Source of the DNA: Cymodocea nodosa
Taxonomy: Eukaryota > Streptophyta > Magnoliopsida > Alismatales > Cymodoceaceae
DNA: 64,000 nt
Direction: 5' to 3'
NCBI GenBank assembly: GCA_036874045.1
Contig: CM072344.1
Location: forward strand, 11,690,501 to 11,754,500
Under the pieces are notes generated by a model. The model was not told where the DNA came from. It saw nothing but the letters and a program-made list of their open reading frames with translations, and ran no database searches. This document shows, one piece after another, positions 1-64,000 of this stretch. The first letter of the stretch is position 1. The number at the start of each line of letters is the position of its first letter. The translations under genes and the position numbers were made by a program.

Positions 1-1973
1 CCTTTAACAGGAGAAATTAAGAAAACTTTAGAATCTCTTGAACAACTAGAAACACTGTAGACATATAGTCGAAAAAAGAAGAAGACATTAGAATATTTTG
101 GACTAACTACAGGTGTACAAGGCATATTGCAGCAAAGAGAAGAATTGTTGAAAAATGGAAAACTATGTTCAATTGCACAAGCTGGATAGGATTTTGTTTC
201 AGGAATCCCAGCAGATGTGGCAAATATTGGATTATAAGCATACAGTCTAAGGTATTGTGTCACATTAGTGCATAATGTTTCTTTTAATACAATGGATAGT
301 TTTTCATATCATGCTGCAAGCCAACATTCTTTTTCTATGGAAAGAGAACATATAGGAAATTTTGATGATATATATACAGATGATATCAATTTTGATGACA
401 TAGACACTGAGTTTATGAATTTTGAAGATATTTCATTTAAAGAGGAATGTATAGATCTTCTTCCTCTTACTGTATCTTAGATAGAGACTTTTGATTTTTG
501 GTATAGTTGCTTGTACTACATTTTATACATGTGGTTATGTCTGTTACAATATATAGTATATTTGTTGATAATGTATATAATCAACAAACTACACAGTTAC
601 AAATAGAATATAACACTACCAATGTCTCAATTATAGCACTTTCAAAAATATAGAATGACTCTATTACACAAACAGATATAGAACATTCTTTCATATAGAG
701 ACAGTTGTTGTATAGACAAATTATAGAAGTAAATGTTGCTGATAGATAGAATAGTACAGGGACTGTTGACATTGATATGTTTCAAGAAGATCACACAAAG
801 GAAATTCAGCAGATTATTGATACGACAATAACAGATATTTCAAACATTTATACTAGCTTTGATAGAAATTCCACTAGTTTTGAAAGATCTGAAAATATAG
901 ATGCCACTAATAATATTGAAACAAATCCCAGATTAGAACATCATGACAGGAAAATACCTAATCCTGAATAAAATTTAGATGAAAATACATTGTTATGGTT
1001 CAGAAATAGTTCCTGTTATGAAAAATTTCAAACATATAAAACTTTTACAGTTTTATATTCAAGACCAGTTAAGTTTGAAGGGATGGCACATATACGAGAA
1101 ATGTTTGCATTTTAAGGCTTATTGACTCTACTTCCACAACAACCAAGCCATCTTGTTATACCAGAACTTGTAAGTTATTTTTACTTAAACTTAACAGTGG
1201 AAGAAGGTATTCCTGTTTCCAATATACAAGACTACGATATATATTTAACTTCAGAATTACTTTATCAAGTACTTGGTTTGAAAAATGAAGGAGTTAAATT
1301 ATCAAAAAGAAAATAGGTTTATCAGTTGGGATGGGACATTAAAAGTTTAGCCAATGATCCAACTGCCAACAATCCAATGACATTACTAAATGACTTAAAT
1401 GGTCAAGCACGTTTTATTGCAAAAATACTGCATGCTTCACTCTTTCAGAGTTTTGGTCATGGTGTAGAGGTTGGCAGATGTTGTCTTTATGCTACATATG
1501 CATTAATTAACCATATATAGGTGAACTGGTATAATATTTTTGTTTCTTATATCTTAAACTTGTAGAGTAAATTATTTTATGGTGATACACTTTTGAGAAT
1601 TGTGGCAAGTCAAACAGATATTATACCTTCGCCACAAAAAAGATTAAAATCAAGATCTTTCTCTGCAAAGGAACTACAAAAATACTAGGAAGTAGATACA
1701 CCTGTAATTCGACAGCAACAATAATAACAAGATCGGCAAAATCAGTCACATCAGCAACAACAATAGTTGACACAATTTTTAGAATAACAACAACATACAA
1801 ATATAAATACAGGTATACATATAGAGTTACATATAGACATAAATACTGAATTTTTACAGCAACCGTCACAAGTTTCACAAACTGATTTAGATCAAGCAAT
1901 AGTTGATCAGATAAATAGAGTAAGTACAGAAATTGCAAGGCAAATTTCAGATACTCTTATCAATATTTTTTGA
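1..1973 (+). pseudogene. SIRE-A accessory (env-like / plant transposon protein) ORF, copy 1, 5' end outside window
   Basis: Decayed copy of the ORF at 60908-63481; base 1 aligns with about 61494 and both copies end at the same TGA. The C-terminal part (about 1000-1620) reads as a plant transposon-type domain, with pieces such as VLGLKNEGVKLS and FGHGVEVGRCCLYATYALIN, and a Gln-rich tail follows. Near 480-570 there is a hydrophobic, aromatic-rich segment (FWYSCLYYILYMWLC) that could span a membrane. More than ten in-frame stops interrupt it. Most are TAG or TAA where the other copy has CAG or CAA (for example near 58, 187, 236, 754, 1116, 1314, 1518, 1687). The family resemblance to the putative plant transposon protein family (I believe Pfam Transposase_32) is from memory. 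Function is unknown; it is not a working gene. Confidence 0.75.
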
Positions 1974-2315
1974 AGACAAAGAGGCTTGTGATTATACAAA
2001 TTATGTATTGCATGTTTTATTTATTGTAATTTGTTATTGAAAATTACTTATGTACAACAATTGCATTTTGTAAACTGTTTACTACATTTAATGATCATAT
2101 ACTTGTTTTTGATAATTTATGTTTAAAATAGTTTTATTTAAACAATTTATTCTTATCCACAACAATTATGCATGTTTAAAAATGTCTTTTTGAACGATAT
2201 ATACTTAGCAAGTTTTTCTTCCTTACATTTTATTTACTTTTTTATAATGCCAAAAGAGGGGAGAAGATAGATTATTTGACTTATTAGGTTTTGACATCAT
2301 CAAAAAGGGGGAGAT
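1974..2315 (+). other. SIRE-A 3' untranslated region with repeated polypurine tracts
   Basis: Non-coding stretch between the accessory ORF and the 3' LTR. Two purine tracts are visible: AAAAGAGGGGAGAAG at 2252-2266 and AAAAAGGGGGAGA at 2302-2314, the second ending one base before the LTR. Repeated purine tracts upstream of the 3' LTR are known from Sireviruses. The same layout, with three tracts, is at 63723-63824. Confidence 0.75.
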
Positions 2316-3558
2316 TGTTAGGAATTTTGTTTTGATGATAAATGCTTTATTAAAGTTTATAAAATAAGTCTAAATAATATTCTCTAAGTATAATAGTTAC
2401 GTAATTAAATATTGACCAGTTATCGGAAAGTTTCATTTTAATTTTTGGATAGTTAACTTTCGGATAGTTAGATTTTCTAATAGTTAAAGTTTTTGGATAG
2501 TTAGAATTTTAGATAGTTAAACTTTTAAATAGTTAATGTTTTGATTTAGTCGAAGAGTTATGTTAAAAACTTGTATAGTTAAGTTATCTGCACATGTGTT
2601 TTTAAGTTTAAAGTTGTCACGTGTTTTTCATTTGCGTTCGGTAATGAAAATCGAAGAGTTAGATAACTGTTCGAGTTTTGATACGCATGGATAAATAATT
2701 GTTCAAGTTTTATAAAATGACTAACGAACAGATAAGTTTTCTATGTTCAGTCACGTGTTTTGTAAGTGCAAAAACTCAAAGAGTTACAAATAAGTGTTCG
2801 AGTTTTTATAGGACTTAAAGGATAAGTGTTCGACTAAAATGAAGACTTAGAAGATGTTCTACAAAAACTCCAAGAAGATAAAGCTTCAATTGATCTATGA
2901 GTGGAGATCATGGAAATTCAAAATGATAGTGGAGAAAGTGGAAATTCAAAAAGATAGTGGAAATCGTGGATGATTTGAATTTTAAATTAGTATGTGGATT
3001 ATGGATTAAGTGGATGAACATGCTGAACGTGAAGTCATAGTTCGACTACTAATAAAAAGTACGAGCTACATTACAATGCGGATCCAATCTCAAAAACCAA
3101 GTTTGAATATTCAATCTAGATCCCAAATTGAAAAGTTAAGTTTGAATATTCATATCTAGAAAAATTCTCCAACATTAGAAGAAGTTCAAAATTCCAAGCA
3201 ACTTCAAAAAAGGAACTGCAAATGTAAGAAGTTTGGAAATTTGACAATTAGAGAAGAAGATATACAAAAGCTGAGCAAAAAGAAGGAAAGGAGCTGCATG
3301 CATAAAGATCAAGTTTTATACAATTTGAAATTAGTTTTGAATAAGGACTTCATTTTCTATTTGAATTGTATATCAAACATTACTGTATCAAAATCGTCAA
3401 GAAGGGAATTGAGTTGAAAAGATGTTGTAAATTTTGTCTTTAAAGTTTATAAAGAATAGAATTTTATTTACTAATGTTTTGTGCTCTTGTTTTATCCGCT
3501 GGTAATTTTAATTACTAAAGACACAATTCACCCCCTCTTGTGATACAACAATCTTACA
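2316..3558 (+). mobile_element. Sirevirus (SIRE-A) 3' LTR
   Basis: Begins TGTTAGGAATTTTG right after the purine tract and ends CTTACA, giving TG...CA ends and a length of 1243 bp. The 3' end carries ACAATTCACCCCCTCTTGTG, the usual end of Sirevirus LTRs; related ends are at 13041-13078, 17484-17523 and 53512-53553. The start matches 63826-64000. Downstream it abuts gypsy ORF3 sequence at a point where other copies read AAAGCACAC, so the element went into a gypsy element. The 5' half lies left of the window, so the target duplication cannot be checked. Confidence 0.85.
2440..2860 (+). repeat. Array of CGGATAGTTA / TCGAAGAGTTA arms in the SIRE-A LTR
   Basis: At 2447-2535 there are at least five direct copies of a GGATAGTTA-type arm. 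At 2651-2673 there is an inverted pair, TCGAAGAGTTA - GA - TAACTGTTCGA, with one mismatch. More single arms (TCGAAGAGTTA, ACTCAAAGAGTTA) follow to about 2840. The arms belong to the window-wide CGnnnAGTTA family described in the findings. Confidence 0.7.
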
Positions 3559-3964
3559 AAAGGCACACATGGTTGCAACCATACTAGTAAAAACTATTTA
3601 TCAAAGATAAGGCCACAATATTGAACTTAGTCAATTTGTCAAGTGGGCCACATATGTAGTTGTAAACAGAATTCAGGTTAATTGGTTTGCAGTATTTATC
3701 TCCAAGTTAAGAGCAGTAAAGAAGAAATTATTTTATGGAGATCTGATTCCACTACTGATGGTGAATAGTATTAATTTCACGAAATGGGCATCCAAAAGGA
3801 TAAGATCAAGAACCATTTTAGTGAAAGAATACAGAAATTATGTTGCTGTTGAGATTGTTGTACCTTCTAGAGGCATTACAAGAGCTATAGAGAGGATAAA
3901 TCAATTAGAGCAATAATTAGAAAGACTCCTGAAGGAAGTAGATGAACTTAGGAAGAAAGATTAA
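3559..3964 (+). pseudogene. Gypsy ORF3 C-terminus (plant transposon-type domain plus leucine zipper)
   Basis: Aligns with the last part of ORF3 at 20600-21013 and 51780-52185: after the LTR the frame reads GHNIELSQFVKWATYVVVN, then the end of the domain, then a leucine-rich coiled-coil tail ending in LRKKD and TAA at 3962-3964. The 5' part is missing because the SIRE-A LTR interrupts it and lies at the window's left. In-frame TAA/TAG codons replace Gln codons (for example near 3915). This is the 3' half of the gypsy element that runs on to 9442. Confidence 0.8.
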
Positions 3965-4883
3965 AATGTATTGTTCATCTACTTGTATTAAGAATTTCTG
4001 ATTGCTTGTATTGTAAAACAATATTTATATAAATGAATGTTTGAATTTCAGATGTTTTTGCATTTTTTTTTGAGAATAAATGATAGAATTGATGAACTAT
4101 ATTGAATATTATATAACTATTTAAAGATGTGCAAGATTGTTTAAAAGATTTACAAATTCTATGAATGACATGGTAAAATGCACGATGCTTGGATAAAGTC
4201 TGAATATATCTACATACTGAAAAGTAAAATGTAAATTCCACATAATAGGAAGTGAACTGTAAGTTAAATATGCATATAATGTTCAAATTTAAATGAGTCA
4301 CATTAAAACACTGCATTAATAACATGTATTTAACTTTATTTAAGTTGACAAAATGTAGAGAAAGAAAGAAAAAATATAGAAGTTAATACGAGAAGAGTAA
4401 GTTTTAGAAATTTGCTAAGTGTTAACTCAACGAAGTAAGCTTGTTGAGTTAACCTTAACTTCACGAGGTCAATAATAAAATATAAGGTCACTCTATTGAG
4501 TTAACTATAACTTAATGGGATTAGTTTGTGGATTAAGCTGAGCGGTTATTCTTTCAGCCACGAATGAAACTTCATGGGTTTAGCAGTTATTGAAATTTGA
4601 AATTAGAAGTGAAATACGTATCCATAAAAATAGGAACCATACTGCACATTACAAGACACGTTCTTGCAACGAGATTCGTTTGCCTTATGGACGTGCATTA
4701 TAAATATAGAATAGAATGTTATTTATGAGTTACCAGCACTTTTGAAAGAAAAGAAAATTCGTTGGGAAACTAGAAGGAGAAGCAGTTGATTCCACTTCAT
4801 CCGTCAATAACTATTTATTGAGAACAAAGCATCAAACTAGTATGTAATTAATCTTCTGCTATTGTACTTTATGTTAAGAGTTT
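3965..4883 (+). promoter_or_regulatory. Spacer between ORF3 and capsid ORF, with inverted repeats and a TATA-like box
   Basis: No coding sequence is seen. It holds an inverted pair AACTCAACGAAG...TTGTTGAGTT at 4423-4450 and further CGTTGAGTTA-type arms to about 4560. TATAAATA lies at 4699-4706, 185 bp before the capsid ATG at 4884. The same box occurs at the same distance at 21813 and close to it at 52933. Promoter activity is inferred. Confidence 0.5.
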
Positions 4884-5538
4884 ATGAGCACATGAATTCA
4901 TTCTCCTAGCACTAAACGATTAGTAAGAACACTTACACAGGATTATTCAACAAAGAGGTGTACTAAAATATTTTGTGAAGTGGACCTTAGCGAAATCCTT
5001 AGGGGTGTAGCTAACCTTTCTTTAAAAGAGAATGAAGATATGGTTGCTCTAGTAGAAAAGCCATTAGGGGAAATTTTGTATCTTAAATTAGTTGATGAAC
5101 CTTCATGTATTCGATTGCCAAACTTTGAGGGAGATAGGTTTGAATTGAAATCTAATTATATTAGTCAATTGTCATACTTCCATGGATTAGAAAGAGAAGA
5201 TGCCTATTATTTCCTTAGAGATTTTAATGAAGTTTATCAAATGATGAAAATGCCAAACATGAGTATTGATGATATTAAACTTAGATATATCCCTTTTGCT
5301 TTAAAAGACACAACTAAGAGATGGTTATATACTCTATTGCCTGATTCAATTTCTACATAGACTGAATTTTGTTCTACTTTTCTAGAAAAATATTATCCAA
5401 CACATCAAATGATTAAAAAGAAAAAGGAAAGTATACTGCATTAAAACAGAATTAATAGCAAGAAGAATTATGCCTAAAAAGTTTACTTGGATTGACACAT
5501 TTATTCCATTTGTTACTACTTTTCAATCATGTTCTTAA
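4884..5538 (+). pseudogene. Gag capsid ORF with internal deletion, joined to the last codons of the F-box protein
   Basis: From ATG 4884 the frame reads into a gypsy capsid (Retrotrans_gag type): ILRGVANLSLKENEDMV, then IKLRYIPFALKDTTKRWLYT. At 5421-5430 (AAAAAGGAAA) it jumps to the C-terminus of the F-box protein, ending FIPFVTTFQSCS and TAA at 5536-5538. In the fuller copy AAAAAGGAAA occurs both in the capsid (22531-22540) and near the F-box end (25633-25642). The missing part is therefore about 1.3 kb of element sequence lost between short direct repeats. Stops inside the retained part (TGA near 4896, TAG near 5358) match TGG codons elsewhere. That this copy still holds the F-box tail shows that the fusion is a family feature. 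Confidence 0.8.
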
Positions 5539-7372
5539 ACTGTGATTCTGTACTTTTAATGTTGTGTGTACTCTGCATTTATTTTTAGAGAAAAAGAAGA
5601 AAGAAAAATTTTAGTTTTTGTTTTATTTTATAAGAAAAAGAAAAGAAAAACAAAATATCAACCCAATTTGTTGGTATCTGTTCTGGGAAACCAACTAACT
5701 TGCTTGTGAGCCACCAAAGGTATAGGAGCCTAGGTTCCACACAAGACACTAAATTAACAATTTATGTTTTGTTATTTTGTTATATATTCTACTTTTATTT
5801 GTGAATGAAAAGTTTTTCAGAATCAAAAATCGAAAGATATTGAAGGAGATACAAAAGAGCAAGGTATGTAATTGATTACTTATCTTGAATTTACATTTAA
5901 ACTCAGTTTGTGGAGTTATTCATTAACTCAACGAATTAAGTTCATTGAGTTAGGTGCTAAGTCAACGAAACAATATTCATGTCTGCTAACAATTACTGTA
6001 TTTACTATAAAATCTTTTACATTGAGGACAATGCAAAATGTAGGTATGGGAGGGGCAAGTAATTAGATTAAAAGCCAAGTAATTTTGTTAATTAGAGGAA
6101 CTAGAATGGTGCTACAAAATTTCTGTAGAAATTGAAAATTTTTTATGAATTTACTGTAACTATCTGATAATTGAGATTGTTAAATTTTTAAGAATTGTAA
6201 TTGCTTGAATGTTATATTTATAATCTTATATAAGATGCTACAAAATTTTACTATTCATACAAATCTAGATATAGTATCTTATGTTTTTGTTGAATTTTAT
6301 GAGTTTAACAGTTTCATGATTTTAAAAAGAAATCAGAATGCTTAATTGAAACTTAGTAAATTATCTGAAATCTTGAAAGAGCTGAAATGTTGATTTTTGG
6401 ATTAAATGAGATGGATATGATCAAAGATACATTTAATTTGATTGATTAAACTTGTAGAATGATTTATGTGTAAATCTTATTAAACTATAGAAAAAGTATG
6501 AGCTTATTGATATGGATTCATATTTTCAGTAAATATTAGAAGCAGGACTATATGAGATTTGTGTTTTATTACATCTGTATTAATGAAATACGTATATATA
6601 TTATGTTGAAAAGAAAAAAAGAGGAAAAAAAGAGAAAAACTTTGAGAGTTTATTGACTTGTTTGATCACGAGTCTTTTGTATTTGAGCAAATAGGTATGT
6701 AAGGATTGTTGACCTAAAAAAGGACTCTTTAAATTTGGCAACCTAAGATCCTAATCAGATTTGGGATTGTTGACTGAAAGCTCAATACATGGGTACTCTA
6801 GAAAGCTCTTGTATGATTCAAGCTTTTCAAATTAACTTTTAAAGTACAAATATGCATATACTGCTCTGAAAAGATAAAAGTGTTTTGTGAAATACAGATA
6901 TCTTTTGAATCGAGTATATTTTCTATTATTTAAGATTATTGAAGTATGAATCTAGAATGGACTTTTGAAGTTGTTTATTTGAGATACAATTCATTATTCT
7001 ACTTGTTTTAATCATAGTGAATTGGATTGTGTTTTGATTCGTATGTAGTTGAAATTTATTTTGGAAGTCATATTGGAAAATTCAGGATAATAGATGTTTG
7101 AAAAGAAGAAAAAATGATAATATAATTAACACCTATGTGATGCGAATATATTTTGTATGTAATTTACATATGTTTTAAATATATTTGTAGGTTGAAGAGG
7201 AGAAAACAAAGTTAAAATAGATTATTGAAAAATTCAGAATATCTATATAGTAATCTAATTTATGTATTCTGAAGAAGAATAAAATGAAGAATTTAGTTCT
7301 AGCACTTTAGAAAGAACCACTAGTTAGATCTTAGTTTGTTAAGGGATTAGCAAAATTTAAGTATGGGGGAAG
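5539..7372 (+). other. Gypsy 3' region with two purine tracts
   Basis: About 1.8 kb without convincing ORFs, collinear with 25751-27555. It holds a conserved block around 5656-5745, a CGAATTAAGTTC-type inverted repeat near 5925-5950, and TTGAGGACAATGCAAAATG followed by GTATGGGAGGGG at about 6022-6056. That last arrangement is often seen after integrase in plant gypsy elements. The purine tract AAGTATGGGGGAAG at 7359-7372 directly precedes the LTR. Short A/T and A/G runs lie near 5580-5650 and 6605-6640. Confidence 0.7.
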
Positions 7373-9417
7373 TGTTTAGAATGAAAAAGTGCATAATATT
7401 AACGCTTAAATGATGGTTATTTGCATAATATTTAGCTTATCATATGAGAATTAAGCCATTATGTTATAATTGCACTGTTATATGCTTTAATGAAAGAATC
7501 TACATAATTTCAGAAAATTAACGTTAATTAAATACATTTTTGAATTGTCAGTAAGTTGTAGGTTTTTAATTCTTAAGTATCCTAATTTTCTGTTATTTCA
7601 GAGAGTTATATTGCATGTACGAGACAGTTATGTTTTAAAATGCTTAAAGAATATTTTATTATTTCTTGGAGTATATGTGTTGAAACTGTAATGCATGACT
7701 TAAGTGAATGTTCGGTAAGTTATCTGCTAACTATCTAAAATGCATCTGAGCATCGAACAGTTACATTTGCAAGTATTCGAAATATCCTTTTATTCATAAA
7801 ACTTATTAAGGACACATGTCGTGATCTAAAAACTTGATTTAAGTGTGATTTTATAATATTAAGCATGATCCATTTTATTTGCATATATTTATATCATGTA
7901 TAGGTGAATAGTAACAACTCGTTGAGTTAGTGTTCTTTTTATTGAAAGATCACGTGTCAACTCGTTGAGTTACAGGTTTAAAGATATAAAAAGATCATGT
8001 GAGAACTCGTTGAGTTATTGAGTAAAAACAGTAAGTCATATATCTGAACTCGTTAAGTTAGATTTATGCACGTGTTGAATTTAAATGCTTTATTATGTTA
8101 TGTGAACTACACATGTATAACTCGTTAAGTTAGCATAATTATACACGTTAAGTTAATGGAATATATACTAAGGTAACGCATTGTGTTAGCAAGCCTATAA
8201 ATTTTTTCTTTATTGCACGTATTTTATAGTTAAATCAACAAAGTAAGTCCATTGAGTTCTTTGTAACTCCACAGACCATTTATTTTCTAATATGTCACTA
8301 TAACAGTTGCAGAAATAGGACATTTGAAGGAAAACCACGGTTACACATATCACGTAGGAATTTACTCATGGAATGAAGAAGAAATCACCATCATTGATAT
8401 GAATGAAGGAAATCCAACTGATCATCTAAGAAGAAGTAATTATTACAGAAAGAAATATAAAAGAAGAGGAGAAAGACAAAGAAAGTGTGTGTAGAGATGG
8501 AGAACCGTGCTAACTGCAGGAAGCATCAGACGTTCCTTGAAGCTCCACATCACCACCAAAATCATTAACCATCGGAGGTCTATGAGGATACTTTCTTGAT
8601 GTCGGGTCGATTCCGAGCCAAACACGGTGACTAACAACCATTAGGAAGAGTGATCATGTCACGGGAAGGGAAGCCATTTTCACCAAGCACTGACTCATAT
8701 CTCAGGAGATCGTAAAGCTTCTAGCCTTGGTTTCGGGTTGATGCCAGTATGCTGAAGAGGAGATCATCTTACAATTCTTGATTCTCGATTCTATAGGGAG
8801 AGGAGGCAAGATTGTAAGTAATTAACTTTTTAGTGGTATAATCGTGTCGCATGTAGTGACAGAAGTTTTTATTGTAAATAGAGATTTTTACATTTCACCT
8901 TTCTTTCATCTTCAAGAACATATTAAAACAAAATTACCAAAGCAACCAATTATCTCTATTTACATTTAGTATTAAAGTGTTGTATTGTTTGTTTTGTATC
9001 GTAATTAATGTTATTATTGTCAGTATTGTGAATGTTTTATGTTTGTTTGATTTAGAAAATAGAAAATAGTTTTATTGTTTACTAAACTTGATTTGTTCCA
9101 AATACTTAAAGATTTTAATGGTTATTGTTTAAAATATCTGAATGTTAGTATTGCTTAATGACAAATCTAATATTTACTAACATTAAAGAGCTTAATTGAT
9201 GTTATTTACATTCTGTGGAACCGCCCAATGGTTGGCTAAATTCCTCTATAAATAGTAGTATTTAATTGGAAAAGAACTAGCTCGTGGAGTTAACTTAAGT
9301 TCACGAGGTCAATCCATTGATTGGAATTAATCTCTAATTTGTGTAAAGGTTTGTTTGTTTACTTCTAAAAGTAATTAGTTATATAAGCATAAAAATAGAA
9401 GTTAACAAACTAATACA
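7373..9417 (+). mobile_element. Athila-type gypsy LTR (copy A)
   Basis: Starts TGTTTAGAATGAAAAAGTGC right after a purine tract and ends near AATACA; about 2045 bp. Other copies start at 27556, 33170, 40741 and 42358. It contains an array of CGTTGAGTTA-type arms at 7914-8190, one with a CACGTG box (7951-7956), and a TATA-like box CTATAAATAG at 9246-9255, which probably marks the transcription start region. A degenerate primer site follows at 9425, so this LTR has element-internal sequence on both sides. Exact 3' end uncertain by some bases. Confidence 0.85.
7914..8190 (+). repeat. Array of AACTCGTTGAGTTA units in gypsy LTR copy A
   Basis: Five or six copies of AACTCGTTGAGTTA or AACTCGTTAAGTTA, spaced about 50-65 bp, several preceded by CACGTG or near variants. 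Each unit is itself a small dyad (AACTC - GTT - GAGTT). Equivalent arrays are in LTR copies at 28000-28180, 33590-33790 and 41150-41370, and in the SIRE-B LTR. Confidence 0.75.
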
Positions 9418-9424
9418 AGTTTTC

Positions 9425-9442
9425 TAGCGCCATTGCCTAGGA
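9425..9442 (+). other. Degenerate primer binding site (tRNA-Asp type)
   Basis: TAGCGCCATTGCCTAGGA compared with TGGCGCCGTTGCCGGGGA, the complement of the tRNA-Asp 3' end, which is intact at 44585-44602. Four of the differences are G-to-A or C-to-T changes. A short leader follows (9443-9478) that is also found after LTR copy B at 29528-29560. Confidence 0.65.
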
Positions 9443-9478
9443 CTAGTTTTCTGATCTAACCTTTCACATCAATACAAT

Positions 9479-10345
9479 ATGTTCCTTGAAGATGAAGTGG
9501 AAGATGAAATATAAAATTCTTTATTGACAGTAATAACTTCCATCACTACATATAATGCAATTACACCCTTGAAAACTTAATCACTTACAATCATGCCTCC
9601 TCTCCCTATAGAATCGCAAATCGAGACTTGTAAGTTAATCTTCTCTTTAGTATATTGGCATCAACCCGAACCAAGGCTAAAAGCTTTACAATCTCCTAAG
9701 AAATGATTTGGTGCTTGGTGAAAATGGCTTCGCTTCCTACAACGCGATCACTCCTCATAGTGGTGTTAGTCACCGTGTTTGGCTTGGAATTGACTCGACA
9801 TCTGGAAAGTATCCTCACAGGCTTTCGATGGTTGGTGATTGTGGTGGTTTGGTGTTGGTATGGTGGTACTTCAAGAAACTACCGACACTTTTTACAAATA
9901 ATGCGGTTTTCCACGCATACACTCCACACTCTTCTTCGTTCTTCTCCTCTTCTTTTTATATTTCTTTCAATAGTAACTACCTCCGATGAAATGACTAGTT
10001 GGATCTTGTTCATTCAATTCTATGACAATGATTCTTCTTCATTTCAGAGTTTAAATCCTACGTGATACGTGCAATCGTGGTTTCCCTTCAAATTAAATCT
10101 TGCGTGATACATGTAATTATGGTTTTCCTTCAAATTTCCTGTTCCTACAACTGCTCACAATGGCATATTAAAAAATAATTGGTCTGTAGAGTAAGTGTAA
10201 CTCAACAAACTTACCTCGTTGACTTAACTATAAATAATAATATAATATATCATGTGTAATAAAGAAATAACTTATAAGCTTATAACACTAATATAACACG
10301 TTACCTTAGTATTTAATCAAGTAACTCAACACGTATAGTTATTGT
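9479..10345 (-). mobile_element. Inverted fragment of the gypsy LTR
   Basis: Reads as the reverse complement of the middle of the gypsy LTR. The block with TATAGGGAGAGGAGG, the long conserved block seen forward at 8400-8820, and the ACGTGTTGAGTTAC region all appear in reverse order. Similarity stops near 10345. Forward ORFs here (9703-10065 and 9708-9989) are only LTR sequence read backwards. This is probably the remains of an element inserted in opposite orientation. Confidence 0.75.
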
Positions 10346-11370
10346 TATAGTTTTGATTGATAGAAAAATAAACTCATATCTGAAAACCATGTTTTAAAAT
10401 AAATAATTGCAAGCGCACGGTGCAATTGTAATTTAATTCAGCGAGTACGAGTCGAATTCACAAGGATTTGGCTTCTACAAAATATTTCTAAGGTGCAAAA
10501 ACAATAATAATTACAAGTGATTCAAAATTTATCAAAAATTCTCTCATTGAAGTGCAAATTCCTCATTTCCATTCATAAAACACTAAATCACTATGGCACA
10601 GAATCTCAAAATTCAGCCAATTTTACACATATCCTCCTCTCAATATGTCAACGGTAAAATACAGTAAAAATACCATACTAAGTACTCATTGGATTAACTT
10701 TACAACCCCATTGATTTTGTCAAAAATTATGAAATAGGTAAGTGTCAACAATGCTGTTCCTGCAAGTACACAGATTGGCAACTAACATTCCCGAATTGCA
10801 CATAGTTGTTAAAAAAAGCATAAGATTTTCAAATCATCATGAAAGTCTAAAAAATAAGCATGCTTCGAAACTTAACTTTTTCATCTAACAATAAAAATTT
10901 ACAGAGGTTGATTTCATGTGGTAGATAATAAGGAGTCGAGTTCGGCACTGAAGCAAAAATTGGGTGGAAAATGACAGGATGCATCAGATGTGACATCAAC
11001 AAAATAAATTTGAAAACCTATAAAAATCAATTGCAAAAATTCTAAAAAACTATACAAGAGTAAAGTACACTTGAAGCTCTACAAAATAGAATAAAAAACT
11101 AAAGAAAAACATTACTGGATTATTGAGTTATGACCTAAACAAAATTGTCAAAATCATAGGATTCTAAATCGACGATAAACAATCCCAAGATAGCTTTGTT
11201 AGCATACAAACATTCACATATGTACAAGATTCAACCAAATATGAGAGTTTCTTTAACATTAACAATAAAAGTAACATTAATTCTACTAAAATATAAAGTC
11301 CTAAATGAAATCCTAAAGTTTTAACACATTAAAACATAACATTACAAATGCAAGATTAGAAATCTAACCT
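10346..11370. other. Unclassified AT-rich stretch, probably minus-strand LTR material of another gypsy family
   Basis: No coding sequence seen on either strand. At 10400-10470 the text GCAAGCGCACGGTGC ... GTACGAGTCGAATTCACAAG resembles, in reverse complement, the end of plant gypsy LTRs (GAATTCGACTCGTACTC ... CGTGCGCTTGC). The remainder to 11370 is A-rich and I recognise nothing in it. It has no second copy in this window. Confidence 0.35.
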
Positions 11371-12430
11371 AAATGCCTTATATCTAACATCGGATCAAGA
11401 TGACTCTATTGTAGTAGTTAGTGATACTGAAGACACTAACTTATAGCATAAAAGATTGGGACACCTTAGTGAGAATGGGCTGAAAGTTTTAGTGGCAGGA
11501 GGGAAAATCCCTAAGTTGAAGAATGTCCATTTAGGGATATGTGAGGACTGCATTGAGGGAAAGCAGAAGAAAGTCAGCTTTGCTAGGACTCCTCATGATC
11601 CTAAGTCACAAAAATTGGAGCTGGTTCACATAGATGTGTGGGGGTCTGCCCCTATTAGTTCTTTAGGAGGTGCTCTCTATTATGTCACCTTCATTGATGA
11701 TAATACAAGGAAGGTATGGGTTTATTTTCTAAAATAGAAATCTGAAGTTTTCCAAGTCTTCAAGAAATGGAAGGTAGAAGTGGAAAATCAAAGTGGAAGA
11801 AAAATCAAATCCATTAGGTTAGATAATGGAGGAAAATATGATAGCCATGAATTTAAAGTTTACTGTGAGGAGCAAGAGATTAGAAGGCAAATGACTGTAG
11901 TTGGAACTCCACAACAAAATGGAGTTGCTGAAAGGATGAGCAGGACCTTGAATGAACGGGCAAGATGCATGAGACTATATGCAAGCTTTCCTAAGACATT
12001 CTGGGTAGAAGCTGTCAATATAGCTGCCTATCTACTAAATAGAGGGCCATCTATCCCAATGGGGCTCAAGAACCCTAAAGAGTTGTGGACAGGGAAAGAG
12101 GTCAACTATGCTCACTTAAAAGTCTTTGAATCCAAGTCATTTGTCCACTTGAATAGTGACAAAAGAGACAAGTTGGATTCAAAATCACAGAAATGTTATT
12201 TCATTGGCTATGGTAAGGATTATTTTGGTTACAGATTCTGGGTAGAAGAAACCAAGAAAATAATCTGTGCAAAAGATGTCACATTCATTGAATCCAAGAT
12301 GTATAAGCACAAAGAGAGTGTAGATGAACAACAGTCAGAACTTCAGTTTGAAAGTACTGTTGAGATCAGTCTAGATAATGATGTTGAACAACCTTAGAAG
12401 GAACTTGTAGAAGAAATTTAGCTTCCAAAG
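11371..12430 (+). pseudogene. Tork/TNT1-type copia integrase fragment
   Basis: Reads as the GAG-pre-integrase and integrase core of a Tork-type copia: HKRLGHLSENGLKVL, then CEDCIEGKQ zinc-site remnants, then HIDVWG with the first Asp, LDNGGKYDS with the second, and TPQQNGVAERMSRTLNERAR with the catalytic Glu. The post-core region follows (FWVEAVNIAAYLLNRGPS). Reading frames join at one TAG (11736-11738) where TGG or CAG is expected, and at the TAG before HKRLGH. 5' gag/protease and 3' RT are missing. The right end runs into SIRE-B sequence inside a CAA repeat near 12431-12445. It may be a remnant of the same element as 29561-31721, but the middle is absent, so this is uncertain. Confidence 0.85.
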
Positions 12431-12594
12431 GCCATATACCACAACAACAACAAAGTTATTCAATTCAAGCAGAACAACAAACCCCGCTACCTCCTAACTT
12501 AGATGTAGTGCTTAACGACATCATAAATGATATTAGGCATCTAGGAGATAAAATATGTAATGCTATAAGTGATACACTTAGGAGGGGTCAATAA
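12431..12594 (+). pseudogene. C-terminus of a SIRE-B accessory ORF
   Basis: Aligns with 15210-15386. A Gln run coded by CAA repeats is followed by LPPNLDVVLNDIINDIRHLG and ends LRRGQ with TAA at 12592-12594. Only about 50 codons remain, since the 5' side has been replaced by Tork sequence. Confidence 0.75.
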
Positions 12595-12971
12595 CTATTT
12601 TTGTTTGTTTCTGAATATAAAATGTAATGTTTGTATTACTTATTTGATTCATTGAATAATACATTTTTCTGTAAAAATGTTCAATTATTATTCTTGTTTA
12701 CAGAAAGAATTGTTGTAATTCTCTTATATATATATATATATTCTTTGTAATTATCTTTTTGATTAATGACAAAAAGGGGGAGAAATATTATAAAAAGATG
12801 ATTATGATTTTAATTGCATATATATATTATAAAAGGAGATGCTATTTAAATGGTTATTATAATCTAACAAATGATAATTAGACAACTGATACTTATATAA
12901 TTATTGACATCTGAGAGGTAAAATTTACACCAACAATAGAAATAAGCTTAAGTGAACTTTAGTCAATAAAC
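12595..12971 (+). other. SIRE-B 3' region fragment with purine tract
   Basis: Collinear with 15387-15800. It contains a TA repeat (about 12727-12740) and the tract AAAAAGGGGGAGAAA near 12771-12785. The match stops at about 12971, where LTR-end sequence begins without the rest of the 3' region or the LTR start. Confidence 0.7.
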
Positions 12972-13078
12972 ATAAAATCTCTCCAACTTGTTTTTGAGTT
13001 TTAAAGTTTCAATTATATTTCAAAAAATATTAAAAATACACAATTCACCCCCCTCTTGTGTAGCCATACGATCCTACA
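12972..13078 (+). mobile_element. Truncated SIRE-B 5' LTR (last ~107 bp)
   Basis: Matches the end of the LTR at 15912-17523: ACTTGTTTTTGAG, ACAATTCACCCCCCTCTTGTG, then CGATCCTACA at 13069-13078. About 1.5 kb of LTR and the end of the preceding 3' region are missing, so two elements have been joined by a deletion. Confidence 0.8.
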
Positions 13079-13080
13079 AG

Positions 13081-13091
13081 TGGTATCGAGC
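13081..13091 (+). other. SIRE-B primer binding site (tRNA-iMet type, one base short)
   Basis: TGGTATCGAGC, two bases after the LTR end. The consensus TGGTATCAGAGC, complementary to initiator tRNA-Met, is intact at 53556-53567; here one A is missing. Confidence 0.75.
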
Positions 13092-13277
13092 TTTGTTAAT
13101 AATCTTTGATATAAAATCGATACCAACTTATTTAATATCATTACTTATTCTACCTTCCTTGTTTTTAAACAGAAATTAATATCTGAGCATACGTTTAACT
13201 CTATTGATTTAAGGCTCAAGTTGTTTTAAACCTTTTAAACTGTTTAAAATCAAATAGGTTGAAAAATCTAAGGTAAA

Positions 13278-15386
13278 ATGGCTACTGGAAATGGTAATTT
13301 TTCTTTATATGAAGGCCAAAATCGTAATCCTCCTCCTTTATTTGATTGAATACATTTTGAATATTGGAAATATAGGATGACTATTTTTCTTCAAAGTATA
13401 GATCATAAGTTGTGGTTCATGATTTCTAAACCATATACTCCGTTAACTACTCCTTATAATACTTAGACAATTACTGAAAAAGAAATTGAAACTCTGAATG
13501 CTAAGGGCTTAAATATTTTATTTTGTGCATTGAGTTATGAACAGTTCAGTAAAGTGTCGGCATATAAATCTGCTTATGAGGTGTGGCATGCATTAGAAGT
13601 TTCACATGAAGAATTAAAGCAGAAAGCTTTTATGGAGCAATTTGAAAAGAAAACAGCAATACTTGAAGAGGAGAAACAGAAATGTTATAGTAGAAGGAAA
13701 ATCAGAAAAATTATGTCTAAGGAAACAAAGTCTATTGAAAAGGGAAAATCAGATGAAAATTTATTTTCAAAGGACAATGTATGTCTAGGCATTGTACCTT
13801 TTTGTGCATCTGATAAACTCATTAGTTCCGAACACACTAAAACTGATGAAGATAATGAGACTTTATTTTCCCTTGCTAGAAAGCTTGAAAAGAAATACAA
13901 GTCAAATATGAGCTCAAGTTTTTCTATTAGTACAAGTCCTGATGATGCAGAAATTGACAAATCAAACCATCAGGCACCTGACATTGAACAAGTTATTGCA
14001 AATTTAATTGACAATGTTAAGGCAGTAACTAGTTTAAAGGCTGAATTGTTTGGAGTAGTAGATATTGAAATTGTTAAGACTCCAGAAGAGCTAAAAGTTA
14101 ACCAGCCTTCTACAGAATCTATAAAAGCAGAGTTTGAGAATTCACAGCATAAATCAATGGAAATATCTGTTGAACAAAATGAACAATTACAGATAGATAC
14201 ATCGGCTATTGAATTTGTAGAAAAATTGTACTCTGAACATTTTATAGAGACTGAACAGATGAATGTTGAGCATATTGACAATGTTCCTAACACTATTGAA
14301 GCTGAAGAATCAAGCTTACCTGAGCAACTTCAAGATAATATTTTGGAAGAGGAACAACATGACATTCATTTTGAAGAAGAGGTTCCTGAAGATGAATTAA
14401 ACTCTGAATCACGGCTTCAGGTATCACCTTCTTTGTGTACAATATTAAAAATTCAAGGTATTGCAATTCATTTTAGATCTTAAGAAGCATTGTAGAAATA
14501 CAATAATCTGATTACATGTCAGATTCTGCATGCTCGTCTAATAAAATTCAAAAATTTGATGGAAATAAGAGATCTGTTTGAGTTTCAAGGCCTCATTAAA
14601 TTCTTGCTAGTAGGAATGAAATGGAAGCAATACACAGAGCTTATTGCAGCTTTTTATAGCAATCTGGACAAGAATGGAAATTTTCTGAAAACTCAAATAA
14701 ATGAATAGGAGTTTATATTATCTCCTGAGTTAATTTTTGAAGTTTTGGGATTAAAGAATGAAGGTGTTGTTGTTACAAACAGATTTGACATGATAAGACA
14801 ACTGGAATGGAACATTCAGTCTTTATCAAAAATTCCAGATGTATATTATGAAATGAGATTAATGGAAAATCTGAATGCAAAGGCAAGGTTTATTGCAAAT
14901 ATAATGCATGCAAATTTATTTCAGAGAGTTGGACACAATATGGAAGTCAGTAGAAGTTGTTTATATGCAACTTATAGCTTGCTGAATAGAATTCAAATCA
15001 ATTGGTTTGATGTTTTCACTTCTCAACTACAGCATATGAGTTCAAAGTTATTTTATAGTGATGCTGTATGTAGACTCATTGCAAGCCAATTGAATTTATC
15101 CAACTAGCCCTCTGAAACTAAAGGCATGAGAGCATTTAGTGTCAAAGATTTGCAAAAATTCCAAGCCATGCATAAACCTCAACGACAACAACAACAACAA
15201 CCTAATACAGACCATATACAACAACAACAACAACAACAACAACAAAGTTATTCAGTTCAAGCAAAACAGCAAACCCAACTACCTCCTGACTTAGATGCAG
15301 TGCTTAATGACATCAAAAATGATATTAGGCATCTAGGAGATAAAATATGTAATGTTATAAGTGATATACTTAGGAGAGGTCGCTAA
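13278..15386 (+). pseudogene. SIRE-B chimeric ORF: gag N-terminus fused in frame to accessory (plant transposon-type) ORF
   Basis: One frame of 703 codons from ATG 13278 to TAA 15384-15386. Codons 1 to about 112 match the N-terminus of Sirevirus Gag (YWKYRM, LNAKGLNILFCALS, AYEVWHALEV; compare 53756-54100). Right after this the text becomes an acidic, low-complexity region (about 13610-14480), then the plant transposon-type domain (about 14500-15110: EIRDLFEFQGLIKF, VLGLKNEGV, VGHNMEVSRSCLYATYSLLN), then a poly-Gln stretch and the tail LNDIKNDIRHLGDKICN. The rest of gag, protease, integrase, RT and RNase H are absent. Stops: TGA near 13347 (CGA expected), TAG near 13465 (TGG expected), and TAA/TAG near 14480, 14491, 14706 and 15105. 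The frame is otherwise kept over 2.1 kb, which suggests it was once translated as a fusion. A non-autonomous element that would need enzymes from a relative is the likely reading. Confidence 0.8.
15182..15245 (+). repeat. CAA microsatellite coding poly-Gln
   Basis: Two runs of CAA/ACA units at about 15185-15201 and 15219-15245 inside the chimeric ORF, coding QQQQQQ and a run of about nine Gln. The shorter relative at 12443-12460 shows that the number varies. Confidence 0.85.
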
Positions 15387-15911
15387 CTATTTTTGTTTGT
15401 TTTTGAATACAAAATGTAATGTTTGTATTACTTGTTTGATTCTTTGAACAATACATTGGTTTCTATAAATGTTTACAATTCTTATTATTGTTTACAGAAA
15501 GAGTTGTTGTAAATATATCTCTTAATTCAAAAGGGGGAGAAATGTTAATTATCTTTTACAATTCTTACTTATCTTTTTGATTAATGACAAAGAGGGGGAG
15601 AAATATTATAAAAAGATGATTATGATCTTAATTGCATATATATATTATTAAAAGGAGATGCTATTTTGAATGGTTATTGTAATCTAACAGATGATAATTA
15701 GAAAACTGATACTTATATAATTATTGACATTTGAGAGTTTTTAGTTCTGAGAGGTAAAATTTACACAAACAATAGAAATAAGCTTAAGTGAACTTAAGTC
15801 AACAAACAAGTTTGTTGAATTAAAAGTTAACCCAACGAAGGTGCTTTGTTGAGTTATACATATTTCATAATTGATTTAATATGGTTTTGTCATCATCAAA
15901 AAGGGGGAGAT
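15387..15911 (+). other. SIRE-B 3' region with three polypurine tracts
   Basis: Non-coding. Purine tracts at 15529-15541 (AAAAGGGGGAGAA), 15589-15602 and 15898-15910 (AAAAAGGGGGAGA), the last one base before the LTR. An inverted pair around AACTCAACG... / ...TTGTTGAGTT lies near 15826-15856 if the wider copies are counted. Repeated tracts are a Sirevirus trait. Confidence 0.75.
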
Positions 15912-17523
15912 TATTGAGTATTTTTGTTTTGATGATGTGTGCTGAATGAAAATAATCATATCTCCTCAATTACTATTGCTTGTGAAAAGAAATTAAAATC
16001 ATCAATTAATATAGAAAAAGCTTACTGATATAAATACTTGTCTGTATTGGATCTAAAGATAATAACTAGTCGTTTCGTTGCATTAATTTCTCATTTAGCT
16101 AAACGTTAAGTTAACGTGTGTTTTTATTGAATAGCATGATATGTTTTAATGTTATATCTTCTGTATCATGAGTAGTGCACGTTTAGACAACTCATTAAGT
16201 TAGAGTTTTGTTTGTATAGAGGTCACGTGAGAACTTGTTAAGTTAGAGGCTTAAAGGTTAAAATAGGTCACGTGATAACTCGTTAAGTTAGTGAGTAAAA
16301 GAAGAGACGAACTCGTTAAGTTAGTGTTATACACGTGGTGAAATTATAAGTTACGAATGTTGTATTGTATCACGTGAGGTGCACATGTTTAACTCGTTGA
16401 GTTAACATAACTAAACGCGTTGAGGTGCTATATTGAACACTAAGGCAACGCGTTAGTTTAGCGTTATAAACTTAAGTTGTTATTTTTGCACATAGTAAAA
16501 TTCTTATTATAAAAACATTTGTTTATTACTGGTTCGTTGAGTTATCATAAAACAACGGAGATGGTTCGTTGAGTTATCATAACACAACAGAGATGGTTCG
16601 TTGAATTAGCATAACACCACGGACTTAGTTTGTTGAGTTAGTTACAGTACTTGTCACGTGAAATGGCACATGAGGAACTCATTAAGTTAGAAACGTTAAG
16701 TTATATATATACTTGTGTTACTCGTTTAGTTAACATTAAAGTAACGACTTCTTATTACACTGATGAAAAACTTTTGGACGAGAAAGTTTATTTTGTAGAA
16801 ATTTTTCAAAGATCCAGGACTAATGATTAAAGAAAATTCGAAATATAAACGTGGGTTAAAATATGTGTGTTTTGATGAAGGAAAAAGAAAAGACGTGGAG
16901 AAGTGGAAAACTGGTGGTGGTTAAACGTGAAGGATATGCATGAAATGAAGATACAGTATAAAAGGCATAGAATTCTCGTTGATCAATTTATCCTTGCATA
17001 CAAAAAGAAAAATCTTTTCAAGGATCAAACCATCCCTGCACACCAAAAGAAAAATCTTTTTTAGGGATGAAAAACACCTTCTCGGGAAAAATCTCTCAAG
17101 TGGAAGAAATTTCAATGAAGCATAAAAAGGTAAGATTTTCGTCACTGAAGATTTGAAGTATTAGAAGAAAGCAAATTTGGTGAAGCATGAAAAGACAAGA
17201 TATTCGTCACTGAAGAATTGCTGAAGAAGAAAAAGAAGAAGAAGAAAGATCTCAAACAAGGAGAAAAGTTTTAAATTCCGCAAATTAATTTTCTCTGTTT
17301 GTAGTTATGAAATTGTTTAGATGATACATGGTATCGAAATATAATTGCATCTACAATTTCTGAGGAGAATTGAATTGTATATTGTAATTGAAACCTTGAA
17401 TAAAAATGATTTTATGAAAACAATGTCTCGACTTGTTTTTGAGTTTTAAAGTTTCAATTATATTTCAGAAAATATTAAAAATACACAATTCACCCCCCTC
17501 TTGTGTAGCCATACGATCCTACA
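15912..17523 (+). mobile_element. SIRE-B 3' LTR
   Basis: Starts TATTGAGTATTTTTG (first TG decayed to TA) after the purine tract and ends ACGATCCTACA at 17523; 1612 bp. It then continues directly into gypsy integrase codons (GAAGCCTTAATGAAG), so the element sat in an integrase gene; the other side of that gene is not found left of 12431. A TATA-like TATAAAAGG is at 16957-16965. Five CACGTG boxes and an arm array lie upstream (see next entry). Confidence 0.85.
16190..16740 (+). promoter_or_regulatory. SIRE-B LTR upstream array: CACGTG boxes alternating with CGTTAAGTTA arms
   Basis: CACGTG occurs at 16224-16229, 16269-16274, 16332-16337, 16371-16376 and 16655-16660. Between and after them are AACTCGTTAAGTTA or AACTCGTTGAGTTA units (about 16228-16740, at least eight). 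CACGTG is the plant G-box bound by bZIP/bHLH factors, and AGTTA/TAACT resembles MYB core sites. The array sits upstream of the TATA-like box, so an enhancer role is plausible but inferred. Confidence 0.6.
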
Positions 17524-18210
17524 GAAGCCTTAATGAAGAAATATAGAGTAAATCACAAAACTGCAACATTATATCATTCGCAAACAAGTGGACAAGTAGA
17601 AAGTGCAAACAAAAAAATTAAGTTAATCTTAGAAAAAGTAGTAAATCCTACTAGAATAGATTAGGCTAATAGATTGATAGATGCACTTTGGGCTTATAGA
17701 ACTACTTATAAGACAAGCTTAGGTATATCACCTTTTAGGCTAGTATATGGAAAAAATTGTCATTTACTAGCTGAAATTGAACATAAAGCTTCTTGGGCAT
17801 TAAAAACTCTGAACACTAATTTAAATCAAGCTGTTGAGAATAGAAAAATACAATTGATTGAATTAGAAGAATTTAGAAATGAAGCTTATTCGAAAACTGT
17901 AAGAGAAAAAGAGAGAATGAAGTTCTAGCATGATAAGAAAATTATTCAAAAAACCTTTAAAATAGGATAAGAAGTATATGTTTACATGACTAGACTCCAT
18001 AACCATCTAAGAAAATTAAGATCTAAATGGGTAGGACCTTACATAATTCAAAATATTTATTCCTATGGAGTTATTGAAATTGAATATCCTAAAAATTAGA
18101 ATATATTTAAAGTAAATGGACAAAAACTTAGACCTATTTTGAAGATACCAAAAAGTTATTTCGAAATTATAGAAGAAGTAAGAGTAGAGGACTACTCAAG
18201 CTTTATTTAG
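17524..18210 (+). pseudogene. Gypsy integrase C-terminal part
   Basis: Aligns with 48678-49362. It covers [20 protein letters not shown] with the catalytic Glu, then DALWAYRTTYKTSLGISPFR, then the C-terminal region VYVYMTRLHNHLRKLRSKW. It ends DYSSFI and TAG at 18208-18210. The first two catalytic Asp residues lie in the missing 5' part, cut off by SIRE-B. Stops include TAG for TGG near 17662, TAG near 17926 (also present in the 49 kb copy) and TAA for Gln near 17970. Confidence 0.85.
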
Positions 18211-18765
18211 TAAGAAAATTTCTAAATATATAGTTTAGTGTCAATGTTACCAAAATATAGTATTGGTTCAACCGATAGAGAGAAAAGAAAAAAACAAAAA
18301 GAAAATTTTTTCAATTCAACCGAGGAATATAACGATTCGACCGAAATTTTAAAATGTTGGAAAATTAAGAGTCGGTTAGACCAGGAATTCTTCAGTCTTG
18401 ATTGAAGTAAAAATTATTATTATAAGTATTTTTATTAGATATAACTTTATGGAAAGTCCGTTGAGTTACACTTAACTCAACAAACTTACTCCGTTGAGTC
18501 TAGGATAAGTTAACGAACTAACCCCGTTGAGTTAACTATAACTCAACGGAGTACTATAGTTAAGTCCACAGACTAAGTCCATGGAGTTAACCGTAATTCC
18601 ACGGATGAGAGAGCAAGAGTATTGCGTGGGAAATGACTCGATTACCCGTTTAAACTTAGGGCTTATTTATACTAAACTTAGGATTTTGGGGCATTATCCG
18701 TAGAATCATTTAGAACTTAGAACAATAGAGATCAGAGCGATTCTATTCCATTTCGTAACTCCACA
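18211..18765 (+). other. Spacer between gypsy integrase and ORF3, with perfect hairpin repeat
   Basis: No coding sequence seen. A TTCAACCGA-type stretch occurs near 18265-18385. A perfect 10-bp inverted repeat, CGTTGAGTTA (18525-18534) - ACTA - TAACTCAACG (18539-18548), is preceded by looser pairs from 18458. A block TTTAGGGCTTATTTATACTAAA... near 18655-18690 is shared by the other spacers (37460, 49835). Confidence 0.7.
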
Positions 18766-21013
18766 ATGAGAAAGATGACACCAGAATTTTGGGAGGACGT
18801 TGTTGACACGTCAGAATTTCTTAAAGATACGGAAGATTGGCACACAAGGTAGAAGATCAGGAATACGATAAGGGAAAAATTGCTACAAAAGTTAGAATCT
18901 AACCTTTTCTACTAGAGGAAAGTGTTAGTAGATTTAGGTATACAAATACCTTAGATTATGGACACAAGAATCAAAGTGACTACGGAAGTTGTTGTAAATA
19001 GAGAAAGACGAATCAAGTCAAATAATGAAGTTGCCCTAGAATTGATCCAATGTAAGTCCCGACTCTGGTTCAAAAGACGTATAGGTAGACGAGCTCAACA
19101 GGCAATTTGGGAGCAACAAAGGAAAGAAAATGAAGAACAGGCAACTAAAGAACAAGAGGAACCGACTACTAAAAGACCTGTCCTTGAGGAATAGCAACCT
19201 AGACCTTTAGTTCCACCACCAAGGCCGTTAGAAAGAGTAGCAATTTTGGGGCCTTCTATTGAGGAAGAATTAAGAGAATTTCAAGAACTGGTTTAAATTG
19301 GAAAAGACCAAGGAGAACCAAAAGAGTTGGCAGTAGCTATAGCACATCTAGTGTTTGATGCACGGTGCAAAAAGAGGGCTACAGAAAAGTTGAAAGCCCA
19401 ATACAAAATTAAAGTTGAATAGCATCAAGAAGTCACTACCAGACCTATTATAAGAGGAGCTGAAGCTGGTCCTTTGAGACCAACAATTATAGAAAAAGTT
19501 AAACAAGAAGAGCCAATACCTGTGGCTTAAAGGCCTGCAGAGCCTATTTTTGTAGATTTAATCTCAGAAGAAGAAGAGGAAGACCAGACACAATTAATTA
19601 GAAGAAGGAAAGAAAAAGAGATAGTGACTGAACATTAAGAAGAGATTAAATTTGAGCAAATATCAATAGGGCCTGTAGAGAAAATTTTTGTAAACTTGCT
19701 ATCTGATTCTAAGGAGGAGCAGGAGCAGTAGTAGCAAGAGCAAAGAGAAGAAGAAAAACAAGCTGAAACTAATCTATAGCTTGTACAAACAAAACAAATA
19801 GAAATTAGGGCAAAAGCTGATTTGCCCGTAACTCCATCCCAATCTACCACAGAATCAGAAAGAACAGTGACAATGCAGATTGGTAGTCAAGAGGAAGAAG
19901 AAAAAGAAGAAACTGAACAAATACAAATGGAACAAGAAAGAAATGACTCGACAAATTCCATTGAAGAGCAAAGAACTCTTCAGCAAATTTTGGAAAGCAT
20001 TCAAGATAGAGTGGAGAGTTTTGCTGGCTCACCACCACAAACAGAAGTAGAAGCAAAAATGTAGGAATCTCTAGAGCATTTTCAGTCTATTCAAGTTCAA
20101 CACATGGAAGAGGAAGTTCAAGAATAAACCCCTCTAGAGGAACAAATTCACATTCCTGACTCGACTGAAGCAACAATTTTGAATGAAGTATACTTTTGAA
20201 GTCAGAAAGCATATAATAAATATCAAGAGATTAGGGGTTATGATATCATATACAGTAGACCAGTAAATTGGGATGGGATGCAAGAAATTAAGGATTTATT
20301 TAAGTTCCAAGGTCTACTATAGTGTATTTCTCAACAAAGAGGGCATGCAGTATATAAGAATCTAGTGCCCTGCTTTTATGCAAACTTAAGAGAAGGAGAA
20401 AGAGGATTAATTTTCAATGTGGAGTAAGTTAATGTATAGATAACACCAAAGTTTCTCCACAACATTTTAGGATTGAAGAATGAAGGACTAGAAATTTTGT
20501 AAAGCACAAATGCAATCGAGTGGACAAAAACAGATAATAAAGGATTGTTTACTTGCTAATCCTAGTGTACAATTATTAAATAGACTGAAGCACTTAAATG
20601 GTAAAGCACACATGATAGCTAACATTTTGATTAAGAATGTCTACCAACGACAAGGCCATGATATAGAACTAAGTCAATTTGTCAAATGGGCCACGTATGC
20701 AGTTGTGAATAGAATTCAGATAAATTGGTCTTCTATTTTTATCTCCAAGTTGAGAATAGTAAAGAAGAAACTATTTTATGGAGATTTAATTCCACTACTG
20801 ATGGTGGACTATATTGACTTCACGAAATGGACATCTAAAAGGATAAAATCAAGAGCCATTTCAGTGAAGAAATACAGAAACTACAATTATGCTGCTGTTG
20901 AGATTGCTGAACCTTCTAGAGGAATTACAAGAGCTATAAAAAGGATAAACCAATTAGAGCAACAATTAGAAAAACTCCAGAAGGAAGTAGATGAACTTAG
21001 GAAGAAAGATTAA
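18766..21013 (+). pseudogene. Gypsy ORF3: plant transposon-type domain protein with leucine zipper (copy at 18.8 kb)
   Basis: From ATG 18766: N-terminus MRKMTPEFWEDVVDTSEFL, then a long Glu/Gln-rich acidic middle with repeated LIRRRK..KEIV and FVNLLSDS units. Next come YDIIYSRPVNWDGMQEIKDL, FYANLREGE and LHNILGLKNEG, then HMIANILIKNVYQRQGHDIE and FVKWATYAVVN. A coiled-coil tail (INQLEQQLEKLQKEVDELRKK) ends in TAA at 21011-21013. About 750 codons in all. In-frame stops are mostly TAG/TAA for Gln; TGA near 20197 replaces TGG; one frameshift lies near 20530-20540. Three full copies exist in the window. Position after integrase is where Athila elements carry an env-like ORF, but I see no membrane segment here. 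Function unknown. Confidence 0.8.
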
Positions 21014-21997
21014 ATTGTATTGTTCATCTACTTGTATTTATTTATATGAAAAATATCTGATTGATTGTAATGTAAATTATTCATATAAATGAATGTATGT
21101 TTTTCAGATGTTTTTGCATTCATGTTTGAGAATGATGTAATGGATGAACTATCTTGAATATTATATAATTGTTTGAATAAGATGCAAGACTGTTTAAAAG
21201 ATTTATAAATTTGCTGAATGACAAGATTAAATGCAAGATAACTGGTTAATGCTTGAAAATATCTACATGTTGCAAAGTAAAATGTAAATTCTACATAACA
21301 TGAAATGAACTGCAAGTTAAATATACATATCATGATCAGATTTAAATGAGTTTTAATTAGAACACTGTAGTAATGACATGTATTTAACTTTATTTAAGTT
21401 GACAAAATGTAGGAGAGAAAAAAAATATAGAAGTGAATACGAGGAATAAGTTTTAGAAATTTCCCAAGTGTTAACTCAACGAAGTAAGTTCGTTGAGTTA
21501 ACCTTAACTCCATGAGGTCAATAATATAATATAAGGTCACTTCGTTAAGTTATCTGTAACTCAACGAAGTTAGTCCGTGGAGTTAGCAACAGTAATTGAA
21601 GCTAGTCCGTTGAGTTAACTGTAACTCAACGAGGTTAGTTTGTGGATTAAGCTAAACAGTTATTCTTTTAGCCACGAACGAAACTTCGTGGGTTTAGCGG
21701 TTATTGAAATTTGAAATTAGAAGTGGAACACGTACCCATAAAAATAGGAACCACACTACATGTTACAAGACACGTTCTTGTAATGAGATTCATTTGCTTT
21801 ATGGATGTGCATTATAAATATAGAATAGCATATTATTTACGAGTTACGAGCACTTTTGAAAGAAAAGAAAATTCATTGGGGAATTGGAAGGAGAAGCAAC
21901 TGATTCAACTTCATCCGTCAACAACTATTTATTGAAAACAAAGCTTCAGACTGGTATATAATTAATCTTCTGCTATTTTACTTTATGTTAAGAGTTT
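21014..21997 (+). promoter_or_regulatory. Spacer between ORF3 and capsid-F-box ORF, with hairpins and a TATA-like box
   Basis: Non-coding. Inverted repeats: AACTCAACGAAG..TTCGTTGAGTT near 21475-21500, a pair near 21541-21569, and a perfect CGTTGAGTTA (21608-21617) - ACTG - TAACTCAACG (21622-21631). TATAAATA at 21813-21820 is 185 bp before ATG 21998, as in the 4.7 kb copy. An internal promoter for the 3' ORF is the inference; leader-internal hairpins could also act in RNA. Confidence 0.55.
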
Positions 21998-22782
21998 ATG
22001 AGTACATGGATTTGTTCTCCTAGCACTAAATGATTAGTAAGAACACCTACATAGGATTACTCAACACAGAGACATACTGAAATATTTTCTGAATTGGACT
22101 TTAACGAAATCCTTAGAGGTGTAGCTAACCTTTCTTTAAAAGAGAATGAAGATATGGCTGCTCTAGTAGAGAAACCATTAGGGGAGATTCTGTATCCTGA
22201 ATTAGTTGACAAACCTTCATGTATTCGATTGCCAAACTTTGAGGAAGATAGGATTGAATTGAAATCTAATTATATTAGTCAATTGCCACATTTTCATGGA
22301 TTAGAAAGAGAGGATGCCTATTATTTCCTTAGATTAACAAAGTTTGTCAAATGATGAAAATGCCAAACATGAGTATAGATGCTATTAAATTTAGATATAT
22401 CCCTTTTGCTTTAAAAGACACAGTTAAGAGATGGTTATATACTCTCTCACTTGATTCAATTTCTACATGGATTGAATTTTGCTTTGTTTTTCTGGAAAAA
22501 TATTATCCAACACATCAAACGATTAAAAAGAAAAAGGAAATATTAATGTGTAGCCAAAAACAAGGAGAATCATTTTGGAAATATTTTGAAAGATTTAAAG
22601 ATTTACTAACTCAATGCCCACATCATGCTATGAGTAAAGCACAATTAATAGGTATAATTCATGAAGGCATAGATGTTTCAACAAAATCTTTATTAGAATC
22701 TACTTGTCAAAATGGATTTTTAAAACTATGTAGTGAAGAAGCATGGGCATATTTAGAAAACTTTGCAAAAAGAACTACATAG
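21998..22782 (+). pseudogene. Gag capsid domain, 5' part of a capsid-F-box ORF
   Basis: From ATG 21998 (MSTWI...), the text matches the plant gypsy capsid (Retrotrans_gag type): LRYIPFALKDTVKRWLYTL, EFCFVFLEKYYPTHQTIK, then WKYFERFKDLLTQCPHH and SEEAWAYLENFAKRTT. This corresponds to the usual capsid through to the (Y)QW end, with TAG in place of the Gln at 22780-22782. A TGA (near 22031) and a TAG (near 22052) are CGA and CAG in the 4.9 kb copy. A 4-bp loss near 22333 shifts the frame. In all other Ty3/gypsy elements I know, capsid is at the 5' end upstream of protease. Here it lies after integrase and ORF3, and it is not followed by a zinc knuckle but by an F-box protein in the same frame. 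Confidence 0.85.
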
Positions 22783-22970
22783 TGGGAAAACTCAACTGAA
22801 GCTATTACAGAATCACAATAGATGGAATTGATGAAATTACCACTAGATGCACTAAGAGAAGTACTAAGTAACTTATCAGCTAAAGATCTATGCAGATTAT
22901 GTTGTGTATCAAAGGAAATCAAAGATTGTGTCAAAGAAAATTATTTTCATGGATTACAAGTTGCAAAAAT

Positions 22971-24757
22971 TGATAGGATCGATAAGCTCACTAGAGGGGG
23001 GTGAATGGTGAAAGTGTGTAGTTTTAAAATTCTTTTAATGTTGAATCAAATGATTCAACAGAAATGTAATGAGATGAAACTAATATAATGCAAATCAATA
23101 GAGATAAGAGACACACAACAAATTTTTAGGTGGTTCACCAATTTGGCTAGTCCACCCCCAAGATTCACTTGGGCTTCACTAAGTGTTTCAACACTTACAC
23201 ACTTGCTTTCAGGTCAAAGCAAGAACCAACTACACAGAAGTTTTTAGGTAAAAACTTTAGTAAACCAACCTCTAGAGTTTTCAGGTCGAAACTCAAACCA
23301 ACACAATATGTAGCTTTCAGGTTGAAGCCACGAACCAACAGCTTTAAACCTTCAATCAGAGTTTTGGCGCAAGAGCTTTTTCTGCAATAGATCTTCTGAA
23401 TATTATTCACTGTTTGCAGACTTGAGTATCAATGGAATTGGAGTGTAGCTCACTGTATATCTCTCTTGTATGTCCGTTGTCTATATTTTGAATATATACT
23501 TGATATGTACAACAATCATATTTTCCTCCAACGGATGTATTCTACTGTACTTGATTAGGATCAAGTCCCAATACGGCAAGTGACTGTTCAGAAAAATGTT
23601 TCAAGATATCTTACTGATTTTCCTGTTCTTTCGAATAGTTATCTATGCAACTCTCCGAAGAGTAACTATAACTCACCGAAAGATCACTTATCCTTTACTG
23701 CTAGGTAGGATTCTAGAATATTTAAATGTGAGCTGTCATCAAATCGGATACTTATAACTGTAACTCACTGAACAGTTATATACTTGACTCTGTCAACTTT
23801 ATGATTTAATTTAGCACGTGCATAAAAGGCTGACTTAAGTTTCGAAAGGTTATCCCTATAACTCACTGAAATTCTTTAGTATTTCGGATAGTTATTTTTC
23901 TAACTCTCCAAAAACTTATTTGAGCCACTGTGTGAAATTCTGCACGTGGGAAATTCAATGACTTAAGTTTCGGATGGTTAAACTATAACTCACCGAAACT
24001 CTTTTGAAATTTCGGATAGTAATCTTTCTAACTCTCCAAAAACCCATTTGAGCATCTGTCTGGATTTCTGCACGTGGGAAATTCATTGACTTAAGTTTCG
24101 GATAGTTAAATTGTAACTTACCGAAACTCTCTTTGAAATTTCGGATAGTTATCTAACTCTCTAATTTTCCCATTTAAACTTTCAACGGTCGGCTTCTCCA
24201 TTTTGCACGTGTGTAATAAAATGACTTAAGTTCCAGAAAGTTATGCTTGTAACTTACCGAAAAACTCGAATAGTTATCTAACTCTCCGAAAAGGAAACTC
24301 GGATAGTTATCTAACTCTCCGACAAGTCTTTTCTCCTTCCGTTCTGAATTTCTGCACGTGGTTTATTGAATGACTTAACTTTCGGATAGTTATACCTGTA
24401 ACTCTCCGAAAAGTCCTTTAAGCTTCCGGATAGTTATCTCCTTTACTATCCGATCATTTAATCCCTTTAACTATCTAATTAAATAACTCTCCGAAGGCTT
24501 TGTAAAATCGGATAGTTATTCTTCTAATTGTCCGGTAGCAGTGCTGCTGCTTTAAACTTGCTCTTTAGATACTTAGACCTATAACTGTCCAATTTTGCTG
24601 AATCTTCTTGATCTGTTCATCTGGAACCTTCTTGATCTTTTCATCTACATGGAAATTGTTCTAACAGCTTTCTAATCTAATGAGTAAGACATAACTGTGA
24701 AATACAATATGTTTCCTCACATAAGTTTTGCATTATCAAAATACTCGGGTTCTAACA
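22971..24757 (-). mobile_element. Solo LTR (Sirevirus-like, minus strand) with perfect 5-bp target duplication
   Basis: On the plus strand it begins TGATAGGATC and ends GGGTTCTAACA; on the minus strand that is TGTTAGAACCC ... GATCCTATCA. Length 1787 bp. AAAAT at 22966-22970 is repeated at 24758-24762. The minus-strand 3' end has ATTCACCCCCCTCTAGTG, typical of Sirevirus LTR ends. The block around 23130-23350 holds three loose TTTCAGGT(C/T) ... ACCAAC repeats. From 23630 to 24560 there are many CGGATAGTTA / TAACTCTCCG arms. The internal region is gone, as expected after recombination between two LTRs. Confidence 0.9.
23630..24560 (-). repeat. CGGATAGTTA / TAACTCTCCGAAA arm array in solo LTR
   Basis: About ten inverted pairs of the type TTTCGGATAGTTA - loop - TAACTCTCCGAAA, for example 24380-24412 (one mismatch). 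Each pair is near a TGACTTAAGT and often a GCACGTG(G/T). Spacing is roughly 90-130 bp. Confidence 0.75.
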
Positions 24758-25750
24758 AAAATGACTAAGATTAGAGATGGATTTTTATTGAAGTCATTTA
24801 ATCGTAGTTCAATCCACTATGAATATCTGAATATGGAAGAAACTATTGGAATTCCACCCAATACATTAGAAGGAATAGATCATATTATGAGGATGGGTGA
24901 AGGATTAATTATATACAGAATCAAACCAAGGTATGCAATTCTGTTACCCGACATTTTGGTTAAAAATCTTATCACAAGAGAAGAATGGAATATAGGAAGG
25001 CCTAATAGATTTGAAGTACCAACTGAAAATTGTGGGTTAGCTTTAATATTTTCTGATAAAAATTTGACCATTCCTGAAAAATTATATTATTGGAGACCAA
25101 CTAGAAATTGGGATGAAGATTTATGCTTAAGTGTATATAATTTTTGGAATAGAACTTGGACTGAAAATACTATGATATATCTAGGATAGAAAGCATTAAT
25201 TAACAACATGCATGTCATACTTGATGGATATATATATCTAGTCACAGATATATCAATTGCATTTAGATCTGATTTATACATAGTAAGCATAGACAGTTAT
25301 GATGATTTTATAGAAATATTACCTATACTAAGTGATATAGCTAAACCACCATCTTCAAAATATGATAAAATTTAATTAGAAATGTGGTATAATGAATATG
25401 ATGATCCTACTTTATGTTTGATAAGATGGTGGGATGAATTGAGGAAATTTCAAATATGGATTATGAAAGACCTAAATGAATGGAAGTGGGAAGAAGATTA
25501 TATTGAAATAGATGTAGAAATAGAAATAGCTACATTATCTTGGAACAGAAGAGGATCCCTTTCTACATTTCATTTCATTAATGGTAATACACTTATATTT
25601 AGCATTGATAACATACTACAAGTCTACAAACTAAAAAGGAAAATGGACTGCATTAAAACAGAATTAATAGCAAGAAGAATTATGTCTAAAAAGTTTGCAT
25701 GGACTAACACATTTATTCCATTTGTTACCACTTTTCAATCATGTTCTTAA

Positions 25751-27555
25751 ATTATAATTCTGTGTTTTTAATGTTGTGTGTATTTTGCATTTATTTTTAG
25801 AAAAAATTTTAGTTTTAGTTTTATTTTATAAGAAAAAAAAATATATATATCAATCTAGTTTGTTGGTATCTGTTTTGGGAAACCAACTGGCTTGCTTGTG
25901 AGCCACCAAAGGCATAGGAGCCTGGGTTCCACACAAGACAATGATTTAACAAGTTATGTTTTGTTATTTTGTTATATATTCTACTTTTATTTGTGAATGA
26001 AAAGTTTTTTAGAATAAAAAATTAAAAGATATTGAAGGAGATACAAAAGGATAAGGTATGTAATTGATTACTTATCTTGAATTTACATTTAAACTCAGTT
26101 CATGGAGTTATTCATTAACTCAACGAATTAAGTTCGTTGAGTTAGACACTAAGTCAGTGAAACAATATTCATACTTGCTACAATTACTGTATTTATCGTA
26201 AAATCTTTTACATTGAGGATAATGCAAAATGTAGGTATGGGGGGGAGGTAATTAAAGTAACAACCATGTAATTTTGTTAATTAGAGGAATTAGAATGGTA
26301 CTGCAAAAGTTCTGTGGAAATTGAAATTTTTTTTTTATGAATTTACTGTAACTATCTTATAATTGAAACTGGAAAATTTTTAAGAACTATAACTACTTGA
26401 ATGTTATATTTATAATGTTATATAAGATGTTATAGAATTTTACTATTCATATAAATCTAGATATAGTATCTGATGCTTTTGCTGAATTTTATGAGTTTAA
26501 CAGTTTCACGATTTTAAAAAGAAATTAGAATGCTTAATTGAGACTCAGTAAATTATCTTAAATCTTGGAAGAGCTGAAATGTTGATTTTTGGATTAAATG
26601 AAATACATATGATCAACGATACATTTAATTTGATTGATTAAACTTGTAGAATGATTTATGTGTAGATCTTATTAAACTACAGAAAAAGTATGAGCTTATT
26701 GATATGGATTCATATTTTCAGTAAATAATAGAAGCAGGACTATATGAGATTTGTGTTTTATTGCATCTGTATTAATGAAATATATATATATATTGTGAAA
26801 AAAAAAAAGAGAGAAAAAAGAAAACTTTGAGAGTTTATTGACTTGTTTGATCACGAGCCTTTTGTACTTGAGCAGATAGGTATGTAAGGATTGTTGACCT
26901 GAAAAAGGACTCTTTAAATTTGACAATTTAAGATCCTAATCAGATTTGGGATTGTTCACTAAAAGCTCGATACATGGGTACACTAGAAAGCTCTTGTATG
27001 ATTCAAGCTTGTCAAATTAACTTTTAAAGTACAAATATGCATATACTGTTCTAAAAAGATAAAAGTGTTTTGTGAAATACAGATATCTTTTGAATTGAGT
27101 ATACTTTTTGTTATCTAAAACTACTGAAGTATGAATCTAGAATAGACTTTTGAAGTTGTTTATCTGAGATACAATTCTTTATTCTACTTGTTTTAATCAT
27201 ATTGAATTGGATTGTGTTTTGATTCGTATGTAGTTAAAATTTATTCTAGAAATCATATTGGAAAATTCAGGATGACAGATGCTGAAAAGAAGAAAAAAAT
27301 GATAATATAATTAACACCTATGTGATGCTAATGTATTTTGTATGTAATTTACATATGTTTTAAATATATTTGCAGGTTGAAGAGGAGAAAACAAAGTTAA
27401 AACAGATTACTGAAAAATACAAACTATCTATAAAGTAATCTAATTTATTATTCTGAAGAAGAACAAAAGGAAGAATTAATTTTAGCACTTTAGAAAGTCC
27501 AACTAGTTAGATCTTAGTTTACGAAGGGACTAGTAAAATTTAAGTATGGGGGAAG
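25751..27555 (+). other. Gypsy 3' region (copy of 5539-7372)
   Basis: Collinear with 5539-7372 and without a convincing ORF. It holds the conserved block near 25855-25945, an inverted pair AACTCAACGAATTAAGTTCG near 26118-26137 with GTTGAGTTA following, ATTGAGGATAATGCAAAATG with GTATGGGGGGGAGG (about 26213-26250), an A-rich run near 26798-26820, and the purine tract AAGTATGGGGGAAG at 27542-27555 directly before the LTR. Confidence 0.7.
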
Positions 27556-29527
27556 TGTTTAGAATGAAAAAGTGCATAATATTAATGGTTAAATGATGGT
27601 TAATTGCATAATATTTAACTTATCATATGAGAATTAAGCCATTATGTTATAATTGCACTGTTATATGCTTTAATGAAAGAATCTGCATAATTTCAGGGAA
27701 TTAAGGTTAATTTAGTACATTTCTGAACTATCGGTGAATTGCAAGTTGTGAAATTCTTAAGTATCCAAATTTTCTGTTATTTCAAAGAGTTATATTGCAT
27801 GTACTAGACAGTTATGTTTTTAACGATAGCAGAATATTTTATTATTTCCTGGAGTACACATGTTGAAATCTTAATACATGACTTAAGTGGATTTTCGGTA
27901 AGTTATCTGTTAACTATCCGAAATGCATCTGGGCATCAAATAGTTTGGTTCGTAAGTGTCCGAATTATCTGAACTTGTCAAGTTAGAATTATGCACGTGT
28001 TAAATTTAAATGCTTTAGTATATCATGTGAGATGCACATGTTTAACTCGTTAAGTTAGCATAACTGTACGTGTTGAGTTACATGACTACATACTAAGGTA
28101 ACACGTTATGTTAGCAACTTATTTCTTTATTGCACGTGTTTTATAGTTAAATCAATGAAGTAAGTCCGTTGAGTTATCTGTAACTCCACGGACCATTTAT
28201 TTTCTAATATGTCACTGTAGCGGTTACAGAAATAGGACAATCGAAGGAAAACCACGATTGCATGTATCACGTAGGAATTCACTCGTGGAAGGAAGAAGAA
28301 ATCACCATCGTTGATATGAATGAAGGAAATCCAACCGATCACCTAAGCAGAAGCAGTTACTACAGAAGAAATATAAAAGAAGAGGAGAAAAAATGAAGAA
28401 AGTGTGGTTCGCTGTGTGTGTAGAGGTGGAGGACTACGATAACTACAGGCAGCATCGAAAGTTCACTGAAACATCCACACCATCACCAAAAATCACCATA
28501 ATCACCAACCATTGGAGGTCTTTGAGGATACTTTCCTAATGTCAGGTCAATTCTGAGCTAAACATGGTCCTTGACAGCCACTGTAAGGAGTGATTGCGTC
28601 ATGGGAAGGGAAGCCATTTTCATCAAGCACCAACTCATATCTTAAGAGATCGTAAAGCTTCTAGCCTTGGTTTCGGGTTGATGCCAGTATGTTGAAGAGA
28701 TCATCTTGCAATTCTGGACTCACAATTCTATAGGGAGAGGAGGTAGAATTGTAAGTGATTAAGTTTTCAATGGTGTAATCGCGTTACATGTAGTGACAGA
28801 AGTATTTACTATTAATAGAGATTTTTACATTTCACCTTTCGCCCATTTTCATGAACACATCAAAACAAAAATACCAAAAACAACAACTTATCTGTGTTTA
28901 TATTTAGTATTTAAGTGTTGTATTGTTTGTTTTGTATCGTGAGTAATGTTATCATTGTCAATATTGTGAATGTTTTATGTTGTTTGATTCAAAAAGATAG
29001 AAAAAAGTTTTATAGTTCACTAAAATTGATTCGTTCCAAATACTTAAAGATTTTAATGGTTACTGTTTGAAATATCTAAATGTTAGTGTTGCTTAATGAT
29101 AAATCTAATATTAACTAGTTTTAAAGAGCTTAATTGATGTTATTTACAATCTGTGGAACCACCCAATGGTTGGTCGAATTCCTCTATAAATAGTAGTATT
29201 AAACTAGAAAGATAGACTCGTGGAGTTAACTTAAGTCCACGAGGTTAGTCCGTTGAGTTAGCCATAACTTCACGAACTTGGTCTGTTGTGTTAATTGTAA
29301 TACAACGGAGTGCTTACTAAACACATAAATTCCATTATTAAAACCGGAATAGTACACAATTCTTACTCAATCTCTATGGGATCGACCTGTACTTGCACAC
29401 AAATACAATATACACTATGCACTTGCAGTTAAAATACAAATTGGAATTAATATCTAATTTGTGTGAAAGTTTGTTAGATTAGTTCTAAAAGTAATTATTG
29501 ATATAAGCCTAAAGACAAATTAAACCA
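27556..29527 (+). mobile_element. Athila-type gypsy LTR (copy B)
   Basis: Starts TGTTTAGAATGAAAAAGTGC after the purine tract; ends near AATTAAACCA, about 1970 bp. TATA-like CTATAAATAG at 29184-29193. Arm arrays at about 27895-28190 and 29220-29310. The 30 bases after it (29528-29560) match the leader after LTR copy A but lack the primer-site core, so this LTR too is followed by a piece of leader, cut off where Tork sequence starts. Confidence 0.8.
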
Positions 29528-29560
29528 GTTGTCTAATCTAACCTTTAACATCAATACAAT

Positions 29561-30585
29561 GTGATACAGACTATTGCTGCTACATAAAACTGTTTAATGA
29601 TTGCTTCATTATTCTATTGATTTATGTAGATGATATGTTAATTGCTTGTTCTAGTATGGAACAGATTAAGTAATTAAAAAGATAACTGTCAAAAGAATTT
29701 GACATGAAGGATATGGGAGAAGCCAAAAAAATCTTGGGTATAAGAATTATCCAAGATAGAGTGGTAGGCACCTTGAGATTAAATCAGAAGAAGTATCTAG
29801 AAAAGGTACTGAGGATATTTAATATCTCAAATGAGAGGAAAACTGAACTACCTCTTAGACCCCACTTCAAGTTGTCTAAAGATTAGTCAGCCAAGACTGA
29901 AGAAGAAAGGACAAAAATGTCCAGAATACCATATGCTTCAGTAGTGGGAAGTTTAATGTATACCATGATATGCACAAGACTTGATATATCTCATGTAATG
30001 GGAGTGGTCAGTAGATATATGGAAGATCCAAGAGCTGAGCATTGGTTTGCTGTACTGTGGATACTCAGATATCTCAAATATTCCCTAGATGTAGATCTAA
30101 ATTTCAAGAAAGGACCGGTTGAATTGATTGGCTACTATGATGTTGATTTGGGAAGAGAGTTGGATAAAAGTAGAAGTACTTCAAGGTATGTTTTCTACAT
30201 AGGAAGTACTGCAATTAGTTGGAGATCCAAGCTGCAAAGTATTGTTGCACTCTTGACCATAGAAGCTGAATATGTTGTAGTAGCAAAGGTAGCTAAAGAA
30301 AGAATCTAGCTAGAGAATGTACTAACCGAATTAGGGCACAAATAGGAAAGAAGCATTTTGTTCTATGACAATCAAAGTGCCATTTAAGGTGAAAATTCGA
30401 AGTTTCATTCAAGGTCCAAGCATATGAGAATGAGATTTCATTTCATAAGGGAAGAGATAGAGTAGAATAGGTTAGATCTATAGAAGATTGCAGGTGCTGA
30501 AAATGCTGTAGACATATTAACTAAAGTTTTGAATCTACAAAAATTAAGGCTCTGTATGGCCTTAATTGGTCTCCTAAATAATTGA
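29561..30585 (+). pseudogene. Tork/TNT1-type copia RT end and RNase H
   Basis: Begins in reverse transcriptase just before the active-site motif: ILLIYVDDMLIAC (YVDD), then KDMGEAKKILGIRI, then SRIPYASVVGSLMYTMICTR. The RNase H region follows (LIGYYDVDLGRELDKSRSTS, AVDILTKVLNL) and TGA at 30583-30585. Stops TAA (29671), TAG (29884, near 30307 and 30342) and TAA (near 30386) sit mostly at Gln or Trp positions. The first RNase H motif reads YYDVDLGR where YSDADWAG is usual, a further sign of decay. The gene continues into its own 3' LTR. Confidence 0.85.
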
Positions 30586-30702
30586 GAAGAAGAAGGAGAT
30601 GAAGAGTTGATGATTATTTGAGCTACTGTTGTAATAATCTATAAGCCAAGAGTAGAGATTGATTTTTTCTTCGATCATTGTGCCAAACTCTAAGTGGGAG
30701 AT

Positions 30703-31721
30703 TGTTAGGGCAAATAGTACAGATGTGGAGTATGCCACAAGATGTCTAGGTTCAGTCGGAAGCTTGTTAATAGTAAGTATTCAGTAGATTTATATTTTCG
30801 GTAGGCTATTATGCCTAAGTATCCGAAAATAAAGTTTTAGTCAAAGGCTTTGAGCTAACTATCCGAAAGTCAGAAGATTTCGTAGGATTACTAGCTATAA
30901 CCATCCAGAATGACTTAAAGGACACTTAAGTGGACATTCAGACAATTATGAAGCTAAGTATCTGAAAGTCAGACACTTAAGTAGATGTTCGGATAATTAA
31001 GAAGCCAAGTATCTATAAAGTAGTGACTTAAGTGGATCTTCGGATAGTTAGGCAGTAACTATCCAAAAATCATAAGTTTTCAGAAGGTTACAGCTACAAC
31101 CTTCCGAAATAACTAAAGAGACACTTAAGTGAGTTTTTGAATAGTTAAGATAGTAACTATCCGAAAGACATGTAGTTTTCGGAGAGTTAACGGTAGAACC
31201 TTTCGAAAGGACAAAGAGAGAAGTAAGTGGGTTTTTGGATAGTTAAGTCTATAACTATCCAAAATACCGAATCTCTTCGGACAGTTAGCCTGCTATAGTA
31301 CCGCCCGTTACAATAAATGAAGAAAGAAGAATTTCTTCGAATAGTTAACTCTATAACTATCCGAAGTGTTGCAGTTTTCAGAAAGTTAGGAAGATAAGGC
31401 TCCAAAATTGAGAGTCCTTTCTTTGAAGCATTATTTCTCTATTGTAATGGCTTGAATGTAATTAAAGGTTTATTAACCCTAAGTTGGGTAGTATATAAAC
31501 CTTTATGATGTTGTAAAACATTGCAGTTGATTGTACCGAAGCTCATAGTAGAACCCTCAACTCTTCGTGGACGTAAGCAGTTTGCTGAACCACGTAAATC
31601 CTTGTCTTTAGTGTTATTTCTTCCTCTTTCTCTTCACTTTCCAGTTTCGGTGAGTTAAGAGGTGAGTGTTTCTGAATCGTGCCATAGAAAGTTGACTAAA
31701 CGATCGGTTTTAATCGTAACA
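30703..31721 (+). mobile_element. Tork-type copia 3' LTR
   Basis: The purine tract AAGTGGGAGA (30692-30701) is followed by TGTTAGGGCAAATAG. The LTR ends ATCGTAACA at 31721, about 1019 bp. TATATAAAC at 31492-31500 is the likely TATA box, and CTGAACCACGTAAATCCTTG near 31593-31612 is typical of the R/U5 part in these copias. The upstream two thirds carry a dense array of CGGATAGTTA inverted repeats (30740-31395), including a perfect 13-bp pair at 31233-31245 and 31252-31264. It abuts Sirevirus gag sequence at 31722. Confidence 0.85.
30740..31395 (+). repeat. CGGATAGTTA inverted-repeat array in the Tork LTR
   Basis: At least eight arm pairs, with loops of 3-6 bases. Best pair: TTTTGGATAGTTA (31233-31245) - AGTCTA - TAACTATCCAAAA (31252-31264). 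Others: 31041-31064, 31137-31164 and about 31335-31366. Repeats of GACACTTAAGTG(G/A) lie between them, at a spacing of about 50-100 bp. Confidence 0.8.
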
Positions 31722-33169
31722 TATGCATAACCAAAATAAATTAACATCTGATAAAAATCATTTTGGTCTTGGCTATTCTACATCTAAAAATAAAAAGAAT
31801 ATCAATAAAAGCAATAATTCTATAAGTATGAAGCTAATGATAAATCAATAGTACTTACAACTAATAAGAATATAAATGATAATGTTAGTTTTTTTTAAAC
31901 AAAAAGAAGAAATATGCTTTTAATGAACTTGGTCCTCAAAGACATTGGGTACTAAGAAATAGTTCTTAATTTGTTTTGCAAGAGAAAACAACATCAAAAT
32001 GGATTTTAGATAGTGGAGCATCAAGTCACATGATCAGACAAAAAGGCCTACTAAAAAATTTTACATATACTAAGAAAGGAAGTGTAATATTTGGAAACAA
32101 AAGCAAGGATAAAATCATAGGTATGGGCAATGTTCAAATAACTCTTACTTGTGTTATTTCAAATGTACTGTATGTAGAAAACCTAAGATTTAATTTGCTA
32201 AGTGTTATAAAACTAATTGATAATGGATACTATGTATTGTTTCAAGATAATGTATGCAAAATTATTGATAAAATTACAGATGAATTTAAGTTTATTGCTA
32301 AAAGAAAATGTTCTATATGTATTTTATCTTTACCTTCTGGTGCAGTTAATTTAAATTCATGTTTGCTAGCTGAAACTAGTGATACATATCTTTGGCATAG
32401 AAGAATTGGGCATATAAATACGAAACTATTACATAAATTATCTAAACAAAATTTGGTGTGAGGTTTACCAAAAGTTAAATACTCAAAGGATTTCATGTGT
32501 GATGCATGTGAGTTAGGTAAACTACATAAAAACTCTTTTAAATTGAAAACTGATATTTCAAGCAAGAGAGTCTTAGAACTTATACATATGGATCTATTTG
32601 GACCAACAAGAATCATGAGTCTTGGTGGTAAATGGTATGTATTTGTTTTAGTAGATGACTTCTCTATATACAGTTGGGTATATTTTCTAGTAACTAAAAT
32701 AGAAGTTTTTGAAACGTTTAAAATGTATTGCAATCTTATTCAAAATGAACAAAGTGTCTTTATTTAAAAACATAGGAGTGTTCATGGTACTGAATTTGAA
32801 AATTATCAAATGGATAATTACTATATAGATCATGGCATTGATCATAGATATTGTTTTCCAAGAGCACCTTCTCAAAATGGTGTTGTTGAAAGAAAGAATC
32901 GATCACTTCAAGAAATAGCCAGAACTATGTTAAATGAACATAATTTACCTCAAAATCTTTGGGCTGAAGCAGTGAATACAACTTATTATATTATTAATAG
33001 AAGTCACTTAAGACCTCTTATTAATAAAACTCCTTTTGAGATTATGTATGATAGGGTTCCAAAAATTTCTTATGTGAAACCATTTGGTTGTAAGTGTTTT
33101 ATTCTTAACACTAAGGATAAAAGGGATAAATTTAAAGTCAAAGTCGATGAAGGAATTTTTGTAGGTTAC
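31722..33169 (+). pseudogene. Sirevirus gag tail, protease and integrase fragment
   Basis: Homologous to 55500-56950. It reads GPQRHWVLRNSS, then protease WILDSGASSHMIRQK (DSG catalytic site), then YLWHRRIGHINTKLL, CDACELGKLHKNSF and HMDLFGPTRIMSLGG (first Asp). SVHGTEFENYQ follows, where the second catalytic Asp (SDHG) has become Val. Then PSQNGVVERKNRSLQEIART with Glu. Stops: TAA near 31963, TGA near 32459, TAA near 32765. The frame is otherwise constant. The Tork LTR cuts the left side; the gypsy LTR cuts the right side inside EGIFVGY. Confidence 0.85.
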
Positions 33170-35139
33170 TGTTTAGAATGAAAAAGTGCATAATATTAAC
33201 GGTTAAATGATGGTTAATTGCATAATAATTAGCTTATCATATGAGAATTAAGCCATTATGTTATAATTGCACTATTATATACTTTAATGAAGGAATTTGC
33301 ATAATTTCAAAGAATTAGCGTTAATTTAGTACATTTCTGAACTATCGATGAATTATAGGCTTTGAAATTCTTAAGTATCTGAATTTTCTATTATTTCGGA
33401 GAGCTATGTTTAATGTATCGGACAGTTATATTTTTAACGATAGAAGAATATTTTATTATTTCTTGGGTTACACTTATTGAAACTTTAATGCATGACTTAA
33501 GTGGATTTTCAGTAAGTATCTACTAACTATCCGAAATGCATATGGGCATCGAATAGTTAAGGTTTGTAAGTATCCAAAATATCTGAACTCGTTAAGTTAG
33601 ATTTATGCACATGTTGAATTTAAATGCTTTATTATGTCACGTGAGATGCACATGTTTAACTCGTTAAGTTAGCATAACTATACGCATTGAGTTACATGAA
33701 TACACACTAAGGTAAAGCGTTATGTTAGCAACTTATTTCTTTATTGCACGTGTTTTATAGTTAAATCAACGAAGTAAGTCCGTTGAATTATCTGTAACTC
33801 TACGAACCATTTATTTTCTAATATGCCACTATAGCAGTTATAGAAATAGGACATTCGAAGGAAAACCACGATCCCACGTATCACGTAGGAATTCACTCAT
33901 GGAAGGAAGAAGAAATCACCTTCGTTGATATGAATGAAGGAAATCTAACCGATCATCTAAGTAGAAGCAGTTACTATAGAAAGAAATATAAAAGAAGAGG
34001 AGAAAAACAAAGAAAGTGTGTGTGTAGAGGTGGAGGACCGCGCTAACTACAGGAAGCGTCGGAAGTTCCCTGAAGTTCCACACCACCACCAAAATCACCA
34101 ACCATCGGAGGTCTATGAGGATACTTTTCTGATGTCGGGTCGATTTCGAGCCAAACATAGTGCTTGACAACCATTGTGAGGAGTGATCATGTCGCGGGAA
34201 GGGAAGCCATTTTCACAAAGCACTGACTCATATCTTAGGAGATCGTAAAGCTTCTAGCCTTGGTTTTGGGTTGATGCTAGTATGCTGAAGAGGAGATCAT
34301 CTTATAATTTTGGATTCACGATTCTATAAGGAGAGGAGGTAGAATTGTAAGTGATTAAGTTTTCAGTGGTGTAATTGTGTCGCATGTAGTGACGAAAGTT
34401 TTTAATGTCGATAGAGATTTTTACATTTCACCTTTCGCTCATCTTCAGGAACATATCGAAACAAAAATACCAAAAACAACAAATTATCTGTGTTTACATT
34501 TAGTATTAAAGTGTTGTATTGTTTGTTTTGTATCGTGATTAATATTATCAATGTCAACATTGTGAATGTTTTATGTTTGTTTGATTCAGAAATAGAAAAT
34601 AGTTTTACAGTTTACTGAAATTGATTTGTTCCAAATACTTAAAGATTTTAATGGTTACTATTGGAAACATCTGAATGTTAGTATTGCTTAATGATAAATC
34701 TAATATTAACTAACATTAAAGAGCTTAATTGATGTTATTTACAATCTGTGGAATCGCCCAATGGTTGGCTAAATTTCTTTGTAAATAGCAATATTTAATT
34801 GGAAAGATAGGCTCGTAGAGTTAATGTAAGTCCATGAGGATAGTCTGTTGAGTTAGCCATAACTCCAAGAACTTAGTCCATTGTGTTAACTGTAACTCAA
34901 CGGAGTGTTTAACTGAACACACATAAACTCCAATATAAAAATCGAAACAGTACACAATTCATACTCAATCTCTATGGGATTGACCTATACTTGCACACAA
35001 ATACAATATATACTATGCACTTGCAGTTAAAGGCACAAATTGGATTTACTATCTAATTTTTGTGAAAGGTTGTTTGTTTACTTCTAAATGTAATTATTTA
35101 TATAAGCAAGTTTAAGAATTAACTTAACAACCCTAAACA
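33170..35139 (+). mobile_element. Athila-type gypsy 5' LTR (copy C)
   Basis: TGTTTAGAATG at 33170 to about ...AAACA at 35139, about 1970 bp. Inserted in Sirevirus integrase; the five bases before it are GTTAC. The TATA region is decayed (TTTGTAAATAGC near 34780). A degenerate primer site and the gypsy leader follow, so this is the 5' LTR of the element at 35147-40367. Confidence 0.85.
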
Positions 35140-35146
35140 AGTTTTC

Positions 35147-35164
35147 TAGCACCGTTGTCGACGA
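35147..35164 (+). other. Degenerate tRNA-Asp primer binding site
   Basis: TAGCACCGTTGTCGACGA against TGGCGCCGTTGCCGGGGA, at the expected place a few bases after LTR copy C. Most differences are transitions. Confidence 0.7.
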
Positions 35165-35245
35165 CTGAGAAACTAAGCAACTGTGAGTGCTGTTTTGTTT
35201 TAAAAGTAGAGGGAGTGTTGAGTGTTTTATTGTATAATTGAGAAT

Positions 35246-36994
35246 ATGGCATATGCTTATGCTCAAAGATTTCTGAAACCTGTAGTTAGTATATGTGAAT
35301 TCTGTAATTTGGAAGGTCACAACATCTCTAATTGTTTGAAACTAAGACGATTGCAGATGGTTAGAACAAATGAACAACAAATGAATTATATTCAATATAA
35401 TAGAGTTGAGTATGAGAATCCTATAGTTCACCCAACTAATGGTCAGTTTAGAATGTGTAATATGTTGAAAGACAAAGAAGTTTGGGATAGATATGATAGA
35501 CTGAAGCGTAGCCTAGAGCAAAACATGGACAAATTGGAACAATACATGTGGCAGCAACAAGAAGTCAACCAATTAAACTATAGGGAAGAATATATAGAAC
35601 CTAACATTGATATCATTTACGAAACTGAAAAAACCATAATGAAAATTGATCAAAAATTGAATGCAATGAGATTAGATAATTTGGAAAGAAAATTAAAAGC
35701 ATTGGACAAATTTATAATGAAATTACAAGTTATACAACAGGAAAACACAAATGAAAACTTTAATGTTACAAATTTGCATAATTTGCAAGACATATAGACA
35801 AAAGAAAATACTAATGCAATAGAATTTAAAGAATGCAATTTAAAACTAAAAATAGTTGAAGATCATAATCACGAAAATGAAATACAAGAACATCATGGAA
35901 GTAATGAAAATCTAGAAGATGTATGTATAACATTAAGATCTGGAACTAATATACCATCAAGAATTCAAAAAGAAAATAATATGAAGGTGGATAAGAACAA
36001 AATTCAAAATGATAATGAAAATGTAATATCTGAAAACGTAGAAATCACTAAAGAAAAATCTGAATCTAAAAATGAGACTAAAAATTATTAGACAAATGAA
36101 ATGAAAGAAAAAGAATCTTGTAAATCACAATCATTAGCACCCTATCTTGACATATTACAACAAACATTTCCTAAAAAGCAAGAAAAAATTAGAGAAATTT
36201 TTGAAAAAGTACAAGTTAACATTCCTTTGTTAGACTTATTGTAGAAAATGTCACCTTATGCTAAATTTCTTAAAGATTGGTGTACTAAGAAAAGAAAGCG
36301 AAAAGTTTTAAGGAAATTCTTTTTAGCTGAGCAAAGTAGTTCCCTATTTTTGCCACAAATTCCTAAAAAGTTATCTGATCTTAGAATCCCTGTTATATCA
36401 TGCACCATAGGAAATACTATTCTAGAAAGAACCTTAATAGACCTAGGTGCAGGTATAAATGTTATGCTGAGTGATATATTTGCATCCTTAGGATTGGAAG
36501 GCTTAATCCCTACTAGGATTGTTATTCAATTAGTTGATAGAAGTATAAGATACCTTAGAGGAAAAATAGAGAATGTCTTAATTAAAATCAAAAACTTCAT
36601 ATATCCTATTAATATTGTAATTTTGGATTCCCAACAAATTAAGCATCAAAATCATAATACATCTTTAATTTTGGGAAGGCCATTCTTAGCAACATCAGGG
36701 GTTGTTATAAATTATAAAACTGAAGTGATGAAGTTAGCATATGGTAATGAGGATAGTCAATTGAACATTTTCAAACTAGAAAAGTTTGGGCAATTAGAAA
36801 TGTCCTTACATACTATAGACTTTTTAGAGGATGAAGGAGATATGCTAGATGATGTGATTCAAGAAGAACTAAATAGGCAACTAAATTCTGAAAATTTAGG
36901 AGAAAGTGAAAGCATAAATGTAGAAGAAGATCAAGAAGAGATTAATATAAAAGATGAAAATGTTCAATTAGGAGCTCTAGCTTCTAATGGGTAA
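35246..36994 (+). pseudogene. Gypsy 5' ORF: zinc knuckle plus protease, no capsid; RT-RH-INT deleted (copy at 35 kb)
   Basis: One frame from ATG 35246 (MAYAYAQRFLKPVVS). A CCHC zinc knuckle (CEFCNLEGHNISNC, 35294-35335) follows within 20 residues of the start, so no room is left for a capsid. Next comes a charged, coiled-coil-like linker, then the protease region ERTLIDLGAGINVMLSDIF (Asp of DLGA) and LILGRPFLATSG. Stops: TAG 35795, TAG 36089, TAG 36241 and TAA 36992; where comparable, the 44.7 kb copy has CAG or CAA. After about 37028 the sequence jumps to the spacer after integrase, so about 3 kb of RT, RNase H and integrase is lost. It could only move with help from an intact relative, if at all. 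Confidence 0.85.
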
Positions 36995-37577
36995 CATTTA
37001 CATTTAAAACCTTTACCTTTTGAAAAAATTATATATTATATTAAGTAAAAATGTCAGTTTTATCGAAGCATAGTATCAGTTCAACCGGTAAGAAAAAAGA
37101 GAGTATTTAATTTCAGTTCAATTGAAAAATATAATAGTTTGACCGCAAGGCTAAAATGTTGAAAAATTAAGAGTCGGTTAGACTGAAAATTCTTCGGTCT
37201 TGACTGAAGTGATAATTATTATTATAAGTTATTTTTATTAGTTATAACTTAACAAAAAGTCTGTTGAGTTACGCTTAACTTAATGAACTTACTCCGTTGA
37301 GTCTAGGATAAGTTAACGAACTTACCCTATTGAGTTAATTATAACTCAATGGAGTACTATAGTGAAGTCTATGGACTTAGTCTATTGAGTTAACTGTAAC
37401 TCCATGGAGAGGTAGATGAGAGAGCGAGAGCTTGCATGGGAAATTGACCCGATTACCTATCTAAACTTAGGGCTTATTTATACTAAAACTTAGGATTTGG
37501 GGGCATTATCCGCAGAATCATTTAGAACATAGAACAGTAGAGATTAGAGTGATTCTGTTCCATTTCATAACTCTGCG
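36995..37577 (+). other. Deletion junction and spacer before ORF3
   Basis: A few codons of the pol linker remain to about 37028. The sequence then continues as the spacer otherwise found after integrase (GCATAGTATCAGTTCAACCGG near 37066). CGTTGAGTTA-type arms, several decayed, lie at about 37258-37400. No gene is seen. Confidence 0.7.
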
Positions 37578-39816
37578 ATGACAAAGATGACGCTAGAGTT
37601 CTAGGAGGAAGTAGTTGACACGACAAGATTTCTCAAAGAATCTGAAGAATGACACACATGATAGAAGATCAGAAATACAACATGGGAAAAAGAACTACAA
37701 AAGGTAGAATCTGACCTTTTCTACTAGAGAAAAGTTTTGGTAGATTTAGGCATAAAAATACCTTAGATTATGGAAACGAGAATCAAAGTAGCTACAGAAG
37801 TTGCATTAAATAGAGAGAGAAAAATCAGACCAAATATTGAAGTTGCCTTAGAACTGATCTAATGCAAGGCTAGATTATGGTTTTTGCGAGAAATAGCTAG
37901 TTGTGTAAGGGGTGTAATTAGGCGACAACAACAGAGATAGGCCACTGAAGAACAATAGGAAGAGCCAACTGCTGAAAGACCAGTTATTGAGGAGCAGCAA
38001 CCAGGACCATCCATTCCACCGCCAAGGCTATTAGAAAGAGCTACATTTTTGGGGCCATCTACGCGAGAGGAATGGAAAAAATTTGTAGAGCTGGTGAAAG
38101 TTGCCAAGAGCCAAGGAAATTCTGAAGATATGGCTGTGGCAAAATCTCATTTACTTTATGATGCACTCTGTAGGAAAAGGGTCAAAGAAAAGTTGAAGGC
38201 CCAATACAAAATTAAAGTTGAACGGTATCAGGAAGGAGCTAGATCAATGGATGCAAGAGAAGCTGAAGTTGGTCCTTCGAGACTAGCAATTATAGAAAAA
38301 GTTAAATAGGAAGAGCTAGTACCTGTGGCTCGAGGGCCTACAGAGCCTATTTCTGTAGATTTAATCTTAGAAGAAGAATAGGAAGATTAGGCATAGTTAA
38401 TTAGAAGAAGGAAAGGAAAAGAGATAGTGCCTGAACATCAAGATGAGATTAAATTTGAAATGGAAATATCAATAGGGCCTGTAGAGCTAATTTTTGTAAA
38501 CCTGCTATCCAATTCTAGGGAGGAGCAGGAGCAGCAACAACAAGAGCAAAGAGGAGAAGGAAAATAGGCTGAAATTAATCTACAGCCTATACAAACAGAA
38601 AGAACAAAAATTGGGGTAGAAGTTGATTTGCTTGTGACTCTATCCCAATCTACCACAGGATCAGAAAGAACAGTGACAATGCAGATTGGTAGTTAGGAGG
38701 AAGAAGAAAGAGAAGAAGTTGAACAAGTACTCATTGAACAAGAGAGGAATGACTCGACAAATTCCACTAAAAAGGGAGAAACTCTTCAGCAATTAATTGA
38801 AAGAATTCAAGATAGAGTGGAGAGTTCTACCGGCTGTCCACCATAGAAAAAAGCGAAAGCAAAAATACAGGAATCTCCAAAGCATTCCCAGCCAATTCAA
38901 GTTTAGCAAATGGAAGAGGAAATTCAAGAACAAACCCCTCTAGAGCAACAAATTAAAATTCCTGACCTGATTGAAACAACAGTTTTGAATGAAGTACACT
39001 TTTGGAGTTAGGAAGTATATAATAAATATTAAGAGATTAGGGGTTATGACATTATACAGTAGACCAGTAAACTAGGATGGTATGCAAGAAGTTAAGGATT
39101 TATTTGAGTTCCAAGGTCTATAGCAATTTATTTCTCAGTAGAGAGGGCATGTAGTGTATGAGAATCTAGTGCCCTACTTCTATGCCAATTTGAGAGAAGA
39201 AGAAAGTTGATTAATTTCCAATGTGGAGCAAGCTGATGTATAGATAACACTAGAGCTTCTCCACAAGATTTTAGGATTGAGAAATGAAGGAAAAGAAATT
39301 ATGGAAAGCACAACTACCGTTGAGTGGACAAAATAGGAAATCAAGGACAGTTTAGCTATCAATCCTAGTGTGCCATTATTAAATAGACTGAAGCACTTAA
39401 ATGGGAAAGCACACATGATAGCTAACATTTTGATTAAAAATGTCTACCAACGATAAGGCCATGATATTGAATTAAGTTAGTTTGTCAAATGGGCCACATA
39501 TGCAGTTGTGAATAAAATCCAAGTTAATTGATGTCAAGTCTTCCTGTCCAAGATAAAATCTACAAAGAAGAAATTATTTTATGGAGATTTGATACCTATA
39601 CGGATGGGGGACTGTATTGACTTCACGAAATGAACATCTAAAAGGATAAAATCAAGAGCTATTTCAGTGAAGGAATACAGAAACTACAATGCTGTAGCTA
39701 TTGAAGTTTCTGTACCTTCTAGAGACATTATTGGAGTTGTAGAGAGGATAAATCAATTAGAGTAACAATTAGAAAAACTCTAGAAGGAAGTAGATGAACT
39801 TAGGAAGAAAGATTAA
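37578..39816 (+). pseudogene. Gypsy ORF3 (copy at 37.6 kb)
   Basis: From ATG 37578 (MTKMTLEF) to TAA 39814-39816; same layout as the 18.8 kb copy. It is the most stop-ridden of the three: TAG/TAA at many Gln positions, TGA for TGG or CGA, and a small indel near 39050-39065 that shifts the frame. Recognisable pieces: LVKVAKSQGNSEDMAVAKSH, AQYKIKVERYQEGA, LNRLKHLNGKAHMIANILI, the FVKWATYAVVN block and the coiled-coil tail. The pol-deleted element has kept ORF3 at full length. Confidence 0.8.
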
Positions 39817-40367
39817 ATTGTATTGTTCGTCTACTTATACTTATATTTTTATGGAAAATATTTGACTAAATGTACATGTAAATTATTCATATAAATGAAT
39901 GAATGTTTTTTAGATGTTTTACATTTGTGTTTGAGAATGAATGATGTAATGGATGAACTATCTTGAATATTATATAACTGTTTAAACAATGTGCAAGACT
40001 ATTTAAAAGATTTACAAATTTTCTGAATGATATGATTAAATGCACGATGTTTGGTTAATGCTTGAACATATCTGCATGTTGAAAAGTAAAATGTAAATTC
40101 TGCATAACAGGAAATGAACTACAAGTTAAATATGCATATAATGTTCAGATTTAAATGAGTTTTAATTAGAACACTGCATTAATGACATGTATTTAACTTT
40201 ATTTAAGTTGACAAAATGTAGCAAGGAAAAAATATAGAAGTTAATATAAGGAGTAAGTTTTAGAAAATTTGTCAAGTGTTAACTCAACGAAATAAGTTCG
40301 TTGAGTTAACCTTAACTCCAAGAAGTCAATAATAAAATATAAGGTCATTGGATGAATAATACATTTT
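39817..40367 (+). other. Spacer after ORF3, broken off before the capsid ORF
   Basis: Matches the first part of 21014-21540, including an AACTCAACGAAATAAGTTCG arm pair near 40280-40310. It stops at about 40345, where inverted ORF3 sequence begins. Nothing coding is seen. Confidence 0.65.
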
Positions 40368-40740
40368 AATCATTCTTCCTTAGTTCATCTACTTCCTTCT
40401 AGAGCTTTTTTAGTTGTTGTTCTAGTTGATTAATTTGTTCTACAGCTCTTGTATATTCTCTAGAAGGCATAGTCATCTTAGTAGTAGCAACATAATTTTT
40501 GTATTCTTTCACTAAAATGGTTCTTGATCTCATCCTTTTAGATGTCCATTTCATGAAATCTATTCTTTCCACCATTAATTTTGGTATCAAGTCTCCAAAG
40601 AATAATTTCTTCTTTGTAGATTTGATCTTTGATAAGAAGACTTGACACTAGTTAACTTGAATTTTATTTACAATTGCATATGTGGCCCATTTAACAAATT
40701 GACTCAGTTCAAGGTCGTGGTCATGCCTTTGATAGACAAT
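40368..40740 (-). pseudogene. Inverted ORF3 C-terminal fragment
   Basis: On the minus strand it reads ELSQFVKWATYAIVNKIQVN, then FGDLIPKLMVERIDFMKWTS and the tail INQLEQQLKKL. This is the last ~120 codons of ORF3 in opposite orientation to its neighbours. A forward gypsy LTR starts at 40741, with ACAAT just before it. Confidence 0.8.
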
Positions 40741-41995
40741 TGTTTAGAATGAAAAAGTGCATAATATCAATAGTTAAATGATGATTAATTGCATAATATT
40801 TAGCTTATCATATGAGAATTACACCATTATGTTATAATTGTACTATTATAGGCTTTAATGAAAGAATTTGCATAATTTCAGAGAATTAATGTTAATGAAG
40901 TGCATTTTTGAACTATCGGTGAGTTATAGGCTTTTTAATTCCTAAGTCTCTGAATTGTCTGTTATTTCGGAGAGTTGCATTTCATGTACTAGACAGTTAT
41001 GTTTTAAACACTTAAAGAATATTTTATTATTTCCTAGAGTACACGTGTTGTAACCTTAATGTGTGACTTAAGTGAATGTTCGGTAAGTTATTTGTTAACT
41101 ATCCGAAATGCATTTGAGCACTGAATAGTTAGGTTCGTAAGTATCTAAAATATCTAAACTTGTTAAGTTAGATTTATGCACGTGTTGAATTTAAATACTT
41201 TATTATGTCACGTGAGCTACACATGTATAACTCTTTAAGTTAGCATAACTATATGTATTAAGATACTTGAATAGACACCAAGGTAACGTATTGTGTTAGT
41301 GTTATAAGCTTATAAGTTATTTCTTTATTGCACGTGTTTTATAGTTAAATCAACGAAGTAAGTTCGTTGAGTTACACTAACTCCATAGACCATTTATTTT
41401 CTAATATGCCACTATAGTAGTTGTAGAAATAGGAAATTTGAAGGAAAACCACAATTGCATGTATCATGTAAGAATTCACTTGTAGAATGAAGAGGAAATC
41501 ACCATCGTTGATATGAATGAAGGAAATCCAACCAATCATTTAAGTAGAATCAGTTATTATTGAAAGAAATATAAAAGAAGAGGAGAAAGACGAAGAAGTG
41601 TGTGTGTGTAGGTGGAGAACCACGCTAATTACAGGAAGCGTCAGAAGTTCCCTAAAGCTCCACACCACCACCAAAATCACTAACCATCGAAGGTCTGTGA
41701 GGATACTTTCTGGATGTTGGGTCGCTTCCAAGCTAAACACGGTGACTAACAACCACTATGAAGAGTGATCACGTCGTAGGAAGGGAAGCCATTTTCACCA
41801 AGCATCGACTCACATCTCAAGAGATCGTAAAGCTTCTAGCATTGGTTTCGAGTTGATGCTAGTATGTTGAAGAGGAGATAATCTTACAATTCTTGATTCA
41901 CGATTCTATAGGGAGAGGAGGCAAGACTGTAAGTGATTAAGTTTTCAATGGTGTAATCGCGTCGCATATAGTGATGGAAGTTTTTACTATTAATA
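40741..41995 (+). mobile_element. Truncated gypsy LTR (copy D)
   Basis: TGTTTAGAATG at 40741, collinear with copy A as far as ...TTTACTATTAATAG near 41995, then lost. Arm array near 41040-41370. The minus-strand ORF at 41540-41752 is LTR sequence found in all copies, not a gene. The last third, with the TATA region and primer site, is missing. Confidence 0.8.
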
Positions 41996-42357
41996 GGAGA
42001 TAATCTTACAATTCTTGGGGAACCACGTTAAACCTTGGTGTTTGTTGTTTGTTCTTTTAGACGTTTACCTCTCTTTGTCTTCTTCTTTCTTCTCCATGTG
42101 TCCAAGCTTCTCCCTTTCTGCACTCGCTCTTTGCATAATAAGTGGTATCAAAGCAAAGCTTGAGGACTTGGCCATGGATTAGCCTTAGAAAGAAGAAAGA
42201 AAGATCTTGGCCAATGCACATAGTCGGCACCCAAGATCGGTGACGCAAGCGCCCGATCCCAGCGGCAAGTGCCCATTGCTCGCGCGATCATCTGCGTTCT
42301 CGCCCATGTCTTCGCTCGCACCAACGTCCATGTGCGACTACTCCCGTCCTTGCCCAA
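41996..42357 (+). mobile_element. GC-rich Tork-like fragment: LTR end, primer site, start of gag
   Basis: It opens with a ~22-bp repeat of 41872-41893 (GAGATAATCTTACAATTCTT). Then GGAACCACGTTAAACCTTGG (like the R/U5 part of Tork LTRs), a CTTTTT-rich stretch, and TGGTATCAAAGC near 42142-42153, close to the initiator-Met primer site. The text that follows is GC-rich (about 42230-42350) and unlike everything else in the window. The gypsy LTR at 42358 interrupts it. Coding identity of the GC-rich part is not clear. Confidence 0.55.
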
Positions 42358-44511
42358 TGTTTAGAATGAAAAAGTGCATATTGTTAATGGTTAAATGATG
42401 GTTAATTGCATAATATTTAGCTTATCATATAAGAATTAAGCCATTATGTTATAATTGCACTATTATATGCTTTAATTAAAGAATCTACTTAAATTTGGGA
42501 AATTAATGTCAATTTAGTACATTTCTGAACTATCGGTAGTTGCAAGCTATGAAGTTCTTAAGTATCCGAATTTTCTGATATTTTAGACAATTATGTTTAA
42601 GATACCGAACATATATCAGATAGTTATGTTTAATTGCCAAACAATTATGTTTTAAAAGAATATTTTATTATTTCCTAAAGTACATGTGTCGAAACCATAA
42701 TGCATGACTTAAGTGAACTTTCAGTGAGTTATCTATAACTATTCAAAATTGCAGTTGGGCATTGGACAATTATATGTGTAACTCTCCGAAATCTCTTTTT
42801 ATTTATAAAATAGTTGTGGACACGTGTTATGTTCTGGTAAAGTGACTTAAGTGGATTTTCGGTGAGTTATCTATAACTATCCGAAATGCATCTGAGCATC
42901 GGATAGTTAGACCTGTAACTTTTTGAAATGTTTCTTTTATTATTAAACTTTTGTTGACACGTGTCGAGATCTGGTAGATTTACTTAAGTTATATATTGGT
43001 GAGTTATCTATAACTATCCGAAATGCATCTAAGCATCAGATAGTTAAGTTTGTAAGTATCTGAAATGCACCTGAGTATCAGATAGTTAAATTTAAGCATG
43101 TGTTTTATAGTTAAATCGATAAGGTAAGTCCGTTAAGTTATTTGTAACTCCACAGACTATTTATTTTCTAATATGCCACTGTAGCGGTTGCAGAAATAGT
43201 ATAGTTGGAAGGAAAAACCACAATCGCACGTATCACGTAGGAATTCACTCGTCGAAGGGAGAAGAAAGCATCATCGTTGATATGAATGAAGGAAATCCAA
43301 CCAACCATTCAAGTAGAAGTAGTTACTATTGAAGAAATATAAAAGAAAAGAAGAAAAAGAAGTAAAGTGTGTGTGATCGATGGACGGCTAGTGTGTACAG
43401 AGGAGGAGCACCGAGCTTTCTGCAGGCAGTATCGGTAATTCTCCAAAGTACCACACCAACCATCATTACCACCACCATAATCACCAACCATCGGAGATCT
43501 GTGAGGATACTTTCTTGATGTCGGGTCGATTCCGAGCCAAACATGGTGCTTGACAACCACTGTGAGGAGTGATCACGTCGCAGGAAGGGAAGCCATTTTC
43601 ACCAAGCGCTGACTCATATTTCAGGAGATCGTAAAGCTTCTAGCCTTGACTTCGAGTTGATGCCTATATGCTAAAGAGGAGATCATCTTGCAATTCTAGA
43701 CTCGCGATTCTATAGGGAGAGGAGACAGAATTATAAGTGGTTTAATTTTCAGTGGTGTAATCACATCGTATGTAGTGACAGAAGTATTTACTGTCGATTG
43801 AGATTACTTTACATTTCACCTTTTGCCCATTTCCATGTTCATATTAAAACAAAAATACCAAAAACAACTTATCTGCTATTGTATTTTGTATTTGAGTGTT
43901 GTATTGTTTGTGTTGTATCGTGATTAATGTTATCTTTGTCAGTGTTGTGATTGTTTTATGTTAGTTTTAGTTTTACAGTTTACTGAAATTGGTTCATTCA
44001 AAAGACTTAAAGATTTTAATGGTTACTATTGAACTAACTGAATGTTGGTATGCTTAATGATAAATCTAGTGTTTACTAACATTAAAGAGCTTAATTGATG
44101 TTATTTACAATCTATGGAATTGCCCAATGGTTGGTCGAATTCCTCTGTAAATAGCAATATTTAAAAAGAAAAGATAGGCTCATGGAGTTAACTTAAGTCC
44201 ACGAGGTTAGTCCGTTGAGTTAGCTATAACTCAACGAACTTTGTCTATTGAGTTAATTGTAATTCAATGGAGGGCTTATTGAATATATAAATTTGATTGT
44301 TAACAAATGGACAATTCTAAACTCTTAAGCAATTCCCTATGGGATCGACCTATACTTGCACACTGATACAATAGACACTGTGCACTTGCAGTTAAAGTAC
44401 AAATTGGAATTAATATCTAAATTGTATTAAAGGTTGTTTATTTACTTCTAAAAGAAAAAGAATAGGCATAAAGATAAATTAACTAAGTAAAAATAGAAGT
44501 TAACAAATCAT
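42358..44511 (+). mobile_element. Athila-type gypsy 5' LTR (copy E)
   Basis: TGTTTAGAATG at 42358, running to about 44511; the 3' boundary is blurred by a 33-bp tandem repeat that leads into the primer site. It differs from copy A by extra arm pairs of the CGGATAGTTA type at about 42600-43090 (for example TTTCGG..AGTTA - TCTA - TAACTATCCGAAA near 42858-42887) in place of part of the CGTTGAGTTA array. CTGTAAATAGC near 44147 is a decayed TATA region. This is the 5' LTR of the most complete gypsy element. Confidence 0.85.
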
Positions 44512-44602
44512 AGTTTTTCTGGTGCTTTGCTGGAGATCCAAACAAGTTTTTCAAGTATCATGCTGGGTAACCGAACAAGTTTTATGGCGCCGTTGCCGGG
44601 GA
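44512..44602 (+). repeat. 33-bp tandem repeat ending in the tRNA-Asp primer binding site
   Basis: Three units starting at 44512, 44545 and 44578, each AGTTTT... ; the first two end in CCAAACA and CCGAACA. The third contains the intact primer site TGGCGCCGTTGCCGGGGA at 44585-44602; the first two hold decayed forms (TGCTTTGCTGG, ATCATGCTGGG). A GAATT repeat (about 44601-44655) follows directly. Confidence 0.75.
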
Positions 44603-44706
44603 ATTGAATTGAATTGAATTGACTAGAATTAAATTGAATTGAATTGACACAAGCAACTGTTAGAACTGTTTCATTTTAATAGCCAGAGTGTTGTGTGTTT
44701 TCTTCT

Positions 44707-47700
44707 ATGATTGAGAATATGGCATATGCTTATGCTCAAAGATTTCTGAAACCTGTAGTTAGCATATGTGAATTCTGCAATTTTGAAGGTCATGACATTT
44801 CTGACTGTTTGAAACTGAGATGTTTACAGATGGTTAGATCCCATGAACAACAAATGAATTATCCTCAATATAATAGAGCCGAGTATGAGAATCATATAGT
44901 TTACCCAACTGATGGTCAGTATAGAATGTGTAATATGTTGAGAGACACGGAAGTTTGGGATAGGTATGACAAACTAGAGCGTAGTATAGAGCTAAACCTG
45001 GACAAACTAGAATACTTTATGTGTCAGCAACAAGAAGTCAACCAATTAAACTATAAGAAATCATATTCAGAACCAAAAAAGGATATAATTTACGAAACTG
45101 AAAAAACCATAATGAAAATTGATCAAAAATTGAATGCAATGAGATTAGATGATCTAGAAAGAAAACTAAAAGCATTAGATGAATATACAATGAAAATACA
45201 AGTTATGCAATAGGACAATGAAAATTATAATGTTATAAACCTACATAATTTGCAAAATATACAGCAAACAGAAAATATTAATGCAAGAGAATTTAAAGAA
45301 TGCACTTTAAAACTAAAAACAATTGAAGATCATAATCACGAAAATGATATACAAAAACATCATGAGAGTAACGAAAATCTGGAAGATGTTTGTGTAACAT
45401 TAAGATCTGGAACTGATATACCATCAAGAACTCAAAATGAAAATAATATGAAAGTGGATAAGAGTAAAAATCAAAATGATAATAAAAATGTAATAGCTAA
45501 AAATCTAGAAATCACTAAAGAACAATCTGAATCTACTAAGGAAACTAAAAATGATCAAACAAATCAAACGAAAAAAAAAGAATCTTTTAAATTACAATCT
45601 TTAGCACCCTATCCTGAATGATTACAACAAAAAATACCTAAAAAACAAGAAAAAATCAGAGAAATTTTTGAAAAAGTACAAGTTAACATTCCTTTGTTAA
45701 ATCTGTTGCAGAAAATGCCACCTTGTGCTAAATTTCTAAAGCATTGGTGTACTAAGAAAAGAGAGTGAAAAGTTCTTAGAAAGGTCTTTTTAGCTGAGCA
45801 AAGTAGTTCCCTATTTCTGCCACAAATTCCTAAAAAGTTATCTAATCTTGGAATCCCTATTATATCATGCACCATAGGAAATACCATTCTAGAAAGAACC
45901 TTAATAGACTTAGGTGCAAGTATAAATGTTATGCCAAGTGATATATTTGCATCCTTAGGATTAAAAGGCTTAATTCCTATTAGTACGATCATTCAATTAG
46001 CTAATAGAAGTATAAGATACCCTAGAGGAAAAATAGAAGATGTCTTAATTAAAATAAAAAACTTTATATATCCTATTGATAATGTAATTTTGGATTCCCA
46101 ACAAATTAAGCATAAAAATAGTGATACATCTTTAATTTTGGGAAGGCCATTTTTAGCAACATCAGGGGCTGTTATAAATTGTAAGATTGGAGTAATGAAG
46201 TTAGCATATGGTAATGATGATACTCAATTAAATATTTTCAAACCAGAAAGGTTTGAGGAGTTAGAAATGTCCTTGCATACCATAGACTTTTTAGAGGATG
46301 AAGAAGATATGTTAGAAGATGTGATTCAAAAAGAATTAAATAGGCAAATCAATTCTGAAACTTTAAAGGAAAGTGAAAACATAAACATAGAAGGAGATCT
46401 AGAAGAAATTAATTTAGAAAATGATGATGTTCAATTAGGAGCTCTAGCTTCTGATGGGCAGCATTTAGAATTAAAACTTTTACCTTCTGAATTAACCTAT
46501 ATATTTCTGGAAGATAAACGAACCTGTCCAATCATTATTGCTTCAGATTTAAAAGAGGATCAAATAGCTAAATTAAAAGATGTAGTAAAAAGTTATAAAG
46601 AAGCAATAGGATGGACTATGATTGATATAAAAGGGTTAAGTTCAACTTTATGTTGTCACCACATATATTTAGAAGAGAATGCTAAACCTGTTATAATTCC
46701 TGAGAGGAGATTAAATCCAAACCTTAAAGAAGTAGTCAAGAAGGAAATAGTGAAATGGTTAGATAATGACATAATTTATCTGATTTCTGATAGCTCGTGG
46801 GTTAGTCCAATCCATGTAGTTCCCAAGAAATCAGGATTAACATTTATTAGGAATGAAAGTTAAGACTTAATACCTACTAGAATTCAATCAAGCTGGAGAG
46901 TATGTATAGACTATAGAAAGCTGAATGCTGTGACTAGGAAAGATCATTTCCCCTTACCTTTTATAGATCAAATGCTGGAAAGATTAGCAGGGCAAGAATA
47001 TTTTTGTTTCCTAGACAGGTATTCAGGTTATAATCAAATTCCAGTAGCATTAGAGGATCAAGAGAAAATAACTTTCACCTGTCCTAATGGAACTTATGCT
47101 TTTAAAAGAATGCCATTCGGATTATGCGATGCACCAGCTACCTTTCAAAGGTGTATGCAAGGCATATTTACTGAAATGACTGAAGATTTTTTAGAAATAT
47201 TTATGGATGATTTTACTGTATATGGAAACTCATATGAAGTCTTTTTAAAAAATTTAGACCTAATATTAAAACGCTGTGTGAAAAAAAATCTGGTGTTAAA
47301 TTGGGAAAAATGTCACTTCATGGTTAAACAAGGAATAGTCTTAGGACATGTTGTTTCTAAGAAAGGGTTGGAAGTAGATAAAGCTAAAATTGAAGTAATT
47401 TCTAATCTACCAAAACCTAAATTAGTAAAAAATATTAGATCATTTTTAGGACATGCTGGTTTTTATAGAAGATTTATTAAAGACTTTAGCAAGATAGCTA
47501 GACCCTTAACTAATCTATTAAAAGATGTCCCATTTAACTTTGATAAAAATTGCAAGGAAGCATTTTTCAGACTTAAGACTAGCTTAATTTCAACTCCTAT
47601 AATTCAAGCACCTAATTGGAATCATCCATTTGAATTAATGTGTGATGCTTCTGATTTTGCTGTAGGAGCAATGTTAGGACAGAAGATAGAAAAATCTCCT

Positions 47701-49362
47701 AGAGTGATTCATTATGCAAGAAAAACCTTAAATGATGCTTAAGTTAATTACACAACTACTAAAAAAGAACTATTAGCTGTTGTGTTTACTTTAGAAAAGT
47801 TTAGATTATATCTGATTGGAGCTAAAGTAATAGTATACACGGATCATTCAACTCTAAAACATCTAATAAAGAAAAAAGAGACTAAACCTAGATTGATCCG
47901 ATGGATATTATTATTACGAGAATTTGATCTAGAAATTAAAGATAAAAAAGGTTGTGAGAATGTAGTAGCAGATCATTTATCAAGATTACAAATAGAAAAA
48001 TCAAATATTGAAATTAAGGATAATTTTCCTGATGAACAATTAATGACCATCAACACAATACCTTGGTATGCAAATATAGTTAATTACTTAGTAACTAGTT
48101 TAACACCTAAGGATTGGAATAGACAAGATAAGAAATTGTTTTTCTCAAGAGTAAAATATTACTATTGGGAAGACCCATACTTATTTAAGAAATGTCCTGA
48201 TCTGGTTTTAAGGAGGTGTATTCCAGAAACTGAATATCAGAGCATATTGTCTTTCTATCATGACCAAGCTTGTGGAGGGCATTTTGGTTCAAGGAAAACT
48301 ACTGCAAAAATTCTACAATGTGGGTTTTATTGGCCAACACTATTCAAAGATGCTCATAAATATTGCTTAAGTTGTTTAAGATGTCAACAAATAGGAAGAA
48401 TATCAAAGAGGAATATGATGCCTCTTAATCCTATTGTTGAGGTTGAAATCTTTGATGTGTGGGGAATAGATTTTATGGGTCCATTTCCTATGTCTAATCA
48501 ATTTAATTACATATTGTTGGGGGTGGATTATGTATCTAAATGGATAGAAGCTATTCCTACAAAAACTAATGACAATAAAGTGGTAATACAATTTATAAGA
48601 AACAATATATTTGCCAGATTTGGAATACCTAAAGCTATTATCAATGATAGAGGAACTCATTTCTGTAATAGAAGTTTTGAAGCCTTAATGAAGAAATATG
48701 GAGTAAACCACAAAATTGCAACATCATATCATCCGCAAACAAGTGGACAAGTAGAAAGTGCTAACAAACAAATTAAGTTAATCTTAGAAAAAGTAGTAAA
48801 TCCTACTAGAATAGATTGGGCTAATAGATTGATAGATGCACTTTGGGCTTATAAAACTGCTTATAAGACAAGCTTAGGTATGTCACCTTTTAGGCTAGTA
48901 TATGGAAAAAGTTGTCATTTACCTGCTAAAATAGAACATAAAGCTTATTGGGCATTAAAAACTCTGAACACTAATTTAAATCAAGCTGCTGAAAATAGAA
49001 AAATGTAATTAATTGAATTAGAAGAATTTAGAAATGAAGCTTATTTGAAGACTGTAAGAGAAAAAGATAACATGAAATTCTAGCATGATAAGAAAATTAT
49101 TCCAAAAAGCTTTGAAATCGGACAAGAAGTATATTTTTATATGGCTAGACTCCATAACCATCTAGGAAAATTAAGATCTAGATGGGCAAGACCTTACATA
49201 ATTCAAAATATTTATCCCTATGGAGCTATTGAAATTGAAAATCTTAAAAATCAGAATATATTTAAAGTAAATGGACAAAGACTTAGACCTATTCTGAAAA
49301 CACCAAAAAGCTCCTTTGGAATTATAGAAGTCAGAGTAGAGGACTACTCGAGCTTTACTTAG
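44707..49362 (+). pseudogene. Gypsy (Athila-type) 5' polyprotein: zinc knuckle, protease, RT, RNase H, integrase; no capsid
   Basis: One frame of 1552 codons from ATG 44707. Order: CCHC zinc knuckle CEFCNFEGHDISDC (44767-44808), charged linker, protease LIDLGASINVMPSDIF (Asp codon 45907), RT with YRKLNAVTRKDHFPLP and the active site FMDD (47200-47211), RNase H FELMCDASDFAVGAMLG and [11 protein letters not shown]. Integrase follows, with HHCC remnants and catalytic D (48469), D (48646), E (48754), a D-35-E spacing. It ends in DYSSFT and TAG. Seven stops: TAG 45211, TGA 45619, TGA 45766, TAA 46861, TAA 47740, TAA 49006, TAG 49078. For four of these a paralog or the family pattern shows CAA, CAG or CGA. 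Only about 105 bp separate the primer site from the ATG, so the capsid is absent by design of the family, not hidden. It codes for everything needed to copy and insert the element except the shell. Confidence 0.9.
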
Positions 49363-49946
49363 TAAGAAATCAGTTTTTATGTTTATATAAAAAAAAAAAA
49401 ACACACACACACACACATTAAAAAAAAATATATATATATAAAATATAAAAATCATTACGGTTCAACCGATCGGATCCATCGGTATGACCGGAACATAAAA
49501 AAATATGTATATTAATTTTTATAAGAAAGAAAATGTTGGTTTTACCGAAACATAGTATCAGTTCAATCAGAAAAAAAATTAGGTCTGACCAAAACATGGT
49601 ATCGGTTAAACCGGTAAAAAAATAGAAAAACTATTATCTGTAGTATTTTTTTATATCTGTTTGTACGGGAAGTCCATTGAGTTATGCCTAACTCAACGAG
49701 CTTACTTTGTTGAGTCTTGAGTTAGTCAACGAGCTTATTCCGTTGAGTTACAGATAACTCAACGGAGTACTGTAGCTAAGACCACAGATGAGATAGTAAT
49801 AGTTGGTTCGGGAAATGACCCGATTACTCGCCTAAACTTAGGGCTTATTTAAACTAAAACCTAGGGTTTTGGGGGCATTATCCGAAAAATCATTTAGAAT
49901 CTAGAATAGTAGAAATTAAAGCGATTCCGTACTGTTGTGTAACTCC
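49363..49946 (+). other. Spacer between integrase and ORF3, with AC/AT repeats and perfect hairpin
   Basis: (AC)n and (AT)n runs at about 49398-49440. Repeated GGTTCAACCGATCGG / TATCGGTTAAACCGG-like text at 49458-49615. A perfect inverted repeat CGTTGAGTTA (49741-49750) - CAGA - TAACTCAACG (49755-49764). No gene is seen. Confidence 0.7.
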
Positions 49947-52185
49947 ATGATGAGGAAGATGACACTTGAGTTTTGGGAAGAGGCTGTTAACACATCAGAA
50001 TTTCTGAAGGAATCAGAAGAATGGCACACACGACAAAAGATCAAAAATACGAAAAGAGAGAAAGAGCTACAGAAGGTAGAATCGGAACTTTTCAATTTCA
50101 AAAGAGATTTAGTAGATTTGGGTATACAAATACCTCATATAATGGAAACACGAATCAGAGTAGCAATGGAAATTGCTGTAAGCAAGGAAAGAAAAATTAG
50201 GCCAAGTAACGAAGTTGCCCTAGAATTAATCCAACGTAAGTCCCAACTCTGGTTCAAAAGTTGAATCTGTAGACGAGCTAAATAGGCGATCTAGGAGCAA
50301 GAAAGGAAAGAAAATGAAGAAGAAGCAATTGAAGAATGGGAGGAACCAACTATTGAAAGACCTGTTCCTGAGGAATAGCAGTCAGGACCTCTAGTTCAGC
50401 CAACAAAGCCATTGCCACGATTAACATTTGTTTGTTCGAGAACTGATGAAGAAGAGAAAGAATTTACTAGCTTGGTCAAAACAGCAAGAAACCAAGGTGA
50501 TACTCAAGAAATAGCTACAGCTAAGGCACATATTTTATATGATGCCATTAAGAGAAGAAGGGCCGAAGAAAAGTTGAGGGCCCAGTATAGAATAAAGGTT
50601 GAACAGCATCAAGCAGCAGCTAAATCAAGTGCTGCAAGAGAAGTTGAGGTTGGTCCTTTGAGACCAGTAATTATAGAGAGAATTAAATAGGAAGAGCCAG
50701 TACCTATGGCTCGAAGGCTTGTAGAGCCTACTTTTGTAGATTTAATTTCAAAAAAAGAAGAGGAAGAATAGGCACAATTAATCAGAAAAAGGAAAGGAAA
50801 AGAGATAGTGTCTGACTATCAAAAAGAGATTAAATCTGAGATACCAATGTCAACAGGGCTTGTGGAGCCAATTTTTATAAATCTGCTATCCGATTCAGAG
50901 GAGGAGCAGGAGCTGTAGCAGCATGAACAAAGACAAGAAGAAAAATAGGTTGAAATTAATCTGCAGCCTGTACAAGAAGAAAGAATAGAAATTAGGGCTG
51001 AAACTGAATTGCCCGTGACTCTATCCCAATTTGTTACAGAATCAAAAAGAATAGTGACAGAGCAGATTGGTAGTCAGGAGGACGAAGAAAGAGTAGAAAA
51101 TGAAGAGGCTAAAAGAAGCCATTTGGACAAAAATAACTTTATAGATTCCACTGAAGAGCAAGAAACTCTTCAGCAATTTATGGAAAGAATTCAAGACATA
51201 GTGGAGAGTTCTACCGACTCCCCACCACAGACAGAAATAGAAACAAAAATTCAGGAATCTGTAGAGAATGTTTAGATGAAGCCTATAGTAGAGGAAGATC
51301 AAGAACAAACCCCTCTGGAACAACAAAGTAACATTCCTGATCCGACTGAAACAATAGTTTTGAATGAAGTACATTTTGGAGTCAGGAAGCTTATATCAAA
51401 TATCAAGAGATTAGGGGTTATGATATTATTTACAGTAGACTTGTAAATTGGGATGGAATGCAAGAAATCAAAGATTTATTTGAATTCCAAGGTCTACTAA
51501 AGTTTATTTCTCAAGAGAGAAGGCATGCAGTATATGAGAATTTAGTGCCCTATTTTTATGCAAATTTAAGAGAAGGAGAAGGAGGATTAATTTCCAATGT
51601 GGAGGAAGTTGATGTACAGATAACACCAGAGCTTCTCCACAACATTTTAGATTGAAGAATGAAGGACAGGAAATATTAGAAAGTACAACTACTGTTGAAT
51701 GGACAGAATAGGAAATCAAGGACAGTTTGGTTATCAATCCTAGTATGCCTTTATTAAACAGATTGAAGCATTTAAATGGTAAAGCACACATGGTAGCCAA
51801 CATTTTAATTAAGAATGTCTATCAACGACAAGGCCATGACATAGAACTAAGTCAATTTGTCAAATGGGCCACGTTTGTAGTTGTAAATAGAATTCAAATA
51901 AATTGGTTTGTAGTTTTTATCTCCAAGCTGAGAACAGTAAAGAAGAAATTGTTTTATGGAGATTTGATTCCACTGCTGATGGTGGATTGTATTGATTTCA
52001 CGAAATGGACATAAAAAAGAATCAGATCAAGAACCATTTTAGTGAAAGAATACAGAAATTTTATAGCTGCAGAGATAGTTGTACCTTCTAGAGGAATTAC
52101 AAGAGCAGTAGAAAGAATTAATCAATTAGAACTTCAATTAGAAAAACTCCAAAAGGAAGTAGATGAACTTAGGAATAGAGACTAA
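49947..52185 (+). pseudogene. Gypsy ORF3 (copy at 50 kb, best preserved N-terminus)
   Basis: From ATG 49947 (MMRKMTLEFWEEAVNTSEFL) to TAA 52183-52185, about 745 codons. N-terminal helical region, an acidic Glu/Gln-rich middle, then the plant transposon-type domain: GLLKFISQERRHAVYENLVP, FYANLREGEGGLISNVEE, HMVANILIKNVYQRQGHDIE, FVKWATFVVVNRIQINW. Then a leucine-zipper tail. Stops at Gln, Trp or Arg positions (for example TGA 50262, TAG 50688, TAG near 51274); one frameshift near 51390-51400. It sits 3' of integrase, as in the other gypsy copies. Role unknown; the zipper suggests self-association. Confidence 0.8.
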
Positions 52186-53103
52186 ATTGTATTGTTCGTC
52201 TACTTGTATATAATTGTATGAAAAATATCTGAATTAATTATAATGTAAATTGATTCATATTAATGAATATAATTTTTCAGATGGACTTTTCATACGTGTT
52301 TTGAATGTGAAGTGAATGGAATATATTGAATGTTATATAATTTGTGGAACTTTATGAATGAATGTTTAAAAATGCTTAAAAATTTCTACATGTTGCAAGG
52401 TAAAATGTAAATTCTGCATAACATACAATGACCTGCAAGTTAAATCTTTATATAATGTTCAAATTTAAATGAATTTTGATTAGAATGATGCATTAATGAC
52501 ATAGATTTAACTTTATTTCAGTTAGCAGAATAAAAAAAAAAAAAATAGAGAAGTACTTACGAGGAGTAAAACTTAGAAGTTGCTAAGTGTTAACTCAACG
52601 AAGTAAGTCCGTTGAGTTAAACTTAACTCCACGAGGTCAGTAATATAATATAAGGTCACTCCGTTGAGTTATCTGTAACTTAACGAAGTTTGTCTGTGGA
52701 GTTAGCAACAGTAACCGACATTATTCCGTTGAGTTATCTGTAACTCAACGAGGTTAGTTCGTGGATTAAGCAGAACAGTTATTCTTTTAACCACGAACGA
52801 AACTTCATCGGTTTAGCGGTTACCAAAAATTTGAAATTAGTAGCGGTACACGTACCCATTAAAACAGGAACCACGATGCACGTTGCAAGACACGTTCTTG
52901 CAACGACATTTATTCACTTTATAGATGTACATTATATATATAAATCAGAATGTTATTTACGAGTTACCAACACTTTTAATAGAAAGGTGAATGTGTTGGA
53001 GGAATCGGAAGGAGAAGTAGCTGATTCAACTTCATCAGACAACAAATATTTATTGAATGGAAAGCTTCAGACTAGTATGTAATTAATCATCTGTTATTTA
53101 TTT
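52186..53103 (+). promoter_or_regulatory. Spacer before the capsid ORF, with hairpins and TATA-like box
   Basis: Arm pairs at 52661-52688 and a perfect CGTTGAGTTA (52727-52736) - TCTG - TAACTCAACG (52741-52750). TATATATATAAAT at 52933-52945 lies about 170 bp before ATG 53104, matching the other two copies. An A-rich run is near 52530. No gene is seen. Confidence 0.55.
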
Positions 53104-53511
53104 ATGAGCACATGGACCTGTTCTCTAAGTACTAATCCATTAGTAAGAACACCTACCCAAGAATTTTCATCACAGAGGAGTATTGAAAAATTTTCTAAAC
53201 TGAACTTTAACGAAACTCTTTGGGGTGTAGCTAACCTTTCTTTAAAAGAGAACGTAGAAATGGTTGTTCCAGTAGAAAAACCATTAGGAGAAATTCTGTA
53301 TCCGGAATTAGTGGATGAACCTTCATGTATTCGATTGCCAAACTTTGAGGGAGATAGGTTTGAACTGAAATCTAATTATATTAGTCAATTGCCACATTTT
53401 CATGGATTAGAAAGAGAGGATGCCTATTATTTCCTTAGAGAATTTAATGAAGTTTGTCAAATGATGAAAATGCCGAACATGAGTATAGATGCTATTAAAC
53501 TTAGATATAAA
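53104..53511 (+). pseudogene. Gag capsid N-terminal part, cut off by Sirevirus LTR end
   Basis: From ATG 53104 (MSTWTCSLSTNP), with no stop for about 135 codons: GVANLSLKENVEMVVPVEKP, RLPNFEGDRFELKSNYISQL, YYFLREFNEVCQMMKMPNMS, then IKLRY, where the frame runs into the LTR end. This is the cleanest copy of the capsid N-terminus and supports the ATG chosen for the 4884 and 21998 copies. The rest of the capsid and the F-box part are missing here. Confidence 0.85.
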
Positions 53512-53553
53512 AGACACAATTCACCCCCCTCTTGTGATACAGACGATCCTACA
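53512..53553 (+). mobile_element. SIRE-A 5' LTR stub (last ~42 bp)
   Basis: AGACACAATTCACCCCCCTC ... CGATCCTACA ends at 53553 and matches LTR ends at 3558, 13078 and 17523. More than 1.1 kb of LTR is lost. At the junction the gypsy capsid and the LTR both carry AAAGACACAA, which may have guided the join. Confidence 0.85.
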
Positions 53554-53690
53554 ACTGGTATCAGAGCCTCTGTTTTTCACTTATTTACTACCCTCTCCTA
53601 CAATTGGTATCAGAGCCTCTATTTTTCACTTATTTACTACCCTTTGCTACAACTAGTATTAGTGCACTTAAACTATTTAAAGCATCCGAA
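53549..53690 (+). repeat. 49-bp tandem repeat carrying the tRNA-iMet primer binding site
   Basis: TGGTATCAGAGC at 53556-53567 and again at 53605-53616; a decayed third unit (TAGTATTAGTGC) starts at 53654. The unit includes the last bases of the LTR (CCTACAA) and CACTTATTTACTACCCT. Spacing is exactly 49 bp each time. Confidence 0.85.
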
Positions 53691-53755
53691 AAGCCTTCAA
53701 TTCTTTATTTAGGAATCGGTTTTTCTTGTCATTTACTTCGGATCATCTGTTTAAA

Positions 53756-55387
53756 ATGGACAATTCTGAAATCTTAGTTATGACTGAAGGACAGACCACT
53801 AATCGTCATCCTATGTTCGAAGGTAGCAGTTATGGCTACTGGAAATATAAGATGAAAGTATTCTTTCAGTCAATGGATTTCAAATTATGGCACATAATTA
53901 GCAATCCTATAGTGTTAGTTACGACTCCATATGATACTTGGACTTTTGATGAAAAGGAGGGAATGACACTGAATGCTAAAGGTTTAAACATTTTGTTTTG
54001 TGCTTTATCTCATGATCAATTTAATAAAGTTTTTGCATATCAAACTGCATATGAGATATGGCATGCATTAGAAGTTGCCAACGAAGGTACTAATCAAGTC
54101 AAGGAATCTAAGATCAATATGTTAGTACATAAATATGAGCTTTTTAAAATGCACAAAAATGAATGTATCTCTGACATGTTTTCCCATTTTCTTGAGATTG
54201 TAAATTCATTAAAATCTTAAGGCAAGAAATTCGAGGAAAAAGACTTGACAAGAAAGATCCTTAGATCTTTAATTAAAATTTGGGCTCAAAAGACAACATT
54301 TATTGAAGAGTCCAAAGATTTAAATACATATACTCTTGATGATCTCATAGGAAATCTGACAGCCTATGAAGTACAACATTTAGATCCAAAAGGGAAAAAT
54401 CCTAGAAGGGATCTAGCTTTTGAGGTTGATAAAGTCTTAGAAGTCACTAGTGATTCTAACGATGATTTACTGTTGTTGACCAGAAAATTTAGAAATCTGT
54501 TGAAGAAATGCAGGAACTTCAGGTCAGCAAAGACATCTAGAGATATGGAGAAGAAGTCATTCACGAAAGACAAAAGCATATGCTACAAGTGCAATAGGCC
54601 AGGTCACTTTCAAACTGATTGTCCTCTTAACAAAGATAAGAAGAATTCAAGGAGGAATTTCAAGAATAAGAAATTCAGAAAGAGAAGGGTGCTTAAAGTG
54701 ACATGGGATGACTCTTCAGCTTCACAAAGTGAAGAAACAAAGGATTTAACATCAGACAACGAATCCTCATCAACATCAGATTCAGAAGAAAATCTAGCAA
54801 ATGTATGCTTTATGGCAAAATCCAGTGAGGTATCCTTTGATCAAAATGTTAATTTTGATAGTTTTGATGGATTACTTGTTGAATATAATAGACTAGCTAG
54901 AAAATATAAGAAAGTCAAAATAGAAAGAAAGGACACTAGGAAAATGCTAGATGAATCTGAAAATAAGATTGATTTTCTGAACTCTACGTTGAATAAATTT
55001 AAAGAAGACAATCAAAGGCATGCACAAGAAATTTTAAAGTTCACTAACATAGAAAGAAAATTGCATGCTGATTGTGAAAATTTAATTGCTGATAAGAAGA
55101 AAATGATCTGTGAAATTGAAAAACTAGAACTGACTATTACTGATTTAAATTCAGAAATTGATGTGTTAAAGATTAAAGTCTACGATCAAAAGGCTATATT
55201 AAGTAAATGGAATAATAGTCAAACTATAACAAATGAACTTAGTAGTAAAATATCAAATGTAGAAAAACATAGTATTGGTTTACCCGATGCATCTTTTGAA
55301 AATTATATACTGCATAATGGTCTGCTAAAAGTAATGTCTTTATTTCCAATACTAAGAATAGTAAGAGAAAAACTATTCCATGTGTGA
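53756..55387 (+). pseudogene. Sirevirus gag (SIRE-A)
   Basis: From ATG 53756 one frame of 544 codons with a single TAA at 54218-54220 (Gln expected). It shows the copia Gag N-terminus (YWKYKMKVFFQSMDFKLW, AYEIWHALEV), the Gag core (TRKILRSLIKIWAQK), a zinc knuckle CYKCNRPGHFQTDC (54581-54623), then the Sirevirus-type segment VTWDDSSASQSEE ... NVCFMAKSS and a long coiled coil to about 55250. The frame is lost near 55330 by a small deletion; the last ~20 residues are out of frame. The long coiled-coil tail is typical for Sirevirus Gag. Confidence 0.9.
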
Positions 55388-58300
55388 TTAAAAAGGGAGA
55401 AAAATATGTGCAAGTTGATAAAATGCAGCATATAAATGATAGCACATGATGCAAGAATTTCAAAAGAAATGTTTAGAAGAATCAAGCTAAGACATTTAAG
55501 AATTTTAATATTCTTGATCCATTTTCTTCATATTTAAAGAATATCAGATATTGGAAATCAGGTAATGTTAGAAATGAAAATTTCAACTCTAGTTTACATA
55601 GAGATATATGTTCTGATAATTATAACACTAAAAGAAAGAAACGCAAGAATAATTATCAGAAAATAGATAAGTTGAAGTCTAAAAATATGGATTATTTTGA
55701 TATGACTCTCTCTAAAATTCTTGGACCCACTCAAAAATGGGTTCCAAGAAATAAAATCTCTTTTTGACTATTTTGTAGGTACACAAATCAAAATGGATAA
55801 TGGACAGTGGAGCATCTAGCCACATGACTAGAGATATATGATTACTTATAGAAATAACAAAGACCAAGAACGGACATGTTACCTTTGGAAATAAAAGCAA
55901 AACAAATATCCTTGGGTTTGGCAAGGTTCAAGTAACTGAGAAATGCTTTATAAATGATGTCTTATTAGTGGAAAACTTAGGTTTCAATTTATTGAGTGTT
56001 CCTGTTTTAATGAAGATTTACAAAGTAATTTTTGAAAAAGATTCCTGTAAAATTATGAACATGTCTACAAACGAAATTTTATTCACTGCATACAAGAAAG
56101 GATCTGTTTGTATTCTAAATTTGCCTTCTGATATTATTAAAGACAATGCTTGCTTAATTGCAAAATCGGATGAAGTCATTTTATGGCATAGAAGGCTAGG
56201 ACACTCAAACTTAAAATTATTACAAAAGCTGTCTAAAAAGAATCTAGTTAGAGGTTTACCTAGTATTAAGTACTCGAAAGAGTTTATGTGTGATGCATGT
56301 CAACTAGGTAAATTACATAAAACATCCTTTAAAAGCTTAAATGAAATAACAAGCAAAAGAGTATTAGAACTAGTGCATATGGATTTATTTGGACCTACTA
56401 GAACAACCAGTCTAGGAGGTAAATATTATGCTTTTGTATTGGTTGATGACTATTCTAGATTCACTTGGGTCTATTTTCTAGCTAATAAAACTAAAGCTTT
56501 TAAATATTTAAAATATTTTGTAATAAAGTTCAGAATGAGCAAAATGTTAAAATTCAAAAACTTAGGAGTGATCATGGTATAGAATTTGATAATGATCAAA
56601 TGGACACCTTTTGTGAGGAATTAGGCATAGATCATAGGTACTCATTTCCAAGAGCTCCATCACAAAATGGGATAGTAGAACATAAAAACAGATCACTTTA
56701 GGAAATGTCCAAAACCATGTTAAATGAGAATAAGTTACGCCTATTTCTCTAAGTAGAAGGAGTTCATACAGCATGCTATGTTATAAATAGAGTACATCTA
56801 AGACCAATTTTAGATAAAACTCCTTACGAGATATGGTATAACAGGGTTCCCAAAATAAGTTATTTAAAACCCTTTGGCTGTAAGTGTTTTATTCTAAACA
56901 CTAAGGAACTAAGAGACAAATTTATAGCCAAATCAGATGAAGTATTTTTGTTGGTTATTCCATTAGAAGTAAAGCATATAGAGTTTATAATAAATCAACA
57001 AAAACCATTGAGGAAACCCTACATGTGAAATTTCATGAAAATTCTCATTTAGATTTAAGACATGCTAAAAACATTGATTTAGAAATTCTCCCAAAAATAG
57101 TACCAAATGATGTTCACAGAGAAATTGATAGATTATCTGACGGAATAAGAAATCTAAGTTTGAATGATGAAAATTTAGAAGAAAACAATGTCATACCTAT
57201 AGAAAATGTGGAACAACATAGAAATTGGCGTTATGCTTCATCTCATCCTATTGATCAAATAATAGATGATCCTAATCAAGGAGTTAGGACTCAGTCATCA
57301 GTAGTCAACATTTGTGGTGCTTATTCATTTGTTTCTTTGCTAGAACCTAAGAAAATTGAAGATGCCTTAGAAGATGAATTTTGGTATTTAGCCATGCAAG
57401 ATGAGCTAAATCAATTTATAAGAAATGAGGTATGGGATCTAGTTTCACCACCTAAAAATCAGTTCATAATAGGAACAAGGTGGGTATTTAGAAACAAAGT
57501 AGATCAAGATTGACATATAGTTAAAAATAAAGCTAGATTAGTTGCTCAAGGCTACAAGCAAGAGGAAGGAATTGACTATGATGAAACATTTGCTCCTGTT
57601 GCTAGACTAGAATCAATATGAATTTTGTTAGCTTATGCTTGTTATATGGATTTCAAATTATATCAAATGGATGTTAAGACTGCTTTTTTAAATGGATATA
57701 TAAAAGAAGAAGTGTATGTAAAACAACCTCCAAGTTTTGAAGATTCAAAACATCCTAAGTATGTTTACAAGCATAAGAAGGCACTATATAGCCTTAAATA
57801 AGCTCCTAGCTCTTGGTATGAAAGATTATCTAAATTTCTTATGGAAAAAGGGTATTCTATGGGAAAGGCAAATCACACTCTTTTTATCAAGAAGATCGAA
57901 AAAGATATATTTGTAGTTCAAATCTATGTAGATGACATCATATTTGGAGCAACAAATGATAAATTAGTTGAGTCCTTTTCGAAAGACATGACTAATCAAT
58001 TTGAAATGAGTATGATGGGTGAACTATCATTTTTCCCAGGCTTACAAATTAAGCAATTAGATCAGGGTACTTTTATTTCACAAGAAAAATATACTCAAGA
58101 TTTATTAAAGAGGTTTGGTTTAGACAACACTAAAACAAAGAATACACCAATGAGTACTATCACCAAGTTGGATAAAGATGACTTTGAAAAAACTGTAGAT
58201 GTAAAACAATATAGAAGTATGATTGGTTCATTACTCTATTTAATAGCTAGCCAACCAGATATTATGTTTAGTGTGTGTACTTGTGCTAGATATCAATCTA

Positions 58301-58876
58301 ATCCTAAGGAATCACACCTACTTGCTGTTAAAGAAATTTTTAAATATCTATTAGGAACCATCAATTTCGGGCTGTTTTACTTTAAACATAGTTCTTTAAA
58401 CTTAGTAGGTTATAGTGATGCTGATTTTGTAGGATGTAAGTCTAAAAGAAAAAGCACCAGTGGCACTTGTCAATTGTTAGGTAACTCTTTAGTGTCATGG
58501 TTCAGCAAAAAGCAAAATTATGTAGCATTATCTACAACTGAAGCTGAATATATAGCTGCTACACTTTGATGTGCTCAAATCTTGTGGATCAGACAAACCT
58601 TAAAAGATTTTAATTTAGACTATGAACCAACTAAGATTTTTTGTGATAGTAGTTCTGCAATTAGTTTATCTAAAAATCCTGTGTTACATTCACGAGCAAA
58701 ACATATAAAAGTTCGACATCATTTTCTAAGGGATAATGTTATAAAAGGAAAAATAGTATTAAACTTTGTTCCTACCATAGAACAATTAGCAGATCTATTT
58801 ACAAAACCCTTAGATGAAAATACTTTCTCAAAATTATGATTAGAACTTGGTATCTGTAGGTTATTTGATATTTGAT
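55388..58876 (+). pseudogene. Sirevirus pol (SIRE-A): protease, integrase, RT, RNase H
   Basis: Copia order. Protease IMDSGASSHMTRD (near 55798-55840). Integrase: LWHRRLGHSNLKLLQKL, CDACQLGKLHKTSF, HMDLFGPTRTTSLGG (Asp), RSDHGIEFDND (Asp), APSQNGIVEHKNRS (Glu). [52 protein letters not shown], active site YVDDIIFGATND. RNase H: GYSDADFVGCKSKRKSTSG, ALSTTEAEYIA, ADLFTKPLDENTF. Frameshifts near 56515 and 56945. Stops at 56701 (TAG), 57513 (TGA), 57619 (TGA), near 57800 (TAA), 58567 (TGA) and 58837 (TGA), most at Gln or Arg positions. The true end is probably the TGA near 58874. All domains are present, none intact. Confidence 0.9.
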
Positions 58877-60907
58877 GGTCTTGTTCATTGTATTTTGGTT
58901 TGTTATAAGGTAGTTTTAGAATTTAATGTCTTTATCGTTAAAAAAAAATAAAACAAAACAAAATATCTATTTTTAAATTATAGTTTTCTGGTAGTTAAGA
59001 ATTTATGAAATTCTGATTTTTATTGAAGTCAATTTATTTAAGAAAAATTCAGAAAAGATTACTTAAGGACAGTTAAATTGATTCAGTATGAGTGCCAACT
59101 ATATTTTTTTTACTTATGTTTATGCTATTATAGAGATTTTAACAGGAAAATACATAGAAAGTATATACTTTTTATTAAGGGAAAGTTATTAACATTCTGT
59201 TAGAAAAATTAAGTCTTGCGGTTGCCTCTAATTTAATTTATTGTCTTGTTCTATTTTTTTGTTTCTTTTTGTCTGTAATTACTTGAGTAATTAAGTCCGT
59301 TGGGGGTCTTAAACCCTAGTCACTTAAACCAACTAGTTTGGGATGTGCTGACTAAAAACTCATTTTGGAAGTAATTTAGATTATATTTTTTAAATAAAAA
59401 ATTACCTATTCTCACTTGTCATTAAGTAACTAGTTATCTTTCCCCTAAGCAAGGTATTGTGGTCACATAAAAAGATGATATTGTGGGAGGTAATGCATAA
59501 AATATATATATGAATATAAACAAAAAAAAAGGGGCAATGTACTCAAGCTTAATTTATCTTTCAAGGTGTTATAACAATCCTGCCATAATCTGTGCATATA
59601 ATCCTTGTTATTCTTTTGTTATTATCTACTCTTTACACATAATGTACGATATTTATTGTCTTAATTTTGTGTACTCATTATTGAATTCTTTTAAGGTTCT
59701 GAAGGTATATCTCTATGAATTATCTTTTGTAAATTGAATAAGATAAAAGCCAGAAAGTCTAAAATGTTAACTCTACTACTTATTTTTGTATTTAATTTAA
59801 ATTAAATTTAAAAAAGAAAGAAAAAAAAGAAAGAAAAAAAAGAAAGAGAGACTCAAATCTATTTAAGGCTTAGCATCCTCTTTAAGTAAGCTATTTAACC
59901 TTTTAAAGCCAAATCTACTTAGGGCTTGGCAACCTAGATTAAGTACGCCATAGATTCTTTACACTACATTTATGTAGGGGGATCAATTTCTCGTATAATA
60001 ATTCATCTCTTATGAACTATTATATATTTTCTTGAAAGAATCTGCATAAATTTCAGGAAATACACTTTAATTAAGTACATTTTTGAACTGTTAGTGACTT
60101 GCAAGTGTTTTACTTCTTAAGTATCCAAATTCTCTAATGTTTCGGCAAGTTATATTGCAAGTATCGGACAGTTGTGTTTTAAAATGTTCAATAGACTATT
60201 TTATTATTTCCTGAAGTACATGTGTCGAAACCATAATGCATGACTTAAGTGGATTTTCGATAAGTTATTTGTAACTCTCCGAAATGTGTCTGGGCATTAG
60301 AAAGTTAGATTTGTAACTGTCCAAAACATTTCTTTATTATAAAACTGCCTAAGTACACGTGTCGTGATCTAGAAGATTGACTTAAGTTATCTTTCGAAAG
60401 GTTATCTGTAACTCTCTGAAATGCACCTGAGCATTGGATAGTTAAGTTTATATGTCTCCGAAACTTTCTAAACACCTTAAGTTAAAATTGTGCATGTGTT
60501 GAATTTCACTACTTTATAATGTCTCAGTTGAAACTCGAACAGTTATGTTTAACTCTTCGACTTTTCACACCTATTCCTTTGAGAAACTCGAACAGTTATC
60601 ATAAGTCTTCGAGTTTTCTCACTTTTCACTTAGCCTGAATTTATTTTCTTTATATAAATAGTTACGCTAAGTATTCTACAATTGTTGGTTGTAAAGCTTG
60701 TATAGTTATTGCAAGCACTCGAGTTATTTATCGGTAACAGATCTTATATTTATAATTTCAATGATTGAATCTGTTTATCCATTTATAAACTCGAAGAGTT
60801 ATAAATGTTTTACTAACAACCTTTCATGTTTCTATCTTGGTAAAACCCTAGTTTCACAATCTTTACTTCCACTAAGTTCTATAGTGCAAAGCGAAGATTA
60901 ATCGACA
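58877..60907 (+). other. Long SIRE-A spacer between pol and accessory ORF; part derived from gypsy LTR
   Basis: Two kb without a supported gene. Purine-rich run (AAAGAAAGAAA type) at about 59808-59852. From about 60037 to 60480 the text follows the first third of the gypsy LTR (compare 7497-7760 and 42470-42900: AATCTGCATAA.TTTCAG, AAGTATCCAAATT, GCATGACTTAAGTGGATTTTC). Parts of 59280-59960 loosely resemble the gypsy 3' region. Arm pairs lie at about 60255-60285, and 60535-60560 (TCGAACAGTTA - TGTT - TAACTCTTCGA). Confidence 0.65.
60649..60660 (+). promoter_or_regulatory. TATA-like box upstream of SIRE-A accessory ORF
   Basis: CTTTATATAAATAG about 250 bp before ATG 60908 and about 90 bp after an arm pair. 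It could serve a separate transcript for the accessory ORF, since pol ends 2 kb upstream. Inference only. Confidence 0.4.
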
Positions 60908-63481
60908 ATGTCAGGACGTGGAAGAGGACGTGGTAGAATGACCAAAGTACAGAAAAGAGAGCTAGAAATTTAGAAAATACAAAGTGAAATTAATGTCATT
61001 TACTCCAGGTACACTTTTTCAAACAAAGTACTACACGAAGTAAGAAAAGCTATTCAAGATGAGAAAAATTTCTATTGGAAATTTATTCGAAATTATACTG
61101 AAACATAGTTTAGACTAAAATAGACTGAACTTTCCGCATTACATTTATGGAAAAGAAATTTACAATCTAACCCTGTGGTTGTAAGTTCTGGACATGTATA
61201 AGAGACATCGGTATAGTCTATCACTTACTACAGAAACAAATGGGGACCAATGATAGAAAATGCAAATAGGGAATTAGAAACATTGTATTCCCAACATTAT
61301 TTTCCCCCAGCTGTTTTAGATGATATTAAATAGTGTATAGATGAACAGAAAATTGTCATTAACAAAATGGGCCTTCGAAGTGAAGGACAAAGAGTTTATC
61401 AACTCAAAATAGCAAAGGTTGAGAGCTTAAAACTCTATATTCCATTATTACAACCTAGGCATCATGGTGAAGGACCATCAAGACCCTAGGTGCCTTTAAC
61501 AGGAGAAATTAAGACAATTTTAGAACCTCCTGAACAACCTAAAACACTGCAGACATATAGTTAGAAAAAGAAAAAGACAATTGAATATTTTGGACTAACT
61601 GCAGGTGTACAAGGAATAATGCAGCAAAAAGAAGAATCAATGAAAAATGGAAAACTATGTTCCATTGTAGAGGCCGGACAGACATTTGTGTCAGGAATCC
61701 CAACAGATGTAACCAATATTGGATTACAAGCATATACTCTAAGGTATTGTGTCACATTAGTGCATAATGTATCTTTTAATGCAATGGACAGTTTTTCACA
61801 AAATGTTGCAAGCACACATTCTTTTCATATGGAAAGAGAGAATGTAGGAAATTTTGATGATACATATACAGATGATATCAAATTTGATGATATTTTTGAT
61901 AACATAGACACTAAGTTTATGAATTTTGAAGATATTTCATCTGAAGAGGAATGTACAGATATTCTTTCTCGTACTGTATCTCGAATAGAGACTTTTGAGT
62001 TTTGGTACAGTTGCTTATACTACACTTTATACATATGGTTATGTTTGTTACAGTATATAATATACTTGTTGATAAATGTATATAATCAACAACATACACA
62101 GTTACAGATTGAATATCAAACTGCATATGTCTCAAGCATAGAAATTTCAGAAATATAGGATGATTCTATTATACAGATAGATATAGAACATTCTTTCATA
62201 CAGAGACAGTTGTTGTATAGATCAATTATAGACATACATGTTGCTGATAGACAGATTGATACAAATACTGTTGCTACTGAAATGTTTTTAGAAGAACAAA
62301 CAAAAGAATTTCAGCAGATTATTGATACAACAATAATAGATATTTCAGACATTTATACTAGTTTTGATGGAAATTCCACTAGTTCTGAAAGATCTGAAAA
62401 TATAGATGTTGTTGATAATATTGAAACAAGTCCTAGATCAGAACATCATGATAGGAAAATACCTAATCCTAAACAGAGTTTAGATGAAAATACATTATTA
62501 TGGTTTAGAAATAATTCCTGTTATGACAAATTTCCGACATATAAAACTTTTATAGTTTTATATTCAAGACTAGTTAAGTTTGAAGGGATGGCACACATAC
62601 GAGACATGTTTGAATTTCAAGGCTTGTTGACTCTACTTCCACAACAGCCAGGCCATCTTGTTATAGCCGAACTTATCAGTTGTTTTTATTCAAACTTAAC
62701 AGTGGAAGAAGGTATTCTTGTTTCTAATATACAAGAAAATGACATATATTTAACTCCAGATTTACTTTATCAGGTACTTGGTCTGAAAAATGAAGGAGTT
62801 AAATTATCGGAAAGAAAACAGGTTTATCATTTGGGATGGGACATTCAAAGTTTAGCCAAAGATCCAACTGCCAACAAACCATTGAGATTACTAAATGACT
62901 TAAATGGCCAAGCATGTTTTATTGCAAAAATATTGCATGCTACATTGTTTCAGAAGTTTGGTCATGGGGCAGAAGTTGGTAGATGTTGTCTTTATGCTAC
63001 ATATGAATTAATTAACCATATACAGGTGAACTGGTGTGATATTTTTATTTCTCATATCTTACATTTGTAGAGTAAATTATTTTATGGTGATACGATTTTG
63101 AGAATTGTGGCAAGTCAAACTGATATTACACCTTGGCCACAAAAAAGATTAAAATCAAGATCTTTCTCTACAAAGGAACTTTAAAAATACCAGGCAACAT
63201 ATACACCTGTAGTCCGACAACAACAGGATAGGCAAACATAGTCACAACAGCAACAACAACAATCAACACAATTTACAGAAACACAGCAACATACAGATAT
63301 ACAACAAGGTATACATATAGAAATACATATAGGTATAGATACAGACATACATATTGAATTTTTATAGCAACCTTCACAAGTTTCACAAAATAATTTAGAT
63401 CAAGTAGTAATTGATCAGATAAACAGAGTAAGTACAGAAATTGCAAAGCAAATTTTAGACACTCTGATCAGTATTTTTTGA
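60908..63481 (+). pseudogene. SIRE-A accessory (env-like / plant transposon protein) ORF, copy 2, full length
   Basis: One frame of 858 codons from ATG 60908 to TGA 63479-63481. N-terminus MSGRGRGRGRMTKVQKREL is Arg-Gly-rich, as in RNA-binding RGG regions. Helical charged region to about 61500. Then GLTAGVQGIMQQKEESMKNG and FVSGIPTDVTNIGLQAYTLR. A hydrophobic, aromatic-rich stretch (LYYTLYIWLCLLQYIIYLLI, about 62018-62080) could be a membrane segment. Acidic linker. The plant transposon-type domain spans about 62480-63070 (MAHIRDMFEFQGLLTLLP, LLYQVLGLKNEGVKLSER, FGHGAEVGRCCLYATYELIN). Gln-rich tail and a short final helix. Stops: mainly TAG/TAA for Gln (near 60972, 61107, 61122, 61200, 61215, 61332, 61488, 61560, 62156, 63068, 63182). 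Two of them are shared with copy 1. The 286-codon open stretch (62210-63070) is the least damaged part. Confidence 0.8.
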
Positions 63482-63825
63482 AGACAAAGATGCTTGTGAT
63501 TATACAAATTATGTATTGCATGATTTATTTTTTGTAATTTGTAACCAAAACAATTATGTAAACTGTTTACTGATTTTAATGTTATGTGATTATTTTTCAC
63601 AATTTATGATATTAAACAGTTTATGCTTAATCCATAAATCTGATGTATGTTTGAAACTATCGTTTTAATTAATATATACTTAGTAAGATATCCTTCCTTA
63701 CATTTATAAAACTTAACTTCCTAAAGGGGGAGAAAATAGTTTGTTTACTTTTTTATAATGCCAAAAAGGGGGAGATATAAATTATGTGACTTATTAGGTT
63801 TTGACATCATCAAAATGGGGGAGAT
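63482..63825 (+). other. SIRE-A 3' region with three polypurine tracts
   Basis: Non-coding. Tracts at 63723-63736 (AAAGGGGGAGAAAA), 63763-63775 (AAAAAGGGGGAGA) and 63812-63824 (AAAATGGGGGAGA), the last just before the LTR. Confidence 0.8.
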
Positions 63826-64000
63826 TGTTAGGTATTTAATTTTGATGATATATGCTTTATTAACATATTTAAATAAGTCTACATAATATTTTCAAGTATA
63901 TTTTTGTAAGTATAATAGTTAACAGATTATCGAAACATTTCATTTTTATGTTAGATAGTTAACATTTCGGATAGTTAAACTTTCAGATAGTTAACGTTTC
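63826..64000 (+). mobile_element. SIRE-A 3' LTR, start only
   Basis: TGTTAGGTATTTAATTTTGA matches the LTR at 2316-2500 and runs out of the window. CGGATAGTTA arms begin at about 63955. It pairs with the LTR stub at 53512-53553, so the element spans at least 10.5 kb. Confidence 0.85.

What the first reader, a model, noticed from the sequence alone, without database searches (positions are those of the whole stretch)
21998..25750. Gag capsid fused in frame to an F-box protein, as a 3'-terminal ORF of a gypsy retrotransposon
Seen: the capsid text (LRYIPFALKDTVKRWLYTL to FAKRTT) and the F-box text (LPLDALREVLSNLSAKDL) are in one frame, separated only by two TAG codons at likely Gln positions. The frame continues after removal of the solo LTR through an F-box-associated-like region to TAA 25750. 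The tail of the same protein is present at 5431-5538 in a second copy, so the fusion was there before the copies spread. Known: F-box proteins bring targets to SCF ubiquitin ligases. Inferred: the element captured a host F-box gene and made it part of Gag. I know of no described retrotransposon with this layout.
Basis: partly seen in the sequence, partly recalled or inferred. Interest (0 to 1): 0.92.

Follow-up and report, generated by a model that had tools for sequence, protein, structure and literature searches.

The report
Retrotransposon splicing out capsid for F-box
A very abundant plant jumping gene carries a gene for a protein-destruction adaptor (an F-box protein) as its last gene, apparently reaches it by splicing its own capsid gene out of the RNA, and keeps that capsid gene at an unusual place near the far end of the element; the capsid-F-box fusion first reported looks like a deletion in one damaged copy.

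Summary
The sequences are real: a gag capsid domain (Retrotrans_gag, E 3.6e-17) and an F-box (E 3.5e-12) share one frame at 21998-25750. The fusion is not supported. In 16 of 19 other genomic copies capsid and F-box lie 711-764 bp apart; gag runs on to its own stop and the F-box ORF has its own ATG. The window copy lost that stretch at a 6-bp microhomology.

What stands is larger. An Athila-like Ty3/gypsy element has the order LTR-PBS-NC-PR-RT-RNaseH-INT-ORF3-capsid-F-box-PPT-LTR. The capsid ORF lies downstream of integrase; the zinc knuckle opens the 5' ORF. The F-box ORF (375-379 codons) is open in 10 of 10 copies picked for openness. Between two subfamilies 22 of 45 fixed differences are synonymous, 12.1 expected (P=0.0006).

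Forty of 40 scored loci match contiguously across a junction that joins GT..AG sites, removes the capsid ORF and brings up the F-box ATG. Eleven such copies need 11 origins on a (weak) tree.

Likely mechanism: unspliced RNA gives capsid, spliced RNA an SCF adaptor against a host factor. The target is inferred.

The parts
21998..22805 (+). capsid part of the 3' gag ORF, window copy 2 (ATG 21998; frame break near 22333)
   Evidence: Pfam Retrotrans_gag 3.6e-17 on 22357-22779; about 89-93% DNA identity to other genomic copies
22804..22811 (+). deletion joint: about 740 bp present in other copies (rest of gag, gag stop, gap, acceptor side) are missing here
   Evidence: shared TACAGA
22822..22970 (+). 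F-box ORF, first part, from its own ATG 22822
   Evidence: Pfam F-box 3.5e-12; same start in other copies
22971..24757 (+). later insert into the F-box ORF, TG...CA, with AAAAT at 22966-22970 and 24758-24762; solo-LTR-like
   Evidence: other copies have F-box and tail contiguous
24758..25750 (+). F-box ORF, C-terminal part (FBA-like), TAA 25750; premature stops at 25187 and 25373 in this copy
   Evidence: FBA_1 E 0.0012 (19.2 bits, cut-off 21.1) in copy L008
21813..21820 (+). TATA-like box about 180 bp upstream of the capsid ATG
   Evidence: TATA-like in 12 of 13 aligned copies, lost in L027; candidate only
21954..21959 (+). 5' splice site (GTATAT here, GTATGT in the other aligned copies)
   Evidence: GT kept in 13 of 13 aligned copies; end of exon 1 in spliced copies
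22811..22821 (+). first bases of exon 2 (AATCACAATAG) before the F-box ATG; the intron side of the acceptor is deleted here
25751..27544 (+). 3' non-coding region of the element
   Evidence: 90% to copy 1
27545..27555 (+). polypurine tract TATGGGGGAAG
27556..29520 (+). 3' LTR of copy 2 (starts TGTTTAG; end approximate)
17524..21539 (+). integrase end and ORF3 region of the same copy
   Evidence: matches E4 48679-49369 and 49626 onward, and E3 37052-40347
4872..7372 (+). copy 1: capsid fragment, deletion joint near 5421-5430, F-box protein tail 5431-5538, 3' region, PPT
7373..9424 (+). LTR of copy 1, followed by a PBS-like stretch
33170..35139 (+). 5' LTR of copy E3 (TGTTTAG...CTAAACA)
35246..35797 (+). 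start of the 5' ORF of E3: zinc knuckle CEFCNLEGHNISNC, no capsid before it
42358..44580 (+). 5' LTR of copy E4 (end approximate)
44585..44602 (+). primer binding site TGGCGCCGTTGCCGGGGA
44719..49300 (+). NC-PR-RT-RNaseH-INT of E4
   Evidence: RVT_1, RT_RNaseH, Integrase_H2C2, rve; protease below cut-off
49786..52200 (+). ORF3 region of E4
53104..53508 (+). capsid ORF start of E4, cut off by a nested copia element

Best explanation
This is a very abundant Athila-like Ty3/gypsy retrotransposon with two unusual traits. (1) Gag is split and permuted: the zinc-knuckle part opens the 5' ORF with protease-RT-RNaseH-integrase, while the capsid part is a separate ORF downstream of integrase and ORF3. 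(2) A plant-type F-box gene, probably captured, is the last ORF. Capsid ORF and F-box ORF form a splice switch: the capsid ORF lies in a roughly 1.6-kb GT..AG intron, so an RNA that keeps the intron can give capsid and an RNA that loses it brings the F-box start forward. Shown: the layout, the junction in many copies, scattered origin of gag-less copies, open F-box ORFs, an excess of synonymous older changes in the F-box ORF. Inferred: the RNA starts (LTR or an internal TATA-like box), and that the F-box protein binds SKP1/ASK, forms an SCF ligase and removes a host protein that limits the element, most likely of the silencing machinery. Copies decay after insertion; the window's 'fusion' is one such accident.
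For: Layout: capsid-gag end-gap-F-box-tail contiguous in 10 of 10 flanked copies (all found with the F-box query), LTR next in 9 of 10. One copy (C1:5266k) shows partial 5' LTR, PBS, NC, PR, RT, INT, ORF3, capsid, F-box, 3' LTR in order; its LTRs agree at 566/616. PBS-leader-NC contiguous in 40 of 40 scored loci, the window's included, 2936 candidates. Knuckle intact at the 5' end in 3 of 6 copies, one Cys replaced in 3; none in three forward frames of the capsid-to-gap stretch of 14 copies. Copies: 150 of 150 scored loci match the 247-aa F-box query at E<=6e-141, 5979 candidates; by my count 48 of 150 have no stop inside, 17 of these with open frames of 378-422 aa. 10 of 10 copies picked from the latter are open over 375-379 codons. 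Selection: (22 of 45 synonymous, 12.1 expected, P 0.0006; subfamily B is a clade with support 0.999); informative sites in 8 open ORFs 25/18/41 by codon position. Splicing: CAGACTG|GTATGT ... TATACAG|AATCACAACAGATG in unspliced copies; the joint displayed in 9 of 12 spliced copies; 40 of 40 scored loci contiguous across it; 11 changes for 11 spliced leaves. L015 carries ORF3 upstream of the TATA-like box.
Against: No transcript was seen; all splicing evidence is genomic. In an RNA that starts in the LTR, as that behind L015 seems to have, neither capsid nor F-box is the first ORF; the switch needs the internal start or a further splice, and the internal start is only a motif. Pairwise dN/dS among recent copies is like wrong frames and non-coding DNA (F-box 0.48; controls 0.38-0.76), although a simple neutral simulation gave 0.71-0.93. 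Codon positions vary equally in all copies, and changes private to L041 fall 25/11/17. Stops recur at the same codons (97, 125, 160, 182, 259): hot spots, or spread of copies with a broken F-box ORF; TAG at codon 160 is the majority state in subfamily B. FBA_1 is below its cut-off; no homologue among proteins or PDB chains. Most rows have a stop at the end of capsid. Tree branches are short and weakly supported. The copies were found by an F-box query, so how many family members lack the F-box is unknown.
Confidence: 0.55

Rival explanations
1. One reading: capsid and F-box are one Gag fusion protein.
For: One frame with two stop codons in window copy 2.
Against: 16 of 19 other loci have 711-764 bp between them with a gag stop and about 220 bp before the F-box's own ATG; microhomology deletion in the window copy.
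Confidence: 0.03
2. The F-box gene is a passenger: a host gene captured once and copied along, of no use to the element.
For: Recent copies decay neutrally; many copies with broken F-box frames exist; transduced host genes are known in plant LTR elements (PMC7264820, part 1 of 3 read).
Against: Excess of synonymous fixed differences between subfamilies and of third-position informative sites; splice sites that bring up the F-box ATG.
Confidence: 0.27
3. The F-box protein acts on the element itself (turnover of Gag or Pol, copy-number control) rather than on a host defence.
For: One intron makes capsid and F-box alternatives.
Against: No data on targets; the FBA-like region has no known ligand.
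Confidence: 0.15
4. The permuted order is an artefact of tandem elements that share an LTR, the true element being capsid-first.
For: Tandem remains exist (C8:6222k).
Against: Canonical PBS directly followed by NC in 40 of 40 scored loci, PPT directly before the LTR behind the F-box, one copy with both ends.
Confidence: 0.06
5. Gag-less copies arose by one deletion that then spread, not by splicing.
For: The tree is weak; at least 40 loci share the junction.
Against: The ends fall at GT and AG; 11 spliced leaves need 11 changes, shuffled mean 9.6.
Confidence: 0.1

Closest known systems
Athila lineage of plant Ty3/gypsy (OTA clade), with 3' extra ORFs such as the env-like ORF
   Same: PR-RT-RNaseH-INT order, PBS TGGCGCC.., extra ORFs downstream of integrase; splicing reported for the env-like ORF of barley Bagy2 (PMC7264820, part 1 of 3 read)
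   Different: Capsid is downstream of integrase and the 3'-terminal ORF is an F-box gene. The survey PMC6317226 (passages and section 13 read) classifies 8453 elements as Ty3/gypsy with order GAG-PROT-RT-RH-INT (GAG not identified in 159) and removed elements with unexpected domain order as likely mispredicted
Retroviral env expression by splicing (recalled)
   Same: 3' ORF reached by removing upstream coding sequence as an intron
   Different: The intron holds the capsid ORF, and the product is an F-box protein
F-box proteins of plant viruses: crinivirus p22 (PMC6784205, title and start of abstract in the listing); polerovirus P0 and nanovirus Clink (recalled); host F-box protein FBW2 that targets AGO1 (PMC9035678, start of abstract in the listing)
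   Same: F-box or F-box-like motif in a genetic parasite of plants (p22, P0, Clink)
   Different: Here an F-box with a plant FBA-like region in an LTR retrotransposon; target untested
TE-F-box fusions in nematodes (PMC12062965, passages read)
   Same: Meeting of F-box genes and transposons
   Different: There F-box genes captured a transposase HTH domain; here the transposon carries the F-box gene

Membership tests
Ty3/gypsy LTR retrotransposon | RT-RNaseH before integrase, protease upstream | tested here: met
   RVT_1, RT_RNaseH, Integrase_H2C2, rve in that order in 46864-49005; aspartyl protease upstream only at E 2.2e-4, 22.3 of 24.3 bits
Ty3/gypsy LTR retrotransposon | LTRs with PBS and PPT | tested here: met
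Ty3/gypsy LTR retrotransposon | GAG-PROT-RT-RH-INT order | tested here: not met
   capsid after INT and ORF3; no capsid between PBS and NC
Athila clade | RT/RH/INT phylogeny | not tested
   no reference set on hand; called Athila-like from recalled motifs and layout
Athila clade | no additional RNase H (aRH marks Tat, PMC6317226) | tested here: inconclusive
   no second RNase H listed by Pfam in 46864-49005; no aRH model searched
F-box protein (SCF adaptor) | F-box domain | tested here: met
   E 3.5e-12, 9.5e-10, 2.3e-11 in three copies
F-box protein with FBA domain | FBA_1 over cut-off | tested here: inconclusive
   19.2 of 21.1 bits in L008:2063-2650, nothing in L011:1892-2650 nor in the window's pieces
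F-box protein (SCF adaptor) | binds SKP1/ASK | not testable with these tools
   needs an experiment
spliced retroelement | precise GT..AG junction | tested here: met
   (genomic copies, not RNA)

The most novel reading that the evidence does not exclude
A successful retrotransposon lineage that broke Gag in two, moved capsid to the far end of its genome, and put it in competition with an SCF adaptor through one intron, so that splicing of each RNA decides between building particles and dismantling a host defence; spliced RNAs themselves are packaged and inserted, seeding the genome with gag-less copies that still encode the adaptor.
Probability: 0.35. Interest if true: 0.92.

Novelty: new variant of a known kind. 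Interest (0 to 1): 0.82.

Why it matters
Capsid before protease and RT is taken as the rule in LTR elements, to the point that a large survey discarded elements with another order (PMC6317226). Here a family of probably thousands of copies (5979 first-look candidates, 150 of 150 scored confirmed) breaks the rule, so such elements may be filtered out elsewhere. An F-box gene kept under constraint would be an LTR retrotransposon with a ubiquitin-ligase adaptor of its own, a handle on how elements get past plant silencing. The splice switch would be a simple way to balance Gag and accessory protein.

Tried and rejected
Rejected: Gag-F-box fusion; one host gene hit by an element (150 of 150 scored loci match); tandem artefact. 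Not supported, not excluded: the 900 bp between ORF3 and capsid as an old LTR; all 12 local scores beat 40 shuffles, but the two alignments printed lie in a repeated motif.

Led nowhere: protein searches (one search gave one ordinary gag, P0001; none); PDB (no credible match); structure prediction (job lost at 46; tool off at 52). Pairwise dN/dS of recent copies: no signal against frame controls, though below a simple simulation. FBA_1 in the genome: none of 31 candidates, tool's controls silent too. The F-box family search of the genome did not complete, so no host donor gene was found. Papers: among the titles listed none describes this layout (open-licence papers only; 31 and 126 listed none).
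Full report
The observation. The window is plant-like, AT-rich DNA full of nested LTR elements. In the frame of 22333 a capsid domain runs to FAKRTT, then TAG, twelve codons, TAG, and then LPLDALREVLSNLSAKDL. Pfam finds Retrotrans_gag (E 3.6e-17) and F-box (E 3.5e-12) in the two pieces. A 1.8-kb TG..CA insert with AAAAT on both sides interrupts the F-box protein. Its tail ends at TAA 25750; the tail, the following 1.8 kb, the PPT and the LTR recur behind capsid in copy 1 (5431 on).

The fusion is an accident of this copy. The window lies in a 374.6-Mb assembly of 28 contigs. A 241-base query over the joint gave 41 matches, most of them only to the F-box half (22806-22970). Of 19 other loci (L002-L020), 16 have capsid and F-box 711-764 bp apart. 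That stretch continues gag for about 185 codons (QWENS..NWRNHPNLSWRNNN..; open as one piece of 186 aa in L006), ends in a TGA kept in the aligned copies, and then has about 220 bp before the F-box ATG. Eleven loci were displayed; in 9 both ORFs can be read, with the F-box in another frame in 7 and in the same frame but behind stops in 2 (L007, L011). Gag is broken by stops in all but short pieces of these copies. Three of the 19 loci differ: L012 (internal deletion), L019 (ORF3 joined to the gap) and L015 (spliced). The window's joint falls in TACAGA, shared by both sides.

Order of the element. I took flanks of ten copies found with the F-box query. In 10 of 10, capsid, gag end, gap, F-box and tail follow one another; in 9 of 10 the 3' region and LTR follow, and in the tenth (C19:6665k) an inverted copy interrupts. 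The copy at C1:5266k shows in one place: partial 5' LTR, PBS TGGCGCCGTTGTCGGGGAC, knuckle ORF, protease, RT (with a nested LTR), RNaseH-integrase, ORF3, leader, capsid, gag end, gap, F-box, tail, 3' region, LTR. Its LTRs agree at 566 of 616 positions. The window's E4 shows LTR, PBS at 44585, knuckle ORF at 44719, pol, ORF3, capsid at 53104. A query over PBS, leader and knuckle matched contiguously in 40 of 40 scored loci, the window's own included (2936 candidates); it was chosen to span that joint, so this shows that the joint is common, not that no other exists. The knuckle CX2CX4HX4C is intact in 3 of 6 copies and has one Cys replaced in 3; it is absent from three forward frames of the first 1500 bases (capsid to gap) of 14 oriented loci. 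An ordinary gag, P0001, has capsid, QWEN and a Cys/His stretch in one protein. Here that protein is divided and its halves stand at opposite ends. My inference is duplication of gag, or passage through a tandem, with loss of opposite halves.

The F-box ORF. A 247-aa query gave 5979 first-look candidates, of which 150 were scored, the query's own locus included; all 150 match over more than 240 residues at 84-100% identity. By my count of that table 48 of 150 have no stop inside and 17 of these have open frames of 378-422 aa. I fetched ten of the 17: in 10 of 10 the frame is open to the TAA over 375-379 codons (the printed list gives lengths for the 8 with an exact MELMK start, the other two follow from the printed frames). 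The F-box domain is found in three copies. The C-terminal part reaches FBA_1 at E 0.0012, 19.2 bits against a cut-off of 21.1, in one copy only. No relative was found among proteins or solved structures, in a protein library that seems poor in plants.

Selection. Among recent copies there is no clear sign: codon positions vary equally, and the pairwise ratio for F-box (0.48) is like capsid (0.44), wrong frames (0.38-0.76) and non-coding DNA (0.51-0.67). A simple star-tree simulation gave 0.71-0.93 for the F-box ORF, but since non-coding DNA also falls below that I do not lean on it. Changes private to L041 fall 25, 11, 17 by codon position. Older shared changes do show constraint. Between 17 copies of one subfamily and 7 of another (6 intermediate copies left out), 45 differences are fixed at 70% or more: 13, 8 and 24 by codon position, 22 synonymous against 12.1 expected from the same changes placed at random (P 0.0006). 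The second group is a clade with support 0.999. In 8 open ORFs parsimony-informative sites fall 25, 18, 41, all segregating sites 75, 69, 78. Against this, several premature stops recur at the same codon, and one (codon 160) is the majority in the second subfamily, so some lineages may spread without an intact F-box ORF.

Splicing. L015 and L064 lack gag altogether. In unspliced copies GCTTCAGACTG|GTATGTAATTAAT lies about 44 bp upstream of the capsid ATG and TTTATGTTATACAG|AATCACAACAGATGG before the F-box ATG. In L015 and L064 the joint has the length of the predicted product and differs from it by a few substitutions. GT is kept in 13 of 13 aligned copies, AG in 12 of 15 by my reading. Of ten copies tried, both ends were matched in four, with introns of 1593-1610 bp. 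A 261-base query across the joint matched contiguously in 40 of 40 scored loci on many contigs, at 86-92% apart from its own locus (5034 candidates; the search favours such matches, so this is no share). Ten more were fetched: in 7 the joint was displayed, exact in L073 but for the C/T of the codon before the ATG, with substitutions in the others; in 3 my pattern missed it (L068, L071, L074). On a tree of 48 F-box sequences, 11 spliced leaves need 11 changes against a shuffled mean of 9.6 (one spliced row dropped for gaps, 12 leaves of unknown state left open; supports are weak). So the spliced copies do not form a lineage; spliced RNA seems to have been reverse-transcribed again and again. 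L015 also carries ORF3 upstream of the TATA-like box, so its RNA began further upstream, presumably in the LTR.

How it most likely works. A TATA-like box is present in 12 of 13 aligned copies about 180 bp before the capsid ATG. In the one copy looked at, the only ATG in the 170 bases before the splice site lies 17 bases after the start of that box, upstream of where an RNA from it would be expected to start. In such an RNA capsid is the first long ORF without splicing, and with splicing the F-box ATG comes first. Use of splicing for a 3' ORF is as in retroviral env (recalled) and as reported for Bagy2 (PMC7264820, part 1 of 3 read). The F-box should link a substrate to SKP1-cullin. The best parallel is F-box proteins of plant viruses that act against silencing (p22, PMC6784205, title and start of abstract; P0 and Clink recalled). 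The target here is not known.

Known or new. A survey classifies 8453 elements as Ty3/gypsy with the order GAG-PROT-RT-RH-INT, could not identify GAG in 159 of them, and removed elements with unexpected order as likely mispredicted (PMC6317226, passages and section 13). Its main text does not mention F-box, nor does that of the Retand paper PMC11963269. Among the titles listed by the paper searches none describes such an element; they cover open-licence papers only. I call it a new variant of a known kind.

Noticed in passing
G000 C2:8752969-9714509: 11 F-box ORF copies with a single TAA each; 5 of the 10 gaps between them are 59-63 kb: a long-unit tandem array.
   Followed up: no
window 22780-22782 and loci L002-L020, L042: 13 of 16 rows have a stop (TAG 12, TAA 1) at the same codon between capsid and the rest of gag, Gln in 3; hot spot of C-to-T decay or a real stop.
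   Followed up: partly
L027, L042 (C8:6222k): Two head-to-tail elements with the stretch from the gap to NC2 missing between them.
   Followed up: partly
window 1-2492 and 61493-63999: Second repeat family (83% alike) with ORFs that look like ORF3 by eye; an ORF at 14709 weakly matches Transposase_32, E 0.012.
   Followed up: no
window 53509-60012: Nested copia element cuts the capsid ORF of E4.
   Followed up: no
LTRs, leader and gap of the copies seen: Motifs TAACTCAACGAA / TTCGTTGAGTTA and TAACTATCCGAAA repeated in non-coding parts, often as inverted pairs.
   Followed up: no
whole genome G000: No FBA_1 match at 1e-3 in a 374-Mb plant-like genome; the tool's controls were silent too, so this may be a limit of the search.
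   Followed up: no
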